Assembly: GCF_900177685.1 (NCBI RefSeq) | Contig: NZ_FXAY01000001.1 | Coordinates: 930,001-994,000, forward strand | Direction of reading: 5' to 3' | From: Agreia pratensis | GTDB taxonomy: Bacteria; Actinomycetota; Actinomycetes; Actinomycetales; Microbacteriaceae | Length of the DNA stretch: 64,000 nt | Shown: positions 1 through 64,000 of the stretch, one piece after another | How positions within the stretch are numbered: the stretch's first letter is position 1 | Layout: each line of letters opens with the position of its first letter | Translations under genes and position numbers: made by a program | The notes under the pieces: generated by a model | What the model saw: the letters and a program-made list of their open reading frames with translations, nothing else | What the model was told of the DNA's origin: nothing | The model's database searches: none

Positions 1-2
1 CG

Positions 3-281
3 GGCAATCTCGTGGCGGGCACGATCGCCCTCGTCGACCTCGTGCTCAGCCGGGGCGCATCGGGATCGGCCCGCTCCCGCTGGCACAGCGCCTGGCCACT
101 GCTCACGGGCTTCGTCGGTGGATGCCTGATCGGCGCGGCCGGGGCCGTCGCGTTCAGCGATCGCGCGTCCCTGATCCCAGCGGTACTAGCCTGCGTTCTC
201 TTCTTCGTCGTACTGTCGAGGCGTTCGAACCCGGCCCGTGAAAAACCCAGTACTGATCAGCCGAAAGAAGGACGTTCATGA
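3..281 (+). CDS. DUF1275 (YoaK-like) membrane protein, 3' end only
   Basis: The reading frame is open from the first bases of the window, so only the C-terminal part is present. It begins with Gly-Asn-Leu-Val, as in the conserved T-G-N-L-V of DUF1275/YoaK membrane proteins, followed by a basic loop (about residues 17-28) and two hydrophobic segments (about residues 29-48 and 51-68 of the visible part). The tail is short, charged and proline-containing. Its stop overlaps the next start as ATGA, so the two genes are probably translationally coupled. The function of YoaK proteins is poorly defined. The family call rests on a short segment and is moderate. Confidence 0.5.
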   Translation, partial: GNLVAGTIALVDLVLSRGASGSARSRWHSAWPLLTGFVGGCLIGAAGAVAFSDRASLIPAVLACVLFFVVLSRRSNPAREKPSTDQPKEGRS

Positions 282-1111
282 CCACTCCGCTCATCACGCT
301 CGATGTTCCCTACGGCACGGGTTCAGACCCGATGCACCTGCTCGATATCTACGAAGACCCCGACCGCACAGACGACGCGACCCGCGCGGCGATCATCCTC
401 GTGCACGGCGGCGGCTGGTTTCGCGGCGACAAAGCCAAGGAGAAGACGCTGGCCAGCTTCTTGGTCGAGGCCGGGTACCTGGTCTTCGTGCCCAATTACC
501 GCCTCGCGCCCGACCACATCTTTCCCGCAGGTCGCGAGGATGTGCTGGCGGCCGCCGAGTGGGCGCGCGCGTCTCAGCACGCCTTCGATCGCGCACGCGT
601 GGCCTTCTTCGGCGGTTCGGCCGGCGGCAATCTGGTGGTCGAGGCCGCGATAACCACCGGATGCCCCGCCGTGAGCTGGTCGGGAATCTTCGATCTCGCC
701 GGCATCATCTCGGCCACCGATGCGACGGCCGCCGAGCCGACGACGCAGGATCTCGATGCCATGCGCAGCGCCGACATCAACCAGACCGGCCGCGACGACG
801 CCTTCCTCCGCTGGGTGATCCTCCAGGAGGTCGGCGGCGACCGCTCGGCCCTCGCCGCGGCATCCACCACGCCGCGAGTGACCGAGACGACCGGGCCCGT
901 GTACCTGGCCAACTCGCTCGCCGAGTTCGTGCCGGTCTCGGATGCCGCCGCGCTGCAGAACGCACTGTCGTCGGCCGGAGTCGCGAGCACTCTGCAGCTG
1001 GTTCCCGGAACGCATCACGCCGAGGGCTACCTGCAGCAGGCATTGCACGGCTCGCTCGCATTCCTCGCCGACGCGCTGCGCCGACCAGATTCGAAGGGAT
1101 CTCCGTCATGA
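278..1111 (+). CDS. alpha/beta hydrolase (HSL/BD-FAE-like esterase)
   Basis: 277 aa, probably a cytosolic carboxylesterase. The oxyanion-hole motif HGGGW lies at residues 43-47, the nucleophile elbow G-G-S-A-G-G has Ser114, and the candidate catalytic histidine is in GTHHAEG near 246-247. HGGGW plus GxSxG is the signature of the hormone-sensitive-lipase and kynurenine-formamidase-like esterases. There is no signal peptide. The ATG overlaps the preceding stop (ATGA), and its own stop overlaps the ATG of a small ORF in the same way, so it sits in a tightly coupled four-gene run. The substrate cannot be told from sequence. Confidence 0.85.
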   Translation: MTTPLITLDVPYGTGSDPMHLLDIYEDPDRTDDATRAAIILVHGGGWFRGDKAKEKTLASFLVEAGYLVFVPNYRLAPDHIFPAGREDVLAAAEWARASQHAFDRARVAFFGGSAGGNLVVEAAITTGCPAVSWSGIFDLAGIISATDATAAEPTTQDLDAMRSADINQTGRDDAFLRWVILQEVGGDRSALAAASTTPRVTETTGPVYLANSLAEFVPVSDAAALQNALSSAGVASTLQLVPGTHHAEGYLQQALHGSLAFLADALRRPDSKGSPS

Positions 1112-1329
1112 CGACCACCGCCCACACGACGCCGTCTGCTCCGGCAGTGCAGACGCAGCGACTCGTGTCCTTCCTCGTAGATGGAGCCCGCCTGACCATC
1201 CGTCGTGTCGAGGAGTTCGACGGGTCTGGTCCGGCGGGGATAGCCGTGTCGTGGACGGTCGACGACTTGGATGCGTCTGTCGGCGACTCGACGGACCGCG
1301 GCGCTGTCGTTCATCGCGGTCCGCAGTGA
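1108..1329 (+). CDS. small protein of unknown function, 73 aa
   Basis: I do not recognise this protein. It is bracketed by an ATGA overlap with the esterase upstream and a GTGA overlap (GTG at 1326) with the MFS gene downstream, which argues that it is really translated. It has a Thr/Ala/Pro-rich start, a short stretch VSFLVDGARLTIRRVEEF that could form a beta hairpin, and an acidic stretch DDLDASVGDSTD. It has no membrane segment or signal peptide. It could be a decayed gene kept for translational coupling. Confidence 0.45.
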   Translation: MTTTAHTTPSAPAVQTQRLVSFLVDGARLTIRRVEEFDGSGPAGIAVSWTVDDLDASVGDSTDRGAVVHRGPQ

Positions 1330-3029
1330 GCGTCGGGACAGCAGCATCCAGACCGCCCGGGCCCCTGGCGCCGCTCGCCGTCACCATCTTCCGGTGGCTC
1401 TGGATCGCCGACGTCGTCAGCAACATCGGCGGCTGGATGCAAACGGTCGGCGCGCAGTGGTTTCTCGTCGAAGACCACGCCTCGCCCGCCGTCATCGCTC
1501 TCGTCTCGACCGCCTCAGCGGCACCCGTTCTTCTGTTCGGCATCCCGGCCGGCGTGCTCGGCGAATTCGCGAACAAGCGGCACCTGCTCATCGGCGTGCA
1601 ATCGGCCCAGGCGCTGGTGGCCGCGGGGCTCGCCGTGCTCACCGCCATCGGGGCGATGACACCGACCTTGCTGTTGGCCTTCACCTTTGCGCTCGGCGTC
1701 GCGTCGGCCGTGCAGCTGCCCGCCTATCAGGCATTCGTTCCCGGCGTCGTTCCAAAGCCGCTCATCGGCGAGGCCGCATCGCTCTCGTCGATCGGTGTCA
1801 ACGTCGCCCGAGCCATCGGACCGGCGATCGCCGGCGTCGTGATCGGCTCCTGGGGCATCCCCTTCGTCTTCGCTCTCAACGCGCTGAGCTTCGCCGGCCT
1901 GCTTCTCGTGCTGATTCTGTTCAAGGGCTACAAACAGCCGACCGCCGACCGGGAGCCGTTCATGTCGGCGACCCGAGCGGGCCTGCGTTACGTGCTGCAC
2001 GCCGCCGTCGTTCGGCGCATCTACTTTCAGCTGCTCATCTTCATCGTGCCGGCCAACGCACTCTGGGCTCTGCTGCCGGTGCTTGCCAGCAGCCGACTGT
2101 CGCTCGACTCCAACGGCTACGGAATCCTGCTCGCGGCTCTGGGCGTAGGGTCGATCGGCGGCGCTTTCATCATTCCCAAAGCGCGCGCTGCTCTGGGAAC
2201 CAACCGGCTCATCGTCGTGACGAGCGCCGCCTACGGCATCGGAATCGCAGCGACCGCGCTGTCGCAGGCACTGTGGATCACCCTGCCGGTGCTCGTTCTC
2301 GTCGGCCTGTCGTGGATCGGCGTGATCGCCACCCTGAACGGCACGGTTCAGGCGTTCCTGCCCGGATGGGTGCGCACGCGGGGCCTCTCGGTCTATCAAC
2401 TGGTGCTCTTCGGCGGAACGGCATTCGGCGCGGCGATCATCGGCGCTCTCGGAGGGATCTTCGGCACCGCTCACACCATGGCCGTCGCGGGAATCGTCGT
2501 GGTCGTCGGCGCAGCCATGCTGCTCATCTGGCCTCTGCATCCCACCGCCGACAAGAGCCGTGCCGCATTGCCCATGCCTCTCACCGATGTGCCGCCGGTC
2601 GCCACGCCTCTGCCGGGTGATGACGACGCGAATCCCGACGATGCGGCTGCCGCCGCGGATGTAACCGCCACTCCGGCCGTCAATCACGAACTCGACCCGG
2701 CCGGCGCCACGCTCGTCATCGTGCGCTACGAGATCGCAGACCGCGATCGAGCGGCGTTCCTCTCCGCGATGCGCACGCTCGAGCAGAGCAGGCGCCGCAC
2801 CGGAGCCCGCTCGTGGGATGTCTACGACGACCGCGAGCGCCCTGGCTTCCTCGTCGAGGCATTCCACGTCGGCTCGTGGCAAGAGCACCTCAGCCAGCAC
2901 CACAACCGCACCACCGGCTACGACACCGAAATCGTCGAGGCGGCACGCACACTCTCCGCCTCGCCCCCGACGGTCGAGCACCTCGTCTCGGCCGCCCTCC
3001 CGCACCACCCTCACACCACGACTAAGTAA
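1326..3029 (+). CDS. MFS exporter of the EntS/MFS_3 type with C-terminal ABM-like domain
   Basis: 567 aa from GTG 1326, chosen because it overlaps the preceding stop (GTGA). About the first 415 residues form a 12-helix major facilitator of the enterobactin-exporter type (early motif NIGGWMQTVGAQW). After an acidic/Ala linker (about 420-455) comes a soluble domain of about 100 residues (IVRYEIADRDRAAFLSAM, then FLVEAFHVGSWQEHL). It resembles the antibiotic-biosynthesis-monooxygenase-like tail found in the MFS_3 family. Such proteins export drugs or siderophores. Nothing nearby names the substrate. The run ends 10 bases before the next ATG. Confidence 0.85.
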   Translation: MSVGTAASRPPGPLAPLAVTIFRWLWIADVVSNIGGWMQTVGAQWFLVEDHASPAVIALVSTASAAPVLLFGIPAGVLGEFANKRHLLIGVQSAQALVAAGLAVLTAIGAMTPTLLLAFTFALGVASAVQLPAYQAFVPGVVPKPLIGEAASLSSIGVNVARAIGPAIAGVVIGSWGIPFVFALNALSFAGLLLVLILFKGYKQPTADREPFMSATRAGLRYVLHAAVVRRIYFQLLIFIVPANALWALLPVLASSRLSLDSNGYGILLAALGVGSIGGAFIIPKARAALGTNRLIVVTSAAYGIGIAATALSQALWITLPVLVLVGLSWIGVIATLNGTVQAFLPGWVRTRGLSVYQLVLFGGTAFGAAIIGALGGIFGTAHTMAVAGIVVVVGAAMLLIWPLHPTADKSRAALPMPLTDVPPVATPLPGDDDANPDDAAAAADVTATPAVNHELDPAGATLVIVRYEIADRDRAAFLSAMRTLEQSRRRTGARSWDVYDDRERPGFLVEAFHVGSWQEHLSQHHNRTTGYDTEIVEAARTLSASPPTVEHLVSAALPHHPHTTTK

Positions 3030-3039
3030 GGAACACACC

Positions 3040-3756
3040 ATGGCAACCACACCCACCATCGTTCTCGTGCACGGCGCCTTCGCCGACGCCGGCAGCTGGG
3101 CACCCGTCACACTCGAACTGCTGAACCAGGGCTACACCGTCCTGGTTCCCCCGGTCTTCAACCGCAGCCTCATCGGCGACTCCGCCTACATCAGGTCGTT
3201 CGTCGAGCAGATCGACGGACCGGTGATTCTCGCGGGACACTCCTACGGCGGAGCCGTGATCACCGTCGCCGGCGTCGCCGAGAACGTGGTCGGCCTCGTG
3301 TATGTGTCGGGCTACGCACTCGATGAGGGAGAGAGTCTCGGCCAGCTGCAGGGCGGCTTCCCCGACTCCGAGCTCGCTGCGAACCTCGTGTACTCGCCCT
3401 ACCCCATCGAGGGCGCGGAGCCGGGAACGGACGTCTCGGTGAAGATCGACGCCTTCCCCGAGGTCTTCGCGGCCGGGGTTCCTGAAGACACCGCACGCAT
3501 GCTCGCAGTAGGCCAGCGCCCGCTCGCGGCCGTCGCGTTCTCCGAGGCCGCCCCCGTCGCCGCCTGGAAGACGAAGCCCAGCTGGGGCATCGTCTCGAGC
3601 GCCGATCACACCATCAACCCCGATGTCGAGCGCTTCGGCTACAAGCGAGCCGGCGCCCGAAAGGTCATCGAGCTCGATGCGCCGCACCTCGTGATGCAGA
3701 CCAACCCCTCCGAGGTCGCGAAGTTCATCACCGACGCCATCGACGAACTGGGCTAG
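3040..3756 (+). CDS. alpha/beta hydrolase (EstC-like esterase)
   Basis: 238 aa. The ATG follows a TAAGGA Shine-Dalgarno-like sequence that overlaps the MFS stop region. It has the oxyanion motif LVHGAFADAGSW (residues 9-20), the nucleophile elbow GHSYGG with Ser68, and the catalytic histidine in DAPHLV (His216). This is the compact EstC/salicylate-esterase-like branch often annotated simply as alpha/beta fold hydrolase. It is the last gene of the first run. The 248 bases downstream hold only the palindromic element at 3790-3912 and the deoR promoter. The substrate is unknown. Confidence 0.85.
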   Translation: MATTPTIVLVHGAFADAGSWAPVTLELLNQGYTVLVPPVFNRSLIGDSAYIRSFVEQIDGPVILAGHSYGGAVITVAGVAENVVGLVYVSGYALDEGESLGQLQGGFPDSELAANLVYSPYPIEGAEPGTDVSVKIDAFPEVFAAGVPEDTARMLAVGQRPLAAVAFSEAAPVAAWKTKPSWGIVSSADHTINPDVERFGYKRAGARKVIELDAPHLVMQTNPSEVAKFITDAIDELG

Positions 3757-3789
3757 TCCTCGAGGCGAGGCCGCTGCGCATCCACACCA

Positions 3790-3912
3790 CTTGGCGGTAA
3801 TCGACCCACACCTCGGCGTTGAGGTCGATTACTGCCATCTGCGTTCCGGCGCACGAGGCCCACCTGTCGCAGATCGACCTACCGAGCGACTTTTGGGTCG
3901 ATATGCGCCAAG
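3790..3912. repeat. 123-bp imperfect long palindrome
   Basis: Read from either end, the sequence starts CTTGGCG-N3-ATCGACCCA, then TCG, then AGGTCGAT at matching spacings. It is therefore two diverged copies of one about 45-base unit facing each other. The outer arms 3790-3807 and 3895-3912 match at 15 of 18 positions. An internal inverted repeat 3793-3806/3823-3836 matches at 13 of 14. It could act as a terminator for the hydrolase or be a small mobile palindrome. Confidence 0.6.
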
Positions 3913-3942
3913 CCGAGGGCGGTGCACCCCCGGGATCGATGG

Positions 3943-3970
3943 TTGGCACATCCGCCGTGTTACTTTATGT
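3943..3970 (+). promoter_or_regulatory. candidate promoter of the deoR gene
   Basis: TTGGCA (3943-3948) and TTATGT (3965-3970) are separated by 16 bases and lie 34 bases before the ATG. The match to a sigma-70-type promoter is reasonable but unproven. Confidence 0.3.
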
Positions 3971-4004
3971 GAGTTCCAAGCTCCAGCTCACACGGAAGGC
4001 AACT

Positions 4005-4766
4005 ATGGCGACCACGCGCAGTTTCGGCGCCGAGGCTCGCCGCGACGCGCTTCTCGCCACGCTCAGGGCTGAGGGCGGCGTGCGCCTCGAGGCCGCGGCC
4101 CAGCAGCTCGGCGTGAGCGTCATGACCGTGCGGCGCGACCTCGACGAGCTGGATGCGGCGGGCCTGGCAAGACGGGTGCGCGGCGGCGCCGTGCCCGCGA
4201 TCAGCGCGCGGCCGTTCAGTGAGCGCCGAAGCGCCGGGCGCGCAGCAAAGACGCGCATCGCTGAGAAGGCCTCCTCTCTCCTCCCCGGCGCGGGGTCCAT
4301 CGCGGTCGACGCATCCACCACCGCCGGAGGCCTTGCCGCCCATCTCGCGCCGACCGGCCCGCTGACCATCGCGACCAACAGCTACGAGAACTTCGCCGCA
4401 CTCAACGCGAACAAAGACCTCTCGCCGGTTCTCGTCGGGGGCGAGCTCGATGACCGCACGGGCAGTTTCGTGGGACTCATCGCCTGCCAAGCCGCCCAAG
4501 CCATGCTCTACAGCAGATTCTTCGCCTCGGCCTACTCGCTCGATGCAGACAACGGCAGCTCCGAAGTATCGCTCGCCGAGAGCCAGGTGAAGCGCGCTTT
4601 CGCGGAGCGCGCTCGCGAGATCGTTCTGCTGGTCGACTCGTCGAAGCTGGGCCAACAGGCCCTCGCCGTGGGCTTCGCGTGGAGCGAGATCGGAATCCTC
4701 GTGACGGAGCTCGACCCGTCCGACGCGGCTCTCGACCCCTACAGGGATCTCGTAGAACTCCTCTGA
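4005..4766 (+). CDS. DeoR/GlpR-family transcriptional regulator, probably of L-rhamnose catabolism
   Basis: 253 aa. The ATG at 4005 follows GGAAGG and begins the canonical N-terminal winged helix: R-x-A-L-L-A-T-L-R, then GVSVMTVRRDLDELDAAGLARRVRGGA (about residues 35-61). The C-terminal DeoRC sugar-phosphate-sensing domain carries the usual ASTTAGGLA and LVDSSKLGQ motifs. It lies just upstream of, and in line with, the rhaEW and rhaB genes, so it most likely responds to a rhamnose-pathway intermediate. The AT-rich palindrome at 4890-4921 before rhaEW is a plausible site. The effector is inferred from context only. Confidence 0.85.
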   Translation: MATTRSFGAEARRDALLATLRAEGGVRLEAAAQQLGVSVMTVRRDLDELDAAGLARRVRGGAVPAISARPFSERRSAGRAAKTRIAEKASSLLPGAGSIAVDASTTAGGLAAHLAPTGPLTIATNSYENFAALNANKDLSPVLVGGELDDRTGSFVGLIACQAAQAMLYSRFFASAYSLDADNGSSEVSLAESQVKRAFAERAREIVLLVDSSKLGQQALAVGFAWSEIGILVTELDPSDAALDPYRDLVELL

Positions 4767-4786
4767 CCCGCCCACTCCCCTTCGCC

Positions 4787-4857
4787 GATGAGGAAATACC
4801 TGCGACTCGCCGTCTCCGACGCAGTCACGTGCGGGGTGTCGCGCATTTTTCCTCATC
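4787..4857. repeat. 71-bp palindromic intergenic element
   Basis: Perfect 10-base arms GATGAGGAAA (4787-4796) and TTTCCTCATC (4848-4857) flank about 50 bases that contain CACGTG-CGGGG. It follows the deoR stop by 20 bases and may terminate that transcript. It shares its arm style and the internal CACGTG with the element at 12851-12931. Confidence 0.55.
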
Positions 4858-4877
4858 CGCGAGGGAGAAAGTCGGCG

Positions 4878-4921
4878 TTGTGCTCTCGCGTTAGATTTTG
4901 TAACATATAACAAAACGCAAC
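4878..4921 (+). promoter_or_regulatory. rhaEW promoter with AT-rich palindromic operator
   Basis: TTGTGC (4878-4883) and TAACAT (4901-4906), 17 bases apart, form a plausible promoter. Overlapping the -10 is the inverted repeat GTTNNNTTTTGT (4890-4901) / ACAAAANNNAAC (4910-4921) with an 8-base centre. It stands out against the GC-rich background and is the best candidate binding site for the adjacent DeoR protein. Confidence 0.45.
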
Positions 4922-4943
4922 ATACCCGTGCATTGGAGCGCCC

Positions 4944-6992
4944 ATGACTTCCCTCGAGACCCCCGCCGCCGCCGCCGAGCTCATCGCCCGCTCCAATCGT
5001 CTCGGACAAGATCCGAAGAACACCAACTACGCCGGAGGAAACACCTCGGCCAAGGGCGTCGCCACCGACCCGGTCACCGGCGAAGACGTCGAGCTGATGT
5101 GGGTCAAGGGATCAGGTGGCGACCTGGGCACACTCACCGAATCGGGGCTCGCCGTTCTGCGCGTCGACCGCCTGCGCTCGCTCGTCAACGTCTACCCGGG
5201 TGTCGACCGCGAAGACGAGATGGTCGCGGCCTTCGACTACACCCTATTCGGCAAGGGCGGCGCGGCCCCCTCGATCGACACGGCCATGCACGGCCTCGTC
5301 GACGCGGCGCACGTCGACCACCTGCACCCCGACTCCGGTATCGCCATCGCGACCGCCTCCGACGGCGAGGCCCTCACCACGACGATCTTCGGCGACAAGG
5401 TCGTGTGGGTTCCGTGGCGTCGCCCCGGCTTCCAGCTCGGCCTCGACATCGCCGAGATCAAGGCGCAGAACCCGGATGCGATCGGCTGCATCCTGGGCGG
5501 CCACGGCATCACCGCGTGGGGCGATACGAGCGACGAGACCGAGGCGAACAGCCTCTGGATCATCGACACCGCCGCCGCCTACATAGCGGAGCACGGAAAG
5601 GCGGAACCCTTCGGCCCCGCCCGCGACGGCTTCGGCGCACTCGACAAGGAGGCTCGCCGAGCGAAGGCCGCCGCACTCGGTGCCACTCTTCGCGGTCTCG
5701 CCTCGACCGACGCCCCGAAGGTCGGCAGCTTCACCGATGCCGACGTCGTGCTCGACTTCCTCGCCTCGTCCGAAGCGCCGCGCCTCGCGACCCTCGGCAC
5801 CAGCTGCCCCGACCACTTTCTGCGCACCAAGGTGAAGCCGCTGATCCTCGATCTGCCGGCCGACGCATCCATCGACGAGTCGATCGCACGGCTCGTCGAG
5901 CTGCACGCCGAGTACCGCGCCGACTACCAGGCCTATTACGACCGGCACGCCACGGCCGACTCCCCCGCGATCCGCGGCGCCGACCCGGCGATCGTGCTCG
6001 TTCCGGGCGTGGGCATGTTCAGCTACGGCGCGAACAAGCAGACCGCCCGCGTCGCCGGCGAGTTCTACATCAATGCCATCAACGTGATGCGCGGCGCCGA
6101 GTCGCTCTCCACCTACTCCCCCATCGAGGAGAGCGAGAAGTTCAACATCGAGTACTGGGCACTTGAAGAGGCCAAGCTGCAGCGGCTGCCCAAGCCGAAG
6201 TCGCACGCCACCCGGGTCGCGCTCGTCACGGGTGCGGCATCTGGAATCGGCAAGGCCATCGCGACCCGCCTCGTCAAAGACGGCGCGTGCGTCGTGATCG
6301 CCGACCTCGACCTCGAAAAGGCTCAGGATGCCGCCGCGCAGCTCGGATCGACCGACGTCGCCATCGGCGTGCAGGCCAACGTGACCAGCGCAGACGAGAT
6401 CCAAACCGCGATCGACGCAGCCGTGCTCGCGTTCGGCGGACTCGATCTCGTGGTCAACAATGCCGGCCTCTCGTTGTCGAAGCCCCTGCTCGACACGACC
6501 GAGGGCGACTGGGATCTGCAGCACAACGTCATGGCCAAGGGGTCGTTCCTCGTGTCGAAGGCGGCCGCGAAGGTGCTCATCGATCAGAAGATGGGCGGCG
6601 ACATCATCTACATCTCGTCGAAGAACTCGGTCTTCGCCGGCCCCAACAACATCGCGTACTCAGCAACGAAGGCCGACCAGGCGCACCAGGTGCGTCTGCT
6701 CGCCGTCGAGCTCGGCGAACACGGAGTGAAGGTCAACGGCATCAACCCCGACGGCGTCGTGCGCGGCTCGGGCATCTTCTCGGGCGGATGGGGAGCCAAG
6801 CGCGCCGCCGTCTACGGCGTGCCCGAAGAAGAGCTGGGCGCCTACTACGCCAAGCGCACGATCCTGGGCCGCGAGGTTCTTCCCGAGAACGTCGCCAACG
6901 CGGTTGCGGTGCTCACGGGAGAAGATCTCACGCACACCACCGGCCTGCACATTCCTGTCGATGCGGGCGTCGCGGCGGCCTTCCTGCGATGA
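4944..6992 (+). CDS. rhaEW: bifunctional rhamnulose-1-phosphate aldolase / L-lactaldehyde dehydrogenase (RhaE-RhaW fusion)
   Basis: 682 aa, the usual size of this fusion. Residues about 1-410 are a class II (zinc) aldolase/adducin-like domain, with HVDHLHPD near 125 and GGHGI near 188 as likely metal and active-site motifs. Residues about 425-682 are a short-chain dehydrogenase with the nucleotide site TGAASGIG near 428-435, NNAG in the middle and the catalytic YSATK at about 572-576. It splits L-rhamnulose-1-phosphate into DHAP and L-lactaldehyde and oxidises the latter toward L-lactate. GGAG precedes the ATG. The repeat at 7011-7117 separates it from rhaB. Rhamnose isomerase is not in this window. 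Confidence 0.9.
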   Translation: MTSLETPAAAAELIARSNRLGQDPKNTNYAGGNTSAKGVATDPVTGEDVELMWVKGSGGDLGTLTESGLAVLRVDRLRSLVNVYPGVDREDEMVAAFDYTLFGKGGAAPSIDTAMHGLVDAAHVDHLHPDSGIAIATASDGEALTTTIFGDKVVWVPWRRPGFQLGLDIAEIKAQNPDAIGCILGGHGITAWGDTSDETEANSLWIIDTAAAYIAEHGKAEPFGPARDGFGALDKEARRAKAAALGATLRGLASTDAPKVGSFTDADVVLDFLASSEAPRLATLGTSCPDHFLRTKVKPLILDLPADASIDESIARLVELHAEYRADYQAYYDRHATADSPAIRGADPAIVLVPGVGMFSYGANKQTARVAGEFYINAINVMRGAESLSTYSPIEESEKFNIEYWALEEAKLQRLPKPKSHATRVALVTGAASGIGKAIATRLVKDGACVVIADLDLEKAQDAAAQLGSTDVAIGVQANVTSADEIQTAIDAAVLAFGGLDLVVNNAGLSLSKPLLDTTEGDWDLQHNVMAKGSFLVSKAAAKVLIDQKMGGDIIYISSKNSVFAGPNNIAYSATKADQAHQVRLLAVELGEHGVKVNGINPDGVVRGSGIFSGGWGAKRAAVYGVPEEELGAYYAKRTILGREVLPENVANAVAVLTGEDLTHTTGLHIPVDAGVAAAFLR

Positions 6993-7010
6993 TGCTCTGC
7001 ATGACGAGCT

Positions 7011-7117
7011 GCGCTGATCGAGTAGCCGCGCGAGGAACGAGCCGGCGTATCGAGATCACCTCCCGGTGGTCTCGATACGCTTCGGCCGCAGGCGGCCTCG
7101 GGCTACTCGACCAGCGC
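7011..7117. repeat. nested palindromic repeat, full copy (family GCGCTGGTCGAGTAG)
   Basis: Outer arms GCGCTGATCGAGTAG and CTACTCGACCAGCGC enclose inner arms around GTATCGAGATCACC/GGTGGTCTCGATAC. The right half carries the interior CTTCGGCCGCAGGCGG. It sits in the 142-base gap between rhaEW and rhaB, where it could fold into a strong hairpin and make rhaB expression lower than or independent of rhaEW. Confidence 0.85.
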
Positions 7118-7134
7118 ACGGCGGCGGTCTCCGC

Positions 7135-8571
7135 ATGACCGCCGCCGTCGCCGCCGTCGACCTCGGCGCCACCAGCGGCCGGGTCATGCTGGGCTTCGTG
7201 TCGCACAATGAACTCAGCCTGCGACCGGTCGCACGGTTTCCGAACACGCCCGTTGCCACGATCGACGGACTGCACTGGAACATCCTCGAGCTCTACCGCA
7301 ACGTCGTCTCGGGCCTCGGTGCCGCCGTGCGCGAGGAGCCGTCGCTCAGGAGCATCGCCGTCGACTCGTGGGCCGTGGACTACGCCCTGATAACCGGCAA
7401 CCGCATGCTCGGAAACCCATACCACTACCGAGACCAGCGCACCGCGGCCGGCGTCGAGAAGACGAGCGCTCTGGTGTCGGCAACCGAGCTCTACGCCGCG
7501 AACGGTCTGCAATTCCTGCCCTTCAACACGCTGTACCAATTCGCAGCGGATGCCGTGGCCGGCTCGCTCGATCAGGCCGAGACCGCGCTGCTCATTCCCG
7601 ACCTCATCAACTTCTGGCTCACGGGCGCCGCTCGTGCTGAGAAGACGAATGCGTCGACCACGGGGCTGCTGAATGTGCACACCCGCGAATGGGATGACGC
7701 GCTCATCGAGCGGCTCGGTCTGCCTCGCGGACTCTTTCCCGAGCTGGTCGAGGCGGGCACGCCGATCGGCACCCTGCTGCCGGCCGTCGCATCCGAGATC
7801 GGCCTGTCGAACCAGGCCGCCCTGTCTCTGACCGTGACGGCCGTCGGGTCGCACGACACCGCATCCGCCGTCGTCGCCGTGCCCGCGACGGGCGACGACT
7901 TCGCCTATATCTCGAGCGGAACCTGGTCGCTGGTCGGGGTCGAGTTGCCGAGCGCCGTGGTGAGCGAGGCGAGCCGGCTGGCCAACTTCACCAACGAGGG
8001 CGGCGTCGACGGCCGCGTGCGCTACCTCAGCAACGTCATGGGTTTGTGGCTGCTGAGCGAATCGGTGCGCACGTGGGAGAAGTCGAGCGGAGCTGCGATC
8101 GACCTGCCCCCTCTCATCAGCGAGGCCGCCGCGGTCACCACCCCGGTCGCCGTCTTCGACGCCGACGACCCGCGCTTTCTGGCGCCCGGTGATCTTCCGT
8201 CGCGCATCGTCGACTGGTGCGCCTCGAACGATGTGGATGCTCCACGAACCAGAGCGGAGTTCGTTCGGTCGATCATCGAGAGTCTTGCTCACGCCTACGC
8301 GACGAAGATCGAGCAGCTCACCGAGCTGTCGGGCCGCAGTATCCGCACGATTCACATCGTGGGCGGCGGATCGCTCAACGCCCTGCTCTGCCAGCTCACG
8401 GCCGACCGCACGGGTCGCACGGTTCTTGCCGGCCCTGTCGAGGCGACCGCCATCGGCAACGTGCTCATCCAGGCCCGCGCCCAGGGTCTCGTGACCGGAT
8501 CGCTCGAGAGCCTGCGTGCTCTCGTCGCTCAGGCATTTGCGCCGGTCGTCTACGAGCCGCGTTCGCGCTAG
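7135..8571 (+). CDS. rhaB: rhamnulokinase (FGGY family)
   Basis: 478 aa. It phosphorylates L-rhamnulose to rhamnulose-1-phosphate in the cytosol. The N-terminal ATP-site motif AVDLGATSGRVMLG (about residues 7-20) is typical of RhaB, as are SWAVDY, the substrate-loop motif NASTTGL in the first half, and the second-domain motif HIVGGGSLNALLCQLTAD. The ATG at 7135 follows the repeat directly. A longer frame upstream would run through repeat sequence and is rejected. It completes the deoR-rhaEW-rhaB cluster. Confidence 0.93.
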   Translation: MTAAVAAVDLGATSGRVMLGFVSHNELSLRPVARFPNTPVATIDGLHWNILELYRNVVSGLGAAVREEPSLRSIAVDSWAVDYALITGNRMLGNPYHYRDQRTAAGVEKTSALVSATELYAANGLQFLPFNTLYQFAADAVAGSLDQAETALLIPDLINFWLTGAARAEKTNASTTGLLNVHTREWDDALIERLGLPRGLFPELVEAGTPIGTLLPAVASEIGLSNQAALSLTVTAVGSHDTASAVVAVPATGDDFAYISSGTWSLVGVELPSAVVSEASRLANFTNEGGVDGRVRYLSNVMGLWLLSESVRTWEKSSGAAIDLPPLISEAAAVTTPVAVFDADDPRFLAPGDLPSRIVDWCASNDVDAPRTRAEFVRSIIESLAHAYATKIEQLTELSGRSIRTIHIVGGGSLNALLCQLTADRTGRTVLAGPVEATAIGNVLIQARAQGLVTGSLESLRALVAQAFAPVVYEPRSR

Positions 8572-8615
8572 GTCTTCCGCCGACCGAGCGCGTGCCGACC
8601 CCGTAACCTGTCGCT

Positions 8616-8906
8616 ATGACGCAACCCTCCCCCAACCAAACGTCTCAGCGGCCGACCATCACCTCGGCGGTCGTTTCGCTCGTCGCCGGAGTTGTGGCCG
8701 TTCCCACATTCGTCTTGGGATTCACCATCGCGGCATGGGTCTGCGCTCTCGTCGGACTCTTTTCGGGAATCGCCGGGATTCGACGTGCCCGCGGGACAGC
8801 GCCAGGGCTTCCCCTGGCCATCGTCGGCCTTGTCGTCTCCTCGATCATGCTGCTCACGCTGGCAGGCATGCTCGTGCTGTTTCTTTCTCGCCCGTGGCGG
8901 TACTGA
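8616..8906 (+). CDS. DUF4190-like small membrane protein
   Basis: 96 aa with two hydrophobic segments (about residues 18-50 and 65-90) and a Gly-rich turn GLFSGIAGIRRARG between them, the layout of DUF4190 proteins. The N-terminus is polar and Pro/Gln-rich. No Shine-Dalgarno is evident before ATG 8616. The function is unknown. It converges on the lipoprotein gene 18 bases away. Confidence 0.7.
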   Translation: MTQPSPNQTSQRPTITSAVVSLVAGVVAVPTFVLGFTIAAWVCALVGLFSGIAGIRRARGTAPGLPLAIVGLVVSSIMLLTLAGMLVLFLSRPWRY

Positions 8907-8924
8907 GCTCGGTCATCTCCTCGA

Positions 8925-9533
8925 TCAGCCTGTGGGCGGAACGTCGCCCACCATCTCGACGGAGTCGGTCGCAGCGTTCCACGTGTAGGTCGCGACCGCG
9001 CGGCCCGAGGCCTCGGTGTTCGACTCCATGCCCTGGTTGAAGCGATAGGTCACACTGATCGAGTTGTCGGCCGTACGCTCGACTGCCGGCGTGAAGCCGT
9101 AAGCCTTCTCAGTCGCCGTTCCCAGGTACACGCCGTCATGAAACAGGAGGATCGCTGCGGGACTGCTCACTGTGGCGAACTCCAGCGTCACGACCGACCA
9201 TGACAAGGCCGCGCACGGATCGTATCCGCTGTAGTCGGCGTTCGCCGCATCCCAGCGCGAACTCTCGAGGCCTGCCGGGGCAGGCAGCGCGGCGATGCCG
9301 GCAGCCGCCGCCTCCTGTGCGGTCGCCGGGCCGCATGCATCCGGGGAAGGCGTCGGTGTTGCAGCAGTATTCTCGCTCGACGAGGGAGCGGGGGCTGCAG
9401 CGGTCGGCCCGGGGTCTGTGGTGGTCGCGCATCCCGCTGCAAGAGCGGCTACAAGGGCCGTGAGAGCCAGACCGGTTGATGCACGACCGACGGCTCGCGG
9501 CGAGCGCTGCTGGGCTTTTGTCTCCTTCATCAT
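8925..9533 (-). CDS. LppP/LprE-family lipoprotein
   Basis: 202 aa. An N-terminal basic stretch and hydrophobic core end in the lipobox L-A-A-G-C (Cys about 35), followed by a Thr/Ala/Pro/Ser-rich linker. The mature domain contains D-A-C-G-P, Y-D-P-C-A-A-L-S-W and FHDGVYLGTATEKAYGFTP, matching the LppP/LprE family (Lipoprotein_21) of actinobacterial surface proteins. AGGAGG at 9542-9547, 8 bases from the ATG, fixes the start at 9533. It is exported and membrane-anchored, with unknown role. It is divergent from the gene at 9608. Confidence 0.85.
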   Translation of the reverse strand: MMKETKAQQRSPRAVGRASTGLALTALVAALAAGCATTTDPGPTAAAPAPSSSENTAATPTPSPDACGPATAQEAAAAGIAALPAPAGLESSRWDAANADYSGYDPCAALSWSVVTLEFATVSSPAAILLFHDGVYLGTATEKAYGFTPAVERTADNSISVTYRFNQGMESNTEASGRAVATYTWNAATDSVEMVGDVPPTG

Positions 9534-9607
9534 GCTTCCAGCCTCCTACGGACAGCCGTTCTCGTCCACCCGCCTTGGTGTCTGCCCGCAGGAGTACCGT
9601 GATCCCC

Positions 9608-9967
9608 ATGAGCAAGCCATCCGATGAGGCGGTCGAACTGCTGCACGAGATCGCCGCCGACCTGGGCAAGGCGGGGCCGGTCGAGCTCGGAACAATGTTC
9701 CGCAGCCCCGGCATCCGCACCGAGACAAAGATCGTCGCGTTCCTCGGCACCGACGACCGACTCATCGTGAAGCTGCCTCGCGAGCGCGCGCTCGCCCTCA
9801 TCGAGCAGGGCGTCGCCGCCAGTCTCTCGATGGGCAGACGCACGATGCGCGAATGGATCGAGGTGCCTGCCGGCGACGACCTGCACACTGACAACCCGTC
9901 ACAGACGCTCGAGACCTGGTCACGCCTGGCCAAGGAGTCGTTCGACCACGTGCGGTCACAGCTATAG
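9608..9967 (+). CDS. TfoX N-terminal-like small protein
   Basis: 119 aa from ATG 9608. A longer upstream frame overlaps the divergent lipoprotein gene and is rejected. The core (MFRSPGIRTETKIVAFLG, then RLIVKLPRERALALIEQG and GRRTMREWIEVP) resembles the TfoX/Sxy N-terminal fold seen in many short actinobacterial proteins. It has no DNA-binding motif or membrane segment. The family assignment is tentative. Confidence 0.6.
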   Translation: MSKPSDEAVELLHEIAADLGKAGPVELGTMFRSPGIRTETKIVAFLGTDDRLIVKLPRERALALIEQGVAASLSMGRRTMREWIEVPAGDDLHTDNPSQTLETWSRLAKESFDHVRSQL

Positions 9968-9989
9968 CGACCGCCAGCTCAGACGCGCG

Positions 9990-10517
9990 TTAAGCGCTGA
10001 CCCCGTACGGAGCGCTGATCACCGCGCGCCCGACAGCGTGCATAAAGAGATTGAACCCCAGCATGGCGGGCGTCGCATCCTCAGGAAGCTCGAGTTTCTC
10101 GACGTCGACCGCGTGCACCACGAAGTAGTACTCGTGGTCGCCGTGCCCGGGCGGAGGCGTCGCACCGACGTAGCCCGCGACACCGGCGTCGTTGCGCAGG
10201 GTGACCGCACCCTCGGGCAATGCGGTGCTGCCGGGTGTTCCGGCGCCAGCGGCGAGGCTCGTCACATCGGCCGAGATGTTCAGCACGGCCCAGTGCCAGA
10301 ATCCGGATGCCGTGGGCGCGTCGGGGTCGTAGACCGTCACGACGTAGCTCTTGGTCGCCTCGGGCGCGCCCGACCAGCTGAGCTGGGGCGACACGTCGCC
10401 GCCTCCCGCCGACTCGCCCAGCTGCGGATCCGAAAGCCTCTCGCCCTGTCGCACGTCGGTCGACGTCAACTCGAACGAGGGAAGAACAGGAAGGTTGTCG
10501 TAGGGGTTCGCGCTCAT
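9990..10517 (-). CDS. YbhB/YbcL-type PEBP (Raf kinase inhibitor-like) protein
   Basis: 175 aa from ATG 10517, preceded by AAGGA. It shows the PEBP ligand-site motifs D-V-S-P-Q-L-S-W and V-Y-D-P-D-A-P (about residues 47-73), F-W-H-W-A-V-L-N-I, and the late [15 protein letters not shown]. Bacterial members are small cytosolic or periplasmic proteins of uncertain role. It is convergent with 9608-9967 and divergent from the GntR gene. Confidence 0.9.
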
Positions 10518-10613
10518 GGGGTGTCCTTTGCTCGAAGGTCGGGGTACAGCAACGCTAAACCTCTCGTCTGAACATTCAGTGCGTCTGGACGCCGACACAC
10601 AGCTGTCGTATGC

Positions 10614-10641
10614 TGTGGCCTGACCACATGGCCTGACCACA
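10614..10641 (+). promoter_or_regulatory. tandem FadR-type operator before the lactate genes
   Basis: TGTGGCCTGACCACA (10614-10628) has palindromic ends TGTGG/CCACA. It is followed at once by a second copy, TGGCCTGACCACA (10629-10641). FadR-subfamily GntR proteins such as LldR and PdhR recognise TGGT-N3-ACCA-like sites. The position, 29 bases before the regulator's GTG, suggests autoregulation of the gntR-lldD pair. Confidence 0.6.
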
Positions 10642-10669
10642 GGCATCCGACGATCGAGAAGGGCGCACC

Positions 10670-11446
10670 GTGACCGCCATCGATACGTCCGCATCCGTCG
10701 ATTCGCGCCGCGCATGGGAGGTCGTACTGCAGCACATCGAGGCCGATCTGCTCGCGGGGCGACTCGTTCCCGGCGATCACCTGCCGGCCGAGCGCGCGCT
10801 CTCGAGTGAACTCGGAGTCGGCCGATCGTCGGTTCGCGAGGCGCTGCGCGTGCTCGAGGTTCTCGGACTCATCCGCACCCAGACCGGGTCGGGGCCGCAG
10901 TCCGGCGCCATCATCATCGCTCGCCCCTCGGGCGGCATGTCGTCGCTGATGCGCTTGCAGGTCGCGGCGCAGGGCTTCGACGTGCGCGACGTCGTGAAAA
11001 CCCGCCTTGTGCTCGAGGCGGCGGTCGTCACCGAGCTGGCCGAGGCATCCGCGGCCGCCCTCGACTCTGCGCCTCTCGATCTCGGCGACGCCGTGCGGTT
11101 GCTCGACGCGATGGATGCCGATGGCCGGGTTTCCGAAGCAGAGTTCCTCGCCCTCGACGCGGCCTTCCACCTCGCCCTCGCGGAACTCTCGGGAAACGCG
11201 GTGATCGCCTCGATGATGGCGGGCCTGCGCAACTCGATCGAAAGCTACGTTCTCGCCGGCGTGCCGAACCTGCGGTCATGGGCCGAGACATCCGGCCGCC
11301 TGCGGCACGAGCACCGGGCCATCATCGCGGCGATCGAGTCCGGCGATGCCGAGTCGGCGCGCGACATCGTGAACGCCCACATCACCGGCTACTACGCCGA
11401 GACGAATTTCATCTCCACATCCGAACAGAGGACATCCGATGGTTGA
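10670..11446 (+). CDS. lldR: FadR-family GntR regulator, LldR-like
   Basis: 258 aa from GTG 10670 (GAAGGG upstream). The N-terminal winged helix contains [21 protein letters not shown] then [14 protein letters not shown]. The C-terminal FCD domain has the metal-site histidine pattern ([16 protein letters not shown]). It overlaps lldD by 8 bases, so it most probably senses L-lactate and controls its oxidation. The tandem palindrome just upstream is the likely operator. The gene name is given from context and family. Confidence 0.8.
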
Positions 11447-12839
11447 ACGCCGCTTTCCTAACCCCAAAGAACTGCTGCCGCTGATGCAGTTCAAGAAGCT
11501 CGAGCTCGACGGCAAGAAGCGTCGCCTGCAGGGCGCGCTGACCATCGACGACCTGCGCACCATCGCCAAGCGACGCACCCCGAAGGCCGCGTTCGACTAC
11601 ACCGACGGATCAGCCGAGGGCGAGATCTCGCTGAGGCGCGCGCGCCAGGCCTTCCAAGACATCGAGTTCCACCCCTCGATCCTGCGCGACGTGTCGAAGC
11701 TCGACACGACCACGCAGATCCTCGGCGGAACATCGACCATGCCGTTCGGCATCGCCCCCACCGGTTTCACCCGGCTGATGCAGACCGAGGGTGAGATCGC
11801 CGGAGCCGGCGCTGCCGCCGCGGCAGGCATCCCCTTCACCCTCTCCACCCTCGGAACCTCGTCGATCGAGGCCGTCAAGGCGGCGAACCCCACCGGACGC
11901 AACTGGTTTCAGCTCTATGTGATGCGCGAGCGCGAGATCTCGTACGGGCTCGTCGAGCGGGCCGCCGCAGCCGGCTTCGACACGCTGATGTTCACGGTCG
12001 ACACCCCCATCGCTGGCGCGCGACTGCGCGACAAGCGAAACGGCTTCTCGATCCCACCGCAGCTCACCCCGGGCACCATCATCAACGCCATCCCCAGGCC
12101 GTGGTGGTGGTACGACTTCCTCACGACTCCCCCGCTGGAGTTCGCGTCGCTGTCGTCGACCGGCGGCACCGTGGGCGAACTGCTCGACTCGGCGATGGAC
12201 CCCTCGATCGACTTCGACGACCTCGCCTTCATCCGCAGCATGTGGCCCGGCAAGATCGTGATCAAGGGCGTGCAGAATCTCGAGGATTCCCGACGCCTCG
12301 CCGATCTCGGCGTCGACGGAATTCTGCTGTCGAACCACGGAGGGCGCCAGCTCGACCGCGCTCCGATCCCCTTCCACCTGCTGCCCGACGTGGCCCGCGA
12401 GGTCGGCAGCGACGTCGAGGTCATGGTCGACACGGGCATCATGGACGGCGCCGACGTTGTGGCCTCGCTCGCCCTCGGCGCGAAGTTCACCCTGATCGGA
12501 CGCGCCTATCTCTATGGGCTCATGGCAGGCGGGCGCGCGGGTGTCGACCGCACGATCTCGATCCTGTCGGAGCAGATCGTGCGCACGATGAAACTGCTCG
12601 AGGTCGCGTCGATCGACGAGCTGACACCGGCACATGTCACACAGTTGCAGCGTCTCGCCCCGCGTGCTGTCTCGGCGCAGACCGCGGCCGTTGCCGAGAA
12701 GGCGGCCTCGCGACCGGCCCGCGGCACAGCCTCGTCGGCCGGCGCTCGCAAGGCACCTGCCCGCAAGACGGCCGCATCCACGCCCGCCGTCGCGAAGGCT
12801 GCGGCGAAGAAGGTCGAGGCAACGCCCACAGACGCGTAG
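11439..12839 (+). CDS. lldD: FMN-dependent L-lactate dehydrogenase
   Basis: 466 aa. This is the alpha-hydroxy-acid oxidase fold: the N-terminal [11 protein letters not shown], the phosphate/FMN motif around [14 protein letters not shown] with catalytic His300, and [13 protein letters not shown] followed by [14 protein letters not shown]. It oxidises L-lactate to pyruvate, feeding electrons to the respiratory chain. The enzyme ends near residue 400. A further stretch of about 55 residues is almost only Ala, Lys, Arg, Pro, Ser and Thr, which is not usual for LldD. It overlaps the regulator by 8 bases. It can take the L-lactate produced by RhaEW. Confidence 0.92.
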
Positions 12840-12850
12840 CCCGGCGGCGA

Positions 12851-12931
12851 CTGCGCTCTGATTCAGGAGATACGCAACCCAGGGGCGGTTTTCGCACGTG
12901 GCGGGGCGGATTCACCTGAGAACGAGCGCAG
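12851..12931. repeat. 81-bp palindromic intergenic element
   Basis: Outer perfect arms CTGCGCTC (12851-12858) / GAGCGCAG (12924-12931) enclose inner arms TCAGG (12863-12867) / CCTGA (12915-12919). The core contains GCACGTGGCGGGG. It lies directly after lldD and could terminate it. Its similarity to 4787-4857 (AGGA-ATAC near the left arm, CACGTG and CGGGG near the right) suggests a common family. Confidence 0.55.
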
Positions 12932-12951
12932 CGCTCTGGCACACTGACGAC

Positions 12952-12972
12952 ATGACGAAGGCCAGACCGTGA
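12952..12972 (+). other. possible 6-codon leader peptide before the SMR pair
   Basis: ATG ACG AAG GCC AGA CCG TGA encodes Met-Thr-Lys-Ala-Arg-Pro. Its TGA overlaps the GTG start of the SMR gene (GTGA), the same coupling geometry used throughout this window. No good Shine-Dalgarno precedes it, so it is only suggestive. Confidence 0.2.
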
Positions 12973-13331
12973 AGAAGTGGTTGTTCCTGGGCGGAGCCAT
13001 CCTCAGTGAGGTGACCGGCTCGCTGTCGTTGAAGGCCGCGCTCGAGCATCCGGGGTGGTACGCGCTGATGGCAGCCGGGTTCGCGGGGGCCTTCGTGTTT
13101 CTATCGCTGGTGCTCAGGGCCGGGCTGCCGCTCGGCGTCGCGTACGGCATCTGGGGTGCGCTCGGTGTGGCGCTGACCGCGCTCTTCTCGGCGCTGCTGT
13201 TCGGCGAGCCGCTGACCCCGATCATGGGTGCCGGGCTGCTGTTGATCATCGGCGGCGTGCTCTGCATCGAGCTTGGGCGCCAGCAAGCCGAGAAGACTCG
13301 CGGAGCCGCTGCCGTCGGGGAGGCTCGCTAG
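12969..13331 (+). CDS. SMR-family multidrug transporter, subunit 1
   Basis: 120 aa, four transmembrane helices. The essential SMR glutamate is Glu14 in GAILSEVTGSLSLKAA. GVAYGIWGALGVALTAL (helix 3) and a Lys/Arg/Glu tail follow. It starts at GTG 12969 and its stop shares a base with the next gene (TAGTG). Pairs of adjacent SMR genes such as EbrAB or YkkCD form heterodimeric proton-coupled exporters of cationic drugs or guanidinium-like compounds. Which type this is cannot be decided from sequence alone. Confidence 0.88.
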   Translation: MKKWLFLGGAILSEVTGSLSLKAALEHPGWYALMAAGFAGAFVFLSLVLRAGLPLGVAYGIWGALGVALTALFSALLFGEPLTPIMGAGLLLIIGGVLCIELGRQQAEKTRGAAAVGEAR

Positions 13332-13651
13332 TGGCCTGGGTCTTTCTCATCGGCGCGATCCTCACCGAGGTCACCGCCACGTTGTCGCTGAAGGCGGCGG
13401 TCACGGGCAACAAACTCTGGTACATCCCGGTCGCACTCGGATACGGCATCGCCTTCACCTGCCTCTCGTTCACGCTCCAGAACGGCATGGCCCTCGGCGT
13501 GGCCTACGGCATCTGGGCTGCGGCCGGTGTCGCGCTCACCGCCGTGGCAGGGCGGCTCATCTTTAAGGAGCCCTTCACTTGGGTCATGGCTCTCGGCATC
13601 GCCCTGGTCATGGGCGGCGTGCTTCTGGTCGAGGCGGGCGCTGCTCACTGA
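13331..13651 (+). CDS. SMR-family multidrug transporter, subunit 2
   Basis: 106 aa from GTG 13331, overlapping the stop of subunit 1 by one base. It has four helices, Glu13 in GAILTEVTATLSLKAA, and GVAYGIWAAAGVALTAV. It is the likely partner of the preceding SMR protein. The two differ mainly in loop charges and in the basic tail of subunit 1, as expected for a dual-topology pair. It is convergent with the small membrane protein gene 12 bases downstream. Confidence 0.88.
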   Translation: MAWVFLIGAILTEVTATLSLKAAVTGNKLWYIPVALGYGIAFTCLSFTLQNGMALGVAYGIWAAAGVALTAVAGRLIFKEPFTWVMALGIALVMGGVLLVEAGAAH

Positions 13652-13663
13652 CGCGAGTGCGGC

Positions 13664-13990
13664 TCAGCCCAGGTTGATGATGCCCAGCCCGATGGCGAGC
13701 GCGCTCACGGCGACGGCACCCGTGCCGACGGCCACGAAGGCGAGCGTCTTCACGGCCGACGCGCGACGCGTCGAATGCTCCACCAGGTCTTGGGCCTGGT
13801 GCAGGGTGCCGCACGACGCGACGTGAGCGCCACGGGCATCCGTCACGTCGTAGTGGCCATCGACGAACTCGACGAACCCCGCGAAGTCACCGCGACGCGA
13901 CGCTACCCAGAGCTTCGCCTCGGGCGAGAGCCACGTGAGCGGTCCGGTCGAGTCATCTGTGGGGCGGGCGAGGGCTGGTGTCGAGGTCAT
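13664..13990 (-). CDS. hypothetical single-span membrane protein
   Basis: 108 aa, not recognised. The soluble N-terminal part (about residues 15-75) includes SRRGDFAGFVEFVDGHYDVTD and a lone Cys. A hydrophobic helix (about 81-105) ends at the C-terminus, so it is probably tail-anchored in the membrane. No Shine-Dalgarno was noted. It stands alone between the SMR pair and the DUF4342 gene. Confidence 0.55.
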   Translation of the reverse strand: MTSTPALARPTDDSTGPLTWLSPEAKLWVASRRGDFAGFVEFVDGHYDVTDARGAHVASCGTLHQAQDLVEHSTRRASAVKTLAFVAVGTGAVAVSALAIGLGIINLG

Positions 13991-14193
13991 GACTTCAGCT
14001 TTGCGCGTCGAGGCTCCAGGCGAATCCTGCCTGAGGATGACTTCGTGTGCCGCAACGGTGGTACTTAGGTCTAGTCGGCGGTCGCGTTAGTACCGCAGAC
14101 CGATGCGCGATTGCAGTGTCCGGGCAAGAATGAGAGCAGGCGTTCCGAACCGGGTCGCCGAACGCGCACCAACGTCAGACAGGACGAATCGAC

Positions 14194-14547
14194 ATGAGCG
14201 ACAAGAAATCCACGTTCGAACAGTTCGAGGTTGCCGGCGACAAGCTGGTCGAAACGGTCAAGAACCTCATCCACGAGGGCAACGTTCGCCGCATCATCCT
14301 GAAGCGCGAAGATGGCAGCGCTCTGCTCGAGATCCCCGTCAACGCCGGCCTCGTGGGCCTCGCCCTCACGGCTGCGATCGCCCCCGTCCTCCTCGCCATC
14401 GGCGCGATCGCCGCGGTCGTCTCGCAGGTCACCCTGGTCGTCGAACGGCGAGCGGATGCGGCCGGTTCCGTCGATGCACCGACGACGACGCCGACCGCAG
14501 GCCCCGCAGGCGGATCCGCCGAGCCTGACCCCTCGGCATCCATCTGA
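14194..14547 (+). CDS. DUF4342-containing protein
   Basis: 117 aa. It shows the DUF4342 pattern: F-E-V-A-G-D-K-L-V-E-T-V-K-N-L-I, then EGNVRRIILKREDG and LLEIPVNAGLVG, followed by a hydrophobic segment (about 52-76) and a Pro/Thr/Ala-rich acidic tail. Members are small, often membrane-associated proteins related to elongation-factor UBA-like helices. The role is unknown. Upstream, GGTACT (14060-14065) and AGTACC (14089-14094) form an inverted repeat of unknown significance. Confidence 0.85.
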   Translation: MSDKKSTFEQFEVAGDKLVETVKNLIHEGNVRRIILKREDGSALLEIPVNAGLVGLALTAAIAPVLLAIGAIAAVVSQVTLVVERRADAAGSVDAPTTTPTAGPAGGSAEPDPSASI

Positions 14548-14580
14548 CCTCGATCTGAGCCGGCCGACTTCGATCACGGG

Positions 14581-14647
14581 CATTTCGTGCACGTGGGCGT
14601 GCAGCTCGTCGGATAGATCCGAGCATGCGGCGAGGCTGCACGAAATG
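14581..14647. repeat. 67-bp palindromic element, candidate terminator
   Basis: Perfect 11-base arms CATTTCGTGCA (14581-14591) and TGCACGAAATG (14637-14647) flank a GC-rich core. It sits between two convergent genes (stops at 14547 and 14655), a natural place for a bidirectional terminator. It has the same size and arm style as the elements at 4787 and 12851. Confidence 0.6.
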
Positions 14648-14654
14648 AGGCTGC

Positions 14655-15317
14655 TCAGTCTTCGACGCGAATGCCGAGGTGTTCAGCGAAGGCAGAGGCC
14701 AGGTCGGCGACCTGCCCCTGCGAGAGGGTGGCGCCCGCCAGGGCCGTGAAGCCATCGATGCGGGAGAATTCGGCGCGGCGCAGGTCGACGCTCGCCAGGG
14801 TGGCGTGGTGCATGTTCAGCACGCCGATCGTGCAGTCCACGAATGCGACGCGGTTCAGCTTCGCGCTGCTGAGGTCGAGTTCGTCGATCGAACAACCCGT
14901 GAACAGCACATCGAGCAGAGTGGCGCCGGAGAGATTGACGAAGCCGAGCTTGGTCGACGAGATGTGCACCGACGAGAGCGCCGCTTCGTAGAGCTCTGCA
15001 GAGCCCAGCCGTGACCCGTCGATCGTGACCGAACGCAGCTCGGCGCGGGGAGCAGAGAAGATGGGCGCGTTGAGCCGTGTGAACTCGACGTCGGAAAAGG
15101 TCGCCCCGCGCAGAAGCGCATCGTGCGCCTGAACGTCATCGAAGACGCACTCCCTGAACTGGCTGCCCGACAACTCGCGACCCGCGATGTCGAGGCCGTC
15201 GAAGCGCAGACCCTCGAAGAGGTCGTGGGGCTGGAGCGCCTCGGGATCGCCGACGACGAGATCGTCGAGACGGATCGCATCCAGGCGCGGTTCTTGCGTG
15301 CCGGGCTTGCGTGCCAT
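14655..15317 (-). CDS. pentapeptide-repeat protein
   Basis: 220 aa from ATG 15317. Much of residues 30-190 follows the A(D/N)LXX periodicity of the right-handed quadrilateral beta helix, for example LFEGLRFDGLDIAG, LLRGATFSDVEF, FVNLSGATLLDVLF and ATLASVDLRRAEF. Such proteins include gyrase-protecting Qnr/MfpA, but the fold alone does not assign that role. The C-terminal 25 residues are helical. The longer frame upstream overlaps the divergent epoxide hydrolase promoter and is rejected. Confidence 0.85.
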   Translation of the reverse strand: MARKPGTQEPRLDAIRLDDLVVGDPEALQPHDLFEGLRFDGLDIAGRELSGSQFRECVFDDVQAHDALLRGATFSDVEFTRLNAPIFSAPRAELRSVTIDGSRLGSAELYEAALSSVHISSTKLGFVNLSGATLLDVLFTGCSIDELDLSSAKLNRVAFVDCTIGVLNMHHATLASVDLRRAEFSRIDGFTALAGATLSQGQVADLASAFAEHLGIRVED

Positions 15318-15413
15318 AGAGGGCCTCTCGTGTGTTGGCATCGGGTCGGCGGCCGAAAAACCGCACCGCTGAAGTCTAGGGAACCTCGACGACGGTCGAC
15401 TAACCTGGCGCGC

Positions 15414-16589
15414 ATGCCCCCTATCCCTACGCCTTTCAGCGCACAGGTGACGGCCGAGGAACTCACCGACCTGCGCGCACGCCTGCGTGCCACACGGTGG
15501 CCGGATGCGCCAGAGGACGCGGGCTGGTCGCTGGGCAGCGACGTCGACTATCTGCGTCAGCTCGTCGAGTACTGGGCCGAGGAGTTCGACTGGACTGCGC
15601 AGGAGGCGGCGCTCGCTCGCATCCCCCGCTTCCGCATCGAGCTCGGCGGCCTGGGCATCCACTTCGCCCATGTACAGGGCGTCCGCGCCGCTGGCTCTAC
15701 GTCGAAGGCCATGCCGCTGATCCTCAGCCACGGCTGGCCAGACTCGTTCTGGCGCTACTCCAAGGTGATCCCCCTGCTCACCGACCCCGGCTCGCACGGT
15801 GCGGATCCTGACGACGCGTTCGACGTCGTGGTGCCCGACATGCCGGGCTTCGGCTACTCAGACAAACCGGTCGGCGCGCCGCTGAACTCGATCGACGTGG
15901 CCGGCCTCTGGGCCGAGTTGATGGATGCGCTGGGTTACGACCGCTTCGGCGCCGCCGGTGGCGACATAGGCAGCCACGTGAGTCGCTACCTGGCGCTCGA
16001 CTTCCCGCACAGGGTGTCGGCGGTGCACCGCACCGACGCGGGAATCCCCGTAGCTTTGCCCGGCCTCGAACTCACTCCGGCCGAGCAGAGATTCGTAGAC
16101 GAAGCCGCGGCCTGGAACCTGAGCGAGGGCGCGTATGCCGCCATGCACCGCACGAAACCGCAGACCGCGGCCGTCGGCCTCACCGACTCCCCCGTCGGCC
16201 TGGCTGCGTGGATCGTGGAGAAGCTGCGGTCGTGGAGCGACTGCCACGGCGATCTCGAGAGCAGCTACTCGAAAGACGAGATCCTGACTCTCGTGAGCAT
16301 GTACTGGTTCACCGGCACGATCGGCTCGTCGATGCGCATGTACAGCGCGAACGCCGCGATCCCATCGGCGCAGCTCGCCCGCCGCGTCGAGGTGCCGTCG
16401 GGCTTCGCTCTGTTTCCCGGCGACATCCTTCACCCGACGCGCGAGTGGCTCGACCGCACAGCGAACACGGTGCATGTGAGCGAACCCGCACGCGGCGGTC
16501 ACTTCGCCCCGTTCGAGGAGCCGGAGCTCTACGCGCAGGAACTGCGCGACTTCTTCCGCCCGTTCCGCCGCACTGCGCTGGTCGAGTAG
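15414..16589 (+). CDS. epoxide hydrolase (EHN family)
   Basis: 391 aa. The N-terminal EHN domain (FSAQVTAEELTDLRARL, RWPDAP) is followed by an alpha/beta hydrolase domain with the oxyanion motif HGWPDSF, the nucleophile Asp184 in GGDIGSH, lid residues around YSKDEI, and the catalytic histidine in GGHFAPFEEP. It converts epoxides to diols. The last three codons and the stop (Leu-Val-Glu-stop) are supplied by the repeat that starts at 16575, so the native terminus has probably been replaced by the repeat end. The start ATG is 97 bases from the divergent pentapeptide gene. Confidence 0.88.
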   Translation: MPPIPTPFSAQVTAEELTDLRARLRATRWPDAPEDAGWSLGSDVDYLRQLVEYWAEEFDWTAQEAALARIPRFRIELGGLGIHFAHVQGVRAAGSTSKAMPLILSHGWPDSFWRYSKVIPLLTDPGSHGADPDDAFDVVVPDMPGFGYSDKPVGAPLNSIDVAGLWAELMDALGYDRFGAAGGDIGSHVSRYLALDFPHRVSAVHRTDAGIPVALPGLELTPAEQRFVDEAAAWNLSEGAYAAMHRTKPQTAAVGLTDSPVGLAAWIVEKLRSWSDCHGDLESSYSKDEILTLVSMYWFTGTIGSSMRMYSANAAIPSAQLARRVEVPSGFALFPGDILHPTREWLDRTANTVHVSEPARGGHFAPFEEPELYAQELRDFFRPFRRTALVE

Positions 16590-16668
16590 ACCGCGAGGAA
16601 GGAGCGGGCGTGTCGAGACCACCAGACGGGTCTCGATACGGTCGCTGAGCGACCTACTCGACCAGCGC
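16575..16668. repeat. nested palindromic repeat, full copy overlapping a coding end
   Basis: Left end GCGCTGGTCGAGTAG (16575-16589) encodes the final codons of the epoxide hydrolase. Inner arms GTGTCGAGACC/GGTCTCGATAC follow, then the right variant GTCGCTGAGCGACC and the end CTACTCGACCAGCGC. The right end stops 9 bases short of the convergent AIM24 stop, so it can serve as a bidirectional terminator. Confidence 0.85.
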
Positions 16669-16676
16669 GGACCCGA

Positions 16677-17354
16677 CTACGACGTCGTGGTGGTCACGCC
16701 CGTGAACTCCGACGGCTGAATGATGACCCAGCCCGGTCCGTGGAACGCGTACTGGAACGCCTCGCCGGAGCCACGGCCGATGAACGCGCCCGCGCTCAGC
16801 GACGACTTGATCGTGGGCTGCAGGTTGGCGCTCCACGCGACGGTGGCGTTGATGTCGGTGAACGTCGGCTGCTGCGAGCAGTCGAGAATCATCGGGGTGC
16901 CCTGGGTTGCGACCGCTAGGTGGCCATGGCCGTGCACGGTCGTGTTCCAGAAACCGCCGGCGAGCATGCTCGCACCCTTGAGGCGGGTCAGATCGTAGCC
17001 GAGGTCTGCCTGGAACGCCAGAAGCGACGTTCCGTTGATCGTGACACCCTCGCCCTCGAGCTGGATCAGGTGGATGTTCGCGCTGTGGTGCGCGAAGAAC
17101 ACGTCGCCGTGACCGTAGACGCGCATCAGCGGCTGGTCATCCGACGAGACCATCTTGCGCAACAGGGCACCGGCATCCTTCGCACCCTCGTGCTTGAACT
17201 CGACGTTGCCCTGGTAGGCGACCATCGCGCCCTTGCGCGTGATGATGTCGCGACCTGGGCTCACGCGCGAGCGCAGCATGTAGGGATTCTGCAGAGCCAT
17301 CAGAGCGTCGGATTCGACCTCGTTGTTCTCCTGGCTGAAAAGTGTGGAACGCAT
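16677..17354 (-). CDS. AIM24-family protein
   Basis: 225 aa; AGAAGGAG stands before ATG 17354. The AIM24 fold is visible in VYGHGDVFFAHHSANIHLI, the TLLAFQADLGYDL-like stretch near 118-130 and FIGRGSGEAFQYAFHGPGWV. Bacterial AIM24 proteins are soluble beta-rich proteins of unknown biochemical role; the name comes from a yeast mitochondrial homologue. It is convergent with the epoxide hydrolase across a repeat. Confidence 0.88.
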   Translation of the reverse strand: MRSTLFSQENNEVESDALMALQNPYMLRSRVSPGRDIITRKGAMVAYQGNVEFKHEGAKDAGALLRKMVSSDDQPLMRVYGHGDVFFAHHSANIHLIQLEGEGVTINGTSLLAFQADLGYDLTRLKGASMLAGGFWNTTVHGHGHLAVATQGTPMILDCSQQPTFTDINATVAWSANLQPTIKSSLSAGAFIGRGSGEAFQYAFHGPGWVIIQPSEFTGVTTTTS

Positions 17355-17537
17355 GGGGAGTCTCCTTCTCGTGCGACGACGTGGGGTGGCCCCAGCTTAG
17401 GGGGCGCCCTCAGAGACGCGGAGTAGTATCCGACTCGTTCCCGGCCTCGCGCCTCACGCATCCTCGCCACGAAAGGCACGCCGACGCCTCCCCTCGACAT
17501 CCTGCTGGGCTCGTGGTCGCTCGACCCGGTCGCCCTC

Positions 17538-18392
17538 GTGGCGATACTCGCCAGCGCTGCGCTGTACGCGATCGGCGTCTCGCGCATCCATCGTGGCGGC
17601 GGCCACTGGCCGGTCTCGCGAACCGTCTTCTTCGTGGTCGCGGGTCTCGGCTCGTGGGCCGTGGTCTCGTTTGGCTTTCTCGGCACCTACAGTGAAGAAC
17701 TCAGACTCGCCTTCACCACCCGCATCGCACTGCTGCTCTTCGTCGTTCCCGCGCTGATGGTGCTGGGGCGTCCCGTCGAACTGGCGCGACGCTCGCTCGG
17801 GCCGCGAGGCGCCGCTCGGCTCGAACGCGTGCTGTCGTCGTGGATCGTGCGCGTCACCGGCAACGCCGCATTCGCCACCCTGTTCGCCGCGCTCGCCTTC
17901 TGCGTGTTCCTCACCCCGCTGGCCGGCCTGCTCAGAGTGAGCCCGATCGCCGAGCCGGCCATCGGCATCCTGGTGCCCGCCATCGGACTGCTCTTCGCTC
18001 TGCCCCTGGTCGAGAATTCGGCGGCCCGCAGCACCCTCTTCATCACAGCCGAGTTTCTTCTCGCCTTCGTCGAGCTGGTTCTCGACGCGATTCCGGGCGT
18101 TCTGATGCGCTTGAACGACGGCATTCTGGATGGCGTCGGCCCCGGCATCGCGAGCGGGGTAAGCGCCGTCGCGTCGCAAGCGCTGCCGGGATGGTGGCCG
18201 AATCCGTTGCACGATCAGCACCTCGCGGGCGATCTGCTCTGGTTCATCGCAGAGATCGCCGACGTTCCCATTCTTATTCTGCTGTTCGTGCGCTGGTCGC
18301 GGCTCGACCGCCGCGACGCCAAGAAGATGGATGCGCTGAGCGACGACGAGATGGACGCCCTGACCCGCGAGCACCTCGACCGCCGCGGCTGA
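17538..18392 (+). CDS. CtaG/Caa3-type cytochrome c oxidase assembly protein
   Basis: 284 aa from GTG 17538, with about seven transmembrane helices and the family features ALYAIGVSR near the start, LPLVENSA mid-protein, WWPNPLHDQHLAGDLLWFIAE and a basic/acidic C-terminal tail. In the Caa3_CtaG family these are integral membrane proteins for copper delivery or oxidase assembly. The frame stays open for 37 codons upstream, and the family-like stretch LLGSWSLDPVALVA begins before the GTG, yet no ATG, GTG or TTG exists there. The true start may be a rarer codon. Confidence 0.8.
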   Translation: MAILASAALYAIGVSRIHRGGGHWPVSRTVFFVVAGLGSWAVVSFGFLGTYSEELRLAFTTRIALLLFVVPALMVLGRPVELARRSLGPRGAARLERVLSSWIVRVTGNAAFATLFAALAFCVFLTPLAGLLRVSPIAEPAIGILVPAIGLLFALPLVENSAARSTLFITAEFLLAFVELVLDAIPGVLMRLNDGILDGVGPGIASGVSAVASQALPGWWPNPLHDQHLAGDLLWFIAEIADVPILILLFVRWSRLDRRDAKKMDALSDDEMDALTREHLDRRG

Positions 18393-18415
18393 GCATCCGC
18401 GCGTAGGCTCGATTC

Positions 18416-19372
18416 GTGGATGACATCGAGATCGAAGACAGTATCGCGTCGCGCCTGGGGCTCGGACTCGCCGCCATCGGCCGCCCCGCGTACATCACCG
18501 CGGGGCGCGCAAAAGACCTCGGCGAGGGCGCCGACAGAAGCGTGGATGCGATGCGAGCCCGGGCCCACAAACTGCTCGACGCTGCGTGGTGGCTGGGCAT
18601 CCGCTACATCGACGCTGCCCGGTCGTACGGACTCGCCGAGCAGTTCCTCGGATCGTGGCTCGCCGAGCATCCGGGGCATCGCGACGAGCTGACGATCGGC
18701 TCGAAGTGGGGCTACGAGTACATCGGCGACTGGCGACTCGATGCCCCGCAGCAGGAGCGCAAAGAGCACTCGCTCGCCCTCTTCGACCGGCAGTGGGCCG
18801 AAACGCTGGAGGCGCTCGGCACAGAACCCGACGTCTACCTCGTGCACTCGCTCACGTCTGACAGCCTTGCCCTCGACGACTCCGCGCTGCTCGATCGGCT
18901 GCGCTCGCTTCGTGACAGTGGCGTGCGCGTGGGCTTCTCGACCAGCGGGCCGGATCAGGCCGCGGTGATCGAGCGTGCGCTCGGTTTGGCCGACTCCCCC
19001 TTCTCTGCCGTGCAGTCGACCTGGAACCTGCTCGAGCCCTCTGTCGGCGACGCCCTCGCAGCGGCGAACGACGCGAAGTGGCTCGTCGTCGTCAAAGAGG
19101 TGCTGGCCAACGGTCGACTCACGTCGCAGGGAGGGGAGACGGCCGCCGAGTCCCTCGCTGCCGAAGACGGGCAACGTCTCGACGGACTGGCAATCGGGGC
19201 TGCCGTCACGCATCCCTGGGCCGACATCGTGCTCACCGGAGCCGTGACGCGCAAGCAGCTCAAACAGAACCTGGATGCGCGTCCGCCGTCGCTCGATGCG
19301 GAGCGCCTCGCCGAGCTGGCCCAACCGGCCGAGGAGTATTGGGTGGCCCGCGCCGCCCGCCCCTGGAGCTAG
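18416..19372 (+). CDS. aldo/keto reductase
   Basis: 318 aa from GTG 18416. The catalytic tetrad is visible: Asp66 and Tyr71 in IDAARSYG, Lys97 in IGSKWGY, and His in VYLVHSL (about 142). The late motif NLLEPS and a cofactor-binding C-terminal region complete an NAD(P)H-dependent (beta/alpha)8 reductase. It follows ctaG by 23 bases and may be cotranscribed. The substrate is unknown. The barrel resembles the D-threo-aldose dehydrogenase-like group more than classical AKR1. Confidence 0.85.
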   Translation: MDDIEIEDSIASRLGLGLAAIGRPAYITAGRAKDLGEGADRSVDAMRARAHKLLDAAWWLGIRYIDAARSYGLAEQFLGSWLAEHPGHRDELTIGSKWGYEYIGDWRLDAPQQERKEHSLALFDRQWAETLEALGTEPDVYLVHSLTSDSLALDDSALLDRLRSLRDSGVRVGFSTSGPDQAAVIERALGLADSPFSAVQSTWNLLEPSVGDALAAANDAKWLVVVKEVLANGRLTSQGGETAAESLAAEDGQRLDGLAIGAAVTHPWADIVLTGAVTRKQLKQNLDARPPSLDAERLAELAQPAEEYWVARAARPWS

Positions 19373-19427
19373 CATCCCGTGCACTCGACCGAGCGAAGTG
19401 AGCGTCAACGAACCATCAGGAGACACT

Positions 19428-20204
19428 ATGAGCGACAAGAGTTTTGATGGCCCTCCCCTGTCGAACACGGCGAAGCCGTCGGATGGACAGGGCGTGAGCG
19501 CACGGAGCCGAGTACTCCGGCCGTTCGGCTACGCAGGCATCACGATCGTGTGGCTTGCCCTCTCCACCGTCGTGGCCGGCCTCGTCGCGGTCATCCCGTT
19601 TTCGATCCTGCAGCAGGGCGATCTCGCGTCATCACCCGGAGTGGAGAACCTGAGCAAAGACACGGAATGGCTTGCGGCACTCATCGCGCTGCCGATCGTC
19701 GCGCTGATGTTCGGGGCGGTGATCTGCCTGCTGTTCGTGGGCTCGTTCTCCCTGTTCGTGCTGTCGCTGATCGCATTCACTCGGTCGCTCCGCCCGTCGT
19801 ACGCCCACGAACAACTCACCACCACGCGATGGACGAGCGACGCCATCGGTCCGGTTCGCCTCGGCGGTGTGCTCGCTCAGACGGGCGCGGCGCCAGCCCG
19901 CTACAAAGACGTGCTCGACAAGCAGTCACTCTCGCTCATCCCGGTTCGACGCACACGGTTCTCTGCCTTCTGGACCAGCGTCATGTTCTTCGCGTGGGTC
20001 CCTTCTGGCAGCACGATCCTCGGTGGTTTCTGGCTGGGTCTGGCGTATCTCGTCACCGTCGCCTGGGCGACGTGGCCCGTGACAGGACCGATGGTCATCG
20101 TCTGGGCCGCTGTTTCTCTGGCGCTCACGGCTGTGGGACTCCGCATCGTTCTGCGTGGACACCGCGCCAATCTGGCCCGCCAGTTCTCACAGCCCACCAC
20201 CTGA
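19428..20204 (+). CDS. hypothetical membrane protein, 258 aa
   Basis: ATG 19428 with AGGAGA at good spacing. Four hydrophobic segments are seen (about residues 36-60, 83-115, 185-210 and 220-245). They are separated by a polar region with RYKDVLDKQSLSLIPVRRTR. The N-terminal 30 residues are polar. I do not recognise the family. It lies between the aldo/keto reductase and the rhamnosidase, with its own ribosome-binding site. Confidence 0.65.
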   Translation: MSDKSFDGPPLSNTAKPSDGQGVSARSRVLRPFGYAGITIVWLALSTVVAGLVAVIPFSILQQGDLASSPGVENLSKDTEWLAALIALPIVALMFGAVICLLFVGSFSLFVLSLIAFTRSLRPSYAHEQLTTTRWTSDAIGPVRLGGVLAQTGAAPARYKDVLDKQSLSLIPVRRTRFSAFWTSVMFFAWVPSGSTILGGFWLGLAYLVTVAWATWPVTGPMVIVWAAVSLALTAVGLRIVLRGHRANLARQFSQPTT

Positions 20205-20273
20205 AGTAGTTCTCTGCACGGGCGCAGCGGCCGGCGCGCACTAGCGGCGAAAACCGAATAACTGTAAGGTTTT

Positions 20274-20285
20274 TGAAACGGTTCA
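20274..20285 (+). promoter_or_regulatory. possible operator before the alpha-L-rhamnosidase gene
   Basis: TGAAACGGTTCA is a near-palindrome centred on C-G, like LacI-family operators. It overlaps an AT-rich patch (GTAAGGTTTTTGAAAC) that partly resembles the left half of the palindrome before rhaEW. It lies 38 bases before the ATG. The evidence is weak. Confidence 0.3.
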
Positions 20286-20322
20286 TTCTGCCGCCTGTCC
20301 CACGTCTCAACGGAGAGTCTCC

Positions 20323-23256
20323 ATGCCCCAGCCCATATCTGACGCCGCCGCCGTCTCCGTCTCGACACTCTGGGCCGAGGGCCGAGGCCGACCCGACTTC
20401 CTGGCCACCGGCATCCCGTCTCTCTCGTGGCAGGTGACGACGGATGCGCCGGGCTGGTTGCAGGCATCGGCCGACATCGAGGTGCGGCGCGGCTCGGGCC
20501 CCGCCTCCGCGGGCAATGGCGACGTCGAGTCGTTCACAGTCGAAGGCCGCGAGTCGCAGCACGTCGCGTGGCAGGCCACTCCCCTCCGCGCATACGACAC
20601 GGCCGAGGTTCGCGTGCGGGTGCACGGCGAAGACGGCTCCACCTCGGAGTTCAGCGATTGGGCAGCTCTGCGCACCGGTCCGCTCTCGGCAGATGACTGG
20701 GTCGCACCGTTCATCGCGGTCGACGGGCCGACCGACGCCGACCTCGCGCAGAGCAGCAACCTCGAGCGCGGCACCGTGCGCTTCCGCACCGAGTTCACCC
20801 CGCGCGACGACGTGACTTCCGCGGTGCTCTCGGCCACCGCTCACGGCCTATACGAGTTCACCCTCTCGGGCAGCGTCGTGGGCGACGAGGTACTCACCCC
20901 CGGCTGGACCGCCTACGACGACCGCCTCACATTTCAGAGCTACGACGTCACCGACCGCCTCGCGGCCGGCGAAGCAGTCGTGCTCGGAGCCACCGTCGCC
21001 GAGGGCTGGTACCGCGAGCGCTTCGGCTTCGACGGAAACTTCGCCACCTTCTACCCCGGACCGATCGCCCTCTCGGCCCAGCTCGTCATCACCTACGAAG
21101 ACGGCACCATCGAGCGCATCGTCACCGACGACCGCTGGCAGGGAACAGCCGCGGGGCCGGTCGTGAGCGCGGGCATCTATCCGGGCGAGGCATTCGACGC
21201 CCGGCTCGACGACGACGCTCTCCTCGCCGTCGGCACCGAGTTCCCGAAGCCGGCCTCCACGCATGAGCTCAGCCCCGAGCAGGCCGACCCCGCGCGTCTC
21301 GTGCCGTCGTTCGCACCGCCCGTTCGGCGCATCCAGAACGTGCCCGCGCAGCGGATCTTCAACTCGCCCTCGGGCAAGACCCTGGTCGACTTCGGCCAGA
21401 ACCTCGTGGGCTGGCTCGAGCTCACGGTCGATGCGCCCGCTGGGCACGAGGTGACCCTGCGCCATGCCGAGGTGCTCGAAGACGGCGAGCTGGGCATCCG
21501 GCCGTTGCGCTTCGCGAAGGCGACCGACACGTTCACGGGCGACGGTCGCGGCGAGCGCACGTGGAGCCCGCGGTTCACGTTCCACGGCTTCCGCTACGCC
21601 GAGATCACCAATTGGCCTGGTGAACTCAGACTCGAAGACATCTCGGCCGTCGTCGTGCACAACGACATGGTGCGCACCGGCTACCTCGAGACGAGCAATC
21701 CCCTGCTCGACCAGCTGCACTCCAACGTTCTCTGGGGCATGCGCGGAAACTTCCTGAGCCTGCCGACCGACTGCCCGCAGCGCGACGAGCGCCTCGGCTG
21801 GACAGGCGACATCCAGGTCTTCACACCCACCGCCAGCTACCTCTACGACACGAGCGGCTTCCTCGGCTCGTGGCTGCGCGACCTCGAGGCCGAGCAGCGC
21901 AAGGCGACCGGCGTCGTTCCGTTCGTCGTGCCGAGTCCGCTGCCGATGCCGCCGATGGCCGCCGCCGCGTGGGGCGACGCCGCCACCCTGGTTCCGGATG
22001 CCCTCTTCGAGCGTTTCGCAGACCGGGCCGCGTTGGCCGCCCAGTACGAGAGCATGACCCGGTGGGTCGACGTGGTCGATGCACTGGCCGGAGAGAACCA
22101 CCTGTGGGCGGGCGGGTTCCAGTTCGGAGACTGGCTCGACCCGAGTGCGCCGCCAGAGAACCCGGCGAAGGCGAAGACCGACCCCGACATCGTGGCGACG
22201 GCGTACTTCTACCGTTCCGCAGCACGCACCGCGGAGGCTGCCCGCGTTCTCGGCCACTCAGCCGACGCGAACCGATACGGCGAGCTGGCCGACGGCATCC
22301 GGGGCGCGTTTCTGCGAGAGTATGTGACGCCCTCTGGCCGCATGATGTCGGATGCGCACACCGCGTATGCGATCGCGATCGGCTTCGAGCTGATCATCGA
22401 GCCGCGGGCGCTGGCCGCAGCGGGAGCGCGCCTCGCGGAGCTCGTCCGCTCGCACGGCTACCGCATCGGCACCGGATTCGTGGGAACTCCCCTGATCTGC
22501 GACGCACTTGTTCGCGGCGGACAGAGCGATGTGGCGTTCCGGCTGCTGCTCGAAGAGGGCTGCCCCTCGTGGCTCTACCCGATCACCATGGGCGCGACCA
22601 CCATCTGGGAGCGCTGGGACAGCATGCTTCCCGACGGCAGCATCAACCCCGGCGAGATGACGTCGTTCAATCACTACGCCCTCGGCGCGGTCGCAGATTG
22701 GATGCAGCGATCCATTGGTGGAATCGCCCCGGGTGCCCCGGGATACGCGGTCGTCAAGATCGCTCCCGTGCTCGGCGGCGGGCTCACCCGTGCGCACGCG
22801 AGCCTCGAGACCGGCTTCGGTATCGTCGACGTGTCGTGGATGCTCGAGGGCACGTCGTTCTCGCTCGTCGCGGTGGTTCCGCCCAACAGCTCGGCGCGCG
22901 TGACTCTGCCCGGCACGGTTTCGGCCGACGCGATCGAGGTGGGATCAGGGCGGCACGAGTTCACGGTTGACGTGTCGGCTCTCGTGTCGGTGGCTGCGCC
23001 CCAGCCACTGACGATGCAGACGCCGCTTTCCGAGATCGTGGGGGACACGGAGGCTCGCGACGGGCTGGAGGCGCTCTTCGCCGAGCTCGGCTACTTCATC
23101 GGCCTCGGCTGGACCGCTAACGGAAACTGGAAGACGGGCAGCCCTCTGGGGAAGTCCCTCATCATGATGCCCCCGCACAACGTGGCCCGCGTGGAGCAGT
23201 ACCTGACCACCCTGAACGCCGCCCGCGGCATATACTCCTCCGCGCCGGTCAAATAG
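20323..23256 (+). CDS. alpha-L-rhamnosidase, GH78
   Basis: 977 aa, no signal peptide, so it probably acts on imported rhamnosides. N-terminal beta domains (about 1-330) are followed by a Bac_rhamnosid region with FGQNLVGWLELTVD. The (alpha/alpha)6 catalytic domain carries the hallmark CPQRDERLGWTGD near 483-495 and TTIWERWDSM near 763, which provide the acidic catalytic residues. A C-terminal beta domain ends near 900. The remaining 70 or so residues (GYFIGLGWTANGNWKTG and on) are extra and unfamiliar. The last codons, Pro-Val-Lys-stop, lie inside a diverged repeat end. It releases L-rhamnose for RhaB and RhaEW at 4.9-8.6 kb. Confidence 0.92.
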   Translation: MPQPISDAAAVSVSTLWAEGRGRPDFLATGIPSLSWQVTTDAPGWLQASADIEVRRGSGPASAGNGDVESFTVEGRESQHVAWQATPLRAYDTAEVRVRVHGEDGSTSEFSDWAALRTGPLSADDWVAPFIAVDGPTDADLAQSSNLERGTVRFRTEFTPRDDVTSAVLSATAHGLYEFTLSGSVVGDEVLTPGWTAYDDRLTFQSYDVTDRLAAGEAVVLGATVAEGWYRERFGFDGNFATFYPGPIALSAQLVITYEDGTIERIVTDDRWQGTAAGPVVSAGIYPGEAFDARLDDDALLAVGTEFPKPASTHELSPEQADPARLVPSFAPPVRRIQNVPAQRIFNSPSGKTLVDFGQNLVGWLELTVDAPAGHEVTLRHAEVLEDGELGIRPLRFAKATDTFTGDGRGERTWSPRFTFHGFRYAEITNWPGELRLEDISAVVVHNDMVRTGYLETSNPLLDQLHSNVLWGMRGNFLSLPTDCPQRDERLGWTGDIQVFTPTASYLYDTSGFLGSWLRDLEAEQRKATGVVPFVVPSPLPMPPMAAAAWGDAATLVPDALFERFADRAALAAQYESMTRWVDVVDALAGENHLWAGGFQFGDWLDPSAPPENPAKAKTDPDIVATAYFYRSAARTAEAARVLGHSADANRYGELADGIRGAFLREYVTPSGRMMSDAHTAYAIAIGFELIIEPRALAAAGARLAELVRSHGYRIGTGFVGTPLICDALVRGGQSDVAFRLLLEEGCPSWLYPITMGATTIWERWDSMLPDGSINPGEMTSFNHYALGAVADWMQRSIGGIAPGAPGYAVVKIAPVLGGGLTRAHASLETGFGIVDVSWMLEGTSFSLVAVVPPNSSARVTLPGTVSADAIEVGSGRHEFTVDVSALVSVAAPQPLTMQTPLSEIVGDTEARDGLEALFAELGYFIGLGWTANGNWKTGSPLGKSLIMMPPHNVARVEQYLTTLNAARGIYSSAPVK

Positions 23257-23348
23257 GCCCGCGAGGAACGAGCCGCCGTATCGAGACCACACCACAGTGG
23301 TCTCGATACGCTTCGGCCGCAGGCGGCCTCGGGCTACTCGACCAGCGC
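23242..23348. repeat. nested palindromic repeat, full copy overlapping the rhamnosidase end
   Basis: The left end reads GCGCCGGTCAAATAG, where other copies have GCGCCGGTCGAGTAG. The changed codon makes the terminus Val-Lys rather than Val-Glu. Inner arms GTATCGAGACCACACC/GTGGTCTCGATAC follow, then CTTCGGCCGCAGGCGG and CTACTCGACCAGCGC. Confidence 0.85.
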
Positions 23349-23377
23349 ACCTCACGTCGCTCGACCAGCTCAACCCC

Positions 23378-23418
23378 GCGCTGATCGAGTAGGCCGCCCG
23401 CGGCCGTATCGAGATCAC
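23378..23418. repeat. nested palindromic repeat, left half only
   Basis: GCGCTGATCGAGTAG followed by GGCCGTATCGAGATCAC. The stop codon of the leftward GIY-YIG gene (23415-23417) falls in its inner arm. Confidence 0.75.
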
Positions 23419-23705
23419 TCCCGCCGCTTCCAGACCTTTTTGCTCAACCCTGGAAGCCTGTGCAGTTCACCCGAGATGAGCGCCTCCCGCTTGGCGCGAC
23501 TCCACCCCTGAATGCGCTTTTCCATGGCAAACGCCTCATCGACCCGGTCGTACTCCTGCGAGAAGACCAACTCGACCGGCAGACGACGCTTGGTGTACTC
23601 GGCGCCGTGTCCGGAAGTGTGCTGCTCGACGCGCGCATCGAGCTGCCAGGTGCTCCCGACGTAGTAGCTTCCGTCTGAGCAGCGGAGGATGTACACGTGA
23701 GGCAT
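23415..23705 (-). CDS. GIY-YIG domain protein (UPF0213/YhbQ-like)
   Basis: 96 aa from ATG 23705. A longer frame reads through repeat DNA and is rejected. The GIY-YIG core is PHVYILRCSDGSYYVGST (residues 2-19), with the second-helix residues LDARVEQHTSGHGAEYT and the conserved Glu in EAFAMEKRIQGWSR. Stand-alone members of this size are putative nucleases of unknown role. The gene is wedged between repeat copies on both sides, and its stop is in one of them. Confidence 0.85.
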   Translation of the reverse strand: MPHVYILRCSDGSYYVGSTWQLDARVEQHTSGHGAEYTKRRLPVELVFSQEYDRVDEAFAMEKRIQGWSRAKREALISGELHRLPGLSKKVWKRRE

Positions 23706-23756
23706 GCGGATGATTATGGCCGGTGCCGCGCGGCTGCCGTTGGAGTTCTCCACAGG

Positions 23757-23810
23757 GGTGGTCTCGATACGCTTCGGCCGCAGGCGGCCTCGGGCTACTC
23801 GACCAACGCA
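23757..23810. repeat. nested palindromic repeat, right half only
   Basis: GGTGGTCTCGATACG, then CTTCGGCCGCAGGCGG and the end CTACTCGACCAACGC. It lies just upstream of the GIY-YIG start. Confidence 0.8.
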
Positions 23811-23817
23811 GAACCTC

Positions 23818-23922
23818 GCCGGTCGAGTAGGCGCGCGAGGAACGAGCCGCCGTATCGAGACCACACCACGATGGTCTCGATACGCTTCGGCCGCAGGCGG
23901 CCTCGGGCTACTCGACCAACGC
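23818..23922. repeat. nested palindromic repeat, full copy
   Basis: GCCGGTCGAGTAG, GCGCGCGAGGAACGAG, inner arms GTATCGAGACCACACC/GATGGTCTCGATAC, interior CTTCGGCCGCAGGCGG, right end CTACTCGACCAACGC. The 3' flank GCAGAACCTCGC is the same as that of the preceding half copy, so the two arose as a tandem duplication. Confidence 0.85.
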
Positions 23923-23930
23923 AGAACCTC

Positions 23931-23959
23931 GCGGCCTCGGGCTACTCGACCAACGCAAC
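23931..23959. repeat. nested palindromic repeat, right-end fragment overlapping the GH43 end
   Basis: GCGGCCTCGGGCTACTCGACC continues into AACGCAAC. Read leftward it encodes the last codons and the stop of the GH43 gene (Leu-Val-Glu-stop at 23942). Confidence 0.8.
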
Positions 23960-25462
23960 ACCCTCGCGGCCCGTGTAGCGGAAGGCGGTGAAGAGCACCT
24001 CACCGCGGGTCGCGTATAGGCCGATCACCCTGCCCGTGAACGATGCCGCGGTCTCCTGAGAGAGGTAGCGGCCGTCGACGCGCGCCAGCTCATGGCGCGA
24101 GCCGTCGGTGGTCGTCGCGCTCAGCACCACGAGATCGCTCGTGAGGTTGGGCAGAAAGCCCTCGCCCGTCGAGGCCACGAAGTCGAGGCCGAGAGTGACG
24201 GGCGAGTCGGAGGGCACATCGACGGACCACTCCTGCCGGATGCCGGCCACGGCCGCCCGCGCGGTCACGACACCACCCGACACCTCCACCTCGTAGTGGT
24301 GCAGTTCGTCGTAGCGAACCGCGAGCCCGCCGACTCCGGATGCGCCGGGATCGACGACGACAGACGCCGAGGCGACCGGATGCTGCTGCCGGTACCCGAG
24401 GAACGCCGGCCTCAGGTCGTCGAGGGTCGACCCATCGCCGGTCAGCACGACATGACCGGGCAGGGCACTCGACGACGCGAACGAAGACGGATACCGCCGC
24501 ACCCCGATCCACTCGAGTCCCAGAGAAGAGCCCTCGAACGAGTCAGAGAAGACGAACTCCCCCGGTCGCGGGTTCAGCAGCACAGGGTCGGCCTCGAGCC
24601 AGCCGTCATCAGTCCAGCGCGCATCGGTGATGAACGTCTCTCGGCCCATCGCCGAGAACGCCTGGGTCATACCCGTGGGCCGCATGCCCAGCATCACGAT
24701 CGCCCAGCCGCCATCCGGTGTCTCGACCAGATCGCCGTGACCGGTGTTCTGAATCGGGCGCGCTGTACTGCGCGCAGACAGGATGGGGTTGCCCGGCCCA
24801 GACTCGAAAGGCCCGGCCGGGTGCAACCCGCGGGCCACGCTGATGCCGTGGCCGCGCTCGGTGCCACCCTCGGCGATCACGAGATACCAGTACTCGCCGC
24901 GCATATAGAGGTGCGGAGCCTCGGGGAACTTCAGCCCCGTCCCACTCCACAGCGAAACCGGCGAAGACAGCACGGCTCCGGTCGAAAGATCGACGGTCAC
25001 CTGCAGAATTCCGGCGTGCTCGCCGGGCGGATTTCCGCTGGTGACGTCGAGGCCCGAGTAGGTGACGTAGGCGCGACCATCAGAATCCCAGGCGAGATCC
25101 GGGTCGATGCCGTGCACGCCGTCGATCACAATGCCGTCGCTCCAGGGGCCAGCCGGATCCGAGGCTGTGAAGACGAGCATGCCCCGGCCCATCGCATCCG
25201 TCACGACCACGTAGAACACGCCGTCGCGATGACGGATGGTGGGAGCCCAGGCGCCGCCGAGCGTCGGCACAGAGTGCGACGCGAGCTGACCCTCACGCGA
25301 GACGACGTGGCCGATCTGCTTCCAGTCGACGAGATCACGACTGTGGAACACCGGGATGCCGGGCAGGTATTCGAACGTCGAGTTCACCAGGTAATAATCG
25401 GCGCCGACTTTGACGACACTCGGGTCGGGGTAGAAGCCCGCGATCAGCGGGTTGGTCCGCAT
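23942..25462 (-). CDS. GH43 beta-xylosidase / alpha-L-arabinofuranosidase
   Basis: 506 aa from ATG 25462, which overlaps the GH3 stop (ATGA). The five-bladed propeller carries the base Asp13 (GFYPDPSV), the pKa-modulating Asp in GIDPDLAWD (about 120-122) and the acid Glu181 (KFPEAPHLY). A C-terminal beta-sandwich (about 325-500) is of the GH43 C2 type. It removes xylose or arabinose from oligosaccharides and, lacking a signal peptide, acts in the cytosol after import. It is the last gene of the eight-gene operon. Its C-terminus Ala-Leu-Val-Glu comes from the repeat fragment at 23931-23959. Confidence 0.9.
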   Translation of the reverse strand: MRTNPLIAGFYPDPSVVKVGADYYLVNSTFEYLPGIPVFHSRDLVDWKQIGHVVSREGQLASHSVPTLGGAWAPTIRHRDGVFYVVVTDAMGRGMLVFTASDPAGPWSDGIVIDGVHGIDPDLAWDSDGRAYVTYSGLDVTSGNPPGEHAGILQVTVDLSTGAVLSSPVSLWSGTGLKFPEAPHLYMRGEYWYLVIAEGGTERGHGISVARGLHPAGPFESGPGNPILSARSTARPIQNTGHGDLVETPDGGWAIVMLGMRPTGMTQAFSAMGRETFITDARWTDDGWLEADPVLLNPRPGEFVFSDSFEGSSLGLEWIGVRRYPSSFASSSALPGHVVLTGDGSTLDDLRPAFLGYRQQHPVASASVVVDPGASGVGGLAVRYDELHHYEVEVSGGVVTARAAVAGIRQEWSVDVPSDSPVTLGLDFVASTGEGFLPNLTSDLVVLSATTTDGSRHELARVDGRYLSQETAASFTGRVIGLYATRGEVLFTAFRYTGREGVALVE

Positions 25463-27954
25463 CACGAAGAAAGAGCGGTGACGTCGATCGACTTGCTGAA
25501 CGGCAGGTTCGAGACGCTGGTTCCGGCGTGCAGCTGGAACGCGCCCTGCTCGTAGTGCCACCCCGCTGAGCCCTGCGCATCCACGCCCCAGTCGGCGAAG
25601 GCGCGAGCCGACACGGGAATGGTGACCCACGTGCTCTCTCCCGGTTCGACGCGAGCCGCTGCGAAACCGACGAGCCAGCGCACCGGACGCTCGATCGACG
25701 AATCCCGACGCGAGGCATACACCTGCACGACCTGCTTGCCCCGGCGCGAGCCCGTGTTCGTGACCCGCACGGCCGCCGAGACGGTGCCGCCCTCAAAGAT
25801 CGTCGAGCTGTCGAGTGCGAAGTCGTCGAGCGACCAGCTCGTGTAGCCCAGCCCGTGGCCGAACTCGTAGGCAGGTTCCGTGCCGGCCTTCAGCCAGGCC
25901 CGATACCCGATGTGGATGCCCTCGTCGTACGACACCGCACCGTTCTGGGGCGTCACGTCGATCACGGGCACGTCGGCCTGCTCGATCGGCCACGTCGTGG
26001 GCAGGCGACCACCCGGCTCCGCGAGCCCGAGAAGGATGTCGGCGACCGCGTCACCATACTGCTGCCCTCCGAACCAGCTCAGCAGCACGGCCGAGACGTC
26101 GTCTCGCCACGGCAGAAGCACGGGTGAGCCCGAGTTGACCACCACGACGGTGCGCGGGTTCACAGCGGCGACGGCGCGCACGAGCTCGTCTTGACGACCC
26201 GGCAGAGCGAGCGAGTCGCGGTCGTAACCCTCCGACTCGACGCGCGAGTTCGTTCCGACCACGACGACAGCGACATCGGCTCCGCGCGCCGCTTCGACGG
26301 CGTCGGCGATGAGCTGCTCAGGGTTGGAGGTGTCTGGCTCGATACCGATCGTGATGCTCAGCGCGCCCGCGAGCGGCCCGCCCTGCACGATGTCGTATTC
26401 GATGGTCACGTCGATCGGCGTACCCTCGACGACGGGTACCGCGATCGAGCTCGACGGTGGCGCGAGGAATGCCGCGCCGAGGTCGACGCCCTCCGTGATC
26501 ACATTCTCCTCGTGCAGCAGCTCGCCGTTCACGATGACGCGACCGTTGCCCGAGCCCGCGAAACCGAGCAGGATCTCGCCCGTCGCATCCGGTGTGTAGC
26601 GCGTGGTGAACTCGAGCATCGAGGCCCGAGCGATGGGGGCGTCGCCGCCGAACCACACGAGCGCCGACGCACGGCGGTCTTCGTCGAAGATCGAGGCACC
26701 GGATGCGTCGAGGAAGCGAACATGCGCGCCGGGTTCACCGGTGGCCGGGTTGGTCATCCGGTCGAGGGGCAGCTCAGCGATGCCCTCCTGCACGACCGCG
26801 CCGACCGAGTAGCTGACCGTGGCGTCGGGCAGCGCGGAGCGGAGTCCGTCGAGCGGGGTGACGACCTTCTCGGGAAGAACGGTGGCACTTCCGCCACCCT
26901 GGGTGCGGGCGAATCGGGCGTTGTGGCCGATCACGGCGACCGATGTCAGCGACGAGGCGTTCCACGGCAGCTCTGCGTTCTCGTTGCGCACGAGAACGGC
27001 TCCCTCCACCTCGGCTGTGCGGGCGAACGCGATTCCGTCTTCGACGACCACCGGCTCGGGCACCACGGCGTCGAAGCCCTCGAGCGCTCCGACCCGCGCG
27101 GCGAGCGCCAGCAGGCGCAGCACCTTGCGGTCGATGGCAGACTCCTCGACCTCGCCAGCGCGCACGGCGGCGACGAGGGCATCGCCCCAGGGGCCGGCGG
27201 GGCCGGGCATCACGAGGTCTTGCGAGAAGCGGGCACTGTTCACGGAGCGCACGGCGGTCCAGTCGCTGATCACCACTCCGTCGAAGCCCCACTCCGAGTT
27301 GAGCGGGGTCTCCAGCAGCTCATTCTCGGTGACGGTGGAGCCGTTCACCGAGTTGTACGAGCTCATGACCAACCAGGCGTGCGCCTCGGTGATCGCTTTC
27401 TCGAAGGCCAACAGATAGAGCTCACGCAGGGGTCGCTCGGCCACTCGCACGTCGACGGTGAAGCGGTCGGTCTCGAAGTCGTTGGCGATGTAGTGCTTGG
27501 GGGTCGCGCCGACGCCGTTCTCCTGCAGGCCCTCGACGTAGGCCGCAGCCAGGTCGGCGGTGAGAATGGGGTCTTCGCTGAACGCCTCGAAGTGGCGGCC
27601 TCCGAGCGGCGAGCGGTGCAGGTTGATGGTCGGGCCGAGCACCACGTCGACACCCTTGCGGCGCGCCTCGACGGCGGCGACGTTTCCGTAGCGGCGGGCG
27701 ATAGCCGCATCCCACGACGAACCGAGTGCGGTGGCCGAGGGCAGATTGAGCGACGGGCTGCGCTCGTCCCACACCTCGCCGCGAACGCCCGAGGGCCCAT
27801 CAGAGACGAGGATGCGACGCAGGCCGATCTTCTCGATCGGCCAGGTGGCCCAGAAGTCGTGGCCCGTGAGAACGAGCACCTTCTCTTCGAGGGTGAGCTT
27901 CGCGAGAAGCTCGAGCAGTCGCGGGTCGGTGGAGGCCTGGATGTGGTCGGTCAT
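25462..27954 (-). CDS. GH3 beta-glucosidase with PA14 insert
   Basis: 830 aa. The N-terminal barrel has LVSDGPSGVRGE, the KHYIAND substrate motif and the nucleophile Asp231 in GVVISDW. The alpha/beta sandwich is interrupted by a PA14 domain (about 400-530, with LEFTTRYTPDATGEILLGF). A fibronectin-III-like domain ends the protein (STIFEGGTVSAAVRVTNTG). This is the classic bacterial cytosolic beta-glucosidase layout. Its ATG is 3 bases after the stop of the second GH3 gene. It probably trims beta-linked glucose or xylose from imported oligomers. Confidence 0.92.
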   Translation of the reverse strand: MTDHIQASTDPRLLELLAKLTLEEKVLVLTGHDFWATWPIEKIGLRRILVSDGPSGVRGEVWDERSPSLNLPSATALGSSWDAAIARRYGNVAAVEARRKGVDVVLGPTINLHRSPLGGRHFEAFSEDPILTADLAAAYVEGLQENGVGATPKHYIANDFETDRFTVDVRVAERPLRELYLLAFEKAITEAHAWLVMSSYNSVNGSTVTENELLETPLNSEWGFDGVVISDWTAVRSVNSARFSQDLVMPGPAGPWGDALVAAVRAGEVEESAIDRKVLRLLALAARVGALEGFDAVVPEPVVVEDGIAFARTAEVEGAVLVRNENAELPWNASSLTSVAVIGHNARFARTQGGGSATVLPEKVVTPLDGLRSALPDATVSYSVGAVVQEGIAELPLDRMTNPATGEPGAHVRFLDASGASIFDEDRRASALVWFGGDAPIARASMLEFTTRYTPDATGEILLGFAGSGNGRVIVNGELLHEENVITEGVDLGAAFLAPPSSSIAVPVVEGTPIDVTIEYDIVQGGPLAGALSITIGIEPDTSNPEQLIADAVEAARGADVAVVVVGTNSRVESEGYDRDSLALPGRQDELVRAVAAVNPRTVVVVNSGSPVLLPWRDDVSAVLLSWFGGQQYGDAVADILLGLAEPGGRLPTTWPIEQADVPVIDVTPQNGAVSYDEGIHIGYRAWLKAGTEPAYEFGHGLGYTSWSLDDFALDSSTIFEGGTVSAAVRVTNTGSRRGKQVVQVYASRRDSSIERPVRWLVGFAAARVEPGESTWVTIPVSARAFADWGVDAQGSAGWHYEQGAFQLHAGTSVSNLPFSKSIDVTALSS

Positions 27955-27957
27955 GTC

Positions 27958-29745
27958 TCAGTTGCTTTCTGTGGAACGAGGGGCGTTGGAATAGCTCAGG
28001 CCGTGGCCGAAGTCGAAGAGCGGGTCGGTGAAGCGGTGCGGCTGGTCGAGGTCGCCCGCGAGCACGTCCTCCATCGAGCGCGGCATTTGGAACGGAAGCC
28101 GTCCTTGCGGCTCGGCACGCCCGAAGAGCACGTCGAGCACGGCCCGGTCGCTCGAGCCGAAGTCACCGACGAGGGCGGCGGCCTCAGCCGCGATCTCGGG
28201 GATGACCGCAGGGCGCTCGAGGTTCTGCACCACGACGGTCGGCCGCGCCGCGAGAGTCTCGCGAATCTGCGCGAGCTCGTCGGCGGGCACATCGAGCGGC
28301 CCCGAGTGGAAGTTGCTCTCGAAGATCGTCGTCTGCCGGTGGTCGTGCGGGGTGGCCAGTCGCAGAATGACGACGTCGGCATCGTCGATCGACGACGCGA
28401 CCTCGGCATACGAGAACAGCACCGCGTCGTCGATATCGGGCGCGAAGACCTTTATGCCCGCCGACAGCGGCAGGGTCGGATGCGCCGGGTCGCCGTTCGT
28501 GAGCAGCGTCAGCGAGCGACGCTGGGCCTCGAGGCCGGCGGCCACGAGATCGGCCCGGCCCACGACATCCGCCGCCTTCGTGGGGTCGAGCGGCTCGGCG
28601 TCGAACAGGCCGAGGCGCAGCTTCTCGCGCAGGATGCGCGTGACCGAATCGTCGATGCGGGCCTCGCTCACGCGGCCGTCACGCACCAGCTGAGCCACGA
28701 GCGAGCTGTCGTAGTCGCCCCCGAACTGATCGACTCCGGCCTCGAGTGCTCGCTGCGTGCGGGCTGGCGGATCGAGCTGCTCGATGCCCCACGCCCGCGC
28801 GACAAAGGGCTGCCCCATGATCTCGTGATCGTTCAGCACACCCCAGTCGGTCGAGATGATGCCCTCGAACTCGAGGCCCTCGCGCAGCATTCCGGTGATG
28901 ACCTGGCGGTTGAAGGCGAAGGCCACCTCTTCGAGCTCGGTGCCCACGGGCATGCCGTAGTAGGCCATGACCTGGTTGGCACCGGCCGCGAGCGCGGGCG
29001 GGAACGGGGCGACGTGTTCGGCGAGGTGGCCACCGGGGTACACCTGTTCCCTGCCGTGGGCGAAGTGCGGGTCCTCTCCGTCTTTCTGCGGTCCACCACC
29101 CGGAAAATGCTTGACCATCGTGGCCACGGAATCGGGCCCGAGCTCGGGAGTCTGCACGGCCTCGATGAACGCCGAGGCGAGCTCACCCGTGAGAGTCGGA
29201 TCACCGCCCCAGGTTCCTGAGATGCGCGACCAGCGCGGCTCGGTCGCGATGTCGATCTGCGGGCCGAGCAGAAGGCGGATGCCGACGGCCCGGAATTCCT
29301 GCCGCACCGCGTCGCCGAAACGGCGGGCGAGCTCGGGATCGCGGGTGGCGGCGAGCCCCGTGGGCTCCGGCCAGGCCGAGAAGGCACCGGCTGCGTGGGA
29401 TGCGCCCGCGCGCTCGGTCGCGGCGGAACGCGGGTCGCTCGACACGGTCACGGGAACCCCCGACCCGGTCTGCTTTGCCAGCACCTGCAGGGCGTTGTAC
29501 CAGCGCGCCTGCTCGGCCGGCGTCAGCACGTTCACCAGGTTCATGTGGGTCACGTGGTGCTTCACGACGTAGTCGTGCACGGGGCCGGGCAGAAGCGGGA
29601 GACCGTCTTCGGCGGGAATGGCGGAAGGGTCGACGAAGGCCATGGCGTGGAACATCTGGCCCGCCTTCTCGTCGAGGGTCAACGACGAGACGAGCTCTGC
29701 CAGCCGGGCCTCGCCGGCTTCGTCGAGTTCGAGCGAGCGAGTCAT
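27958..29745 (-). CDS. GH3 glycoside hydrolase (beta-glucosidase/exo-xylosidase type)
   Basis: 595 aa. The barrel motif KHFPGGGPQKDGEDPH (about 210-225) and the nucleophile Asp300 in GIISTDWG are clear. The second domain is short and ends at DFGHGLSYS without a PA14 or fibronectin-III module, unlike its neighbour. The ATG overlaps the GH42 stop (ATGA), with AAGGAG inside the GH42 tail. The KHFPGGG-KDG pattern is shared with exo-acting GH3 beta-glucosidases and xylosidases. The specific sugar is not certain. Confidence 0.9.
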   Translation of the reverse strand: MTRSLELDEAGEARLAELVSSLTLDEKAGQMFHAMAFVDPSAIPAEDGLPLLPGPVHDYVVKHHVTHMNLVNVLTPAEQARWYNALQVLAKQTGSGVPVTVSSDPRSAATERAGASHAAGAFSAWPEPTGLAATRDPELARRFGDAVRQEFRAVGIRLLLGPQIDIATEPRWSRISGTWGGDPTLTGELASAFIEAVQTPELGPDSVATMVKHFPGGGPQKDGEDPHFAHGREQVYPGGHLAEHVAPFPPALAAGANQVMAYYGMPVGTELEEVAFAFNRQVITGMLREGLEFEGIISTDWGVLNDHEIMGQPFVARAWGIEQLDPPARTQRALEAGVDQFGGDYDSSLVAQLVRDGRVSEARIDDSVTRILREKLRLGLFDAEPLDPTKAADVVGRADLVAAGLEAQRRSLTLLTNGDPAHPTLPLSAGIKVFAPDIDDAVLFSYAEVASSIDDADVVILRLATPHDHRQTTIFESNFHSGPLDVPADELAQIRETLAARPTVVVQNLERPAVIPEIAAEAAALVGDFGSSDRAVLDVLFGRAEPQGRLPFQMPRSMEDVLAGDLDQPHRFTDPLFDFGHGLSYSNAPRSTESN

Positions 29746-31912
29746 GGGGTCTCCTTGTGTGAGGGTGGATCAGAGTGCGGCAGAGAAGGAGTCGCGAGCA
29801 CGCGCACGTCCCAGGCGCCCAGCTCGAGGGCCGAGCCCGAGCCGAGAACCGGGCCATCGGCATCCAGCACGTCGACGAGCTCGCACGGCGTGGCGACCGA
29901 CTGCTCGAGCCACGACCAGTTGTGCACGAAGTACACGCGGCGTGCGTCGGGGCCGGTCGAACTCGTCACGGTGACGCTGGGCGGCAGGTTCTCCCAGCCG
30001 GCCACGGGCTCGGGAACGAGCCACTCGGCGATCGAGTGAGCGAGCTGCTGGTTGGGCACGGTTCCGACCATCGTGATGCGGCCCCTGCCGTGGGCACGGG
30101 TCGTGACGGCGGGCCAGCGGCCGAAATGCGGATGCACATACGACACGAGGTCGTCGGCCGTGGTCGGCGTGAGCCCGTCGATCCAGTCGGTCGCGGCCGA
30201 GCCGTCGCGCAGCGCGAGGCCGGCTACGCCGTCGGGCGCATCGGATGCCGTGGTCACCTCGAGCGGTTCGACGAGATTTGCGAGTTCGTCGTACCAGGCG
30301 CCCGCCGCGTCGTCGAGCAGCGCGGGCTTCTGCTCGAGGCGAGCCCTGCCCTCCCTGTCGGCGTAGGCAGAGCGCGGGCCGAGAACGAGGTGCCCTCCGG
30401 CCGCGGCGTAGTCGCGCAGCCAGTCGAGTTCGGAGTCTGCCGCCGTGAAGAAGGCCGGCACGATGAGCACGGGCAGCTCTGCCGCCACCGCGGCGGCATC
30501 CCGACCACCGATCGGCGCGACGCCATCCGCTGCCCTCGACTCGAAGAGCTGCTGCGGCCGCACGAGCCGGGTCTGCAGGCCTGCGTCGAACGCGCCCCGC
30601 ACGAACGACGCCATGATCTTGCGGTAGGCGTCGGCATCGAGGTACTGACCGGGGGCCTGAAAGGGCGCCTGCGACGACAGGGCGAACTTGCTGTCGGAGT
30701 CGTAGAGCACGGCGACGTCGACGTCGGGCGTGCCCTCTGAGATGAGGTCGCCAGCGCGGCCGAACTCGCCGCCGAGCAGGGCCAGCTCGCGATAGGTGCG
30801 GCCGGGCTTCTGGCTGTGCGGCAGGATTCCGCCCCAGTAGGTCTCGGTTCCGAAGTGCAGCGTGTGCCAGTGCCAGTACTCGATCATGTCGGCGCCGCGT
30901 GCCACGAGCGCCCAGGCCGCCTGCCGCCACTGCCCGTCGTAGGGCGAGAAGTTCATGGGCGAGTGCCCGATCGATGACGCGTTCGTCTCGGTCACGAGAA
31001 AGCGCGCCTGCTTCGACGAGTACATGAGGTCGGCGAGGTGGAAGAGCGCCCAGGTGCCCTTCACGATCCAGCCGGTCGAGCGCTCGTCGGTCGACGGGTG
31101 CGCCAGCGAGGACTCCATCTCGTAGTACGCGTTGCCGCTCGCCACATCGAGTTCGGCCGAGAGATCGACGTCTTCGACACCGAGCTGGTCATACGAGATA
31201 CAGGTCGTCACGAAGTGCCCAGGGGCGGCGAGTTCTCGCACGATCGCGGCCTGCCAGCCGATGAAGTCGGTCACGAGCTGCGCCTGGAAGCGCCGCCACG
31301 CGAGGTCGTACTGCGGCTGCATGTTGCCGTCGGGAACCCACAGGTCGTCCCACGTCGAGAGCCGATGCGACCAGTAGACGAGGCCCCACTCGCGGTTCAG
31401 CGTCTCGACATCACCGTACTGGTGCCGCAGAGAGTCCTTGAACGCCTCGAAGACACCGTGGTTGTAGAGCAGGCGGATTCCGGGTTCGTTGTCGACCTGA
31501 TACCCGATGATCGCGGGGTGGTCGCGATAGCGCGTGACGATGGCGCGGATGATGCGCTCGGCGTGAAAGAGGAACGCGGGGTTGGTGAAGTCCATCTCCT
31601 GCCGATTGCCCCAGCGGTTCGGCACGCCGGTCGCCACATCGGCCGCGACCTCCGGATGCGTGCGGGCCAGCCACATGGGCAGGGCGTACGTCGGCGTGCC
31701 GAGGATCACGCCGATGCCGCGCGCGTGGGCGCCGTCGAGTACGGGCTCAAGCCAATCGAGGTCGAAGACACCGTCTTCGGGCTCCCAGGTCGACCAGACG
31801 GACTCGCCGACGCGGATGACCGTGAACCCGGCCTGCTGCATGAGGTCGAGATCCTCGTCTAGCCGAGGGCTGGGCTGGTACTCGTGATAGTAAGCGGCTC
31901 CGAAACGGATGC

Positions 31913-31916
<4 letters not shown>
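29742..31916 (-). CDS. GH42 beta-galactosidase
   Basis: 724 aa. The (beta/alpha)8 domain starts AAYYHEYQP and has the acid/base Glu144 in YQVDNEPG and the nucleophile Glu at about 310 in FLVTETNASS. The trimerisation domain (about 400-600) and a C-terminal domain follow. There is no signal peptide. It releases terminal beta-galactose (or alpha-L-arabinopyranose) from oligosaccharides. Its ATG overlaps the stop of the ATPase gene (ATGA). It is tightly linked to an Opp-type importer, which probably supplies its substrate. Confidence 0.92.
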
Positions 31917-32760
<844 letters not shown>

Positions 32761-32764
<4 letters not shown>

Positions 32765-34719
32765 CGCAGGCCTTCCTTCTCAGTCTGTGCTGTCTCAGTG
32801 CGTGCCGCGACGAGCTCGCCGCGAGGTTCGCCCTCCTCGAGGATCGCCGCGAAGAGCGCTTTGGTGTATTCGTGCTCGGGGGCCGCGAAGATCGAGCGCA
32901 CCGGCCCGGTCTCGACGATGCGGCCTGCACGCATGACCGACACCCGGTCGCACAGATCGGCGACGACGCCGAAGTTGTGGGTCACCAGGATCACGCCCAT
33001 ATTCAGCTCTGCCTGCAACTCGCGCAGCAGACTCAGGACTTCGGCCTGCACGGTGACGTCGAGCGCCGTCGTGGGCTCATCGGCGATGAGCAGATCGGGG
33101 TCGCACGAGATGGCGCCGGCGATCAGCACGCGCTGGGCCATACCGCCCGAGACCTCGTGCGGATACGCGTCGAAGGTGCGCTGCGGGTTCGGAATGCCCA
33201 CCCGCTCGAGCAGGCCGAGCGCACGCTTGGTCGCCTCGGACTTGCTCAGGCCGAGGACCACACGCATCGGCTCGACCAGCTGGGAGCCGATCGTGAACGA
33301 CGCGTCGAGGTTCGACATAGGCTCCTGCGGAATGTACGCGATCTTCGCGCCGCGGAGCTTTGTCATCTCTTTCTCCGTGGCGTGAGCCAGGTCTTTGCCC
33401 TCGAACGAGATAGACCCGTCGATGACTCGACCTCCGTCGGGCAGCAGCCGCAGCACACTCCAGGCGGTCTGGGTCTTTCCCGATCCCGACTCGCCGATCA
33501 GCCCGTGCACCTCGCCGCGGCGCACGCGCAGCGAGACGTCGTTGACCACGACCTTGATCGACCCGTCGGGCTGGTCGTAGCCGACAGCGAGGTTTCTGAC
33601 CGAGAGCAGCTCTTCGCCGAACGGGTTGCCGGTCGATGAGCGACCGCCGTCTTCGGGGTCTGGATGCACGACCACGGGGTGCACGATCTCTCCGGGCTCC
33701 GAGGCGGCCGGCTGCTCGAGGGCCAGGCGGCGCTCCTCCTCAGAGATCGTGGCCATGCCGACTGTCGAGAGGTGTGCGGCCTTGACGATGGGAGCCTCGG
33801 CTGCACGGTCTCGGTTCTTGCGGCGCTTGACCGGACCGGCGGTTCGTTCGAGCTCGTCGCGCATGACGTTGGCGAGCAGCGTCAGCGCGATACAGGTGAG
33901 TGCGATCGCCGACGCCGGCCAGATCATGAGATCGGGGTTCGTGTAGATCTTGGCGAATGCGTCGTTGAGCATCGATCCCCAGCTGGGCACGGTCGTGTCA
34001 CCGAGGCCGAGGAAGTCGAGCCCTGCCTGGATCGCGATCGCGATGCCCGTGATCATCGCTGCCTGGATGATGACGGGAGCGCGCACGACCGTGAGAATGT
34101 GTCGGGCGATGATCCGAGCATCCGAAAGCCCTGCGACTCTGGCGGCATCAACGTACAGTTCGTTGCGCACCGCCGAGACCGAGGCGTAGACGAGGCGGAA
34201 GAACGCCGGCGACAGCAGCACACCGAAGATCGCCATCGAGAGCCACATCGACGGGCCGAGCACGGCCCGGGCAGCGAGCAGCACGACGATGCCGGGCAGA
34301 GCCATGAGCAGGCCTGCGAACCACGACGAGACCGAATCGAACCACTTGCCGAAATATCCCGCGATGAGACCAGCGACGACGCCGATCACCGCCGCGACCA
34401 CGAGGGCCAGCAGCGCACCGGCGAGGGAGAACCTGGTGGCGAAGAGGAGGCGCGAGAGAACGTCGCGCCCGGCCGAGTCCGCACCGAGCGGATGCGCTCC
34501 CCCGGGAGGAGCGAGAACGTCCTGCAGCGAGGCCGTGTTCGGATCGGCTGGTGCAAGCAGGGGGGCGAAGATCGCCGAGAGCACGAGAAGCGCGAGGAAG
34601 ATCAGCGCGATGAGCCCCACGGGGTTCTTGAGCAGCTTGCGAAACAGAGACACGCGCGCGGCGCGCTCTTCGAGCCCAGGGGTCAACTGCGGATCGGGAA
34701 GGGGCATGGAGGAGGTCAC
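32761..34719 (-). CDS. ABC transporter permease (C subunit) fused to ATPase (D subunit)
   Basis: 652 aa from GTG 34719, chosen because it overlaps the preceding stop (GTGA). Residues about 30-300 form a DppC-type permease (EAA loop near VYASVSAVRNELYVDAARVAG) with six helices. A Pro/Glu-rich linker (about 305-360) leads to an OppD-type ATPase with Walker A GESGSGKTQ, signature VSGGMAQR and Walker B LLIADEPTTALD. Such permease-ATPase fusions occur in actinobacterial importers. With the separate B and F proteins it makes a complete transporter. I see no frameshift; the linker is continuous. Confidence 0.9.
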
Positions 34720-35660
34720 GAGAGTCGCACCTTCGGGTTGAGGAAGCCTTGCAGAATGTCGATGACGAGGTTCACGACCACGACGATGATGGCGGTGACC
34801 ACGACGAGACCCATCACCAGCGGGATGTCGCCCTGGTTGGTCGCGGCGACGGCCACCTGGCCGAGGCCCGGAATGGCGAAGACCTGTTCGACGATCACGG
34901 CGCCACCGAGCAGGCCGACGAATTGCACGGCGAGAACGGCGAGAGCAGGTCCCCCCGCATTGCGCAGTACGTGCTTGTAGATGACGCGATTCGCTGAGAG
35001 CCCGCGACTGCGGAGCGTGCGCACGTAGTCCTGGCGCAGCGCGTCGATGACGGATCCGCGGATCTGCTGCGTCACACCGGCGATGCCGCCGATGGCTAGC
35101 GCGATGACGGGCAGGGCGATCGACGACAACCAGCCTGACGGCGAGGTCGCGAACTGCACGAAGCCGGTCGGCTTGAACCAACCGAGGTTGATGGCGAACA
35201 CGATCACCAGGCCAAGGGCGATGAGGAAGCCGGGAATCGCGAAGCCGAGAACGGAGATGACCTGGACGAGCCTGTCGGGCCAGCCTCGCCGACGCGCCGC
35301 CCACACTCCGAGCAGAACGGCGACGATCGCGCTGATGAGCGTCGCGCCGATGACAAGCGACAGGGTCACGGCAACCCGTGAGGAGATGGCCTGGATGACT
35401 TCTTGACCGGTGAACCACGACGTACCGAAGTCACCGACGACGGCGTGGGAGACCCAGTCGATGAACTGCCCGTACAGAGGCCTGTCGAGACCCAGCTGTT
35501 GCGCCTTCTGAGTGACGGTCTCGGCCGTTGCGGTCTGGCCGAGGATGCGGCGGGCGATGTCGCCACCGCCGATATAGAGCAGGCCGAAGGCGATCGTCGA
35601 GATGACGACGATCAGCACGACACCGGAGGCCAAGCGCCTCAAGATGAATCTCAACACCAT
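34716..35660 (-). CDS. Opp/Dpp-type ABC transporter permease (B subunit)
   Basis: 314 aa from ATG 35660, with AAAGGA upstream. The N-terminal helix MVLRFILRRLASGVVLIVVI is typical of OppB/DppB. The large periplasmic loop (about 35-100) includes WVSHAVVGDFGTSWF, and the EAA motif is near QDYVRTLRSRGLS. It follows the binding-protein gene after 95 bases that hold a strong hairpin. A longer frame upstream is rejected because it has no ribosome-binding site and overlaps the hairpin. Confidence 0.9.
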   Translation of the reverse strand: MVLRFILRRLASGVVLIVVISTIAFGLLYIGGGDIARRILGQTATAETVTQKAQQLGLDRPLYGQFIDWVSHAVVGDFGTSWFTGQEVIQAISSRVAVTLSLVIGATLISAIVAVLLGVWAARRRGWPDRLVQVISVLGFAIPGFLIALGLVIVFAINLGWFKPTGFVQFATSPSGWLSSIALPVIALAIGGIAGVTQQIRGSVIDALRQDYVRTLRSRGLSANRVIYKHVLRNAGGPALAVLAVQFVGLLGGAVIVEQVFAIPGLGQVAVAATNQGDIPLVMGLVVVTAIIVVVVNLVIDILQGFLNPKVRLS

Positions 35661-35706
35661 TGTTCCTTTGCGGAAAAGAAGAGGGATGACGCCATGGGGA
35701 ATGCCC

Positions 35707-35742
35707 CGTCGGTGCCGACGACACGAGGTGCCGGCACCGACG
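35707..35742 (-). terminator. intercistronic hairpin (partial terminator or mRNA stabiliser)
   Basis: Perfect 11-base arms CGTCGGTGCCG (35707-35717) and CGGCACCGACG (35732-35742) with a 14-base loop lie just after the binding-protein stop. A pyrimidine-rich stretch (CTCTTCTTTTCC on the transcript) follows. Such hairpins commonly keep binding-protein mRNA in excess over permease mRNA. Confidence 0.6.
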
Positions 35743-35755
35743 TGGCTCCGAGGGG

Positions 35756-37273
35756 CTACGCCTTCGGCGTGATGTTCCAGAGGTAGGGCACCGCGTTGCC
35801 GGGCTGCATGACCACCGAGGTGTTGGCATCGGTCATGTAGGTCGACTGCGTGCGGTACCACGGCGCGAACCAGGCGTTGTCGACGAGGTACTTGTTGAGA
35901 TCCTTCGCAGCCTGGGCCGACTCTTCTTCGGTGCCGTTCTGAACGGTGGCGATGTATCCATTCACCGTGTCATCAGACGTGTGGTACGGGTTGAAGGTTG
36001 CCGTGGGAGAGATCAGGAACTGAATGAGCTCCCAGTCGCCGCCCTGCTGCAGGGGGATGTAGACGACGGGGTACTTCGGCGTCAGGACGTCGGCGATGAA
36101 GTTGTTGCCCGGCTCGCCGTATTCCACGGTGATGCCGACATCGGCCAGCTGCTGCTGGATGAGGGTGAACGTCGAGGCTCCGAGAAGGGGCGAGCTGGGC
36201 ATCTGGATGGTGACTCCGTCGGCGTAACCTGCCTCGGCCAGAAGCTCCTTGGCCTTCGCGGGGTCGTAATCGTAGGCCGAGTCGAGGCTCTTGTCGTAGG
36301 CGGCGGAGCGCTCCGGGAACACCTGAGTGGTCGGAGTGCCGAAGCCATTCTCGACGGTCTTCAGCATCGCGTCCTTATCGAAGGCGTAGTTGATGGCCTG
36401 TCGCACCTTGACGTTGCTGAGAGCGGGGTCGACGGTGCCGTCGCGATCCATCAGGGTGAGTCCTGCCCAGTTCAGCTCGAGCGGGTTCGAGGTGAAACCG
36501 GAGGCCTCCATCTGGGCGATGTCGTTGTTGTTGACCGTGTTCGTGGCGTTGACCTGTCCGCCCTTCACCGCGTTGAGCAACGCTGTGGGGTCGGTATACA
36601 CGTTCATCACGATCTTGTCGTAGTGCTGGTTCTCGGGCTTCCAGTAGTCGGGGTTCTTGTTGAACACGTAGGAGGTTCCGATGACGGTGGCCGCGGTGTC
36701 GAGAGTGTAAGGACCACTGCCCACCGGAACGGTCTGGATGTCGGCGGAATCGAAGGCGCTCGGCGCCTCGACGAGTCCCGCGTTCTGCGTGAGATAGGTG
36801 AGAAGAGCCGGGTTGGCGGCCTTCAGCGTGATCGTGACGGTCTTCGCGTCGGTGGCGACGGCATCCGTCATGTCGACCAGGTACGAGGCGTTGGGGCCGG
36901 CACCGTCACGGAAGCGCACGAGGTTCTGGGCGACGGCCTCAGCATCGAGGGCGGTGCCGTCGGTGAACTTCACGTCATCGCGCAGTGTGAGCGTGAGTAC
37001 CGTCTTGTCTTCGTTGTACTCCCACTTGGTCGCGAGCCCGGGCTGGACCTCGCCCTTGGTGTCGGCCGTGAGAATGGTGTCGTAGACGGCCTGCATGTAG
37101 GGCGATTCGTTCGCCCAGTTCGACTGCGCAGCAGCGAACGTGGAGGCCTGAACGATCCCGCCGATGGTGAGGGTTCCTGCCGAACCCCCACTGTCACTCG
37201 GTGAAGCGGAGCAGCCGGTCAGGCCCAGTGCGACGACGGCGGCCACCGCCACCAATCTCTTCCATCGGAACAT
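35756..37273 (-). CDS. Opp-type ABC transporter substrate-binding lipoprotein
   Basis: 505 aa from ATG 37273 (GAAAGAG before it). In-frame ATGs at 37294 and 37306 lack a good site. The signal peptide ends in the lipobox L-T-G-C (Cys about 21). The mature protein is family 5 (SBP_bac_5): RDDVKFTDGTALDAEAV, LSNVKVRQAINYAFDK and AKELLAEAGY are typical. It lies first in the glycosidase operon, so it probably binds oligosaccharides outside the membrane. It is divergent from the TetR gene, with a palindrome at 37336-37359 between them. Confidence 0.9.
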   Translation of the reverse strand: MFRWKRLVAVAAVVALGLTGCSASPSDSGGSAGTLTIGGIVQASTFAAAQSNWANESPYMQAVYDTILTADTKGEVQPGLATKWEYNEDKTVLTLTLRDDVKFTDGTALDAEAVAQNLVRFRDGAGPNASYLVDMTDAVATDAKTVTITLKAANPALLTYLTQNAGLVEAPSAFDSADIQTVPVGSGPYTLDTAATVIGTSYVFNKNPDYWKPENQHYDKIVMNVYTDPTALLNAVKGGQVNATNTVNNNDIAQMEASGFTSNPLELNWAGLTLMDRDGTVDPALSNVKVRQAINYAFDKDAMLKTVENGFGTPTTQVFPERSAAYDKSLDSAYDYDPAKAKELLAEAGYADGVTIQMPSSPLLGASTFTLIQQQLADVGITVEYGEPGNNFIADVLTPKYPVVYIPLQQGGDWELIQFLISPTATFNPYHTSDDTVNGYIATVQNGTEEESAQAAKDLNKYLVDNAWFAPWYRTQSTYMTDANTSVVMQPGNAVPYLWNITPKA

Positions 37274-37335
37274 CGTTGTCTCTTTCGGGTGCATGTAGAC
37301 CCCCATTGGGCTACGTCTGGAGCGACGCTAACATG

Positions 37336-37359
37336 AAAAGCGAGCGACCACTAGGTTTT
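37336..37359. promoter_or_regulatory. candidate TetR operator in the divergent importer/tetR promoter region
   Basis: AAAAGCGAGC-GACC-ACTAGGTTTT, with arms matching at 7 of 10. It agrees at 18 of 24 positions with the palindrome before the nucleoside-hydrolase gene (39027-39050, read on the minus strand). The adjacent perfect palindrome GATTGAATC (37360-37368) may be part of the same control region. Confidence 0.55.
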
Positions 37360-37395
37360 GATTGAATCGTTATTTTCGCGGGTAGAGTCGCCCTC

Positions 37396-38001
37396 ATGAC
37401 TTCTACCGGAAAGCCCCGCGGCTCCTATGCAAAGACGGCCGCCCGGCGACGAGAGATCCTCGAAGCCGGCATCGAGGTCTTCTCGTCGAACGGTTTCCGC
37501 AGCGGCTCGATCCGCGAGATCGCCGAACGCGTCGGCATGAGCCAGGCGGGCCTCTTGCACCACTTCTCGAACAAGAACGAGCTGCTCGCGGGGGTGCTCG
37601 AGCTGCGCGATGACGAGTCTCGCCGCATATCGAATCTCGACAGCCCTGACGGCCTGGAGCATCTTCGCGGTCTGGTGAGAGTGGTGGAACACAACGCGAG
37701 CGTGCCCGGGCTCGTCGAGCTGCACTGTGTGCTTTCGGCGGAAGCAACCTCGCCCGACCATCCGGCCCACAGCTACTTCGTGAATCGCTATCGATGGGTC
37801 ATCGGCATCACGAAGGCGTCATTCGAGGGCGCACTCGAAGCCGGCCAGCTCACCCCCGGCGTCGATCCCGCCAGCGCGGCGCGCTCTTTCGTCGCGCTGA
37901 TGGATGGCCTTCAGGTGCAGTGGCTGCTCGACAAGGAGTCCGTCGACATGGCAGAGGAGACGCGTCGCTTTCTTCGCCCGCTCCTCACCGTTCCCCTGTG
38001 A
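37396..38001 (+). CDS. TetR/AcrR-family regulator of the glycosidase/importer operon
   Basis: 201 aa. The N-terminal helix-turn-helix is REIAERVGMSQAGLLHHFSNKNELL (about 40-64), the standard TetR pattern. The ligand domain ends FLRPLLTVPL. It is divergent from the binding-protein gene, 122 bases away. No Shine-Dalgarno is seen, and TAGAGT (37383-37388) lies 7 bases before the ATG, so the mRNA may be leaderless. The shared palindromes at 37336 and 39027 suggest it controls both flanking genes. The stop lies in a short tandem duplication (37994-38027). Confidence 0.88.
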   Translation: MTSTGKPRGSYAKTAARRREILEAGIEVFSSNGFRSGSIREIAERVGMSQAGLLHHFSNKNELLAGVLELRDDESRRISNLDSPDGLEHLRGLVRVVEHNASVPGLVELHCVLSAEATSPDHPAHSYFVNRYRWVIGITKASFEGALEAGQLTPGVDPASAARSFVALMDGLQVQWLLDKESVDMAEETRRFLRPLLTVPL

Positions 38002-38032
38002 TTCTTCGTTTCCCTGTGATCCTTCGTGGCCA

Positions 38033-39001
38033 CTAGCTCGCCGCGAGCAGCCCCAGCTTCGCGAACAGATCGTCGAACATCAGCCGCACGTCGAGACGGG
38101 TGTAGATGCGCAGCCGTCGCGCATCCGGCACCTCGACGTACTCGCCCACGTCATCGAACGACGGGGTCGGGCGCACCACGTAGTCGCTCGACGACGGGTC
38201 GGCCTCGAACGCAGACTGCAGCGCGGTGAGCAGAACGAGCGGGCTGTCGCCGGCGATGTAGGTTTCGCCGAGAAAGATACCGTGCGCTCCCGCCATCCCC
38301 GACACCCGCGTGATGGCCCGCTCGAGATGCGCGCCGAGCGCTCCCCCGGGGCCGACACGCGTGATGAGCTCGGCGGTCGAGAGCAGGGTCTGCCGATAGG
38401 CGTCGCGAGGAATCTGCCAGATCGGAATGTCGGAGTCACCGAAGACCACCTGGCCCGCGATGAGGTCGATGTTGAGGTTGTACTCGGCACCGGTGGATCC
38501 GGGCGGCGGAACGGCGAGCCCTGAGTGCTCGGGTCCACCGATCCACACGAGCGTGAGCCGCTCGGCGATGCGCGGCTCGAGCAGCCAGGCGCTCGCCACT
38601 TCGGTGAGCCCCGCTCCGCACGCGAGATAGAGCGGCAACTCGGTGTCGTCGCGCATCGCCTCGGCGATGATCGCGTCGGTCGCCGCAGACCGGATGGGCG
38701 TCGCCCGATCGCTCAGCCCGACGTTCGAGCCGGCCACCACCGGCACGTGACCGGCGAGACCGGCGAGCGTCACGACATCCAGAGCCGCACGCGCGGCGTT
38801 CTCGGCGGTGACCTCTGACGGATCGAACGGATCGCCTGGCCGCAAATGGGAGCCGATCACGGCGCGGATCTCGACCGAGGGCGAGAGCAGATGATGCGCG
38901 AGTTGCAGCAGTCCATCGGGATCGCCCGAGAAGTCGTTATCGATGATCACGCGCGCCCGGGCGGGAACGAGATCGCGGAGTCGGGCGAGAGAGGCTGGCA
39001 T
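38033..39001 (-). CDS. nucleoside hydrolase-like protein
   Basis: 322 aa from ATG 39001, chosen for AGGA at 39010-39013. In-frame ATGs at 39010 and 39019 and a TTG at 39034 are alternatives. The calcium-site motif of nucleoside hydrolases appears as VIIDNDFSGDPDGLLQLAHH (compare D-T-D-x-G-x-D-D). Later motifs include WIGGPEHSG and EYNLNIDL. It hydrolyses N-ribosides or related N-glycosides in the family. The first aspartate cluster is altered (DNDFSGDPD), so the substrate may differ. It is probably in the regulon of the neighbouring TetR. Confidence 0.8.
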   Translation of the reverse strand: MPASLARLRDLVPARARVIIDNDFSGDPDGLLQLAHHLLSPSVEIRAVIGSHLRPGDPFDPSEVTAENAARAALDVVTLAGLAGHVPVVAGSNVGLSDRATPIRSAATDAIIAEAMRDDTELPLYLACGAGLTEVASAWLLEPRIAERLTLVWIGGPEHSGLAVPPPGSTGAEYNLNIDLIAGQVVFGDSDIPIWQIPRDAYRQTLLSTAELITRVGPGGALGAHLERAITRVSGMAGAHGIFLGETYIAGDSPLVLLTALQSAFEADPSSSDYVVRPTPSFDDVGEYVEVPDARRLRIYTRLDVRLMFDDLFAKLGLLAAS

Positions 39002-39026
39002 CAGTGGCATCCTAGGCATCGAGAGT

Positions 39027-39050
39027 AAAACCAAGCATGCGCTCGGTTTT
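39027..39050. promoter_or_regulatory. candidate operator before the nucleoside-hydrolase gene
   Basis: AAAACCAAGC-ATGC-GCTCGGTTTT is a palindrome with arms matching at 9 of 10. It lies 26 bases upstream of the chosen start and overlaps a TACTCT -10-like sequence on the minus strand. It agrees with the site at 37336-37359. Confidence 0.6.
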
Positions 39051-39085
39051 CATCGATTGTAGCTCTGCCAAGGCGTTTCCCGAGC

Positions 39086-39135
39086 GCGCCGGCCGAGTAG
39101 CCGAGCGAGGAACGAGTGCGGCGTATCGAGACCAC
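39086..39135. repeat. nested palindromic repeat, left half only
   Basis: GCGCCGGCCGAGTAG, then CCGAGCGAGGAACGAG and GTATCGAGACCACC. It ends exactly where the leftward ATPase stop codon (39136-39138) begins. Confidence 0.75.
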
Positions 39136-39855
39136 CTACACGTGCCTCAGGAACCGGCCCGGCGCATCCAGAAACAGCGAGAGGTTGCGTACCAGGTCGA
39201 GTTCAGCCCACTCGGCGCGGCGCAGGCCCCACTCTCCCACCTCGTGAATGACGGCGCCGGGGAACGCGGCCAGCACGGGCGAGTGAGTCGACAAGATCAC
39301 CTGCGACTTTCCGGTAGCCACGAGGTCTTTCAGAATTCCGATGAGCGCGAGGCAGCCCGAGAACGAGAGCGCGGATTCGGGCTCGTCGAGCACCCAGAGC
39401 CCTGGCCCGCGAAACCGAGCCTCGACGAGCTCGAGAAACGACTCACCATGTGACAGTTCGTGAAACCGTGGCTCGGGGCGAACTCCCGGATTCTGCTCCA
39501 GATACGTGTAGAAACCGTGCATCGTCTCGGCCCGCAGAAAGTAACCGCGCTTGCTCGCCCCCGCGTTGCGCACCAGTTGAAGGTGCTGCCACAGTGCCGA
39601 CTCGCTCGATCGGGTCGAGTGCATTGCGCCCGCCGACCCGCCCTCGGCCGACAGTCCGTAGGCCTGGGCGATCGCCTCGACGAGGGTGGACTTGCCCGAT
39701 CCGTTCTCGCCGACGAACACCGTGATCGGCGCGAAGTCGAGCCCGTCGTCGAGCAACTGCGAGACGGGCGCGAGGGTCGCGGGCCACGCCCCGCGCGGCA
39801 TCGGTTCGAGCGGATGCTCCTGGGCACGGCGCAGAGGAAAGCTCTCGAAGGCCAT
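39136..39855 (-). CDS. AAA/ABC-like ATPase (RecF/SMC-type nucleotide-binding fold)
   Basis: 239 aa. Walker A is GENGSGKST (49-57), an ABC-like signature is LSHGES (about 139-144), Walker B is LWVLDEPESAL (about 158-168) and the switch is LSTHSPVL. There is no coiled coil, so it is a minimal head domain like the predicted ATPases of COG3910. It is cytosolic and its role is unknown. No partner nuclease or TOPRIM gene sits beside it, so a defence role is not supported. Confidence 0.82.
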   Translation of the reverse strand: MAFESFPLRRAQEHPLEPMPRGAWPATLAPVSQLLDDGLDFAPITVFVGENGSGKSTLVEAIAQAYGLSAEGGSAGAMHSTRSSESALWQHLQLVRNAGASKRGYFLRAETMHGFYTYLEQNPGVRPEPRFHELSHGESFLELVEARFRGPGLWVLDEPESALSFSGCLALIGILKDLVATGKSQVILSTHSPVLAAFPGAVIHEVGEWGLRRAEWAELDLVRNLSLFLDAPGRFLRHV

Positions 39856-39978
39856 GGCCCCATTCTGCCGCGTTCGGCTGTTGTTCAGTCTTTTCGGGGC
39901 AATGTCGAAGCGTCGGCGAAGTTGCGCTCACTAGTGTCGGTGCGTTCGTTCTGCGCACCGCCGAGGAGAGACCAACCG

Positions 39979-40878
39979 ATGAGAGCCGACAAGACCCTGT
40001 TCACCGGACTCAGCAAGAAGGATCGTCGCGCGCTCGTGCGCGAGCTCGCTCGGCTGGAGCGCGAAGAGACGGCCCGTCGCCGCCGCCGACGACGTATCGC
40101 GTGGCGGGCCGGGCTCGGAGTGGTCGGGGTCGCTGTTCTCTCGGTCGGCACCGTCACGATCGTCTCGGCGCTGCAGCCTGCGCCGGTGCTCGGACCACAG
40201 AACATGGCGAGCGACGGAGTGCTGCTCTCGGGCAACGGCAAGTCGGTCACGGCCGCGACGACGGTGGCCCTCGAGGCGGGTTCCACGCCCGAGACAAGCA
40301 CGCTCGACAAGACCGACGGCATGCTGCACCTGGTCGTCTACGCCGACTACGGCAGCGCTGATTCGGCCACATTCGACACCACGAACGGCAGCACCGTGCT
40401 GTCGTGGGTGACATCGGGCAATGCGACGCTCGAGCTCCACCCCGTGGCGCTCGACGACTCGGTGAATCAGAACTACTCGAAGCGCGCGGCGAACGCCGTC
40501 GCGTGTGTAGCCGATGCAGCGCCCGACAGCGTTCCGGCAGTGAACACGGCGTTGGCCGCCGCACAGTCGACCGCCGGAGCCTCAGGACTGACCGACGACC
40601 AGCTCGTGGCCCTCGTGCAGAAGGCGGGCGAGAACGACAAGTCCGTCGCAGACTGCATCACGTCGGGCACGTTCAACGACTGGGTTACGGATGCCACGGG
40701 CAGGGCCCGCGCGTCGGTCCCGAACTCCGATGTGCCGGCCCTCAAGACGGCGCCTCTTGTACTGGTGAACGGCACCGCGTACACCGGTGCGCTCGACGAC
40801 GCGAACGCCTTCGAGTCGTTCGTGAAGAGCGTCTACGCGCCGGCAGCGGACGCGCCGGATCCTGCGCCGGTCGAGTAG
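39979..40878 (+). CDS. DsbA-fold membrane-anchored protein lacking the CxxC cysteines
   Basis: 299 aa from ATG 39979. A basic N-terminal region and one membrane helix (about 44-64) are followed by an outside domain of the thioredoxin/DsbA type. Homologues have D-F-x-C-P-x-C-x-x-F at the active site; here it reads D-Y-G-S-A-D-S-A-T-F (residues 123-132), so both cysteines are serine. The cis-proline region is APLVLVNGTAYTG. It cannot do ordinary dithiol chemistry and may be a chaperone or scaffold. Its last codons, Pro-Val-Glu-stop, come from the repeat end at 40864-40878. Confidence 0.8.
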   Translation: MRADKTLFTGLSKKDRRALVRELARLEREETARRRRRRRIAWRAGLGVVGVAVLSVGTVTIVSALQPAPVLGPQNMASDGVLLSGNGKSVTAATTVALEAGSTPETSTLDKTDGMLHLVVYADYGSADSATFDTTNGSTVLSWVTSGNATLELHPVALDDSVNQNYSKRAANAVACVADAAPDSVPAVNTALAAAQSTAGASGLTDDQLVALVQKAGENDKSVADCITSGTFNDWVTDATGRARASVPNSDVPALKTAPLVLVNGTAYTGALDDANAFESFVKSVYAPAADAPDPAPVE

Positions 40879-40977
40879 CCGCCTCCCTTTGCGCTGGTCG
40901 AGTAGGTCGCCCCGCGACCGTATCGAGACCCAGCTCGTGGTCTCGATACGCTCGTTCCTCGCTACTCGGCCGGCGCG
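40864..40977. repeat. nested palindromic repeat, full copy plus an extra left end
   Basis: An extra left end, GCGCCGGTCGAGTAG (40864-40878), supplies the stop of the DsbA-like gene. A complete copy follows from GCGCTGGTCGAGTAG (40891) through GTATCGAGACC/GTGGTCTCGATAC and the right variant CTCGTTCCTCGCTACTCGGCC to 40977. It lies between convergent genes (rocD stop at 40991) and can act as a bidirectional terminator. Confidence 0.85.
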
Positions 40978-40990
40978 GACAGCCAGCTGA

Positions 40991-42226
40991 CTACGCCGCG
41001 AACGACTCCAACGTTGCCGCCAGTTCGTCGACCAGCCAGTCGATGTCTTCTTTCGAGATGACGATCGGCGGCGCGAGGCGAATGGTCGACCCGTGCGTGT
41101 CCTTTGCCAGAATTCCTCGCGCGAGCAGAGCCTCGCACACGTCTCGGCCCGATGCCAGTGCGGGGTCGATGTCGATGCCGGCCCAGAGACCCGCTCCGCG
41201 AACCTCGACGACGCCGCGACCCACGAGCGAGAGCAGGCGCTCGTGCAGGTGGGCCCCGAGTTCGGCCGCGCGGGCCTGGTACTCGCCGGTCGCCAGTAGA
41301 TCGACGACGGCGTGTCCCACGGCGGCGGCCAGCGGGTTTCCGCCGAACGTCGATCCGTGCTCGCCAGGGTTCAGCACACCCAGGATGTCGGCGTTGCCGA
41401 CCACGGCTGACACCGGAACGATTCCGCCACCGAGCGCTTTGCCCAGCAGGTAGAGATCGGGCACGACACCCACGAGGTCGCAAGCAAACGTAGCGCCGGT
41501 GCGGCCGAGTCCCGACTGGATCTCGTCGGCGATCATGAGCACGTTCTGCGCCGTGCACAGCTCGCGCAGAGCCGGCAGATACGACGCGGGCGGCGCCACG
41601 ATTCCCGCCTCGCCCTGGATCGGCTCGACCAGCACGGCGACCGTGTTCTCGTCGATGACGTTCGCCACGGCATCCACGTCGCCGTAGGCGACACTGCGGA
41701 AACCGGGCGTGAACGGGCCGAAGCCGTCACGAGCCGTCGCATCGTCGGAGAAGCTGATGATCGAGATCGTGCGGCCGTGGAAGTTGCCGTCCATGACCAC
41801 GATGTTCGCCTGTTCGGGCGCGACACCCTTGACCCGGTAGCCCCAGGCTCGGGCGACCTTGATGCCCGACTCCACAGCCTCGGCGCCGGTGTTCATGGGC
41901 AGCACCATGTCTTTTCCGGCGAGCGCGGCCAGCGCGGCCACGAATGGCCCCAGCTGATCGGAGTGGAACGCACGCGACGTGAGCGTGATGCGGTCGAGCT
42001 GCGCCTTGGCAGCGTCGATGAGCACCGGGTTCGAGTGACCGAAGTTGACGGCCGAGTACGCGGCGAGGCAGTCGAGGTAGCGTCGCCCGTCGATGTCGGT
42101 GACCCAGGCTCCATCACCCGACTCGACGACGACCTGAAGCGGGTGGTAGTTGTGCGCGGCGTGCTCTTCGACGAGCCGGATGGCCGCCGCCTGGCTGGCC
42201 GACAACTCCACAGCCACGGGGCTCAT
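40991..42226 (-). CDS. rocD: ornithine aminotransferase
   Basis: 411 aa from ATG 42226, which overlaps the upstream stop (ATGA). It is a class III PLP aminotransferase: AYSAVNFGHSNP near the N-terminus, MNTGAEAVE (phosphate/PLP site), DEIQSGLGRTG, and the PLP lysine in LLGKALGGG. It moves the delta-amino group of ornithine to 2-oxoglutarate, giving glutamate semialdehyde. It is coupled to the DDAH/arginine-dihydrolase-like gene and is probably controlled by the divergent Lrp regulator, so it forms the second step of arginine breakdown. Confidence 0.93.
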   Translation of the reverse strand: MSPVAVELSASQAAAIRLVEEHAAHNYHPLQVVVESGDGAWVTDIDGRRYLDCLAAYSAVNFGHSNPVLIDAAKAQLDRITLTSRAFHSDQLGPFVAALAALAGKDMVLPMNTGAEAVESGIKVARAWGYRVKGVAPEQANIVVMDGNFHGRTISIISFSDDATARDGFGPFTPGFRSVAYGDVDAVANVIDENTVAVLVEPIQGEAGIVAPPASYLPALRELCTAQNVLMIADEIQSGLGRTGATFACDLVGVVPDLYLLGKALGGGIVPVSAVVGNADILGVLNPGEHGSTFGGNPLAAAVGHAVVDLLATGEYQARAAELGAHLHERLLSLVGRGVVEVRGAGLWAGIDIDPALASGRDVCEALLARGILAKDTHGSTIRLAPPIVISKEDIDWLVDELAATLESFAA

Positions 42227-43083
42227 CGGAGTTCCAGCGTGCAGCACTTGACGCCGCCCCCGCCGAGCAGGAGCTCGGAGAGGTCGACCTTGATGGGGTT
42301 GTAGCCGCGCTCGCGCAACTGCTTCTCGAAGCCCACCGCACGGTTCGCGATGACCACGTTGTAGCCGTCGGAGATGGAGTTGAGGCCGAGGATGGCGCCG
42401 TCTTCTTCGCTGACTTCAATCGCGTCGGGGAAGCGCCTCTCGAGCTCGAGGCGGCTGGCCGTGTCGAAGGCGCTGGGCAGGTAGGCGATGTTCGCCGAGG
42501 TGTCGCCGGTCAGCGGATCGAGTACGGAGATCGCGGTGTCGAGGTGGTAGAACCGGGGGTCGACGAGGGTCAGGGTCACGACCTCGCGGCCGTAGATCTC
42601 GCCGAGCTCTTCGTGACTGTTCGATGCGCTGCGGAATCCGGTGCCCGCCAGGATCACGTCGCCGACGAGCAGGAAGTCACCCTCGCCCTCGTTGGTGTTC
42701 TGCGGCTCGGCGACCTCGTAGCCGTGCTCGCGGAACCACTCCATGAACGCGGGGCCTTCGGGCTGGCGCTCCGGGTGTGTGAACAGCGCGCCGTAGGCCA
42801 CGTTGTCGATGATGAATCCGCCATTGGCCGTGTAGACCATGTCGGGCAGGCCGGGGATCTGGTCGATCAGCTCGACCGTGTGGCCGAGCGAGAGGTAGGT
42901 CTCGTAGAGGGTGTTCCACTGGGTGACCGCCAGCGAGGTGTCGGTCGGGATCGCCGGATCCATCCAGGGATTGATGCGGTAGGCCACCGTGAAGTGGTCG
43001 GGGCGGCACATGAGGTAGTGCCGCTTGGTGGCGACGCGAGCGGGAGCCGCGGTCTGGCCCGAGTTTTCGAGAGTGGACGTCAT
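42223..43083 (-). CDS. DDAH/arginine-dihydrolase-like amidinotransferase-family enzyme
   Basis: 286 aa of the guanidino-group-modifying superfamily. It has PDMVYTANGGF (81-90), ASNSHEE, the active-site histidine in FYHLDTAIS and the nucleophilic Cys in GGGGVKCCTLEL (280/281). Most relatives are annotated dimethylarginine dimethylaminohydrolase (citrulline-forming). Asn87 in the T-A-N motif, where DDAH and arginine deiminase usually have Asp, together with coupling to rocD rather than a carbamoyltransferase, fits an arginine dihydrolase that yields ornithine directly. That assignment is inference. Confidence 0.8.
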   Translation of the reverse strand: MTSTLENSGQTAAPARVATKRHYLMCRPDHFTVAYRINPWMDPAIPTDTSLAVTQWNTLYETYLSLGHTVELIDQIPGLPDMVYTANGGFIIDNVAYGALFTHPERQPEGPAFMEWFREHGYEVAEPQNTNEGEGDFLLVGDVILAGTGFRSASNSHEELGEIYGREVVTLTLVDPRFYHLDTAISVLDPLTGDTSANIAYLPSAFDTASRLELERRFPDAIEVSEEDGAILGLNSISDGYNVVIANRAVGFEKQLRERGYNPIKVDLSELLLGGGGVKCCTLELR

Positions 43084-43226
43084 GGAAAGTTCCTCCGAGG
43101 ATGGTCACGGGAGGCGGACTGAGTCCAGTGGCCCGGACCTGTTGCACAGCCGGGCACGCCTGACAACAGTCTTGCACGCGGCAATCCGCGCGTACTGCTC
43201 GTTCGACGCCGAACTCGTGCGCGAAG

Positions 43227-43257
43227 TTCAATCCGTTGCAATAATTCCGCGTATCCT
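43227..43257 (+). promoter_or_regulatory. promoter of the lrp gene, leaderless candidate
   Basis: TTCAAT (43227-43232) and TATCCT (43252-43257) are 19 bases apart. The -10 ends 6 bases before the ATG and there is no Shine-Dalgarno, so transcription probably begins at or next to the start codon. The AT-rich GTTGCAATAATTCC between them is a possible Lrp contact site. Confidence 0.4.
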
Positions 43258-43263
43258 CACTAT

Positions 43264-43692
43264 ATGGACGCGCTGGATTACAAGATTCTCGACCTGCTCA
43301 AGCTCAATTCCCGCTCGGGCTACGGCGACATCGGCCAGGTCATCGGGCTGTCGGCCTCGGCGGTCAAGCGCCGCATCGACAGGCTCGTGGGCAGCGGCAT
43401 CATCCGCGGCTTCACCATCCAGCTCGACCCCACCCTCGACGGCACGGTGACCGAGGCCTACGTCGAGCTGTTCTGTCGCGGAACGGTCGCGCCCGCCGAG
43501 CTCAAGCGCATCCTCTCGTCTGTTCCCGAGGTGGTCGATGCGGGAACCGTCACGGGCAGTGCCGACGCCATCGTGCACATGCGCTCGCGCGACATCCCGA
43601 GCCTGGAACTCGCCCTCGAGAAGGTGCGCATCGCTCCCAACGTCGACCACACACGCAGCGCCATCGTGCTCTCGAACCTGATCCGCAGGTAG
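43264..43692 (+). CDS. Lrp/AsnC-family regulator, probably of arginine catabolism
   Basis: 142 aa. The winged helix is LDYKILDLLKLNSRSGYGDI then GQVIGLSASAVKRRIDRLVG (3-43). The RAM ligand domain shows VVDAGTVTGSADAIVHM, the amino-acid-sensing core. It is divergent from the ddaH-like/rocD pair, with 180 bases between, the usual arrangement for Lrp regulators of arginine or ornithine use. The gene for the ppGpp synthetase follows by 19 bases. Confidence 0.88.
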   Translation: MDALDYKILDLLKLNSRSGYGDIGQVIGLSASAVKRRIDRLVGSGIIRGFTIQLDPTLDGTVTEAYVELFCRGTVAPAELKRILSSVPEVVDAGTVTGSADAIVHMRSRDIPSLELALEKVRIAPNVDHTRSAIVLSNLIRR

Positions 43693-43711
43693 CACTGGCA
43701 GACTTCGACCC

Positions 43712-44488
43712 GTGCACGCCGCAAACAATCCGCCCGACACAGACCTCCGGGCCGAATTCACGCGCTTCATGATGTCGTACAAATTCGCCATCGACGAGGT
43801 CATGACGAAGATCAACATTCTGCGCGAAGAGTTCAATCATGTACACGACTACAACCCGATCGAGCACGTCAATTCGAGGCTGAAGTCGCCAGAGTCGATC
43901 CTCGAGAAGGCGCAGCGCAAGGGACTCGCGATAGACACTGCGGTGATCCGTGAGTGCATCCACGACATCGCCGGAATCCGCATCACATGCAGCTTTCTGA
44001 GCGACATCTACAAGATCCGCGAGATGCTCGCGCGCCAGGTCGACCTCACGGTGATCGCCGAGCGCGACTATGTGGCCTCTCCCAAGGCCAACGGCTACAC
44101 GAGCCTGCACCTCATCGTCTCGATTCCGGTGTTCATGTCTGACAGGGTCGAGCAGGTGCCCGTCGAGATCCAGATCCGCACCATCGCCATGGACTTCTGG
44201 GCGAGTCTCGAGCACAAGATCTACTACAAGTACAACCGCGAGGTTCCGGCGACTCTGCTCGACGAGCTGAAAGAAGCGGCAGACACGGCGAACCGCCTCG
44301 ACCGCACGATGCAGAGCCTGCACACGCAGGTTCGAGAGCTGGATGCGAGCGCCGATGCCGCGGCTGCTTCGGACGAGGGCGTGGTTCCCTTCGGCGATCT
44401 CGAGCGGCTCATCGTGCCCAAGGCACTGCTCGATTCTCTGGCCGCGCAGCCTCCGCAGCCGACGTCGGATGAGGCATCCGATGCCTGA
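43712..44488 (+). CDS. small alarmone synthetase (GTP pyrophosphokinase, RelQ/YjbM-like)
   Basis: 258 aa from GTG 43712. The RelA/SpoT synthetase domain alone is present: PIEHVNSRLKSPESILEKAQRKG, DIAGIRITCSFLSDIY, ANGYTSLHLIV and EIQIRTIAMDFWASLEHKIYYK. No HD hydrolase or TGS domain is found. It makes (p)ppGpp from ATP and GDP/GTP in the cytosol. An Ala/Asp-rich tail (about 213-230) follows the catalytic core. Its stop overlaps the next ATG by 8 bases, so the GntR regulator is made from the same mRNA. Confidence 0.9.
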   Translation: MHAANNPPDTDLRAEFTRFMMSYKFAIDEVMTKINILREEFNHVHDYNPIEHVNSRLKSPESILEKAQRKGLAIDTAVIRECIHDIAGIRITCSFLSDIYKIREMLARQVDLTVIAERDYVASPKANGYTSLHLIVSIPVFMSDRVEQVPVEIQIRTIAMDFWASLEHKIYYKYNREVPATLLDELKEAADTANRLDRTMQSLHTQVRELDASADAAAASDEGVVPFGDLERLIVPKALLDSLAAQPPQPTSDEASDA

Positions 44489-44855
44489 CGCGACGTTCCC
44501 CGGCCACTGGTCGGTGGATGCCGAGGGCTCGGCGCCCCCATTCGAGCAGCTGCGGGCGCGCGTTCTCGAACAGGTCGCTTCGGGCGAACTGCCCGCGGGA
44601 TTTCGGCTGCCGCCCGTTCGCTCGCTCGCCGAGCAGCTGGGACTCGCGACGAACACGGTAGCCCGGGCGTACAAGGAACTCGAGGCCGACGGCATCGTCG
44701 AGACTCACGGTCGCAACGGGACTCTCGTTTCAGCGCAGGGTGACGCGGTCCACCGGGCAGCACAGAACGCGGCGGCGGAGTATGCGGCAAAGACGCGCTC
44801 GCTGGGCATCACCTCCGACGAGGCTCTCGCCTTCGCGGAGGCGGCGCTGCGATAA
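44481..44855 (+). CDS. GntR-family regulator, YtrA-like
   Basis: 124 aa from ATG 44481. The winged helix comes first (PPFEQLRARVLEQVASGELP, then GFRLPPVRSLAEQLGLATNTVARAYKEL), with only about 45 helical residues after it, the YtrA-subfamily layout. Such proteins often control ABC exporters or stress genes. Its 8-base overlap with the alarmone synthetase gene is notable. It ends 3 bases from the convergent FAD-oxidase stop. Confidence 0.85.
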   Translation: MPDATFPGHWSVDAEGSAPPFEQLRARVLEQVASGELPAGFRLPPVRSLAEQLGLATNTVARAYKELEADGIVETHGRNGTLVSAQGDAVHRAAQNAAAEYAAKTRSLGITSDEALAFAEAALR

Positions 44856-44858
44856 GCC

Positions 44859-46268
44859 CTACGAATCGAATCCGATGCCGAACGCCTCCATCGCACGGAT
44901 GAGTACTCCATCGCGCCCGCCATTCGCATCGGAGCGAGCGATCGCGTGACGCATCGTCTGAATCGCAGGGTAGGCGATGGGTTCGGGAGGGATGGGGAAC
45001 GGCTTGACCGTGGAGAAGGCGAGGCTGGTGCGTTCCGTCACGGCTCCCTCGAGCAGGTCGAGCATCACGGCCGCGCCGAAACGAGTCGCACCGACGCCCA
45101 GACCGGTGTAGCCCGAGCTGTATGCGACCGTCCCTCCGTGGGCAGTGCCCTGAAACGAGACGAACTTCGTCGACATGTCGATCATGCCGCCCCAGGCATG
45201 ACTGAACCGAATGCCTCGAAGGCCCGGGTGGGCCGTGAAGAAGTGATCGGCGAGCCGCTCGAAGGTCTCGGGCCGCTGATCGTACTCGGGCCGGATGCGG
45301 CGGCCCCGGTGATACACGGCATCGTAGCCGCCCCACAGAATGCGATCGTCGGCGGTCTTGCGGTAATAGTGAAACTGACGCGACATATCGGTCATGCCGT
45401 GTCGCCCCGTCCATCCGATCTGCTCGAGCTGAGCACGGTTGAGCGGCTCCGTGACCAGCACGTAATCGTAGATCGGCACAGTTCTCAGTGCGTTGCGCTT
45501 GAGCAGTGACGGAAATCCGTTTGTGGCCAGCGCCACCCGCCTGGCCGTGATTCGGCCGCGCTCGGTGACGGCGATCGCGGAGCCGTCGTGGCGCTCCAGT
45601 TTCGTGACACGGGTGCCTTCATAGATGCGCACACCCAAATCCAGGCACGCCTGCCGCAGCCCCCAGGCCAGCTTGGCCGGATGCACGAGGGCGAGCTGAT
45701 CCTTCTCGAAGATCGCTCCACGCACGACCGGCGAGCGGGTGTACTCGGCCAGAGCTTCGCCCTCGAGCACCTGAGCTGCGCCGCGGCGAAGTTCGTCGAG
45801 CTGATGGGGCTCTGTGGCCACGGAAAGAACGCCGTCCTCCTCCCACTCGGCGTCGATGTTGTAGCGCACCAAGGTGGCCCGCATCTCGTCGAAGTTCTCG
45901 CGCGCGAGCGCCTCGATCTGCGGCAGCTCATCCGCGAAATGGCGTGCGCCGTTGTCTTCGCCGTGGGTGAGTGATGCTTCGACGAAGCCGCCGTTGCGCC
46001 CGGAGGCGGCCCATGCGATGCGACTCGCCTCGACAAGCAGCACCTCTCGACTCGGGTCGCGCTCCTTGGCCTGAAGCGCGGTCCAGAGGCCGCAGAAGCC
46101 ACCTCCCACCACGAGCAGATCGGTGCTCGCATCAGAATCCAGTGGGGGCAGTGCCGCCGGTCGCCGCCCATCGAGCCAGAATGGCACGGGCGAGGCGCCG
46201 CGCAACGACTCTCGGAGTTCGGCCCGCGGGAGCCGCACATCGTGCCCGTACGTTGCGGCGTCGGTCAT
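44859..46268 (-). CDS. FAD-dependent oxidoreductase (DAO family, gamma-glutamylputrescine oxidase-like)
   Basis: 469 aa. The dinucleotide fold is DLLVVGGGFCGLWTALQAKE (about 50-69), then GRNGGFVEASL (FAD contact, as in PuuB-like oxidases). Later come SRQFHYYRKTADDRILWGG and the C-terminal YSSGYTGLGVGATRFGA. It would oxidise a primary or secondary amine, producing an aldehyde and hydrogen peroxide. The ATG overlaps the ATPase stop (ATGA), so it is the sixth gene of the Opp operon. The amine is presumably delivered by that importer. Confidence 0.88.
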   Translation of the reverse strand: MTDAATYGHDVRLPRAELRESLRGASPVPFWLDGRRPAALPPLDSDASTDLLVVGGGFCGLWTALQAKERDPSREVLLVEASRIAWAASGRNGGFVEASLTHGEDNGARHFADELPQIEALARENFDEMRATLVRYNIDAEWEEDGVLSVATEPHQLDELRRGAAQVLEGEALAEYTRSPVVRGAIFEKDQLALVHPAKLAWGLRQACLDLGVRIYEGTRVTKLERHDGSAIAVTERGRITARRVALATNGFPSLLKRNALRTVPIYDYVLVTEPLNRAQLEQIGWTGRHGMTDMSRQFHYYRKTADDRILWGGYDAVYHRGRRIRPEYDQRPETFERLADHFFTAHPGLRGIRFSHAWGGMIDMSTKFVSFQGTAHGGTVAYSSGYTGLGVGATRFGAAVMLDLLEGAVTERTSLAFSTVKPFPIPPEPIAYPAIQTMRHAIARSDANGGRDGVLIRAMEAFGIGFDS

Positions 46269-47086
46269 GACGTCTCTTTCATCGAGTCGAGTTCGAGCCT
46301 GCCACGGCGCACACGATCGAGATCCCAGCCGGGGCGTGGCACCGAGTCGAGCAGAAGTCGTGTGTATGGATGCTGCGGATCGGCCAGCACCTGCTCCGTC
46401 TGCCCGGCCTCGACCACTCGTCCCGAGCGCATGACGATGACATCGGTGGTGATGTAACGCACCACCGCCAGATCGTGGCTCACGAACACATAGGACATGC
46501 CGGTGTCTCGACGGATGTTGTCGAGGAGCACGAGTACCTGAGCCTGGATCGACACGTCGAGCGCGGCGACCGCCTCATCGAGAACGAGGATGGCGGGTTC
46601 GATTCCCAGAGCGCGGGCGATGGCCGCCCTCTGCCGCTGACCGCCCGACAGGGTGCGAGGCAGGGCTCCCCCTTGGCGTGTGCTGAGACCCACCTGATCG
46701 AGCAGTTCGGCGACACGGGCCTGTCGACGCTCACGCGACCAGTCGAAGTGCAGGCGCAGCGGCTCCTCGAGCGCCTCGGCGATCGTGATCCGTGGGTCGA
46801 ACGAATGGAACGGGTCCTGGAAGATCATCTGCACGAGCCGCGCCCGTCCGCGCCGGCCACTTCCCGTGGCCCCGGGGAACTCCACCGATCCCGAGCTCGG
46901 GCTTTCGAGGCCGACGATCATGCGCGCGGTCGTCGACTTGCCCGACCCCGACTCACCGACCACGCCGAGCGAGGAGCCACGCTTCAACGAGAACGACACG
47001 TCGTCGACCGCGACCGTCGATTTGAACAGCTTGCTCAATCCCGTGGCGCGAAGCACGGTCTCGCCATTCTGTGAGTCGCTCATCAT
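46265..47086 (-). CDS. Opp-type ABC transporter ATPase (F subunit), second system
   Basis: 273 aa from ATG 47086 (ATGA overlap; a second ATG follows at once). Walker A is GESGSGKSTTARM, the signature is LSGGQRQR, Walker B is ILVLDEAVAALD (Ala where the family usually has Pro after the catalytic Glu), and the switch is FVSHDLAVV. HPYTRLLLDSVPRPG is the usual C-terminal segment. It pairs with the D subunit upstream to energise the amine-linked importer. Confidence 0.9.
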   Translation of the reverse strand: MMSDSQNGETVLRATGLSKLFKSTVAVDDVSFSLKRGSSLGVVGESGSGKSTTARMIVGLESPSSGSVEFPGATGSGRRGRARLVQMIFQDPFHSFDPRITIAEALEEPLRLHFDWSRERRQARVAELLDQVGLSTRQGGALPRTLSGGQRQRAAIARALGIEPAILVLDEAVAALDVSIQAQVLVLLDNIRRDTGMSYVFVSHDLAVVRYITTDVIVMRSGRVVEAGQTEQVLADPQHPYTRLLLDSVPRPGWDLDRVRRGRLELDSMKETS

Positions 47087-48090
47087 GCCGCCTTCTCGTC
47101 GCCGGGCATTATGCAGGCCACCTCCGTCGCACGCGACGGACGCAGGGCGGGAACTTCGGTGGCGCAGGCGGGCACCGCTATCGGGCAGCGGTCGCGGAAG
47201 GCGCAGCCTGCTGGCGCCTCCGCCAGCGCAAGCGGCCGACCCACGATCGGGGTGAGCGTCGCCCGCTCACCGGTGAGGCGGGGGTTCGAGCCGAGCAGCC
47301 CGACGGTGTAGGGATGCTGCGGTTCGGCGAAGATGGCGGATGCCGCGCCCGTCTCGACCACGCGCCCGGCGTACATCACGACGATGCGGTCGCAGAGCGC
47401 CGCGGCAAGTTCGAGGTCATGAGTGACGAAGAGCATCCCGGTGCCGGACTCGGCTTGCAGCCGCTTGAGCAATGCGACGACCTCGGCCTGGGTCGTGACG
47501 TCGAGGGCCGTCGTGGCCTCGTCTGCCAACACCAGTCGGGGTCCGATCGAGAGCGCACCCGCGATCACGATGCGTTGGAGCATGCCGCCGGAGAATTCGT
47601 GCGGAAAACGCCGCATCGCTCGCGCGGGGTCGCGGATGCCGACCTCCTCGAGCAGGCCGATCGCCGTGCGATTGGCCTCGGCGCGCCCGACGCCGCGGGC
47701 CCTCAGCCCCTCGGTGAGAAAGTCGCCGAGCCGACGCACCGGATTCACCGAGCTGCGCGGATCCTGGAAGATCATCGAGGCCCGCGTACGCCGCAGCTCG
47801 AGCAGCTGCGCCGCGGATGCGCCGATCACCTCGACGCCGTCGACCACGACAGACCCGGTGGTGATGGCGTGTCCGGGGAAGAGTCCGAGAGCCGAGCGCG
47901 ACGTGACGCTCTTGCCCGAGCCGGATTCGCCGACGAGTCCGACGATCTCGCCCTTCGCGACGCTCAGGCTCACCTTGTCGAGAAGGGGGCGAGATTCGCC
48001 ATCGACCTGCACGGTGATCGACAGGCCCGAGATCTCCAAGGGGGCGGCAGCGGCCGCTGCCGCGGAGGAATTCGTTGCAGTGGACATCAT
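47083..48090 (-). CDS. Opp-type ABC transporter ATPase (D subunit), second system
   Basis: 335 aa from ATG 48090 (ATGA overlap). Walker A is GESGSGKSVTSRS, the signature FSGGMLQR, Walker B LVLADEATTALD and the switch FVTHDLELA. The C-terminal oligo_HPY region has the cysteine motif C-AFRDR-C-PIAVPA-C and a later Cys, the site that in Opp/Dpp ATPases can bind an iron-sulfur cluster. The N-terminus carries a run of Ala. It is coupled at both ends. Confidence 0.9.
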   Translation of the reverse strand: MMSTATNSSAAAAAAAPLEISGLSITVQVDGESRPLLDKVSLSVAKGEIVGLVGESGSGKSVTSRSALGLFPGHAITTGSVVVDGVEVIGASAAQLLELRRTRASMIFQDPRSSVNPVRRLGDFLTEGLRARGVGRAEANRTAIGLLEEVGIRDPARAMRRFPHEFSGGMLQRIVIAGALSIGPRLVLADEATTALDVTTQAEVVALLKRLQAESGTGMLFVTHDLELAAALCDRIVVMYAGRVVETGAASAIFAEPQHPYTVGLLGSNPRLTGERATLTPIVGRPLALAEAPAGCAFRDRCPIAVPACATEVPALRPSRATEVACIMPGDEKAA

Positions 48091-48965
48091 CGAGCACTCC
48101 TGGAGGCGAGGCTGAAGCGGTCTGACAGCGACTCGCCGAGTACGTTGACGGCGAGGACGGTGAGAATGACCGCCATACCGGGGAACAGGATGCTCCAGAG
48201 ATTGCCCTGGAGCACGGCGCTCTGGCTCTGCGCGATCATCGAGCCCCAGTCTGCCGCTGGCGGCTGCACACCGAGGCCCAAGTACGAGAGCGCCGCGATA
48301 TCGAGCATGGCGTAACCGAAGGTCAGCGTCGCCTGAGCGAGCAGGACCGGAGCGATGTTCGGGAAGATATGCCGCACCGTGATGGCGAGCTCGGAGAAGC
48401 CCATGACGGCGTGGCTGCCCACATAAGGCTTCGCCTGTTCCTGGATAGCCGCCGAACGCACGATGCGCCCCACGAAGGGAATGTAACCGAGCGCGAGCGC
48501 GCAGATCGGGGCGGTGAGTCCCGGACCGAAGACGGCCACGGCGAGCAGCGCCAACAGCAGCGTCGGGAAGGCGAAGACGATGTCCATGGCGCGCGAGACG
48601 ATCATGTCGAATGCGCCGCCGATGCGTGCCGCGGCGAGGCCGAGCAGAGCACCGACGGCGGTCGTGATGACGGCGACGGCGAGCGGCGCCAGCAGACTGA
48701 GCTGGGCTCCGATCAGCAGGCGGGAAAGCGTGTCGCGACCTGTGCCGTCGGTGCCGAGCAGATGTTCACTCGTCGGCCCCGCCGAAGAGTTCAGGATGTC
48801 GGTGGCGTCGGGCGCATACGGCGTTATCACTGGCGCGAGCACAGAAGCGACCGCGACGATGCCGAGGAGCGCTATGGATGCGACGACCAGAGCGGATGGC
48901 CGCGTCCGACGGCGTGTGCGTCGAGCGGTCCCCGCGAGGGCCAGACCGACAGTGTCGAGGCTCAT
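48087..48965 (-). CDS. Opp-type ABC transporter permease (C subunit), second system
   Basis: 292 aa. A basic N-terminus (ARRTRRRTRPS) precedes six helices. LLGTDGTGRDTLSRLLIGAQ is the DppC hallmark (G-T-D-x-x-G-R-D-x-x-S-R). The EAA loop is near EQAKPYVGSHAVMGFSELAI, and the end reads SYLGLGVQPPAADWGSMIA. It forms the membrane channel with the B subunit. It overlaps its neighbours as ATGA. Confidence 0.9.
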   Translation of the reverse strand: MSLDTVGLALAGTARRTRRRTRPSALVVASIALLGIVAVASVLAPVITPYAPDATDILNSSAGPTSEHLLGTDGTGRDTLSRLLIGAQLSLLAPLAVAVITTAVGALLGLAAARIGGAFDMIVSRAMDIVFAFPTLLLALLAVAVFGPGLTAPICALALGYIPFVGRIVRSAAIQEQAKPYVGSHAVMGFSELAITVRHIFPNIAPVLLAQATLTFGYAMLDIAALSYLGLGVQPPAADWGSMIAQSQSAVLQGNLWSILFPGMAVILTVLAVNVLGESLSDRFSLASRSAR

Positions 48966-49912
48966 CGGAGTCCTCCTACCGCGCGAACACGCGCATCGAC
49001 GAAAGGCAGCGCGAGGTCTGCGATCGTGCTGGTCACGACGAAGAGCCCCACTGAGAGCAACGAGATGGCCTGCACGACAGGAAAGTCTCGGCGCGCGATC
49101 GACACGACGAGCAACTGACCGATGCCGTCGACACCGAACGCCGTCTCGACGATAGCCGTGCCGATGAAGAGCGCGGCGAGCAGCAACGCCGTGATGGTCA
49201 TCATCGGGCCCACCGAATTGCGCACGACGTGACGGCGCAGGATGTCCATGCGGGCCACTCCACGGCTACGCGCCACCTCGACGTGCTCGCTCACGAGCTC
49301 TTCGCGGAACGTCGCCCGCATGATGCGCGCGACCAGACCGAAAGTGGCGACCATGAGCGCGATAGCCGGCAGGGTGAGGTGGTAGACCATGTCGCCGAAC
49401 CCGTCCCCCGAACCGGTCGCGGGGAACATCCGGAGCTGCACAGCGAAGACGCCCAGCAGCACTAGGGCCACCACGAACGAGGGCGTCGCGATCGAGAGGC
49501 TGGTGACCACGAGCCCGATTCGATCGATGATCCCCGGTCGGGTAGCCGAGACGAGGGCCATGCCGAGTCCCAGCACAAGAGAGAGTGCGGCTGCGTAGAG
49601 CACCAGGGTGACGGTGGTCGGCATACGAGCAGCGAGCAGGTCGTTCACCGATGACCCGTAGACCATCGACTGGCCGAAATCGAGCTGCAGCACGCTCCCC
49701 AGCCAATGCGTGAAACCACTCACGAAGCCCTGGTTCAGACCGAGCTTCTCGCGCAGTGCCGCCCTCTGCTCGGAGGTGAGCCGCGTGCCGGCGGTGATCG
49801 CCGAAACCGGATCGCCGGGGATGAGCCGGAGGCTGCCGTAGATGACTACGGCAGCCACGCCCATCGTGACGATCGCGGCGAGCAGCCGTGATCCGATCAA
49901 GCGGAAGATCAC
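48962..49912 (-). CDS. Opp-type ABC transporter permease (B subunit), second system
   Basis: 316 aa from GTG 49912, which overlaps the binding-protein stop as GTGA, the coupling used by every other junction in this operon. An ATG at 49936 would overlap by 28 bases and is less likely. The N-terminal helix and SLRLIPGDPVSAI are typical of OppB, as are FGQSMVYGSSVNDLLAARMP (loop) and VARSRGVARMDILRRHVVRN (EAA). Confidence 0.88.
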   Translation of the reverse strand: MIFRLIGSRLLAAIVTMGVAAVVIYGSLRLIPGDPVSAITAGTRLTSEQRAALREKLGLNQGFVSGFTHWLGSVLQLDFGQSMVYGSSVNDLLAARMPTTVTLVLYAAALSLVLGLGMALVSATRPGIIDRIGLVVTSLSIATPSFVVALVLLGVFAVQLRMFPATGSGDGFGDMVYHLTLPAIALMVATFGLVARIMRATFREELVSEHVEVARSRGVARMDILRRHVVRNSVGPMMTITALLLAALFIGTAIVETAFGVDGIGQLLVVSIARRDFPVVQAISLLSVGLFVVTSTIADLALPFVDARVRAVGGLR

Positions 49913-51531
49913 TTGCCGCCCAAGCTGGCCAGCCATGGCGAGTACAGGTAGGACGGTGCCGGGGTGAGACCCGCCAGCTTGCTCGAGTAGTAGGTGTTGA
50001 CGTACTGAGAGACAAGAGGGATCTTGGTCGCATCGGCGGTGAGCAGAGCCTGAGCCTTGGTGACCAGCTCTGCTCGGGCATCGTCGTCGCTGGTCTTGAT
50101 CGCCTGCGCCAGCGTCTCGTCGAACTCAGGATTGGAGTAGCCCGCGAAGTTGTAGTAGCTGCCAGTGGTCGAGTACTCGTAGTAGGCGGCGGGCTCGGGG
50201 AAGTCGAGGTAGCCGGTGGTCAGGAACACGTCGATACCCGCGCGAGCTGCCGGATCGTCGCTGAAAATGCCAGAGTATTCAGCGGGCTGCATCGGCTTGA
50301 GCGTGACCTTGAGGCCGATGCCCTTGGCGTTATCGGCGACCACCGCGGCGATTTTGGTGTCTTCCTCACTGCTCGCTGCGTAAGCGAGCACGATCTCAGA
50401 GCCGTCGTACGAGGATTCGCTGAGCAGCTTCTTCGCCTCGTCGAGGTTCTGGGTTGGTGCGGGCAGCGCGTCGTAGGCCTTCTGGTATATGTCCTTCGAG
50501 TAGCCCCACGCCGACGGTGGCACGATCGCCCTGATCGGCTCGGCGGTCCCGCGGTAGATGGACGACGCTATTCCGTCGTAGTCGATGACGGCTTTGAGGG
50601 CGGCGCGTGTCTTGACATCGGCGAGGCTCCCCTTGAGGTTGGCAACGGACATCGACTCAAGCTTGTAGCTCTTGTTGAACAGCAGATTGCCGATTCCGCT
50701 GAGAGAGTCGAAGGAGGAGACCGGCACCATGAAGGAGCCGTCGACGGAACCGGAGCGCAGCGCAGCGACTTGAGCCGACGGGTCCGAGGTGAAGGTGAAC
50801 GTCGCCGAGCCCACGAGCGGGGTCACGTCTTTGTTCCACCAGGAATCGTTCTTCTTCACGGTGATGTCTGAGCCTGAAGACCAGGTGCCCAAGGAGTAAG
50901 GACCCGTGCACATCACGCCGCCCGAGGCTGTGCCGAAATCGGCACCCGCAGACTCGGCGAAGGCCTTCTCCACCACGCTGAAGGCCGGGGTGGCGAAGAA
51001 TTGCGGCATCATCGCGTTGGGTTCGTTCGTCGCGATGGTGACCTCATCGGGAGCGGTCGCTGTGACCGTCGCCCCCGAACTCGCCCACGCTGTCCACGAC
51101 GAGCCGAGTGCGGGGTCGAGGATGCGGTTGATGCTGTAGACGACGTCGTCTGCGGTCATCGCTTTGCCATCCCAGAAGGTGACCCCGGGGCGAAGATGGG
51201 CAACGTAGGTGGTGTCGTTGATCTTGTCGATCGATGTTGCGAGGCCGGGCTGCAATTCGCCGGAGGGGGTCTGCGTCATGAGCGACTCGCAGAGGTTCGC
51301 GACGACCGTGCTGTTCGACTCGACAGCAGATTGAGCCGGGTCGAGGCTGTAGGGCTCGCCATCCGGCAGGTTCCACGTGACGGAGTCGACGGGTGCCGTA
51401 GCGGCGGACACGTTGTCGACCAGCTTCGGAGTGAAAGCGCTCGTGCTGGAGCCGCTGTTGCTGCAGGCACTCAGCAACAGCACCGAACCGGCCACGCCGG
51501 CCGTCATGAGGATGATTCGTTTGCGATTCAT
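49909..51531 (-). CDS. Opp-type ABC transporter substrate-binding lipoprotein, second system
   Basis: 540 aa. The signal peptide ends in the lipobox L-S-A-C (Cys about 23). The mature protein is of family SBP_bac_5: LRPGVTFWDGKAMTADDVVYS, LADVKTRAALKAVIDYDGI and AKKLLSESSYDGSEI are characteristic. It heads the six-gene operon that ends with the FAD oxidase. Its promoter region holds the GTCA-N4-TGAC palindrome. The ligand is unknown; context suggests a nitrogenous compound. Confidence 0.9.
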   Translation of the reverse strand: MNRKRIILMTAGVAGSVLLLSACSNSGSSTSAFTPKLVDNVSAATAPVDSVTWNLPDGEPYSLDPAQSAVESNSTVVANLCESLMTQTPSGELQPGLATSIDKINDTTYVAHLRPGVTFWDGKAMTADDVVYSINRILDPALGSSWTAWASSGATVTATAPDEVTIATNEPNAMMPQFFATPAFSVVEKAFAESAGADFGTASGGVMCTGPYSLGTWSSGSDITVKKNDSWWNKDVTPLVGSATFTFTSDPSAQVAALRSGSVDGSFMVPVSSFDSLSGIGNLLFNKSYKLESMSVANLKGSLADVKTRAALKAVIDYDGIASSIYRGTAEPIRAIVPPSAWGYSKDIYQKAYDALPAPTQNLDEAKKLLSESSYDGSEIVLAYAASSEEDTKIAAVVADNAKGIGLKVTLKPMQPAEYSGIFSDDPAARAGIDVFLTTGYLDFPEPAAYYEYSTTGSYYNFAGYSNPEFDETLAQAIKTSDDDARAELVTKAQALLTADATKIPLVSQYVNTYYSSKLAGLTPAPSYLYSPWLASLGGK

Positions 51532-51551
51532 GTAGTTAGTTTCTGGGTGTG

Positions 51552-51595
51552 GATATATTTAGTCAATACTGACAATGTAACGAGCATGTTAAAAT
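51552..51595. promoter_or_regulatory. divergent promoter region with operator GTCA-ATAC-TGAC
   Basis: The palindrome GTCAATACTGAC is at 51562-51573. On the minus strand it lies between TTACAT (51575-51580) and TATATC (51552-51557), a 17-base-spaced promoter for the importer. On the plus strand it overlaps CTGACA (51569-51574), a -35 for tetR with TAAAAT at 51590-51595. TAAC-N6-GTTA (51578-51591) is a second inverted repeat. Confidence 0.6.
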
Positions 51596-51620
51596 AATCG
51601 GGCGATAAGACGGGAGACTT

Positions 51621-52229
51621 ATGGGGCGACGATCTCTCGCCACAGAACGACGTCAGCAGATCATCGCTGTCACCATTCAGTGCATGTCGAAGCACGGACT
51701 CGATGGCACGACGCTCGAGCGGATCGCAGAACTCGCCGACATGGCGCGGGGGCACCTCAGGCACTTCGTCGGCAACCGCGATGAATTGCTCACCGACGCG
51801 GCTCGGGTGTTCTTTTTCGGCAACGGGGCGATGGACGAGAAAGATCTGGCCGTCGCGGTCGCCACCATGCCCATCATCCCGCGCAGCCTCGGCGTCGAGG
51901 GGGCACTCACCTTCCTCTTCGACGACTTCGTGGCGCCGAGCTCCGACAGCGCCGCCGTGACAGCATTCATCGACGCGGGTCGCACGATTCCCGCCATCCT
52001 CGAGATCGTCGCGAGCTCGTACCGAAGCATGGAGGTCTCGCTCTCCGAGATCATCAGCGACGAGCATCCACGCGCCCCCGAGGCGAGCTGTCGCCGAGTC
52101 GCCAACGCCGCGATATCGATGGCCGTGGGAACGAGCTTCCTGACCAACATCGAGTACTCCACAGAGCGCATCGCCCACGCTCTCGCGATAACCACATCAC
52201 TGATCGCCGGGCTCGATCAGTCGGACTAG
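51621..52229 (+). CDS. TetR-family regulator of the importer/oxidase/amidohydrolase genes
   Basis: 202 aa; GGGAG precedes ATG 51621. The helix-turn-helix LERIAELADMARGHLRHFVGNRDEL (about 32-56) is a slightly atypical TetR motif. The ligand domain shows VTAFIDAGRTIPAILEIVASSY. It is divergent from the binding-protein gene and convergent with the amidohydrolase (9 bases apart). A shared 15-base site in front of both transcription units suggests it controls both. Confidence 0.88.
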   Translation: MGRRSLATERRQQIIAVTIQCMSKHGLDGTTLERIAELADMARGHLRHFVGNRDELLTDAARVFFFGNGAMDEKDLAVAVATMPIIPRSLGVEGALTFLFDDFVAPSSDSAAVTAFIDAGRTIPAILEIVASSYRSMEVSLSEIISDEHPRAPEASCRRVANAAISMAVGTSFLTNIEYSTERIAHALAITTSLIAGLDQSD

Positions 52230-52238
52230 ACCCGGCGT

Positions 52239-53942
52239 TCAGAACTGCCCGAACACCACCGCTCCCTCGAAGACGACGACCACGGGCTTCACGGCGCCGA
52301 CCTGCCCTGGAGCCAGGTCGAACAGGTCATCGGAGAGCACCACGAGGTTCGCATCCTTTCCCACTTCGAGCGAGCCGACACGATCGTCGATGCGTAGTTG
52401 GCGCGCGGCAGCACTGGTGTATCCGGTGATCAAGCGCTCGAGCGTCAACCGCGAGGCGCTGCTCGGCCGCACACTCTCGGGATAGCGTTCCGCGTCGAGC
52501 GGAAACTCGGGATCGATCCGCGTCATGGCAGTCTGCATTCCGAAGAACGGGTCGGCTCGATGAAGCTCGTACTGCGTCACCACATCGCTCGCGAAGGTGA
52601 GTGTGGCGCCGCTGTCCGCGATCCGGTTGAACTCGTACATACGGCCCCAGCGCTCATCGCCAAGATGCACACGGGCTTCTTCGCCGAAATAACCGCCAGA
52701 CCAATGGTTGGTCCAGTTCACGATGATGCCGAGTTCGGCAGGGCGGTGCATATCGGCGGGGTCGACCAGCTCGCAGTGCGCGAAAGTGACCTGACAGCGC
52801 CAGGGCTCCTCCGCCTCAGTCGCTCGGCCCTGGGCGATCCCCACCGCGTCGCACGCCACCCTGAAGGCACGGTCGCCCACCATGTGGATGTGGATGTCCA
52901 GCCCCGCCCGGTTGATCATCTCAAGACAGTCGACGAGCTCGGGTGTCTCCATCTGGATTTCACCACGGTCTACGCCCGTCGGGTCTGTCGCCATCGGCTC
53001 GATCACGGCACTGTTGCCGCTCTCATTCGTGCCGTCGAGAAAGAGTTTCAGAGTGCGGATGCGGGCGCGCGCGCCGCCGAATCGCGCTTCGTAGCCGTGG
53101 GCCACCTCGATCGCCTCCGGCAATCCGGCCAGGGTGCGGAACCGCGGCGCTCCTTCGTAGTGGAAGGGGAATCGGCGTTCGCGGTCGAGTTGGGATACGG
53201 CCTCGAGAATGCGGTCGTCGTGCACGAGCGCCTCGAACAGCCCCGTCACACCGTGCCGGGTGAGGAAATCGAAGAACGGCCCCACGGTCTCCGCGGTGAC
53301 CTCCTGCGGTGGCCTCCAGTCGATGCGCTCGTACAGGCGCTCGATGAAGTGCATGTAGGCGGTCTCACGAACGTGGCCTGTCGGCTCGCCGTCGGCGTCG
53401 CGCACGAACATCTCCAGCCCCGGCCTGGGGTCGGGAGTGTCCTTCGTGACCCCGAGCAACTCGATCATTCTCGAGTTCACCCACGACGAGTGGTCACTCT
53501 GATCCTGCAGCAGCACGGGCCGGTCGCTGATCGCGGTGTCGAGGAGCTGCCTGGTCGGCGCATCGCCCGCAGAGAAGATCGTGCTCGCGTAGTACTCGAA
53601 GTAGAGGTACGGCGCCTCTTCTTTCGGATGCTCCTGGCCGTAGCGCCGCACGAAGTCGAGGATCTCCTCGAGATCGTCGGTCAGAGGAAGCGCCGTGTGC
53701 CAAGCGCTCTGAACGACCATGGTCGGATGCGTGTGGGCGTCGATCAGACCCGGCAGCACGAGCCGGCCACCCAGGTCATGCACGGGCGAATCCCCCGCAT
53801 CCGGAGCCTCATCGGCCGCACCTACGAAACAGAGCCGACCCTCGCGCACGACAACGGTATCCGCCCACGGATTCGCGGGATCCTCGGTGTAGAAGCGCCC
53901 ATTCGTGAGCGTCAGGGATGCACCGATCGGATTGTTGGTCAT
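52239..53942 (-). CDS. amidohydrolase (Amidohydro_3, YtcJ-like)
   Basis: 567 aa from ATG 53942. The metal-dependent hydrolase fold is clear: GGRLVLPGLIDAHTHPT (first metal site), DIHIHMVGDRA and VTFAHCELVD (further His ligands), FASDVV (Asp) and the C-terminal VGSLEVGKDANLVVLSDDLF. These enzymes cleave C-N bonds in amides, cyclic imides or formamide-like groups. No Shine-Dalgarno is present, and the promoter at 53950-53978 places the transcript start at the ATG, so the mRNA is probably leaderless. It may act in the same pathway as the FAD oxidase at 44859-46268. Confidence 0.88.
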   Translation of the reverse strand: MTNNPIGASLTLTNGRFYTEDPANPWADTVVVREGRLCFVGAADEAPDAGDSPVHDLGGRLVLPGLIDAHTHPTMVVQSAWHTALPLTDDLEEILDFVRRYGQEHPKEEAPYLYFEYYASTIFSAGDAPTRQLLDTAISDRPVLLQDQSDHSSWVNSRMIELLGVTKDTPDPRPGLEMFVRDADGEPTGHVRETAYMHFIERLYERIDWRPPQEVTAETVGPFFDFLTRHGVTGLFEALVHDDRILEAVSQLDRERRFPFHYEGAPRFRTLAGLPEAIEVAHGYEARFGGARARIRTLKLFLDGTNESGNSAVIEPMATDPTGVDRGEIQMETPELVDCLEMINRAGLDIHIHMVGDRAFRVACDAVGIAQGRATEAEEPWRCQVTFAHCELVDPADMHRPAELGIIVNWTNHWSGGYFGEEARVHLGDERWGRMYEFNRIADSGATLTFASDVVTQYELHRADPFFGMQTAMTRIDPEFPLDAERYPESVRPSSASRLTLERLITGYTSAAARQLRIDDRVGSLEVGKDANLVVLSDDLFDLAPGQVGAVKPVVVVFEGAVVFGQF

Positions 53943-53978
53943 AAATGACAATCTATTGCATGGCGATACCGGGGCCAA
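53938..53978 (-). promoter_or_regulatory. leaderless promoter with operator on the amidohydrolase start codon
   Basis: On the minus strand TTGGCC (53973-53978), 17 bases, TAGATT (53950-53955), then the palindrome GTCA-TTTA-TGAC (53938-53949), which contains the ATG (53940-53942). Read on the plus strand, GTCATAAATGACAAT agrees with GTCAATACTGACAAT at 51562-51576 at 12 of 15 positions. Confidence 0.65.
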
Positions 53979-54008
53979 GCACAGTCGATCGGGGAGCTTT
54001 CGACGACA

Positions 54009-54042
54009 AGGCCCCCAGCGCCACGAGCGACGCTGGGGGCCT
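54009..54042 (-). terminator. hairpin terminator after the ugpB-like gene
   Basis: Perfect 12-base arms AGGCCCCCAGCG (54009-54020) and CGCTGGGGGCCT (54031-54042), 10-base loop, starting 11 bases past the binding-protein stop. There is little T-tract, as is usual in high-GC actinobacteria. It separates the Ugp-like operon from the amidohydrolase promoter. Confidence 0.8.
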
Positions 54043-54053
54043 GCGAGGCGGCG

Positions 54054-55406
54054 TCAGCCGGCCGCCGTGTTGTACGCCGCGATCTGATCCGCAGCCTTCG
54101 ACTCGGCGTCCTTCATCGTCGATGTGACGTCGGCACCCTCGACGATCTGGTTGAACGCACCGATGACCGTGGCACGCACTGTCGGGAACGCGCCCGTACG
54201 GCATCCGGCTGCGGCCTGACTGGCCGGCGTGTTCGCCAGCTGACCGGCCATCGACGCGACGTTCGGATCGGCGAGCGACTGCTTGCCCACCGTGGTGTCA
54301 CCGGCCGCGGTGTTCGATGCAAGGTAGCCGGTGGCACTGGCCCATTCGGCCTGCACGTCGGCGGAGTGCAGATAGGTGAGGAACTCGTACGCCGCCTTCT
54401 GCTGAGCTTCGGAGTGCCCGTCGCCGGAGATCCACAGAGCGTTTCCGCCGATCACAACACCGGCATCCTTCGACTCGGAGGTCTTCGGGAAGGCAGCGAC
54501 CGTCGAGGCCGTCTTATTCGGGTCGGCGGTGGTGTACGCCCCAGAGGAGGTCATCATCATGCCCACCTTGTCGCTGGCGAATGCCGACACCATGGCGCTG
54601 TTGTCTGTGCCGGGATTCAGTGCGGTTCCGTCTGAGAACAGCTTCTGCAGCGTGCTCATAAACGCGACCTGCGTGGGCGAGGTCAGGTCGAGACCCGTGA
54701 CCTTGTCGGAGCCGCGGCCATTCTCGGGGGTGCAGAAGTTCTCGCCGCCCGAGGCAGACATCTCCTCGAGCATCCACGAGTCGCTCATGTTCATGGTCAT
54801 GCCGTACGCGCCCGACGCGGCGTGGATCTTCTCAGCCCAATCGGCGACCTCGGCCACCGTCGTCGGGGGCGTGTCCGGGTTGAGCCCGGCCTGGGTGACC
54901 AGGGATCGGTTCAGGTACAACACCGGCTGCGACACCGAGAACGGCATTGCCGCGAGGCCCCCGGATGCCGCCGCGTAGTACGAACTGACGACCGGCGGAA
55001 AACTGTCGGCGTCGAACGACGAGTCCTTGTCGGTGAAGGTTGACAGGGGCGTGGTCTTCTTCGAGTCGACCATGAAGCCCGTTGCGATGTCGTTCATCAT
55101 CAGCACATCGGGCGTCGATCCCGACTGCACGGCGGCGGTGTACTTGGTCTGCAGATCGGCATATGCGCCCTGAAACGAGGCGTCGACCGTGATCTTGCCC
55201 GCCTCTTGCGCGTTGAACTTCGACACGAGTGTGTCGAGCTCGGTTGCCGCGGGGCCCGTCATCGCGTGCCAGAACGTGAGGGTCACGGGTCCGGATGCGG
55301 TGGCCGAGTCGGCGTCGGAGCCGGCCGCCGCGCATCCGGAGAGGGCGAAGAGGAGCGCCGTGCCAGCGGCTGTAGCCGCGACGAGGGTGCGATGACGAAA
55401 GGACAT
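54054..55406 (-). CDS. UgpB-like carbohydrate ABC transporter binding lipoprotein
   Basis: 450 aa; AGAAGGAA precedes ATG 55406. The signal peptide ends in L-S-G-C (Cys about 25). The mature start VTLTFWHAMTGPAATELDTL resembles UgpB (glycerol-3-phosphate and glycerophosphodiester binding) more than maltose-type proteins, and GFMVDSKKTTPLSTF follows. It binds its ligand outside the membrane for the two permeases encoded upstream. No ATPase is encoded in the cluster, so it probably uses a shared MsiK/UgpC-type ATPase. The phosphate-ligand hint agrees with the phosphatase and phosphoesterase genes in the same regulon. Confidence 0.85.
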   Translation of the reverse strand: MSFRHRTLVAATAAGTALLFALSGCAAAGSDADSATASGPVTLTFWHAMTGPAATELDTLVSKFNAQEAGKITVDASFQGAYADLQTKYTAAVQSGSTPDVLMMNDIATGFMVDSKKTTPLSTFTDKDSSFDADSFPPVVSSYYAAASGGLAAMPFSVSQPVLYLNRSLVTQAGLNPDTPPTTVAEVADWAEKIHAASGAYGMTMNMSDSWMLEEMSASGGENFCTPENGRGSDKVTGLDLTSPTQVAFMSTLQKLFSDGTALNPGTDNSAMVSAFASDKVGMMMTSSGAYTTADPNKTASTVAAFPKTSESKDAGVVIGGNALWISGDGHSEAQQKAAYEFLTYLHSADVQAEWASATGYLASNTAAGDTTVGKQSLADPNVASMAGQLANTPASQAAAGCRTGAFPTVRATVIGAFNQIVEGADVTSTMKDAESKAADQIAAYNTAAG

Positions 55407-55450
55407 AGTTCGGGATTCCTTCTGCTCGGGTTCTAGGTGGTGATCGGGTT

Positions 55451-56296
55451 CTACTTGAGGGCGCCGGCTATGATGCCGCCGGCCAGAAATCGCTGCGCAA
55501 GGAGCACGACGATGAGTACGGGGAGGGTGACGATGGCGGCTCCAGCGAGCACGACGCCCACGTCGGTCGCCTCGGAGCTCGAGAGCTGGGCAATACCCAC
55601 CTGCACGGTTCGGTTGTCTGGTGAGTTGGTGACCAGGAGGGGCCAGAAGAATCCATTCCAGGCTGCCGTGGCACTGACCAGAGTCACCGAGATCAGCGTC
55701 GGCCGGACAACGGGCAACAGCATCGATCGAATGAAGCGGAAGTGTCCGGCCCCGTCGAGCAGCGCCGCGTCACGGAGCTCGCCCGGAAAACTCAGGAATG
55801 CCTGGCGGAACAGGAAGATGCTGAGAGCAGAGGCGACGAAGGGCAGGAAGACGGCGGTCACGGTGTCGATGAGGTGCCACGACGAGATCGTGAGGTAGTT
55901 GGCGATAAGGGTCGTCTCTGCCGGGATCATCATGCTCGACAGGAGGACCAGAAAGAGCGCTCGGGTGCCACGCAGGCGACAGAAGACGAGCGCGTACGCT
56001 GCGGCGATTCCGATCGTGACCTGGAGCAGCGTCTGGCAGACGGTGACCACGACACTGTTTCCGAATTGCTTTCCGAGCGGAATGACCTGGGTGGCACGGA
56101 TCACGTTGTCGAGCGTGAGATGAATGGGCACGAGCCCTTCCAACCCCTGATCGAGCCACGCCGTCGGCGTGAGGGCGCCCTCGAAGATGTAGTACAGCGG
56201 AAAGCACACGACGATCACCGCCGCGACGAGCCAGACATAGAGCAGCGCGCTGCGCATCCGGGCACGTTTCGACGCACGTCTTCTCGGCGGCCGCAT
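55451..56296 (-). CDS. carbohydrate ABC transporter permease (UgpE/MalG-like)
   Basis: 281 aa from ATG 56296 (ATGA overlap with the upstream permease). A very basic N-terminus (RPPRRRASKRAR) precedes six helices. The EAA motif is GELRDAALLDGAGHFRFIRSMLLP, split as ELRDAALLDGAGHFRF and IRSMLLPVVRP. It is the second channel subunit of the Ugp-like importer. A gap of 44 bases leads to the binding-protein gene. Confidence 0.88.
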   Translation of the reverse strand: MRPPRRRASKRARMRSALLYVWLVAAVIVVCFPLYYIFEGALTPTAWLDQGLEGLVPIHLTLDNVIRATQVIPLGKQFGNSVVVTVCQTLLQVTIGIAAAYALVFCRLRGTRALFLVLLSSMMIPAETTLIANYLTISSWHLIDTVTAVFLPFVASALSIFLFRQAFLSFPGELRDAALLDGAGHFRFIRSMLLPVVRPTLISVTLVSATAAWNGFFWPLLVTNSPDNRTVQVGIAQLSSSEATDVGVVLAGAAIVTLPVLIVVLLAQRFLAGGIIAGALK

Positions 56297-57240
56297 CAGT
56301 AGTTCACCCGCTTCTCGAGAACGCCGAATTGCACGAGTGACAACGCCAGCACGAGCACGAAGAGCACAACGCCGAGCGCAGCAGCCAGGCCGAAGTTGGC
56401 GCTGCCCGCACCGAATGCCGACTGGTAGATGTTGTAGACGAGAGTCGTGGTGGAGTTCGCCGGCCCGCCTCCCGTGAGGATCTGGATCTGACCGAACGTG
56501 GTGAGTGCCTCGACGGCCCCGGTCACCACGATGAAGAAGAGCGTGGGTGTCACCAGTGGCAGAGAGATCGACCAGAGGGTTCGAAGGGGTCCGGCGCCGT
56601 CGAGATGCGCGGCCTCGATGACGTCGTTGTCGATGGCCCCGAAGGCGCCGAGCATCAGCAGCACGGTGAACCCGATCGAGCCCCATACCGTGACCACGAT
56701 CACGCTCCCGAAAGCCCACTGCGTACTGGTGAAAAAGGGGATGGCAGAGCCGCCGAAGCGCGTGATCACCGAGTTGACGAGACCATTGCCCTGGGCGAGC
56801 ATGGCGGCGAATGCGACGGAGGCCGCCGAGACGCTGACGACCATGGGCGAGGTGAGCAGAGCCCGGAACACGGGGACGCCGCGGAGCTTCGTCGTCAGCG
56901 GAATGGTGATGAACAGCCCGAGCACGATGCGCCCGGCCACCACCGCCAGGCAGAACGCGCCGGTGCGCAGCATCGTGGCGATGAACTGCGGATCGGTGAA
57001 GATCGTGATGTAGTTCTTCGCGCCCACGAAGCCCGCGGCCTGGCCGAAGATATCTGTTCCCTGCGTGCTGAGCCAGAAGACCTTGCCGAGCGGATAGAAC
57101 ACGAAGACAGCGAATGCCGCGAAGGCGGGGAGAAGCAACGCGATGCCGACACGGCGATCAGAACGAAGCCAGGACTGCGCTGACGGCGCCCGGCGCCGAC
57201 TCAGCGCGACGCGTCGCTCTGTGGTGATGGAGGCCGACAT
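56296..57240 (-). CDS. carbohydrate ABC transporter permease (UgpA/MalF-like)
   Basis: 314 aa from ATG 57240. Six helices are preceded by a basic N-terminus. LKVFWLSTQGTDIFGQ-like sequence after helix 1 and the EAA loop DVIEAAHLDGAGPLRTLWSI are typical of UgpA/LacF permeases. It is first in the leftward operon ugpA-ugpE-ugpB. The palindrome AGGGAACGTTCCCT lies 20 bases upstream of its start, where LacI binding would block it. Confidence 0.88.
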   Translation of the reverse strand: MSASITTERRVALSRRRAPSAQSWLRSDRRVGIALLLPAFAAFAVFVFYPLGKVFWLSTQGTDIFGQAAGFVGAKNYITIFTDPQFIATMLRTGAFCLAVVAGRIVLGLFITIPLTTKLRGVPVFRALLTSPMVVSVSAASVAFAAMLAQGNGLVNSVITRFGGSAIPFFTSTQWAFGSVIVVTVWGSIGFTVLLMLGAFGAIDNDVIEAAHLDGAGPLRTLWSISLPLVTPTLFFIVVTGAVEALTTFGQIQILTGGGPANSTTTLVYNIYQSAFGAGSANFGLAAALGVVLFVLVLALSLVQFGVLEKRVNY

Positions 57241-57260
57241 TCAGCATCCTTTCGGATAAT

Positions 57261-57274
57261 AGGGAACGTTCCCT
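57261..57274. promoter_or_regulatory. LacI-family operator, copy 1
   Basis: AGGGAACGTTCCCT is a perfect 14-base palindrome with the central CG usual in LacI-family sites. It lies in the 164-base divergent region between the ugpA-like gene and the IMPase gene and can control both. An identical copy is at 58996-59009. Confidence 0.85.
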
Positions 57275-57404
57275 TTCTGGAACGGGTCAACTCTCCGACA
57301 TCCCCACCGGTGCGGTCAAGCGGCACGAGCATCCGGTCGCCGAGCGTTCACGCGTCGTTAAGGAAGACCTGAATCAATCCCTATCAACCCGAACAGGAGC
57401 ACCC

Positions 57405-58238
57405 ATGACCCCCGACACGAATGACGACCCCAACGAGCTCGTGCGTCTCGCCGAGAACGCAGCTCGAACCGCCGCCCCCGCCCTCATCGCGGGGTTCCGA
57501 TCCGAGATGGACATCTCGTTCAAGCGAGACGCCCACGACGTGGTCACCAAGTACGACCGCGAAGCCGAACGCGTGATCAGCGAGGTGCTGCAGTCAGGCG
57601 CCCCCGGCTCACAGATTCTCGGCGAGGAGACAGGCAGCTCAGGAGAGGCGCGGCTGCGCTGGATCATCGACCCCATCGACGGCACGGCGAACTTCGCGCG
57701 CGGCCTCGCCTACTGGTGCGTCTCGATCGCCGCCGAGGTCGATGGCGAGGTGGTCGCGGGAGTTGTACTCGACCCGATGGCAGACCACCTCTTCGCCGCG
57801 GCCGACGGCGAGGCCACCCTTGACGGCACGCCCATGCGATCAGCCTCGGCCTCCGACGACCGCTCCACCCTGCTCACGAGCTTTCCGAACCAGCACGATG
57901 TCGATCTGCTCGGCGACGCAGCTTTCGAGCTGCTCGCTCAGATCACGAACGACTACCAGCACCACCACAGCACCGGCAGCGGTGCGCTGAATCTGGCGCA
58001 TGTCGCGGCCGGCTGGTCTGATGCGACGATGGGCTTCGACACGAGCCCGTGGGATGTCGCGGCCGGCGCTCACATTCTGCGTCGCGCGGGCGGCAACTAC
58101 GCCGGCTTCCGCGAGGGAGTCGCCGTCGACCGCCCGCAAGAGAGCCTCGATTATGTGGCGACGGGAGCGGGCGGCGACCACAGCGCCCTCATCGCTCGGG
58201 TGCGCGAGCTCTCGTCTCGCTGGTTCCCGGCGGCCTAG
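57405..58238 (+). CDS. inositol monophosphatase-family phosphatase
   Basis: 277 aa; AGGAG precedes ATG 57405. The lithium-sensitive phosphatase motifs are complete: GEETG (73-77), WIIDPIDGTANF (86-97, metal Asp/Asp and Thr) and WDVAAG (about 216-221), followed by LRRAGG. Family members remove phosphate from inositol-1-phosphate, histidinol phosphate, fructose-1,6-bisphosphate or PAP; this one is closest in motif style to inositol monophosphatase. It diverges from the Ugp-like operon across a LacI operator, which places it in a catabolic setting rather than histidine synthesis. Confidence 0.88.
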   Translation: MTPDTNDDPNELVRLAENAARTAAPALIAGFRSEMDISFKRDAHDVVTKYDREAERVISEVLQSGAPGSQILGEETGSSGEARLRWIIDPIDGTANFARGLAYWCVSIAAEVDGEVVAGVVLDPMADHLFAAADGEATLDGTPMRSASASDDRSTLLTSFPNQHDVDLLGDAAFELLAQITNDYQHHHSTGSGALNLAHVAAGWSDATMGFDTSPWDVAAGAHILRRAGGNYAGFREGVAVDRPQESLDYVATGAGGDHSALIARVRELSSRWFPAA

Positions 58239-58245
58239 CAAGAGA

Positions 58246-58294
58246 CCGGATGCCGCGGGCCGCCGCAGATGCGGCCGCGGCCCGCGGCATCCGG
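58246..58294. terminator. bidirectional hairpin terminator
   Basis: Perfect 18-base arms CCGGATGCCGCGGGCCGC (58246-58263) and GCGGCCCGCGGCATCCGG (58277-58294) with a 13-base loop. It fills the gap between the convergent IMPase and 2H-phosphoesterase genes (stops at 58238 and 58303). Confidence 0.9.
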
Positions 58295-58302
58295 CCCCGG
58301 AG

Positions 58303-58959
58303 TTACTCGCCGGTCAGCTCCCAGCTGTGCACGTGCTCCCACGTCATCGTCTTCCACCAGCGACCCGACCAATCGGGGCTGGCCGTGCGATACATCACAA
58401 CATTGCGCCCTGCGAACGAGGTCGGCACGGGTACCTCGAGCTCTGCGATGAACTCGCCCACCTCGTCGCGCAGATCAGGCCTCTCGTAGAGGTCGTGCGA
58501 GGCCAGCGACAGATGCCCGCGAAACAGCTCGGGCACGAAGTCATTGGGCAACGGGTTGTTCATGGGGCGCCTGAACCTCTCGACGGTGGCCTCGATGTCT
58601 CGAGCGAGGCTCACGAGCGCATCATTCACGGTGCCGTCGGCGTTCTGGCTCACGTCGTAGACATAGCCCATTCCCGGCGACCGGATGCCCGCGTTGTGCA
58701 CCTCGAATGCCTCGCGCTCCGCGAGCAGCGCGGTCACAGCCGCGATGACCTCGTTCTCGTTGAAGCCGAAAGGCTGGCTGCCGACGAGGGTGGCGTGCGG
58801 GGGAAACGCACCCGCCGAGAGCAGCCCGTACTGGGCTCGCAGCTGGTCGGTGATCACGGTCACGGCGCGGCAGGTCTTCGCGTCGGGGCGCAGGTAGATG
58901 CCGTAGCGGTAGGGGTCGCTGTCGTCGCGGGGCAGCTTGTGGGCGATGTGGTCGTTCAC
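58303..58959 (-). CDS. 2H phosphoesterase-superfamily protein (2'-5' RNA ligase/cyclic phosphodiesterase fold)
   Basis: 218 aa. Two H-x-(T/S) motifs mark the fold: PPHATLVG with His55 and Thr57, and RGHLSLAS with His149 and Ser151, about 94 residues apart. The superfamily includes RNA 2',3'-cyclic phosphodiesterases, 2'-5' ligases and enzymes that open sugar cyclic phosphates. It is cytosolic, with no signal peptide. A 16-base LacI-type palindrome lies 36 bases before its start. Co-regulation with an ABC importer and a phosphatase suggests it acts on an imported small cyclic or diester phosphate, not RNA. Confidence 0.82.
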   Translation of the reverse strand: MNDHIAHKLPRDDSDPYRYGIYLRPDAKTCRAVTVITDQLRAQYGLLSAGAFPPHATLVGSQPFGFNENEVIAAVTALLAEREAFEVHNAGIRSPGMGYVYDVSQNADGTVNDALVSLARDIEATVERFRRPMNNPLPNDFVPELFRGHLSLASHDLYERPDLRDEVGEFIAELEVPVPTSFAGRNVVMYRTASPDWSGRWWKTMTWEHVHSWELTGE

Positions 58960-58994
58960 ACGATCTCGCTTTCTGAGGTGAGTGTCGTTCGGGA

Positions 58995-59010
58995 TAGGGA
59001 ACGTTCCCTA
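58995..59010 (-). promoter_or_regulatory. LacI-family operator, copy 2
   Basis: TAGGGAACGTTCCCTA is a perfect 16-base palindrome whose core equals copy 1. It lies between the lacI stop and the 2H-phosphoesterase start, giving that gene its own regulated promoter. Confidence 0.85.
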
Positions 59011-59089
59011 TTGTCTGACACAACAACGACGAGACACGTGAACGCCCAGGCGTCCAGTTAGTGAACGAACGGTAACGACGGTTCTCGGC

Positions 59090-60166
59090 CTACGCCGACA
59101 GAGCCGCGGCCGTTCTGCCCGGGATGAGCTCGCCGTCGATCGAGCGATGCCGCGCCCCCTGCGACAGACCTTCGATCTGGTCGACCACATCGTCGACAGA
59201 CAGTCGACCGATGAGATTCAGCGGCTGGCGCCACGAGGTGAATCCGAGAAGGCTCGACGTGAAGGGCTTCACCCCGTCGTAGCCGGTCACGGAGATGTCG
59301 TTCGGGGCGGTAAGGCCTCGCAGCTGCAGCGACTCGAGAACCGCGAGAGCCCACGAGTCGCTCGGCGCCATCAGGGCGGTGACGCCGCCGGCGTCGAGGA
59401 TCGCCTGCACGATGCTGTCGGTGCCCTCGATCTCGAGGCCGTAGTCCTCGCAGCGGAACGGCAGAACGTCGACCCCGGCGTCACGCAGGTGCTGCACCAT
59501 GGCCTCGGTTCTCGCCGACTGGGTGAGCGAGGATGCCGCCGTGTGCGTCATCACGGCGACCCGCCGGTGGCCGAGCTGAACGACGCGTTCGGCCATTCCC
59601 CGGCCTCCCCCGACCTCGTCGCAGTAGACGCTGCTCACCGATGGGTCGGTCTCAGGCCGGCCCGCGATGACAGTGGGAATGCGATGTGCGAAGGGAATGA
59701 TGTCTTCGACGGGCAGCGCACCGCTGCACACGATCAACCCCTCGACGCGAAGCGACACCAGAGTCTCGAGAGCGCGGCGCTCCTCCTCGATCGAGAAAGA
59801 GCCGGATCCGGTGGCCGTTACCGCTCGGTATCCCCGGGCCGATGCCTGTTCCTGGAACGCCGTGAGGAGGTGACCATAGAACGGCGTCGCGGCATCCCGA
59901 ACGAAGACACCCAACGTATGAGTGCGATGAGCCGACATGCCTCGCGCGTTGGCGTTAGCGACGTACCCCATCGCCTCTGCCGCCGCTTTGACCTTCGTGA
60001 CGGTACGCGCAGCCACCCCGGGCGCGCCCGACAGAGCCCTCGAGACGACCGACTTCGAGACGCCCGCGGCCGCTGCGACATCGTGGATGGTGGGGACCGA
60101 ACCGGGAGGGCGCTCGCCCGGCGCGCGACCCACGGGCTCATTGTCTTCGGGGGTCAGCTCGCGCAC
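59090..60166 (-). CDS. LacI-family regulator of the Ugp/IMPase/2H-phosphoesterase genes
   Basis: 358 aa. The helix-turn-helix and hinge are VPTIHDVAAAAGVSKSVVSR and ALSGAPGVAARTVTKV (about 24-59). The periplasmic-binding-protein-like sensor domain follows (TLGVFVRDAATPFYGHL, then SVTGYDGVKPF). GTG 60166 begins directly after AGGAGG with no spacer, so GTG 60133 is an alternative start; both keep the DNA-binding domain. It lies 4 bases after the tetR stop, so the two may be cotranscribed. Two matching palindromes nearby are its likely operators. Confidence 0.88.
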   Translation of the reverse strand: MRELTPEDNEPVGRAPGERPPGSVPTIHDVAAAAGVSKSVVSRALSGAPGVAARTVTKVKAAAEAMGYVANANARGMSAHRTHTLGVFVRDAATPFYGHLLTAFQEQASARGYRAVTATGSGSFSIEEERRALETLVSLRVEGLIVCSGALPVEDIIPFAHRIPTVIAGRPETDPSVSSVYCDEVGGGRGMAERVVQLGHRRVAVMTHTAASSLTQSARTEAMVQHLRDAGVDVLPFRCEDYGLEIEGTDSIVQAILDAGGVTALMAPSDSWALAVLESLQLRGLTAPNDISVTGYDGVKPFTSSLLGFTSWRQPLNLIGRLSVDDVVDQIEGLSQGARHRSIDGELIPGRTAAALSA

Positions 60167-60170
60167 CCTC

Positions 60171-60770
60171 CTACGCTATCGGGCGTGCGACCGCGGTAGT
60201 GGCTTCGAGCACCAGCTCGAGCGCCTGCCGCTGACGGCTCGCCGGCCACCGCTCTGGATCGCCCGCCGCGAGGGTCGACACACCTTCGACGGCAGCTGCC
60301 AAGGTCGACGCCCGCTCACGAGCACCCACCGCATCACTGGCGCCCGACGCTTCGAGCAGTCGTACCAGACGCGTCGCAAATGCCCGACTGTGCAGCGCAT
60401 GACGCTCGGCCAGAATCGGGTCACTCAATGCGGCGGCCAGAAAGCCGATCCAGACCCTGGCTTCGGCGAGCTTCTCGGAGTCGCTCGGCAGGGCGTGGAA
60501 GACGACATCGCGCAGTGCCGTCGCCGCATCGGCAGCATCGCTTTCGAGCGCGTCCGAGCGCACCCGCGTGCGCTCGTGCAGAACGTCGCGTGCGTGCAGG
60601 AGCAGTTCTCGCTTGTCGCGGAAGGTATGCAGGACAAGACCGGTCGAGCACCCCGCTCGTTCTGCGACCGCCCGGAGCGTCAACCCGGTCGGCCCGCGGT
60701 CGGCGAGAGTGAGAAAGACTGCTTCAGACAAGCGCTGTCGAGTCGCTTCGTCATCTCGAACACGGGGCAT
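60171..60770 (-). CDS. TetR-family regulator
   Basis: 199 aa from ATG 60770. The helix-turn-helix LRAVAERAGCSTGLVLHTFRDKREL (about 32-56) is typical. The ligand domain begins with DVLHERTRVRSDA. It is divergent from the GNAT gene, and the 51 bases between them are largely filled by two overlapping palindromes (60778-60810), so it probably represses itself and the acetyltransferase. It is followed without a gap by lacI. Confidence 0.88.
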   Translation of the reverse strand: MPRVRDDEATRQRLSEAVFLTLADRGPTGLTLRAVAERAGCSTGLVLHTFRDKRELLLHARDVLHERTRVRSDALESDAADAATALRDVVFHALPSDSEKLAEARVWIGFLAAALSDPILAERHALHSRAFATRLVRLLEASGASDAVGARERASTLAAAVEGVSTLAAGDPERWPASRQRQALELVLEATTAVARPIA

Positions 60771-60777
60771 GACTACA

Positions 60778-60810
60778 CCGTAACATCTGTTACCGTAACG
60801 ATTGTCACCG
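60778..60810. promoter_or_regulatory. two overlapping TetR operators
   Basis: CCGTAACATCTGTTACCG (60778-60795; GTAACA/TGTTAC perfect) and CCGTAACGATTGTCACCG (60793-60810) share the same 18-base frame and overlap by 3 bases. They lie between the divergent tetR and GNAT starts. Confidence 0.75.
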
Positions 60811-60821
60811 AAAGGACCTCG

Positions 60822-61316
60822 ATGAACTGGAAGATCGCCCCCGTCGACTACGACCACCCCGACGCCGATCGGCTGAGACGTGAACAGCGCCGAGAACTCG
60901 ACGCGCGATACGGAAGCAGCGACCACGAACCAGGAATCCCTCCCTCCGCCGACGACGTTCCCGTGTTTCTGGTCGCCACAGATCCCTCCGGCCGCGCCAT
61001 CGCCTGCGGAGGGCTGCGCCCCCTCGACGATACGGTCGTCGGAGCGCACTCCGTAGAGATCAAACGAATGTATGTGGTGCCGCAGGCTCGAGGCACAGGG
61101 GTGGCGACCGCCGTCCTGAGAGCCCTCGAGGCCGCGGCCGCCACGTTGGGAGCGCATCGCGTCGTCTTGGAGACGGGAACCCAGCAGCCCGACGCCATCC
61201 GGTTCTACGAGCGCGAGGGCTACGAGAGCATTCCCCTTTTCGGGTCATATATCGGAGGGGCCGAGTCGGTGTGCTTCGGACGACCCGTTTCTGCCGTCAC
61301 TCCAGCTGCGCCATGA
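60822..61316 (+). CDS. GNAT-family N-acetyltransferase
   Basis: 164 aa; AAAGGA precedes ATG 60822. The acetyl-CoA motif A is VEIKRMYVVPQARGTGVATAVLRALE (Q-x-R-G-x-G-x-A near 90-95), and FYEREGYESIPLFGSY is motif B. It transfers acetyl from acetyl-CoA to an amine; the substrate is unknown, possibly an antibiotic or toxic amine given the TetR partner. Its last 20 bases overlap the convergent HAD gene. Confidence 0.88.
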   Translation: MNWKIAPVDYDHPDADRLRREQRRELDARYGSSDHEPGIPPSADDVPVFLVATDPSGRAIACGGLRPLDDTVVGAHSVEIKRMYVVPQARGTGVATAVLRALEAAAATLGAHRVVLETGTQQPDAIRFYEREGYESIPLFGSYIGGAESVCFGRPVSAVTPAAP

Positions 61317-61971
61317 CGGCTTCTTCAATGCCCTCACGGTGTGCGCCGTAACGATCCACCAGCAAGGCACTCATGCCTACCGCACGTGCCCCATCGATGT
61401 CATGCAGGGGGTTGTCTCCCACGAACAGACATTCCTGCGGCGCGACGCTGAGGCCCGCCGCCAGCAGGCGAAAGGCCGCGGGATCGGGTTTCTGCACGCC
61501 GATGCTCTCGGAGATGCAGACGTGGTCGAACACCTCGAGCAGTCCGGTGACGCGCAACTTGTCGAGTTGCTGCTCCTCAGCCCCGTTCGTCAGCAGCCCC
61601 ACCCGGCGCCCCGTGGCCTTCACCCGCTGCACCAGCTCTACGCTGTCTTCGAAGGAACGCCAGGCCGCCCTGTAGCCCCTCAGGTACAGGGCGAACAGCG
61701 CGTCGAGGTCGGCCGCCTCGGTGGGAGCCTGCACTCCCAGTGCCGGCAGCACGGTTCGTAGTCGCTCGCGGCGCTGCTCCTGAAAGTCGATCCGTCGCGA
61801 GCGCCAACGTTCGAGCTGTTCCTCTTCGGCGGCGAACCAGAGTGCGCGGGCATCCTGCGAGGGCCCGATTCCGAGCGATTCGAGAAAACGGTCGACACCG
61901 ACGATCGCCGAACCGCGATGGTCGAACAGCGTGCCGTCGAGGTCGAACCCCACCGCTCGAATCTCGACCAT
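61297..61971 (-). CDS. HAD-family hydrolase (PGPase/haloacid dehalogenase-like phosphatase)
   Basis: 224 aa. The HAD motifs are in order: GFDLDGTLFD (Asp10, Asp12), VGLLTNG (motif II), GVQKPDP (motif III lysine) and VGDNPLHDIDGA (motif IV). The helical cap (about 16-100) makes it a C1-type small-molecule phosphatase. The substrate is unknown. It is convergent with the GNAT gene, with a 20-base overlap of coding ends, and divergent from the esterase gene. Confidence 0.88.
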   Translation of the reverse strand: MVEIRAVGFDLDGTLFDHRGSAIVGVDRFLESLGIGPSQDARALWFAAEEEQLERWRSRRIDFQEQRRERLRTVLPALGVQAPTEAADLDALFALYLRGYRAAWRSFEDSVELVQRVKATGRRVGLLTNGAEEQQLDKLRVTGLLEVFDHVCISESIGVQKPDPAAFRLLAAGLSVAPQECLFVGDNPLHDIDGARAVGMSALLVDRYGAHREGIEEAVMAQLE

Positions 61972-62064
61972 GACTACACCTGTCTTTCACCGCGCTCACG
62001 AAACCGGTCTGCCGCTCGGCGTACGGCTGAGTTCAGCCTGCCAACTCGCTCGATCATTCAGATC

Positions 62065-62080
62065 TTTCACTTCAGTGAAA
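62065..62080. promoter_or_regulatory. palindrome upstream of the esterase gene
   Basis: TTTCACTTCAGTGAAA has perfect 7-base arms with a 2-base centre and lies 29 bases before the GTG. It looks like a TetR- or GntR-type operator, but no cognate regulator is adjacent. Confidence 0.5.
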
Positions 62081-62109
62081 CATGAGATGGTGTCACCAGG
62101 AGGCGCGCT

Positions 62110-63438
62110 GTGCTGGATTGGTTCTACAACATCAACATCGTTGATGGTCCGCTTCCTCTCGTGATCTGGGCGATCACCGTCGCCGGCGTAGTTCTGCTTC
62201 TCATCCGACGGCCCAGCCGGCGATGGCTGTTCCTGGCTGTCGGCAGCATGCTGACCGGCGCCGCCCTGGGCCTGGCCGTCGAGATCATCGTCGACGCCAC
62301 CGGCGTGGTCGGTGTGCCGCTGCCCTCTCCAACAGCCCCGTGGCTCGCCGCCCTGTGCGCGGCCATCGGTCTTGCCTGCATGAACATCGTCAGAACGTCG
62401 CGTCGCCGAAAAGTCGCCGCTGTGGCCCTCATCGTCTTTTCGGTGCTGTCGGCGGGTCTTGGCATCAATGCCGGGTTCGGCATCAATCGCACGATCGGAT
62501 CGGCCTTCGGCGTCTCTACCGGGGCGGCGATCGAAGGACTCACCCGACCCAAACAGGTCGGCCCCGCCCCCGTTCCCGTCGTCACCGCACCCCTCTACGA
62601 GAGTTGGAATCCGCCGGCCGACATGCCCACCACGGGCAAGACCGGACTGCTCACCGGTGCTGACGCGATAGCGTCGAGCACGGCGTTCGTGCCCCGCGAA
62701 GCATCGATCTACCTTCCGCCGGCGGCTCAGGTAGCCAATCCGCCCGCGCTTCCGCTGGTGGTCATGATGATGGGCCAGCCCGGAAATCCCCAGCCGGATT
62801 TCATCGCCGCCGCACTCGACGAGGTGGCAGCGAAGAACAAGGGACTCGCTCCCATCGTGATCATCGCCGATCAACTCGGCGACCCGAACACCGACCCTGT
62901 CTGCGCCGACTCCGCCAGATATGGCGGCGTCGACACCTACTTCAACAAAGACATCGTCGCCTACGCGAAGAGCACACTGCACATCGTGCAGGACCCTCGA
63001 TATTGGACGATTGCCGGGTACTCGAACGGCGGGGCCTGCGCATTCACCTGGGCGAGCAAGTATCCGGAGATCTGGGGCAATGTCGTCGATATCTCGGGCA
63101 ACGAGTGGCCCGGAGACGAGAACGAGACGGCCGCCATCGCCGACGGATACGGCGGAGACGCCGACGCTTTCGCAGCTGCGAAGCCCGCGGCTTGGCTCGA
63201 GAAGAACGCCGGCAAATTCACTACGCACGTGGCGATCTTCACCGCGGGCGAGAACGACCCGGAGTACACGCAGTTCGCGGTCAACAATGCCGCTCTGGCC
63301 GAGGCAGCCGGTTTCACGACCAAGAACTATGTCGTGCCAGGCGCCGATCATGTGGTGACGGCCTTGCGTGGCGGACTTCCCCATGCCTTCACCGAGCTCT
63401 ACCCACGGCTAGGACTCGCTGCACCCCCTTCGCCGTGA
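62110..63438 (+). CDS. membrane-anchored alpha/beta hydrolase (esterase D/antigen 85-like)
   Basis: 442 aa from GTG 62110; AGGAGG is 8 bases upstream. Four N-terminal hydrophobic helices (about 12-33, 38-62, 74-95 and 100-122) are followed by a soluble esterase domain (about 170-435). Its nucleophile elbow is GYSNGG (about 301-306), and a likely catalytic His is in PGADHV. The layout matches actinobacterial esterases related to mycolyltransferases, with the domain outside the membrane. The substrate could be a cell-envelope ester. Confidence 0.85.
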   Translation: MLDWFYNINIVDGPLPLVIWAITVAGVVLLLIRRPSRRWLFLAVGSMLTGAALGLAVEIIVDATGVVGVPLPSPTAPWLAALCAAIGLACMNIVRTSRRRKVAAVALIVFSVLSAGLGINAGFGINRTIGSAFGVSTGAAIEGLTRPKQVGPAPVPVVTAPLYESWNPPADMPTTGKTGLLTGADAIASSTAFVPREASIYLPPAAQVANPPALPLVVMMMGQPGNPQPDFIAAALDEVAAKNKGLAPIVIIADQLGDPNTDPVCADSARYGGVDTYFNKDIVAYAKSTLHIVQDPRYWTIAGYSNGGACAFTWASKYPEIWGNVVDISGNEWPGDENETAAIADGYGGDADAFAAAKPAAWLEKNAGKFTTHVAIFTAGENDPEYTQFAVNNAALAEAAGFTTKNYVVPGADHVVTALRGGLPHAFTELYPRLGLAAPPSP

Positions 63439-63568
63439 CCCACAGGCTGAGAGCCGGCTCTGGAATTACTCGGCATCTCCCTACTTTCCAACGGTCGCCA
63501 TCTTCCGTTCAACGCCCGTTCATCGCACCGTCGATTGATCAGGAAAAACGCGGAGAAAACTCGACGCC

Positions 63569-64000
63569 GTGCCCGAACACACCGAAAATCACGATCGTCC
63601 CGGCCTCTCTCGCCGTGGGTTCCTGGCCGCCAGCGGAGCCGTGGGCGCCCTGGCCGCAGCCGGTATGGGCTCTGCCGCGCCCGCCGCGGCGTCACCCTCC
63701 ACTGCCGGCCCGCTGATAGCCGCAGCATCGTCGGCGCAGGCCGCCTCCACCTCCGCGGTCTCCGCGAAGAAGTGGTCGCCCGACCTCCCGTCACCGCGGT
63801 TCACCTTCGCGGTGATGCCCGACACCCAGTACATGTTCGATGGAGCATCGATCGATCCGAAGCCGCTTCGCGCCTCGCTGCACTATCTGCTGTCGGAGCA
63901 GAAACGACAGAACATCGTGTTTCTCGCACACCTGGGCGACCTGACCCAGAACGGCGCCGCCGCCGAGATGGCCGCCTCGGGTGCTGAATTCGCGGTCCTC
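63569..64000 (+). CDS. Tat-exported metallophosphoesterase, 5' part
   Basis: 144 codons from GTG 63569 to the window edge, with no stop, so the gene continues. A twin-arginine signal is present (SRRGFLAASGAVGALAAAGM, about 15-34, ending near ASA-like sites). An Ala/Ser-rich spacer follows, then a calcineurin-like phosphoesterase start: FTFAVMPDTQYM (first metal Asp) and NIVFLAHLGDLTQNG (second metal site GD). It probably acts outside the cell on phosphate esters. GGAGA is about 13 bases before the GTG, a weak site. Confidence 0.8.
   Translation, partial: MPEHTENHDRPGLSRRGFLAASGAVGALAAAGMGSAAPAAASPSTAGPLIAAASSAQAASTSAVSAKKWSPDLPSPRFTFAVMPDTQYMFDGASIDPKPLRASLHYLLSEQKRQNIVFLAHLGDLTQNGAAAEMAASGAEFAVL

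Follow-up and report, generated by a model that had tools for sequence, protein, structure and literature searches.

A putative LacI-controlled locus with a Ugp-like importer and a 2H phosphoesterase in Agreia pratensis

Genes and repeated palindromes of the locus

The locus considered here occupies part of a 64,000-nucleotide stretch of the Agreia pratensis genome, which is referred to below as the window. Three reverse-strand genes encode a Ugp-like importer, namely a lipoprotein solute-binding protein (SBP; 54054–55406; Pfam SBP_bac_8, 3e-36) and two BPD_transp_1 permeases, UgpE-like (55451–56302) and UgpA-like (56296–57240). The NCBIfam models nearest to the permeases are UgpE (3.4e-37; 128.7 bits against a cut-off of 297) and UgpA (2.5e-46; 158.9 bits against 335), while that nearest to the SBP is UgpB (190.5 bits against an equivalog cut-off of 411); since the SBP scores under this cut-off, it is named UgpB-like only. 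Besides these scores far under the cut-offs, the set differs from the Ugp importer in having neither an ATPase gene nor a GDPD gene among the ten window genes scanned with Pfam, and in having a LacI gene and palindromes.

Next to them, on the forward strand, is a gene (57405–58238) for an inositol-monophosphatase-family phosphatase (IMPase), with a strong match to Inositol_P (PF00459; 3.3e-50; 171.5 bits against a 27-bit cut-off) and inositol-1-monophosphatase 2qfl as its top PDB match (3.7e-34). It is followed on the reverse strand by a gene for a 2H phosphoesterase (58303–58959) and one for a LacI-family regulator (59090–60166), whose LacI helix-turn-helix (PF00356) and Peripla_BP_3 sugar-binding domain (PF13377) both score above their cut-offs. 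No sigma-70 promoter was found within 53950–60250, and Rfam gave no match within 53900–60300. A HAD gene at 61297–61971 was rejected as a member of the module: other ORFs stand between it and the LacI gene, and the HAD proteins of the loci resemble one another more (E ≤1e-20) than they resemble this one (E 1e-13 to 1e-4).

A feature that conceivably unites these genes is the palindrome AGGGAACGTTCCCT. The sequence-only reading had claimed two identical copies, and both are indeed exact. The first (57261–57274) lies between the ugpA-like and IMPase genes and precedes the start of the former (57240) by 20 bases and that of the latter (57405) by 130. The second (58996–59009) precedes the start of the 2H gene (58959) by 36 bases and separates this gene from the adjoining LacI gene, again as had been described. 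Matches with up to three mismatches are not above chance (two per 64 kb against a shuffle mean of 1.78, with at least two in 56 of 100 shuffles), so that the weight rests on the exactness of the two copies. The 12-base core of the palindrome occurs at two sites only in the whole 3,582,686-base genome, where the reversed-pattern control gave no match; the same control for the 14-base pattern gave none in 199 genomes of the family.

The binding protein and the 2H enzyme

Clues to the ligand of the importer come from the residues of its SBP. In UgpB, the phosphate ligands are Tyr64, Ser143, Ser266 and Tyr342 (Phaeobacter numbering), and Trp188 and Trp191 act as clamp tryptophans, according to excerpts of PMC12718374. 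The window SBP, whose nearest PDB relatives are the UgpB entries 6x84 (E 1.5e-46) and 4aq4 (E 5.6e-46), aligns with all four phosphate ligands (Y82, S159, S287 and Y361). The full Tyr/Ser/Ser/Tyr quartet recurs in 19 of 22 linked SBPs and in none of the three other SBPs from the same genome that were retrieved with it. The Asp/Gly/Arg of the UgpB glycerol site are retained in the window SBP as well. Where it departs from UgpB is the first clamp tryptophan, which is M207 here and is replaced in all 22 linked SBPs (by M, T, Q, L, H or G); the second is retained in 20 of the 22. An AlphaFold model of the window SBP (pLDDT 41, five sequences in the alignment) was discarded. The earlier proposal turned on a binding protein for phosphorylated ligands, and by sequence the SBP does carry the residues of phosphate binders.

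An SBP and permeases nearest to Ugp, together with the retained glycerol-site residues, would also suit ordinary scavenging of glycerophosphodiesters, in which a Ugp system takes up glycerophosphocholine-type molecules and the 2H enzyme replaces a cytoplasmic GDPD; in one relative (L045), a palindrome-headed operon even terminates with a GDPD gene. This explanation nevertheless seems improbable to us. We know of no 2H enzyme for acyclic glycerophosphodiesters, the use of glycerol 3-phosphate requires neither an IMPase nor a HAD phosphatase, and A. pratensis already has three GDPDs, all of them away from the locus.

The 2H protein scored 20.1 bits against Pfam PF13563 (2_5_RNA_ligase2), under the 27-bit cut-off, and had no NCBIfam match; its assignment to the 2H enzymes was therefore examined at the level of fold. 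In a structure search, the predicted model (pLDDT 78.6) matched YjcG (Z 16.1 over 164 residues at 2.7 Å), the plant Appr>p cyclic phosphodiesterase AtCPDase (Z 15.8 over 177 residues at 4.0 Å) and LigT (Z 14.8), which are near ties by the standard of the search tool. The protein also has the two motifs of these enzymes, H55-A-T57 and H149-L-S151, and H55, T57 and H149 are invariant across 14 aligned 2H sequences, its own included. By both its motifs and its predicted fold, it belongs to the 2H phosphoesterase superfamily. Its identity to YjcG, the plant enzyme and LigT is 14–16%, and it is set apart from them by its place in an importer cluster and by a C-terminal signature of its own (W197, G199, W201, W202 and W213), which is conserved in its family. 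L020 and L030 each have two 2H copies, one of which carries HxG instead of HxS/T at the second motif. Searched by sequence against the PDB, the 2H protein had no match at E 1 or below, and a thioesterase that was the best PDB match to the 2H profile (E 0.018) was taken as chance.

The closest solved folds thus include enzymes of cyclic nucleotides and RNA, such as the plant phosphodiesterase and LigT, and a UgpB relative binds the dinucleotide U3G via the same phosphate quartet (excerpts of PMC12718374). Both observations would accord with RNA scavenging, in which 2',3'-cyclic nucleotides or short RNA pieces would enter through the importer, have their cyclic phosphate opened by the 2H enzyme and be turned into nucleosides by the phosphatase. 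The fold, however, is common to all 2H enzymes and is no pointer to RNA. Moreover, no nucleosidase, nucleoside kinase or nuclease was noticed beside the loci, whose neighbours were mostly read by eye, and five relatives have instead a GDPD-domain protein with a signal-like N-terminus. We consider RNA scavenging unlikely.

Linkage and operator conservation among relatives

The 2H family was found in 24 genomes, and its carrier counts are not independent because these genomes are related, several of them closely; in most relatives the genes were placed with a simple codon-usage caller and tblastn instead of curated annotation. Twenty of the 24 carriers have a Ugp-like (CUT1-type) permease pair in the 2H cluster, arranged in several gene orders, and 22 have LacI there. 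In three carriers the pair lies away from the 2H gene but under the same palindrome, and in one it was found neither in the 2H cluster nor under a palindrome elsewhere. Three genomes of one genus have 2H and LacI genes without a transporter; their second exact palindrome precedes a UgpA/UgpE/SBP-like operon that stands apart, in one of the three the GDPD-terminated operon of L045 mentioned above. The palindrome-headed operon of genus g35 is not orthologous, its permeases being 33–41% identical and no SBP matching that of the window. The linkage of 2H gene and importer is thus kept across several actinobacterial families, as the sequence-only reading had proposed to check.

The 2H gene might alternatively be a passenger, a plain sugar importer simply adjoining an unrelated RNA-repair gene. 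2H proteins are common (11 of the 14 control genomes have PF13563 matches), and the IMPase family as a whole accepts many substrates. Set against this are the co-clustering of 2H gene and permease pair in those 20 carriers with varied gene orders, the three more that the palindrome joins, and the phosphate quartet of the SBP, and we hold a passenger to be very improbable.

Some loci depart from the pattern. The 2H gene of G314 has neither LacI nor a Ugp-like pair nearby; permease matches of 25–30% identity stand 6.5 kb off beside another gene set and were left out of the counts. The Leifsonia-type loci L020 and L030 have an SBP that lacks the phosphate quartet (in another alignment, a single residue of the quartet is seen in L030) and permeases that are just 29–36% identical. 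One relative carries its locus on a conjugative plasmid; a galE gene in this plasmid locus (L057) hints at galactose, in a single case. At the level of the phylum (396 genomes), the 2H family was found in the A. pratensis genome only, and distant copies may be missed there because seven candidates per genome were scored in the rows listed.

The phosphatase varies. Co-occurrence of the 2H gene with both importer and IMPase had been proposed as a check, and only the importer part stood, since the IMPase is at just eight of the 24 2H carriers and was not found in the other 16; it is an optional part of the module. A HAD protein adjoins LacI in four relatives, none of them among the eight IMPase carriers, and PiT phosphate transporters occur in six. 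In the GDPD-domain protein of the five relatives, secretion and catalytic motifs were judged by eye, and its PDB matches are weak (best E 2e-5). A GDPD of the locus type occurs in five of 200 genomes from another family of the same order; 2H is present in four of the five, and the contig of the fifth stops just past LacI, at the expected place of the 2H gene. One 2H carrier (G977, f9 family) lacks the GDPD.

The palindrome, in turn, is conserved together with the 2H gene, a check that the earlier reading had asked for: it is present in seven of 199 family genomes, with two copies in each, and all seven are among the nine 2H carriers (hypergeometric p 1.6e-11, kinship left in). Counted by genus, it occurs in three, all among the five 2H genera of 85 (p 1e-4, kinship left in). 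Among 12 LacI proteins compared, all eight from palindrome-bearing loci have the recognition helix SKSVVSR of the window protein, and all four from loci without the exact palindrome have other helices. These patterns make the palindrome a putative operator of the locus LacI. With the conserved gene set, they also lend sequence-level support to the claim that one LacI regulon joins the Ugp-like importer to the 2H phosphoesterase.

The proposed module and its precedents

Two published systems resemble this plan. The agrocinopine acc operon of Agrobacterium provides an ABC importer for a sugar phosphodiester, the phosphodiesterase AccF, the phosphatase AccG and the repressor AccR, which responds to the monoester product, and so follows the plan that is proposed for the window locus; AccF is termed simply a phosphodiesterase in excerpts of that paper, not a 2H protein like the window enzyme (PMC4526662). 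The xanthosan system of Xanthomonas (XanT-XanP-XanR) likewise combines a transporter, a regulator gene and a 2H enzyme in one nutrient locus: the enzyme, XanP, carries HxT and HxS motifs, converts the cyclic sugar phosphodiester xanthosan to galactose 1-phosphate for nutrition and is reported to be xanthosan-specific, and excerpts of the source state that xanT and xanP are not induced by xanthosan (PMC12807533). The transporter XanT is TonB-dependent and the regulator XanR belongs to the ROK proteins, whereas the window has an ABC importer, LacI and, in addition, a phosphatase (same excerpts). XanP and the window enzyme are likened by description and 2H motifs. The acc importer and regulator belong to families other than Ugp and LacI. 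The earlier suggestion that no set of this kind had been described must accordingly be narrowed: acc and XanT-XanP are precedents, as far as excerpts of PMC4526662 and PMC12807533 describe them, and both are built of other parts. No description of the present gene set was among the matches listed in open-licence PMC texts, which is weak evidence of absence.

Taken together, the locus is best read, with a probability of roughly two in three, as a LacI-controlled catabolic module for a small sugar or polyol phosphodiester, cyclic or linear. Outside the cell, the UgpB-like lipoprotein would capture the diester for the UgpA/UgpE-like permeases, which would carry it in, probably with energy from a shared ATPase that we assume to be encoded elsewhere. 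The 2H enzyme would then hydrolyse the diester to a monoester, from which a phosphatase, the IMPase here and perhaps the HAD protein in some relatives, would free the sugar or polyol. LacI would occupy AGGGAACGTTCCCT upstream of ugpA and the 2H gene until released by an inducer, for which the diester and the monoester made from it are the probable candidates.

A more specific version is conceivable, although we lean against it for now: a new actinobacterial system of cyclic-phosphodiester nutrition, in which a GDPD-family enzyme, whose gene adjoins the cluster and which is apparently secreted in some relatives, would act on lipids or wall polymers to release a cyclic phosphate of a sugar or polyol, the Ugp-derived importer would take it up, the dedicated 2H enzyme would open the ring, and the phosphatase and PiT would handle the freed phosphate. 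Such a system would stand beside those for xanthosan and agrocinopine as their Gram-positive counterpart, patchy among plant and soil bacteria. The original scheme, with an imported cyclic or diester phosphate such as inositol 1,2-cyclic phosphate or glycerophosphoinositol, is unproven.

The cluster and the palindrome tie a 2H family to an importer whose SBP carries phosphate-binder residues, and the natural substrate of this family can thereby be searched for directly. If the ligand is cyclic, the module would constitute an actinobacterial route for consuming cyclic phosphodiesters, and would suggest that these compounds serve more widely as a currency on plants and in soil than is apparent from the two published systems.

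Organization and distribution of the module

The module occurs in a 3.58-Mb genome of the genus Agreia, where the minus strand encodes a UgpB-like lipoprotein, the putative solute-binding protein or SBP (54054-55406), UgpE-like (55451-56302) and UgpA-like (56296-57240) permeases, a 2H phosphoesterase (58303-58959) and a LacI regulator (59090-60166), and the plus strand an IMPase-family protein (57405-58238). Beyond the SBP gene, 49909-53978 encodes a family 5 solute-binding protein, a TetR regulator and an Amidohydro_3 enzyme, none of which showed a tie to the module.

A predicted model of the 2H protein (pLDDT 78.6) had 2H enzymes as all of its top structural matches, including YjcG (Z 16.1), plant cyclic phosphodiesterase (15.8) and LigT (14.8). 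An alignment of 14 2H sequences, the window's among them, shows no variation at H55, T57, H149, W197, G199, W201, W202 or W213. In its own genome the protein is the sole match to PF13563 at E 0.01, falling under the cut-off. Two Leifsonia-type clusters contain a pair of 2H genes each (L020, 8262-8951 and 10867-11487; L030, 3427-4029 and 5836-6450), and in one member of each pair the second HxS/T motif reads HxG.

With all searches pooled and duplicates removed, 24 genomes carry the 2H gene. By set, carriers numbered 9 among 199 genomes of the same family, at least 5 among 396 of the order (own genome included), and 2 of 12 and 1 of 13 in two small families; in the phylum set of 396 genomes, the own genome was the only one among the matches listed. 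Another family of the order, f9 (200 genomes), gave seven matches, five full-length and two fragments (E about 4e-4) that were left out of the carrier count. Ten loci are in named genome contigs, and one of 72,556 plasmid records has the gene. The carriers are four Agreia, two Microbacterium testaceum, Leifsonia sp. ALI-44-B, the conjugative plasmid of Paenarthrobacter sp. OM7, the MAGs M105 (two contigs, counted once) and S3C2912, three genomes of genus g35 (G109, G034 and G166), and G004, G024, PS02332, G314, G354, G309, G389, G1132, G1121, G1114 and G977. Such a patchy distribution suggests horizontal movement; because the carriers are related to each other, counts among them are non-independent tests.

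The sequence-only reading had joined importer, IMPase and 2H enzyme in one LacI regulon. Co-occurrence bears out the importer, a Ugp-like (CUT1-type) permease pair sharing a cluster with 2H in 20 of 24 carriers (the Paenarthrobacter plasmid being counted from its record's own annotation), and a palindrome core lies at 16 of the 24 2H loci, named Agreia and Microbacterium loci included, but the IMPase is present at only 8. LacI is in the cluster in 22 carriers, the exceptions being G389 and G314, where the 2H gene is solitary. Gene order varies: LacI-2H-UgpA-UgpE-SBP (G004), HAD-LacI-UgpA-UgpE-SBP-2H (G354, G309), UgpA-UgpE-SBP-2H-LacI (G024 and three f9 genomes), UgpA-UgpE-SBP-LacI-2H (G977) and SBP-2H-UgpA-UgpE-2H (Leifsonia type). 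At L019, a CRISPR-like array (6521-7931) with a GGATCATCCCCGCTACGCGGGGAGCAC-type repeat and a mostly 60-base period adjoins the 2H cluster.

The shared palindrome and its putative regulator

The two palindromes of the window are exact copies, as originally described. With three mismatches allowed, sites were not rarer than chance; the exact 12-base core occurs at only two places in the whole genome, both of them the window sites. Among the 199 family genomes, AGGGAACGTTCCCT was found in seven, with exactly two copies each, and all seven belong to the nine 2H carriers, leaving the divergent G024 and G115 without it. Further core copies occur in G354 (three), G309 (two), G977 (one, between ugpA and PiT) and the Paenarthrobacter plasmid (two, as perfect 20- and 22-base palindromes).

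The three g35 genomes have 2H and LacI on their own, next to one palindrome. A second palindrome at a transporter operon was predicted before that DNA was inspected, and it sits upstream of a different UgpA/UgpE/SBP-like operon, whose permeases are 33-41% identical to the window's, at contig coordinates more than 2 Mb off in each genome (~0.7 to 0.8 Mb if the contigs are circular).

Helices were compared for 12 of the 22 LacI proteins. All eight having the site carry SKSVVSR; the four loci without the exact site have SRSTVSR, SRATVSR (twice) and SKSAVSR, the last at L020, where two imperfect copies of the palindrome are present. Identities of 2H and LacI correlate (r 0.83; 66 non-independent pairs from 12 loci). 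Two LacI proteins (L074, 10408-11604; L057, the Paenarthrobacter plasmid, 8761-9900) have an extra N-terminal transposase-type HTH (HTH_Tnp_1; E 1.5e-10 and 1e-5) ahead of the LacI HTH.

Binding pocket, partner genes and a proposed pathway

The four phosphate ligands of UgpB (Tyr/Ser/Ser/Tyr) are all present in 19 of the 22 SBPs that belong to a 2H cluster or to an operon with the shared palindrome, a count that includes near-identical relatives. The G977 SBP retains three, and the two Leifsonia-type SBPs none, with one aligning a single Tyr in another alignment; three other SBPs of the own genome, found with the window SBP, also have none. The first tryptophan of the UgpB clamp is substituted in all 22, and the glycerol-site Arg is not retained in g35 SBPs, its placement differing from alignment to alignment. 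From this residue pattern, the pocket would suit a phosphodiester or other larger phosphate compound rather than glycerol 3-phosphate.

Relatives have further partner genes. A HAD protein adjoins LacI at 4 of 24 loci, and five carriers (G024, G389, G1132, G1121 and G1114) have at the locus a protein that contains a GDPD domain and starts with a signal-like N-terminus; the four that were measured span 762 to 801 residues. Its gene lies on the opposite strand in G1121 and G1114 and is matched as two pieces in G1121. In f9 this GDPD occurs in 5 of 200 genomes (E 1e-30), four of them among the five full-length 2H carriers (p 3.8e-7); in the fifth, G1133, the contig stops just beyond LacI, where 2H would sit, and the f9 carrier G977 is without GDPD. 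A GDPD gene is also the last one of the palindrome-linked operon in G109, one of the three g35 genomes. Six carriers have PiT phosphate transporters alongside the operon (five by Pfam, G1121 by similarity), and five of the six have a DUF47 gene too. Together with the IMPase, these genes suggest chemistry on phosphate esters and intracellular phosphate release.

IMPase-family enzymes are active on sugar phosphates too, such as galactose 1-phosphate. On the Paenarthrobacter plasmid, an annotated galE (L057, 10925-11944) lies downstream of 2H, which could hint at a galactose ligand.

Most likely, the importer would take up a small phosphodiester, the 2H enzyme would hydrolyse it to a monoester, the monoester would then be dephosphorylated, and substrate or product would release LacI, as AccR is released by its effector, the monoester arabinose 2-phosphate (PMC4526662), with which an analogy is drawn here. 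A precedent for the 2H step is XanP, a 2H enzyme able to hydrolyse a cyclic sugar phosphodiester (PMC12807533). Release of cyclic phosphate by GDPD-related enzymes is likewise described for spider PLD toxins (PMC3756997), which derive from GDPDs (PMC6299612). Candidate ligands are glycerol cyclic phosphate, inositol cyclic phosphate, glycerophosphodiesters and xanthosan-like dimers, and the inositol scheme first put forward for this module becomes one candidate among several.
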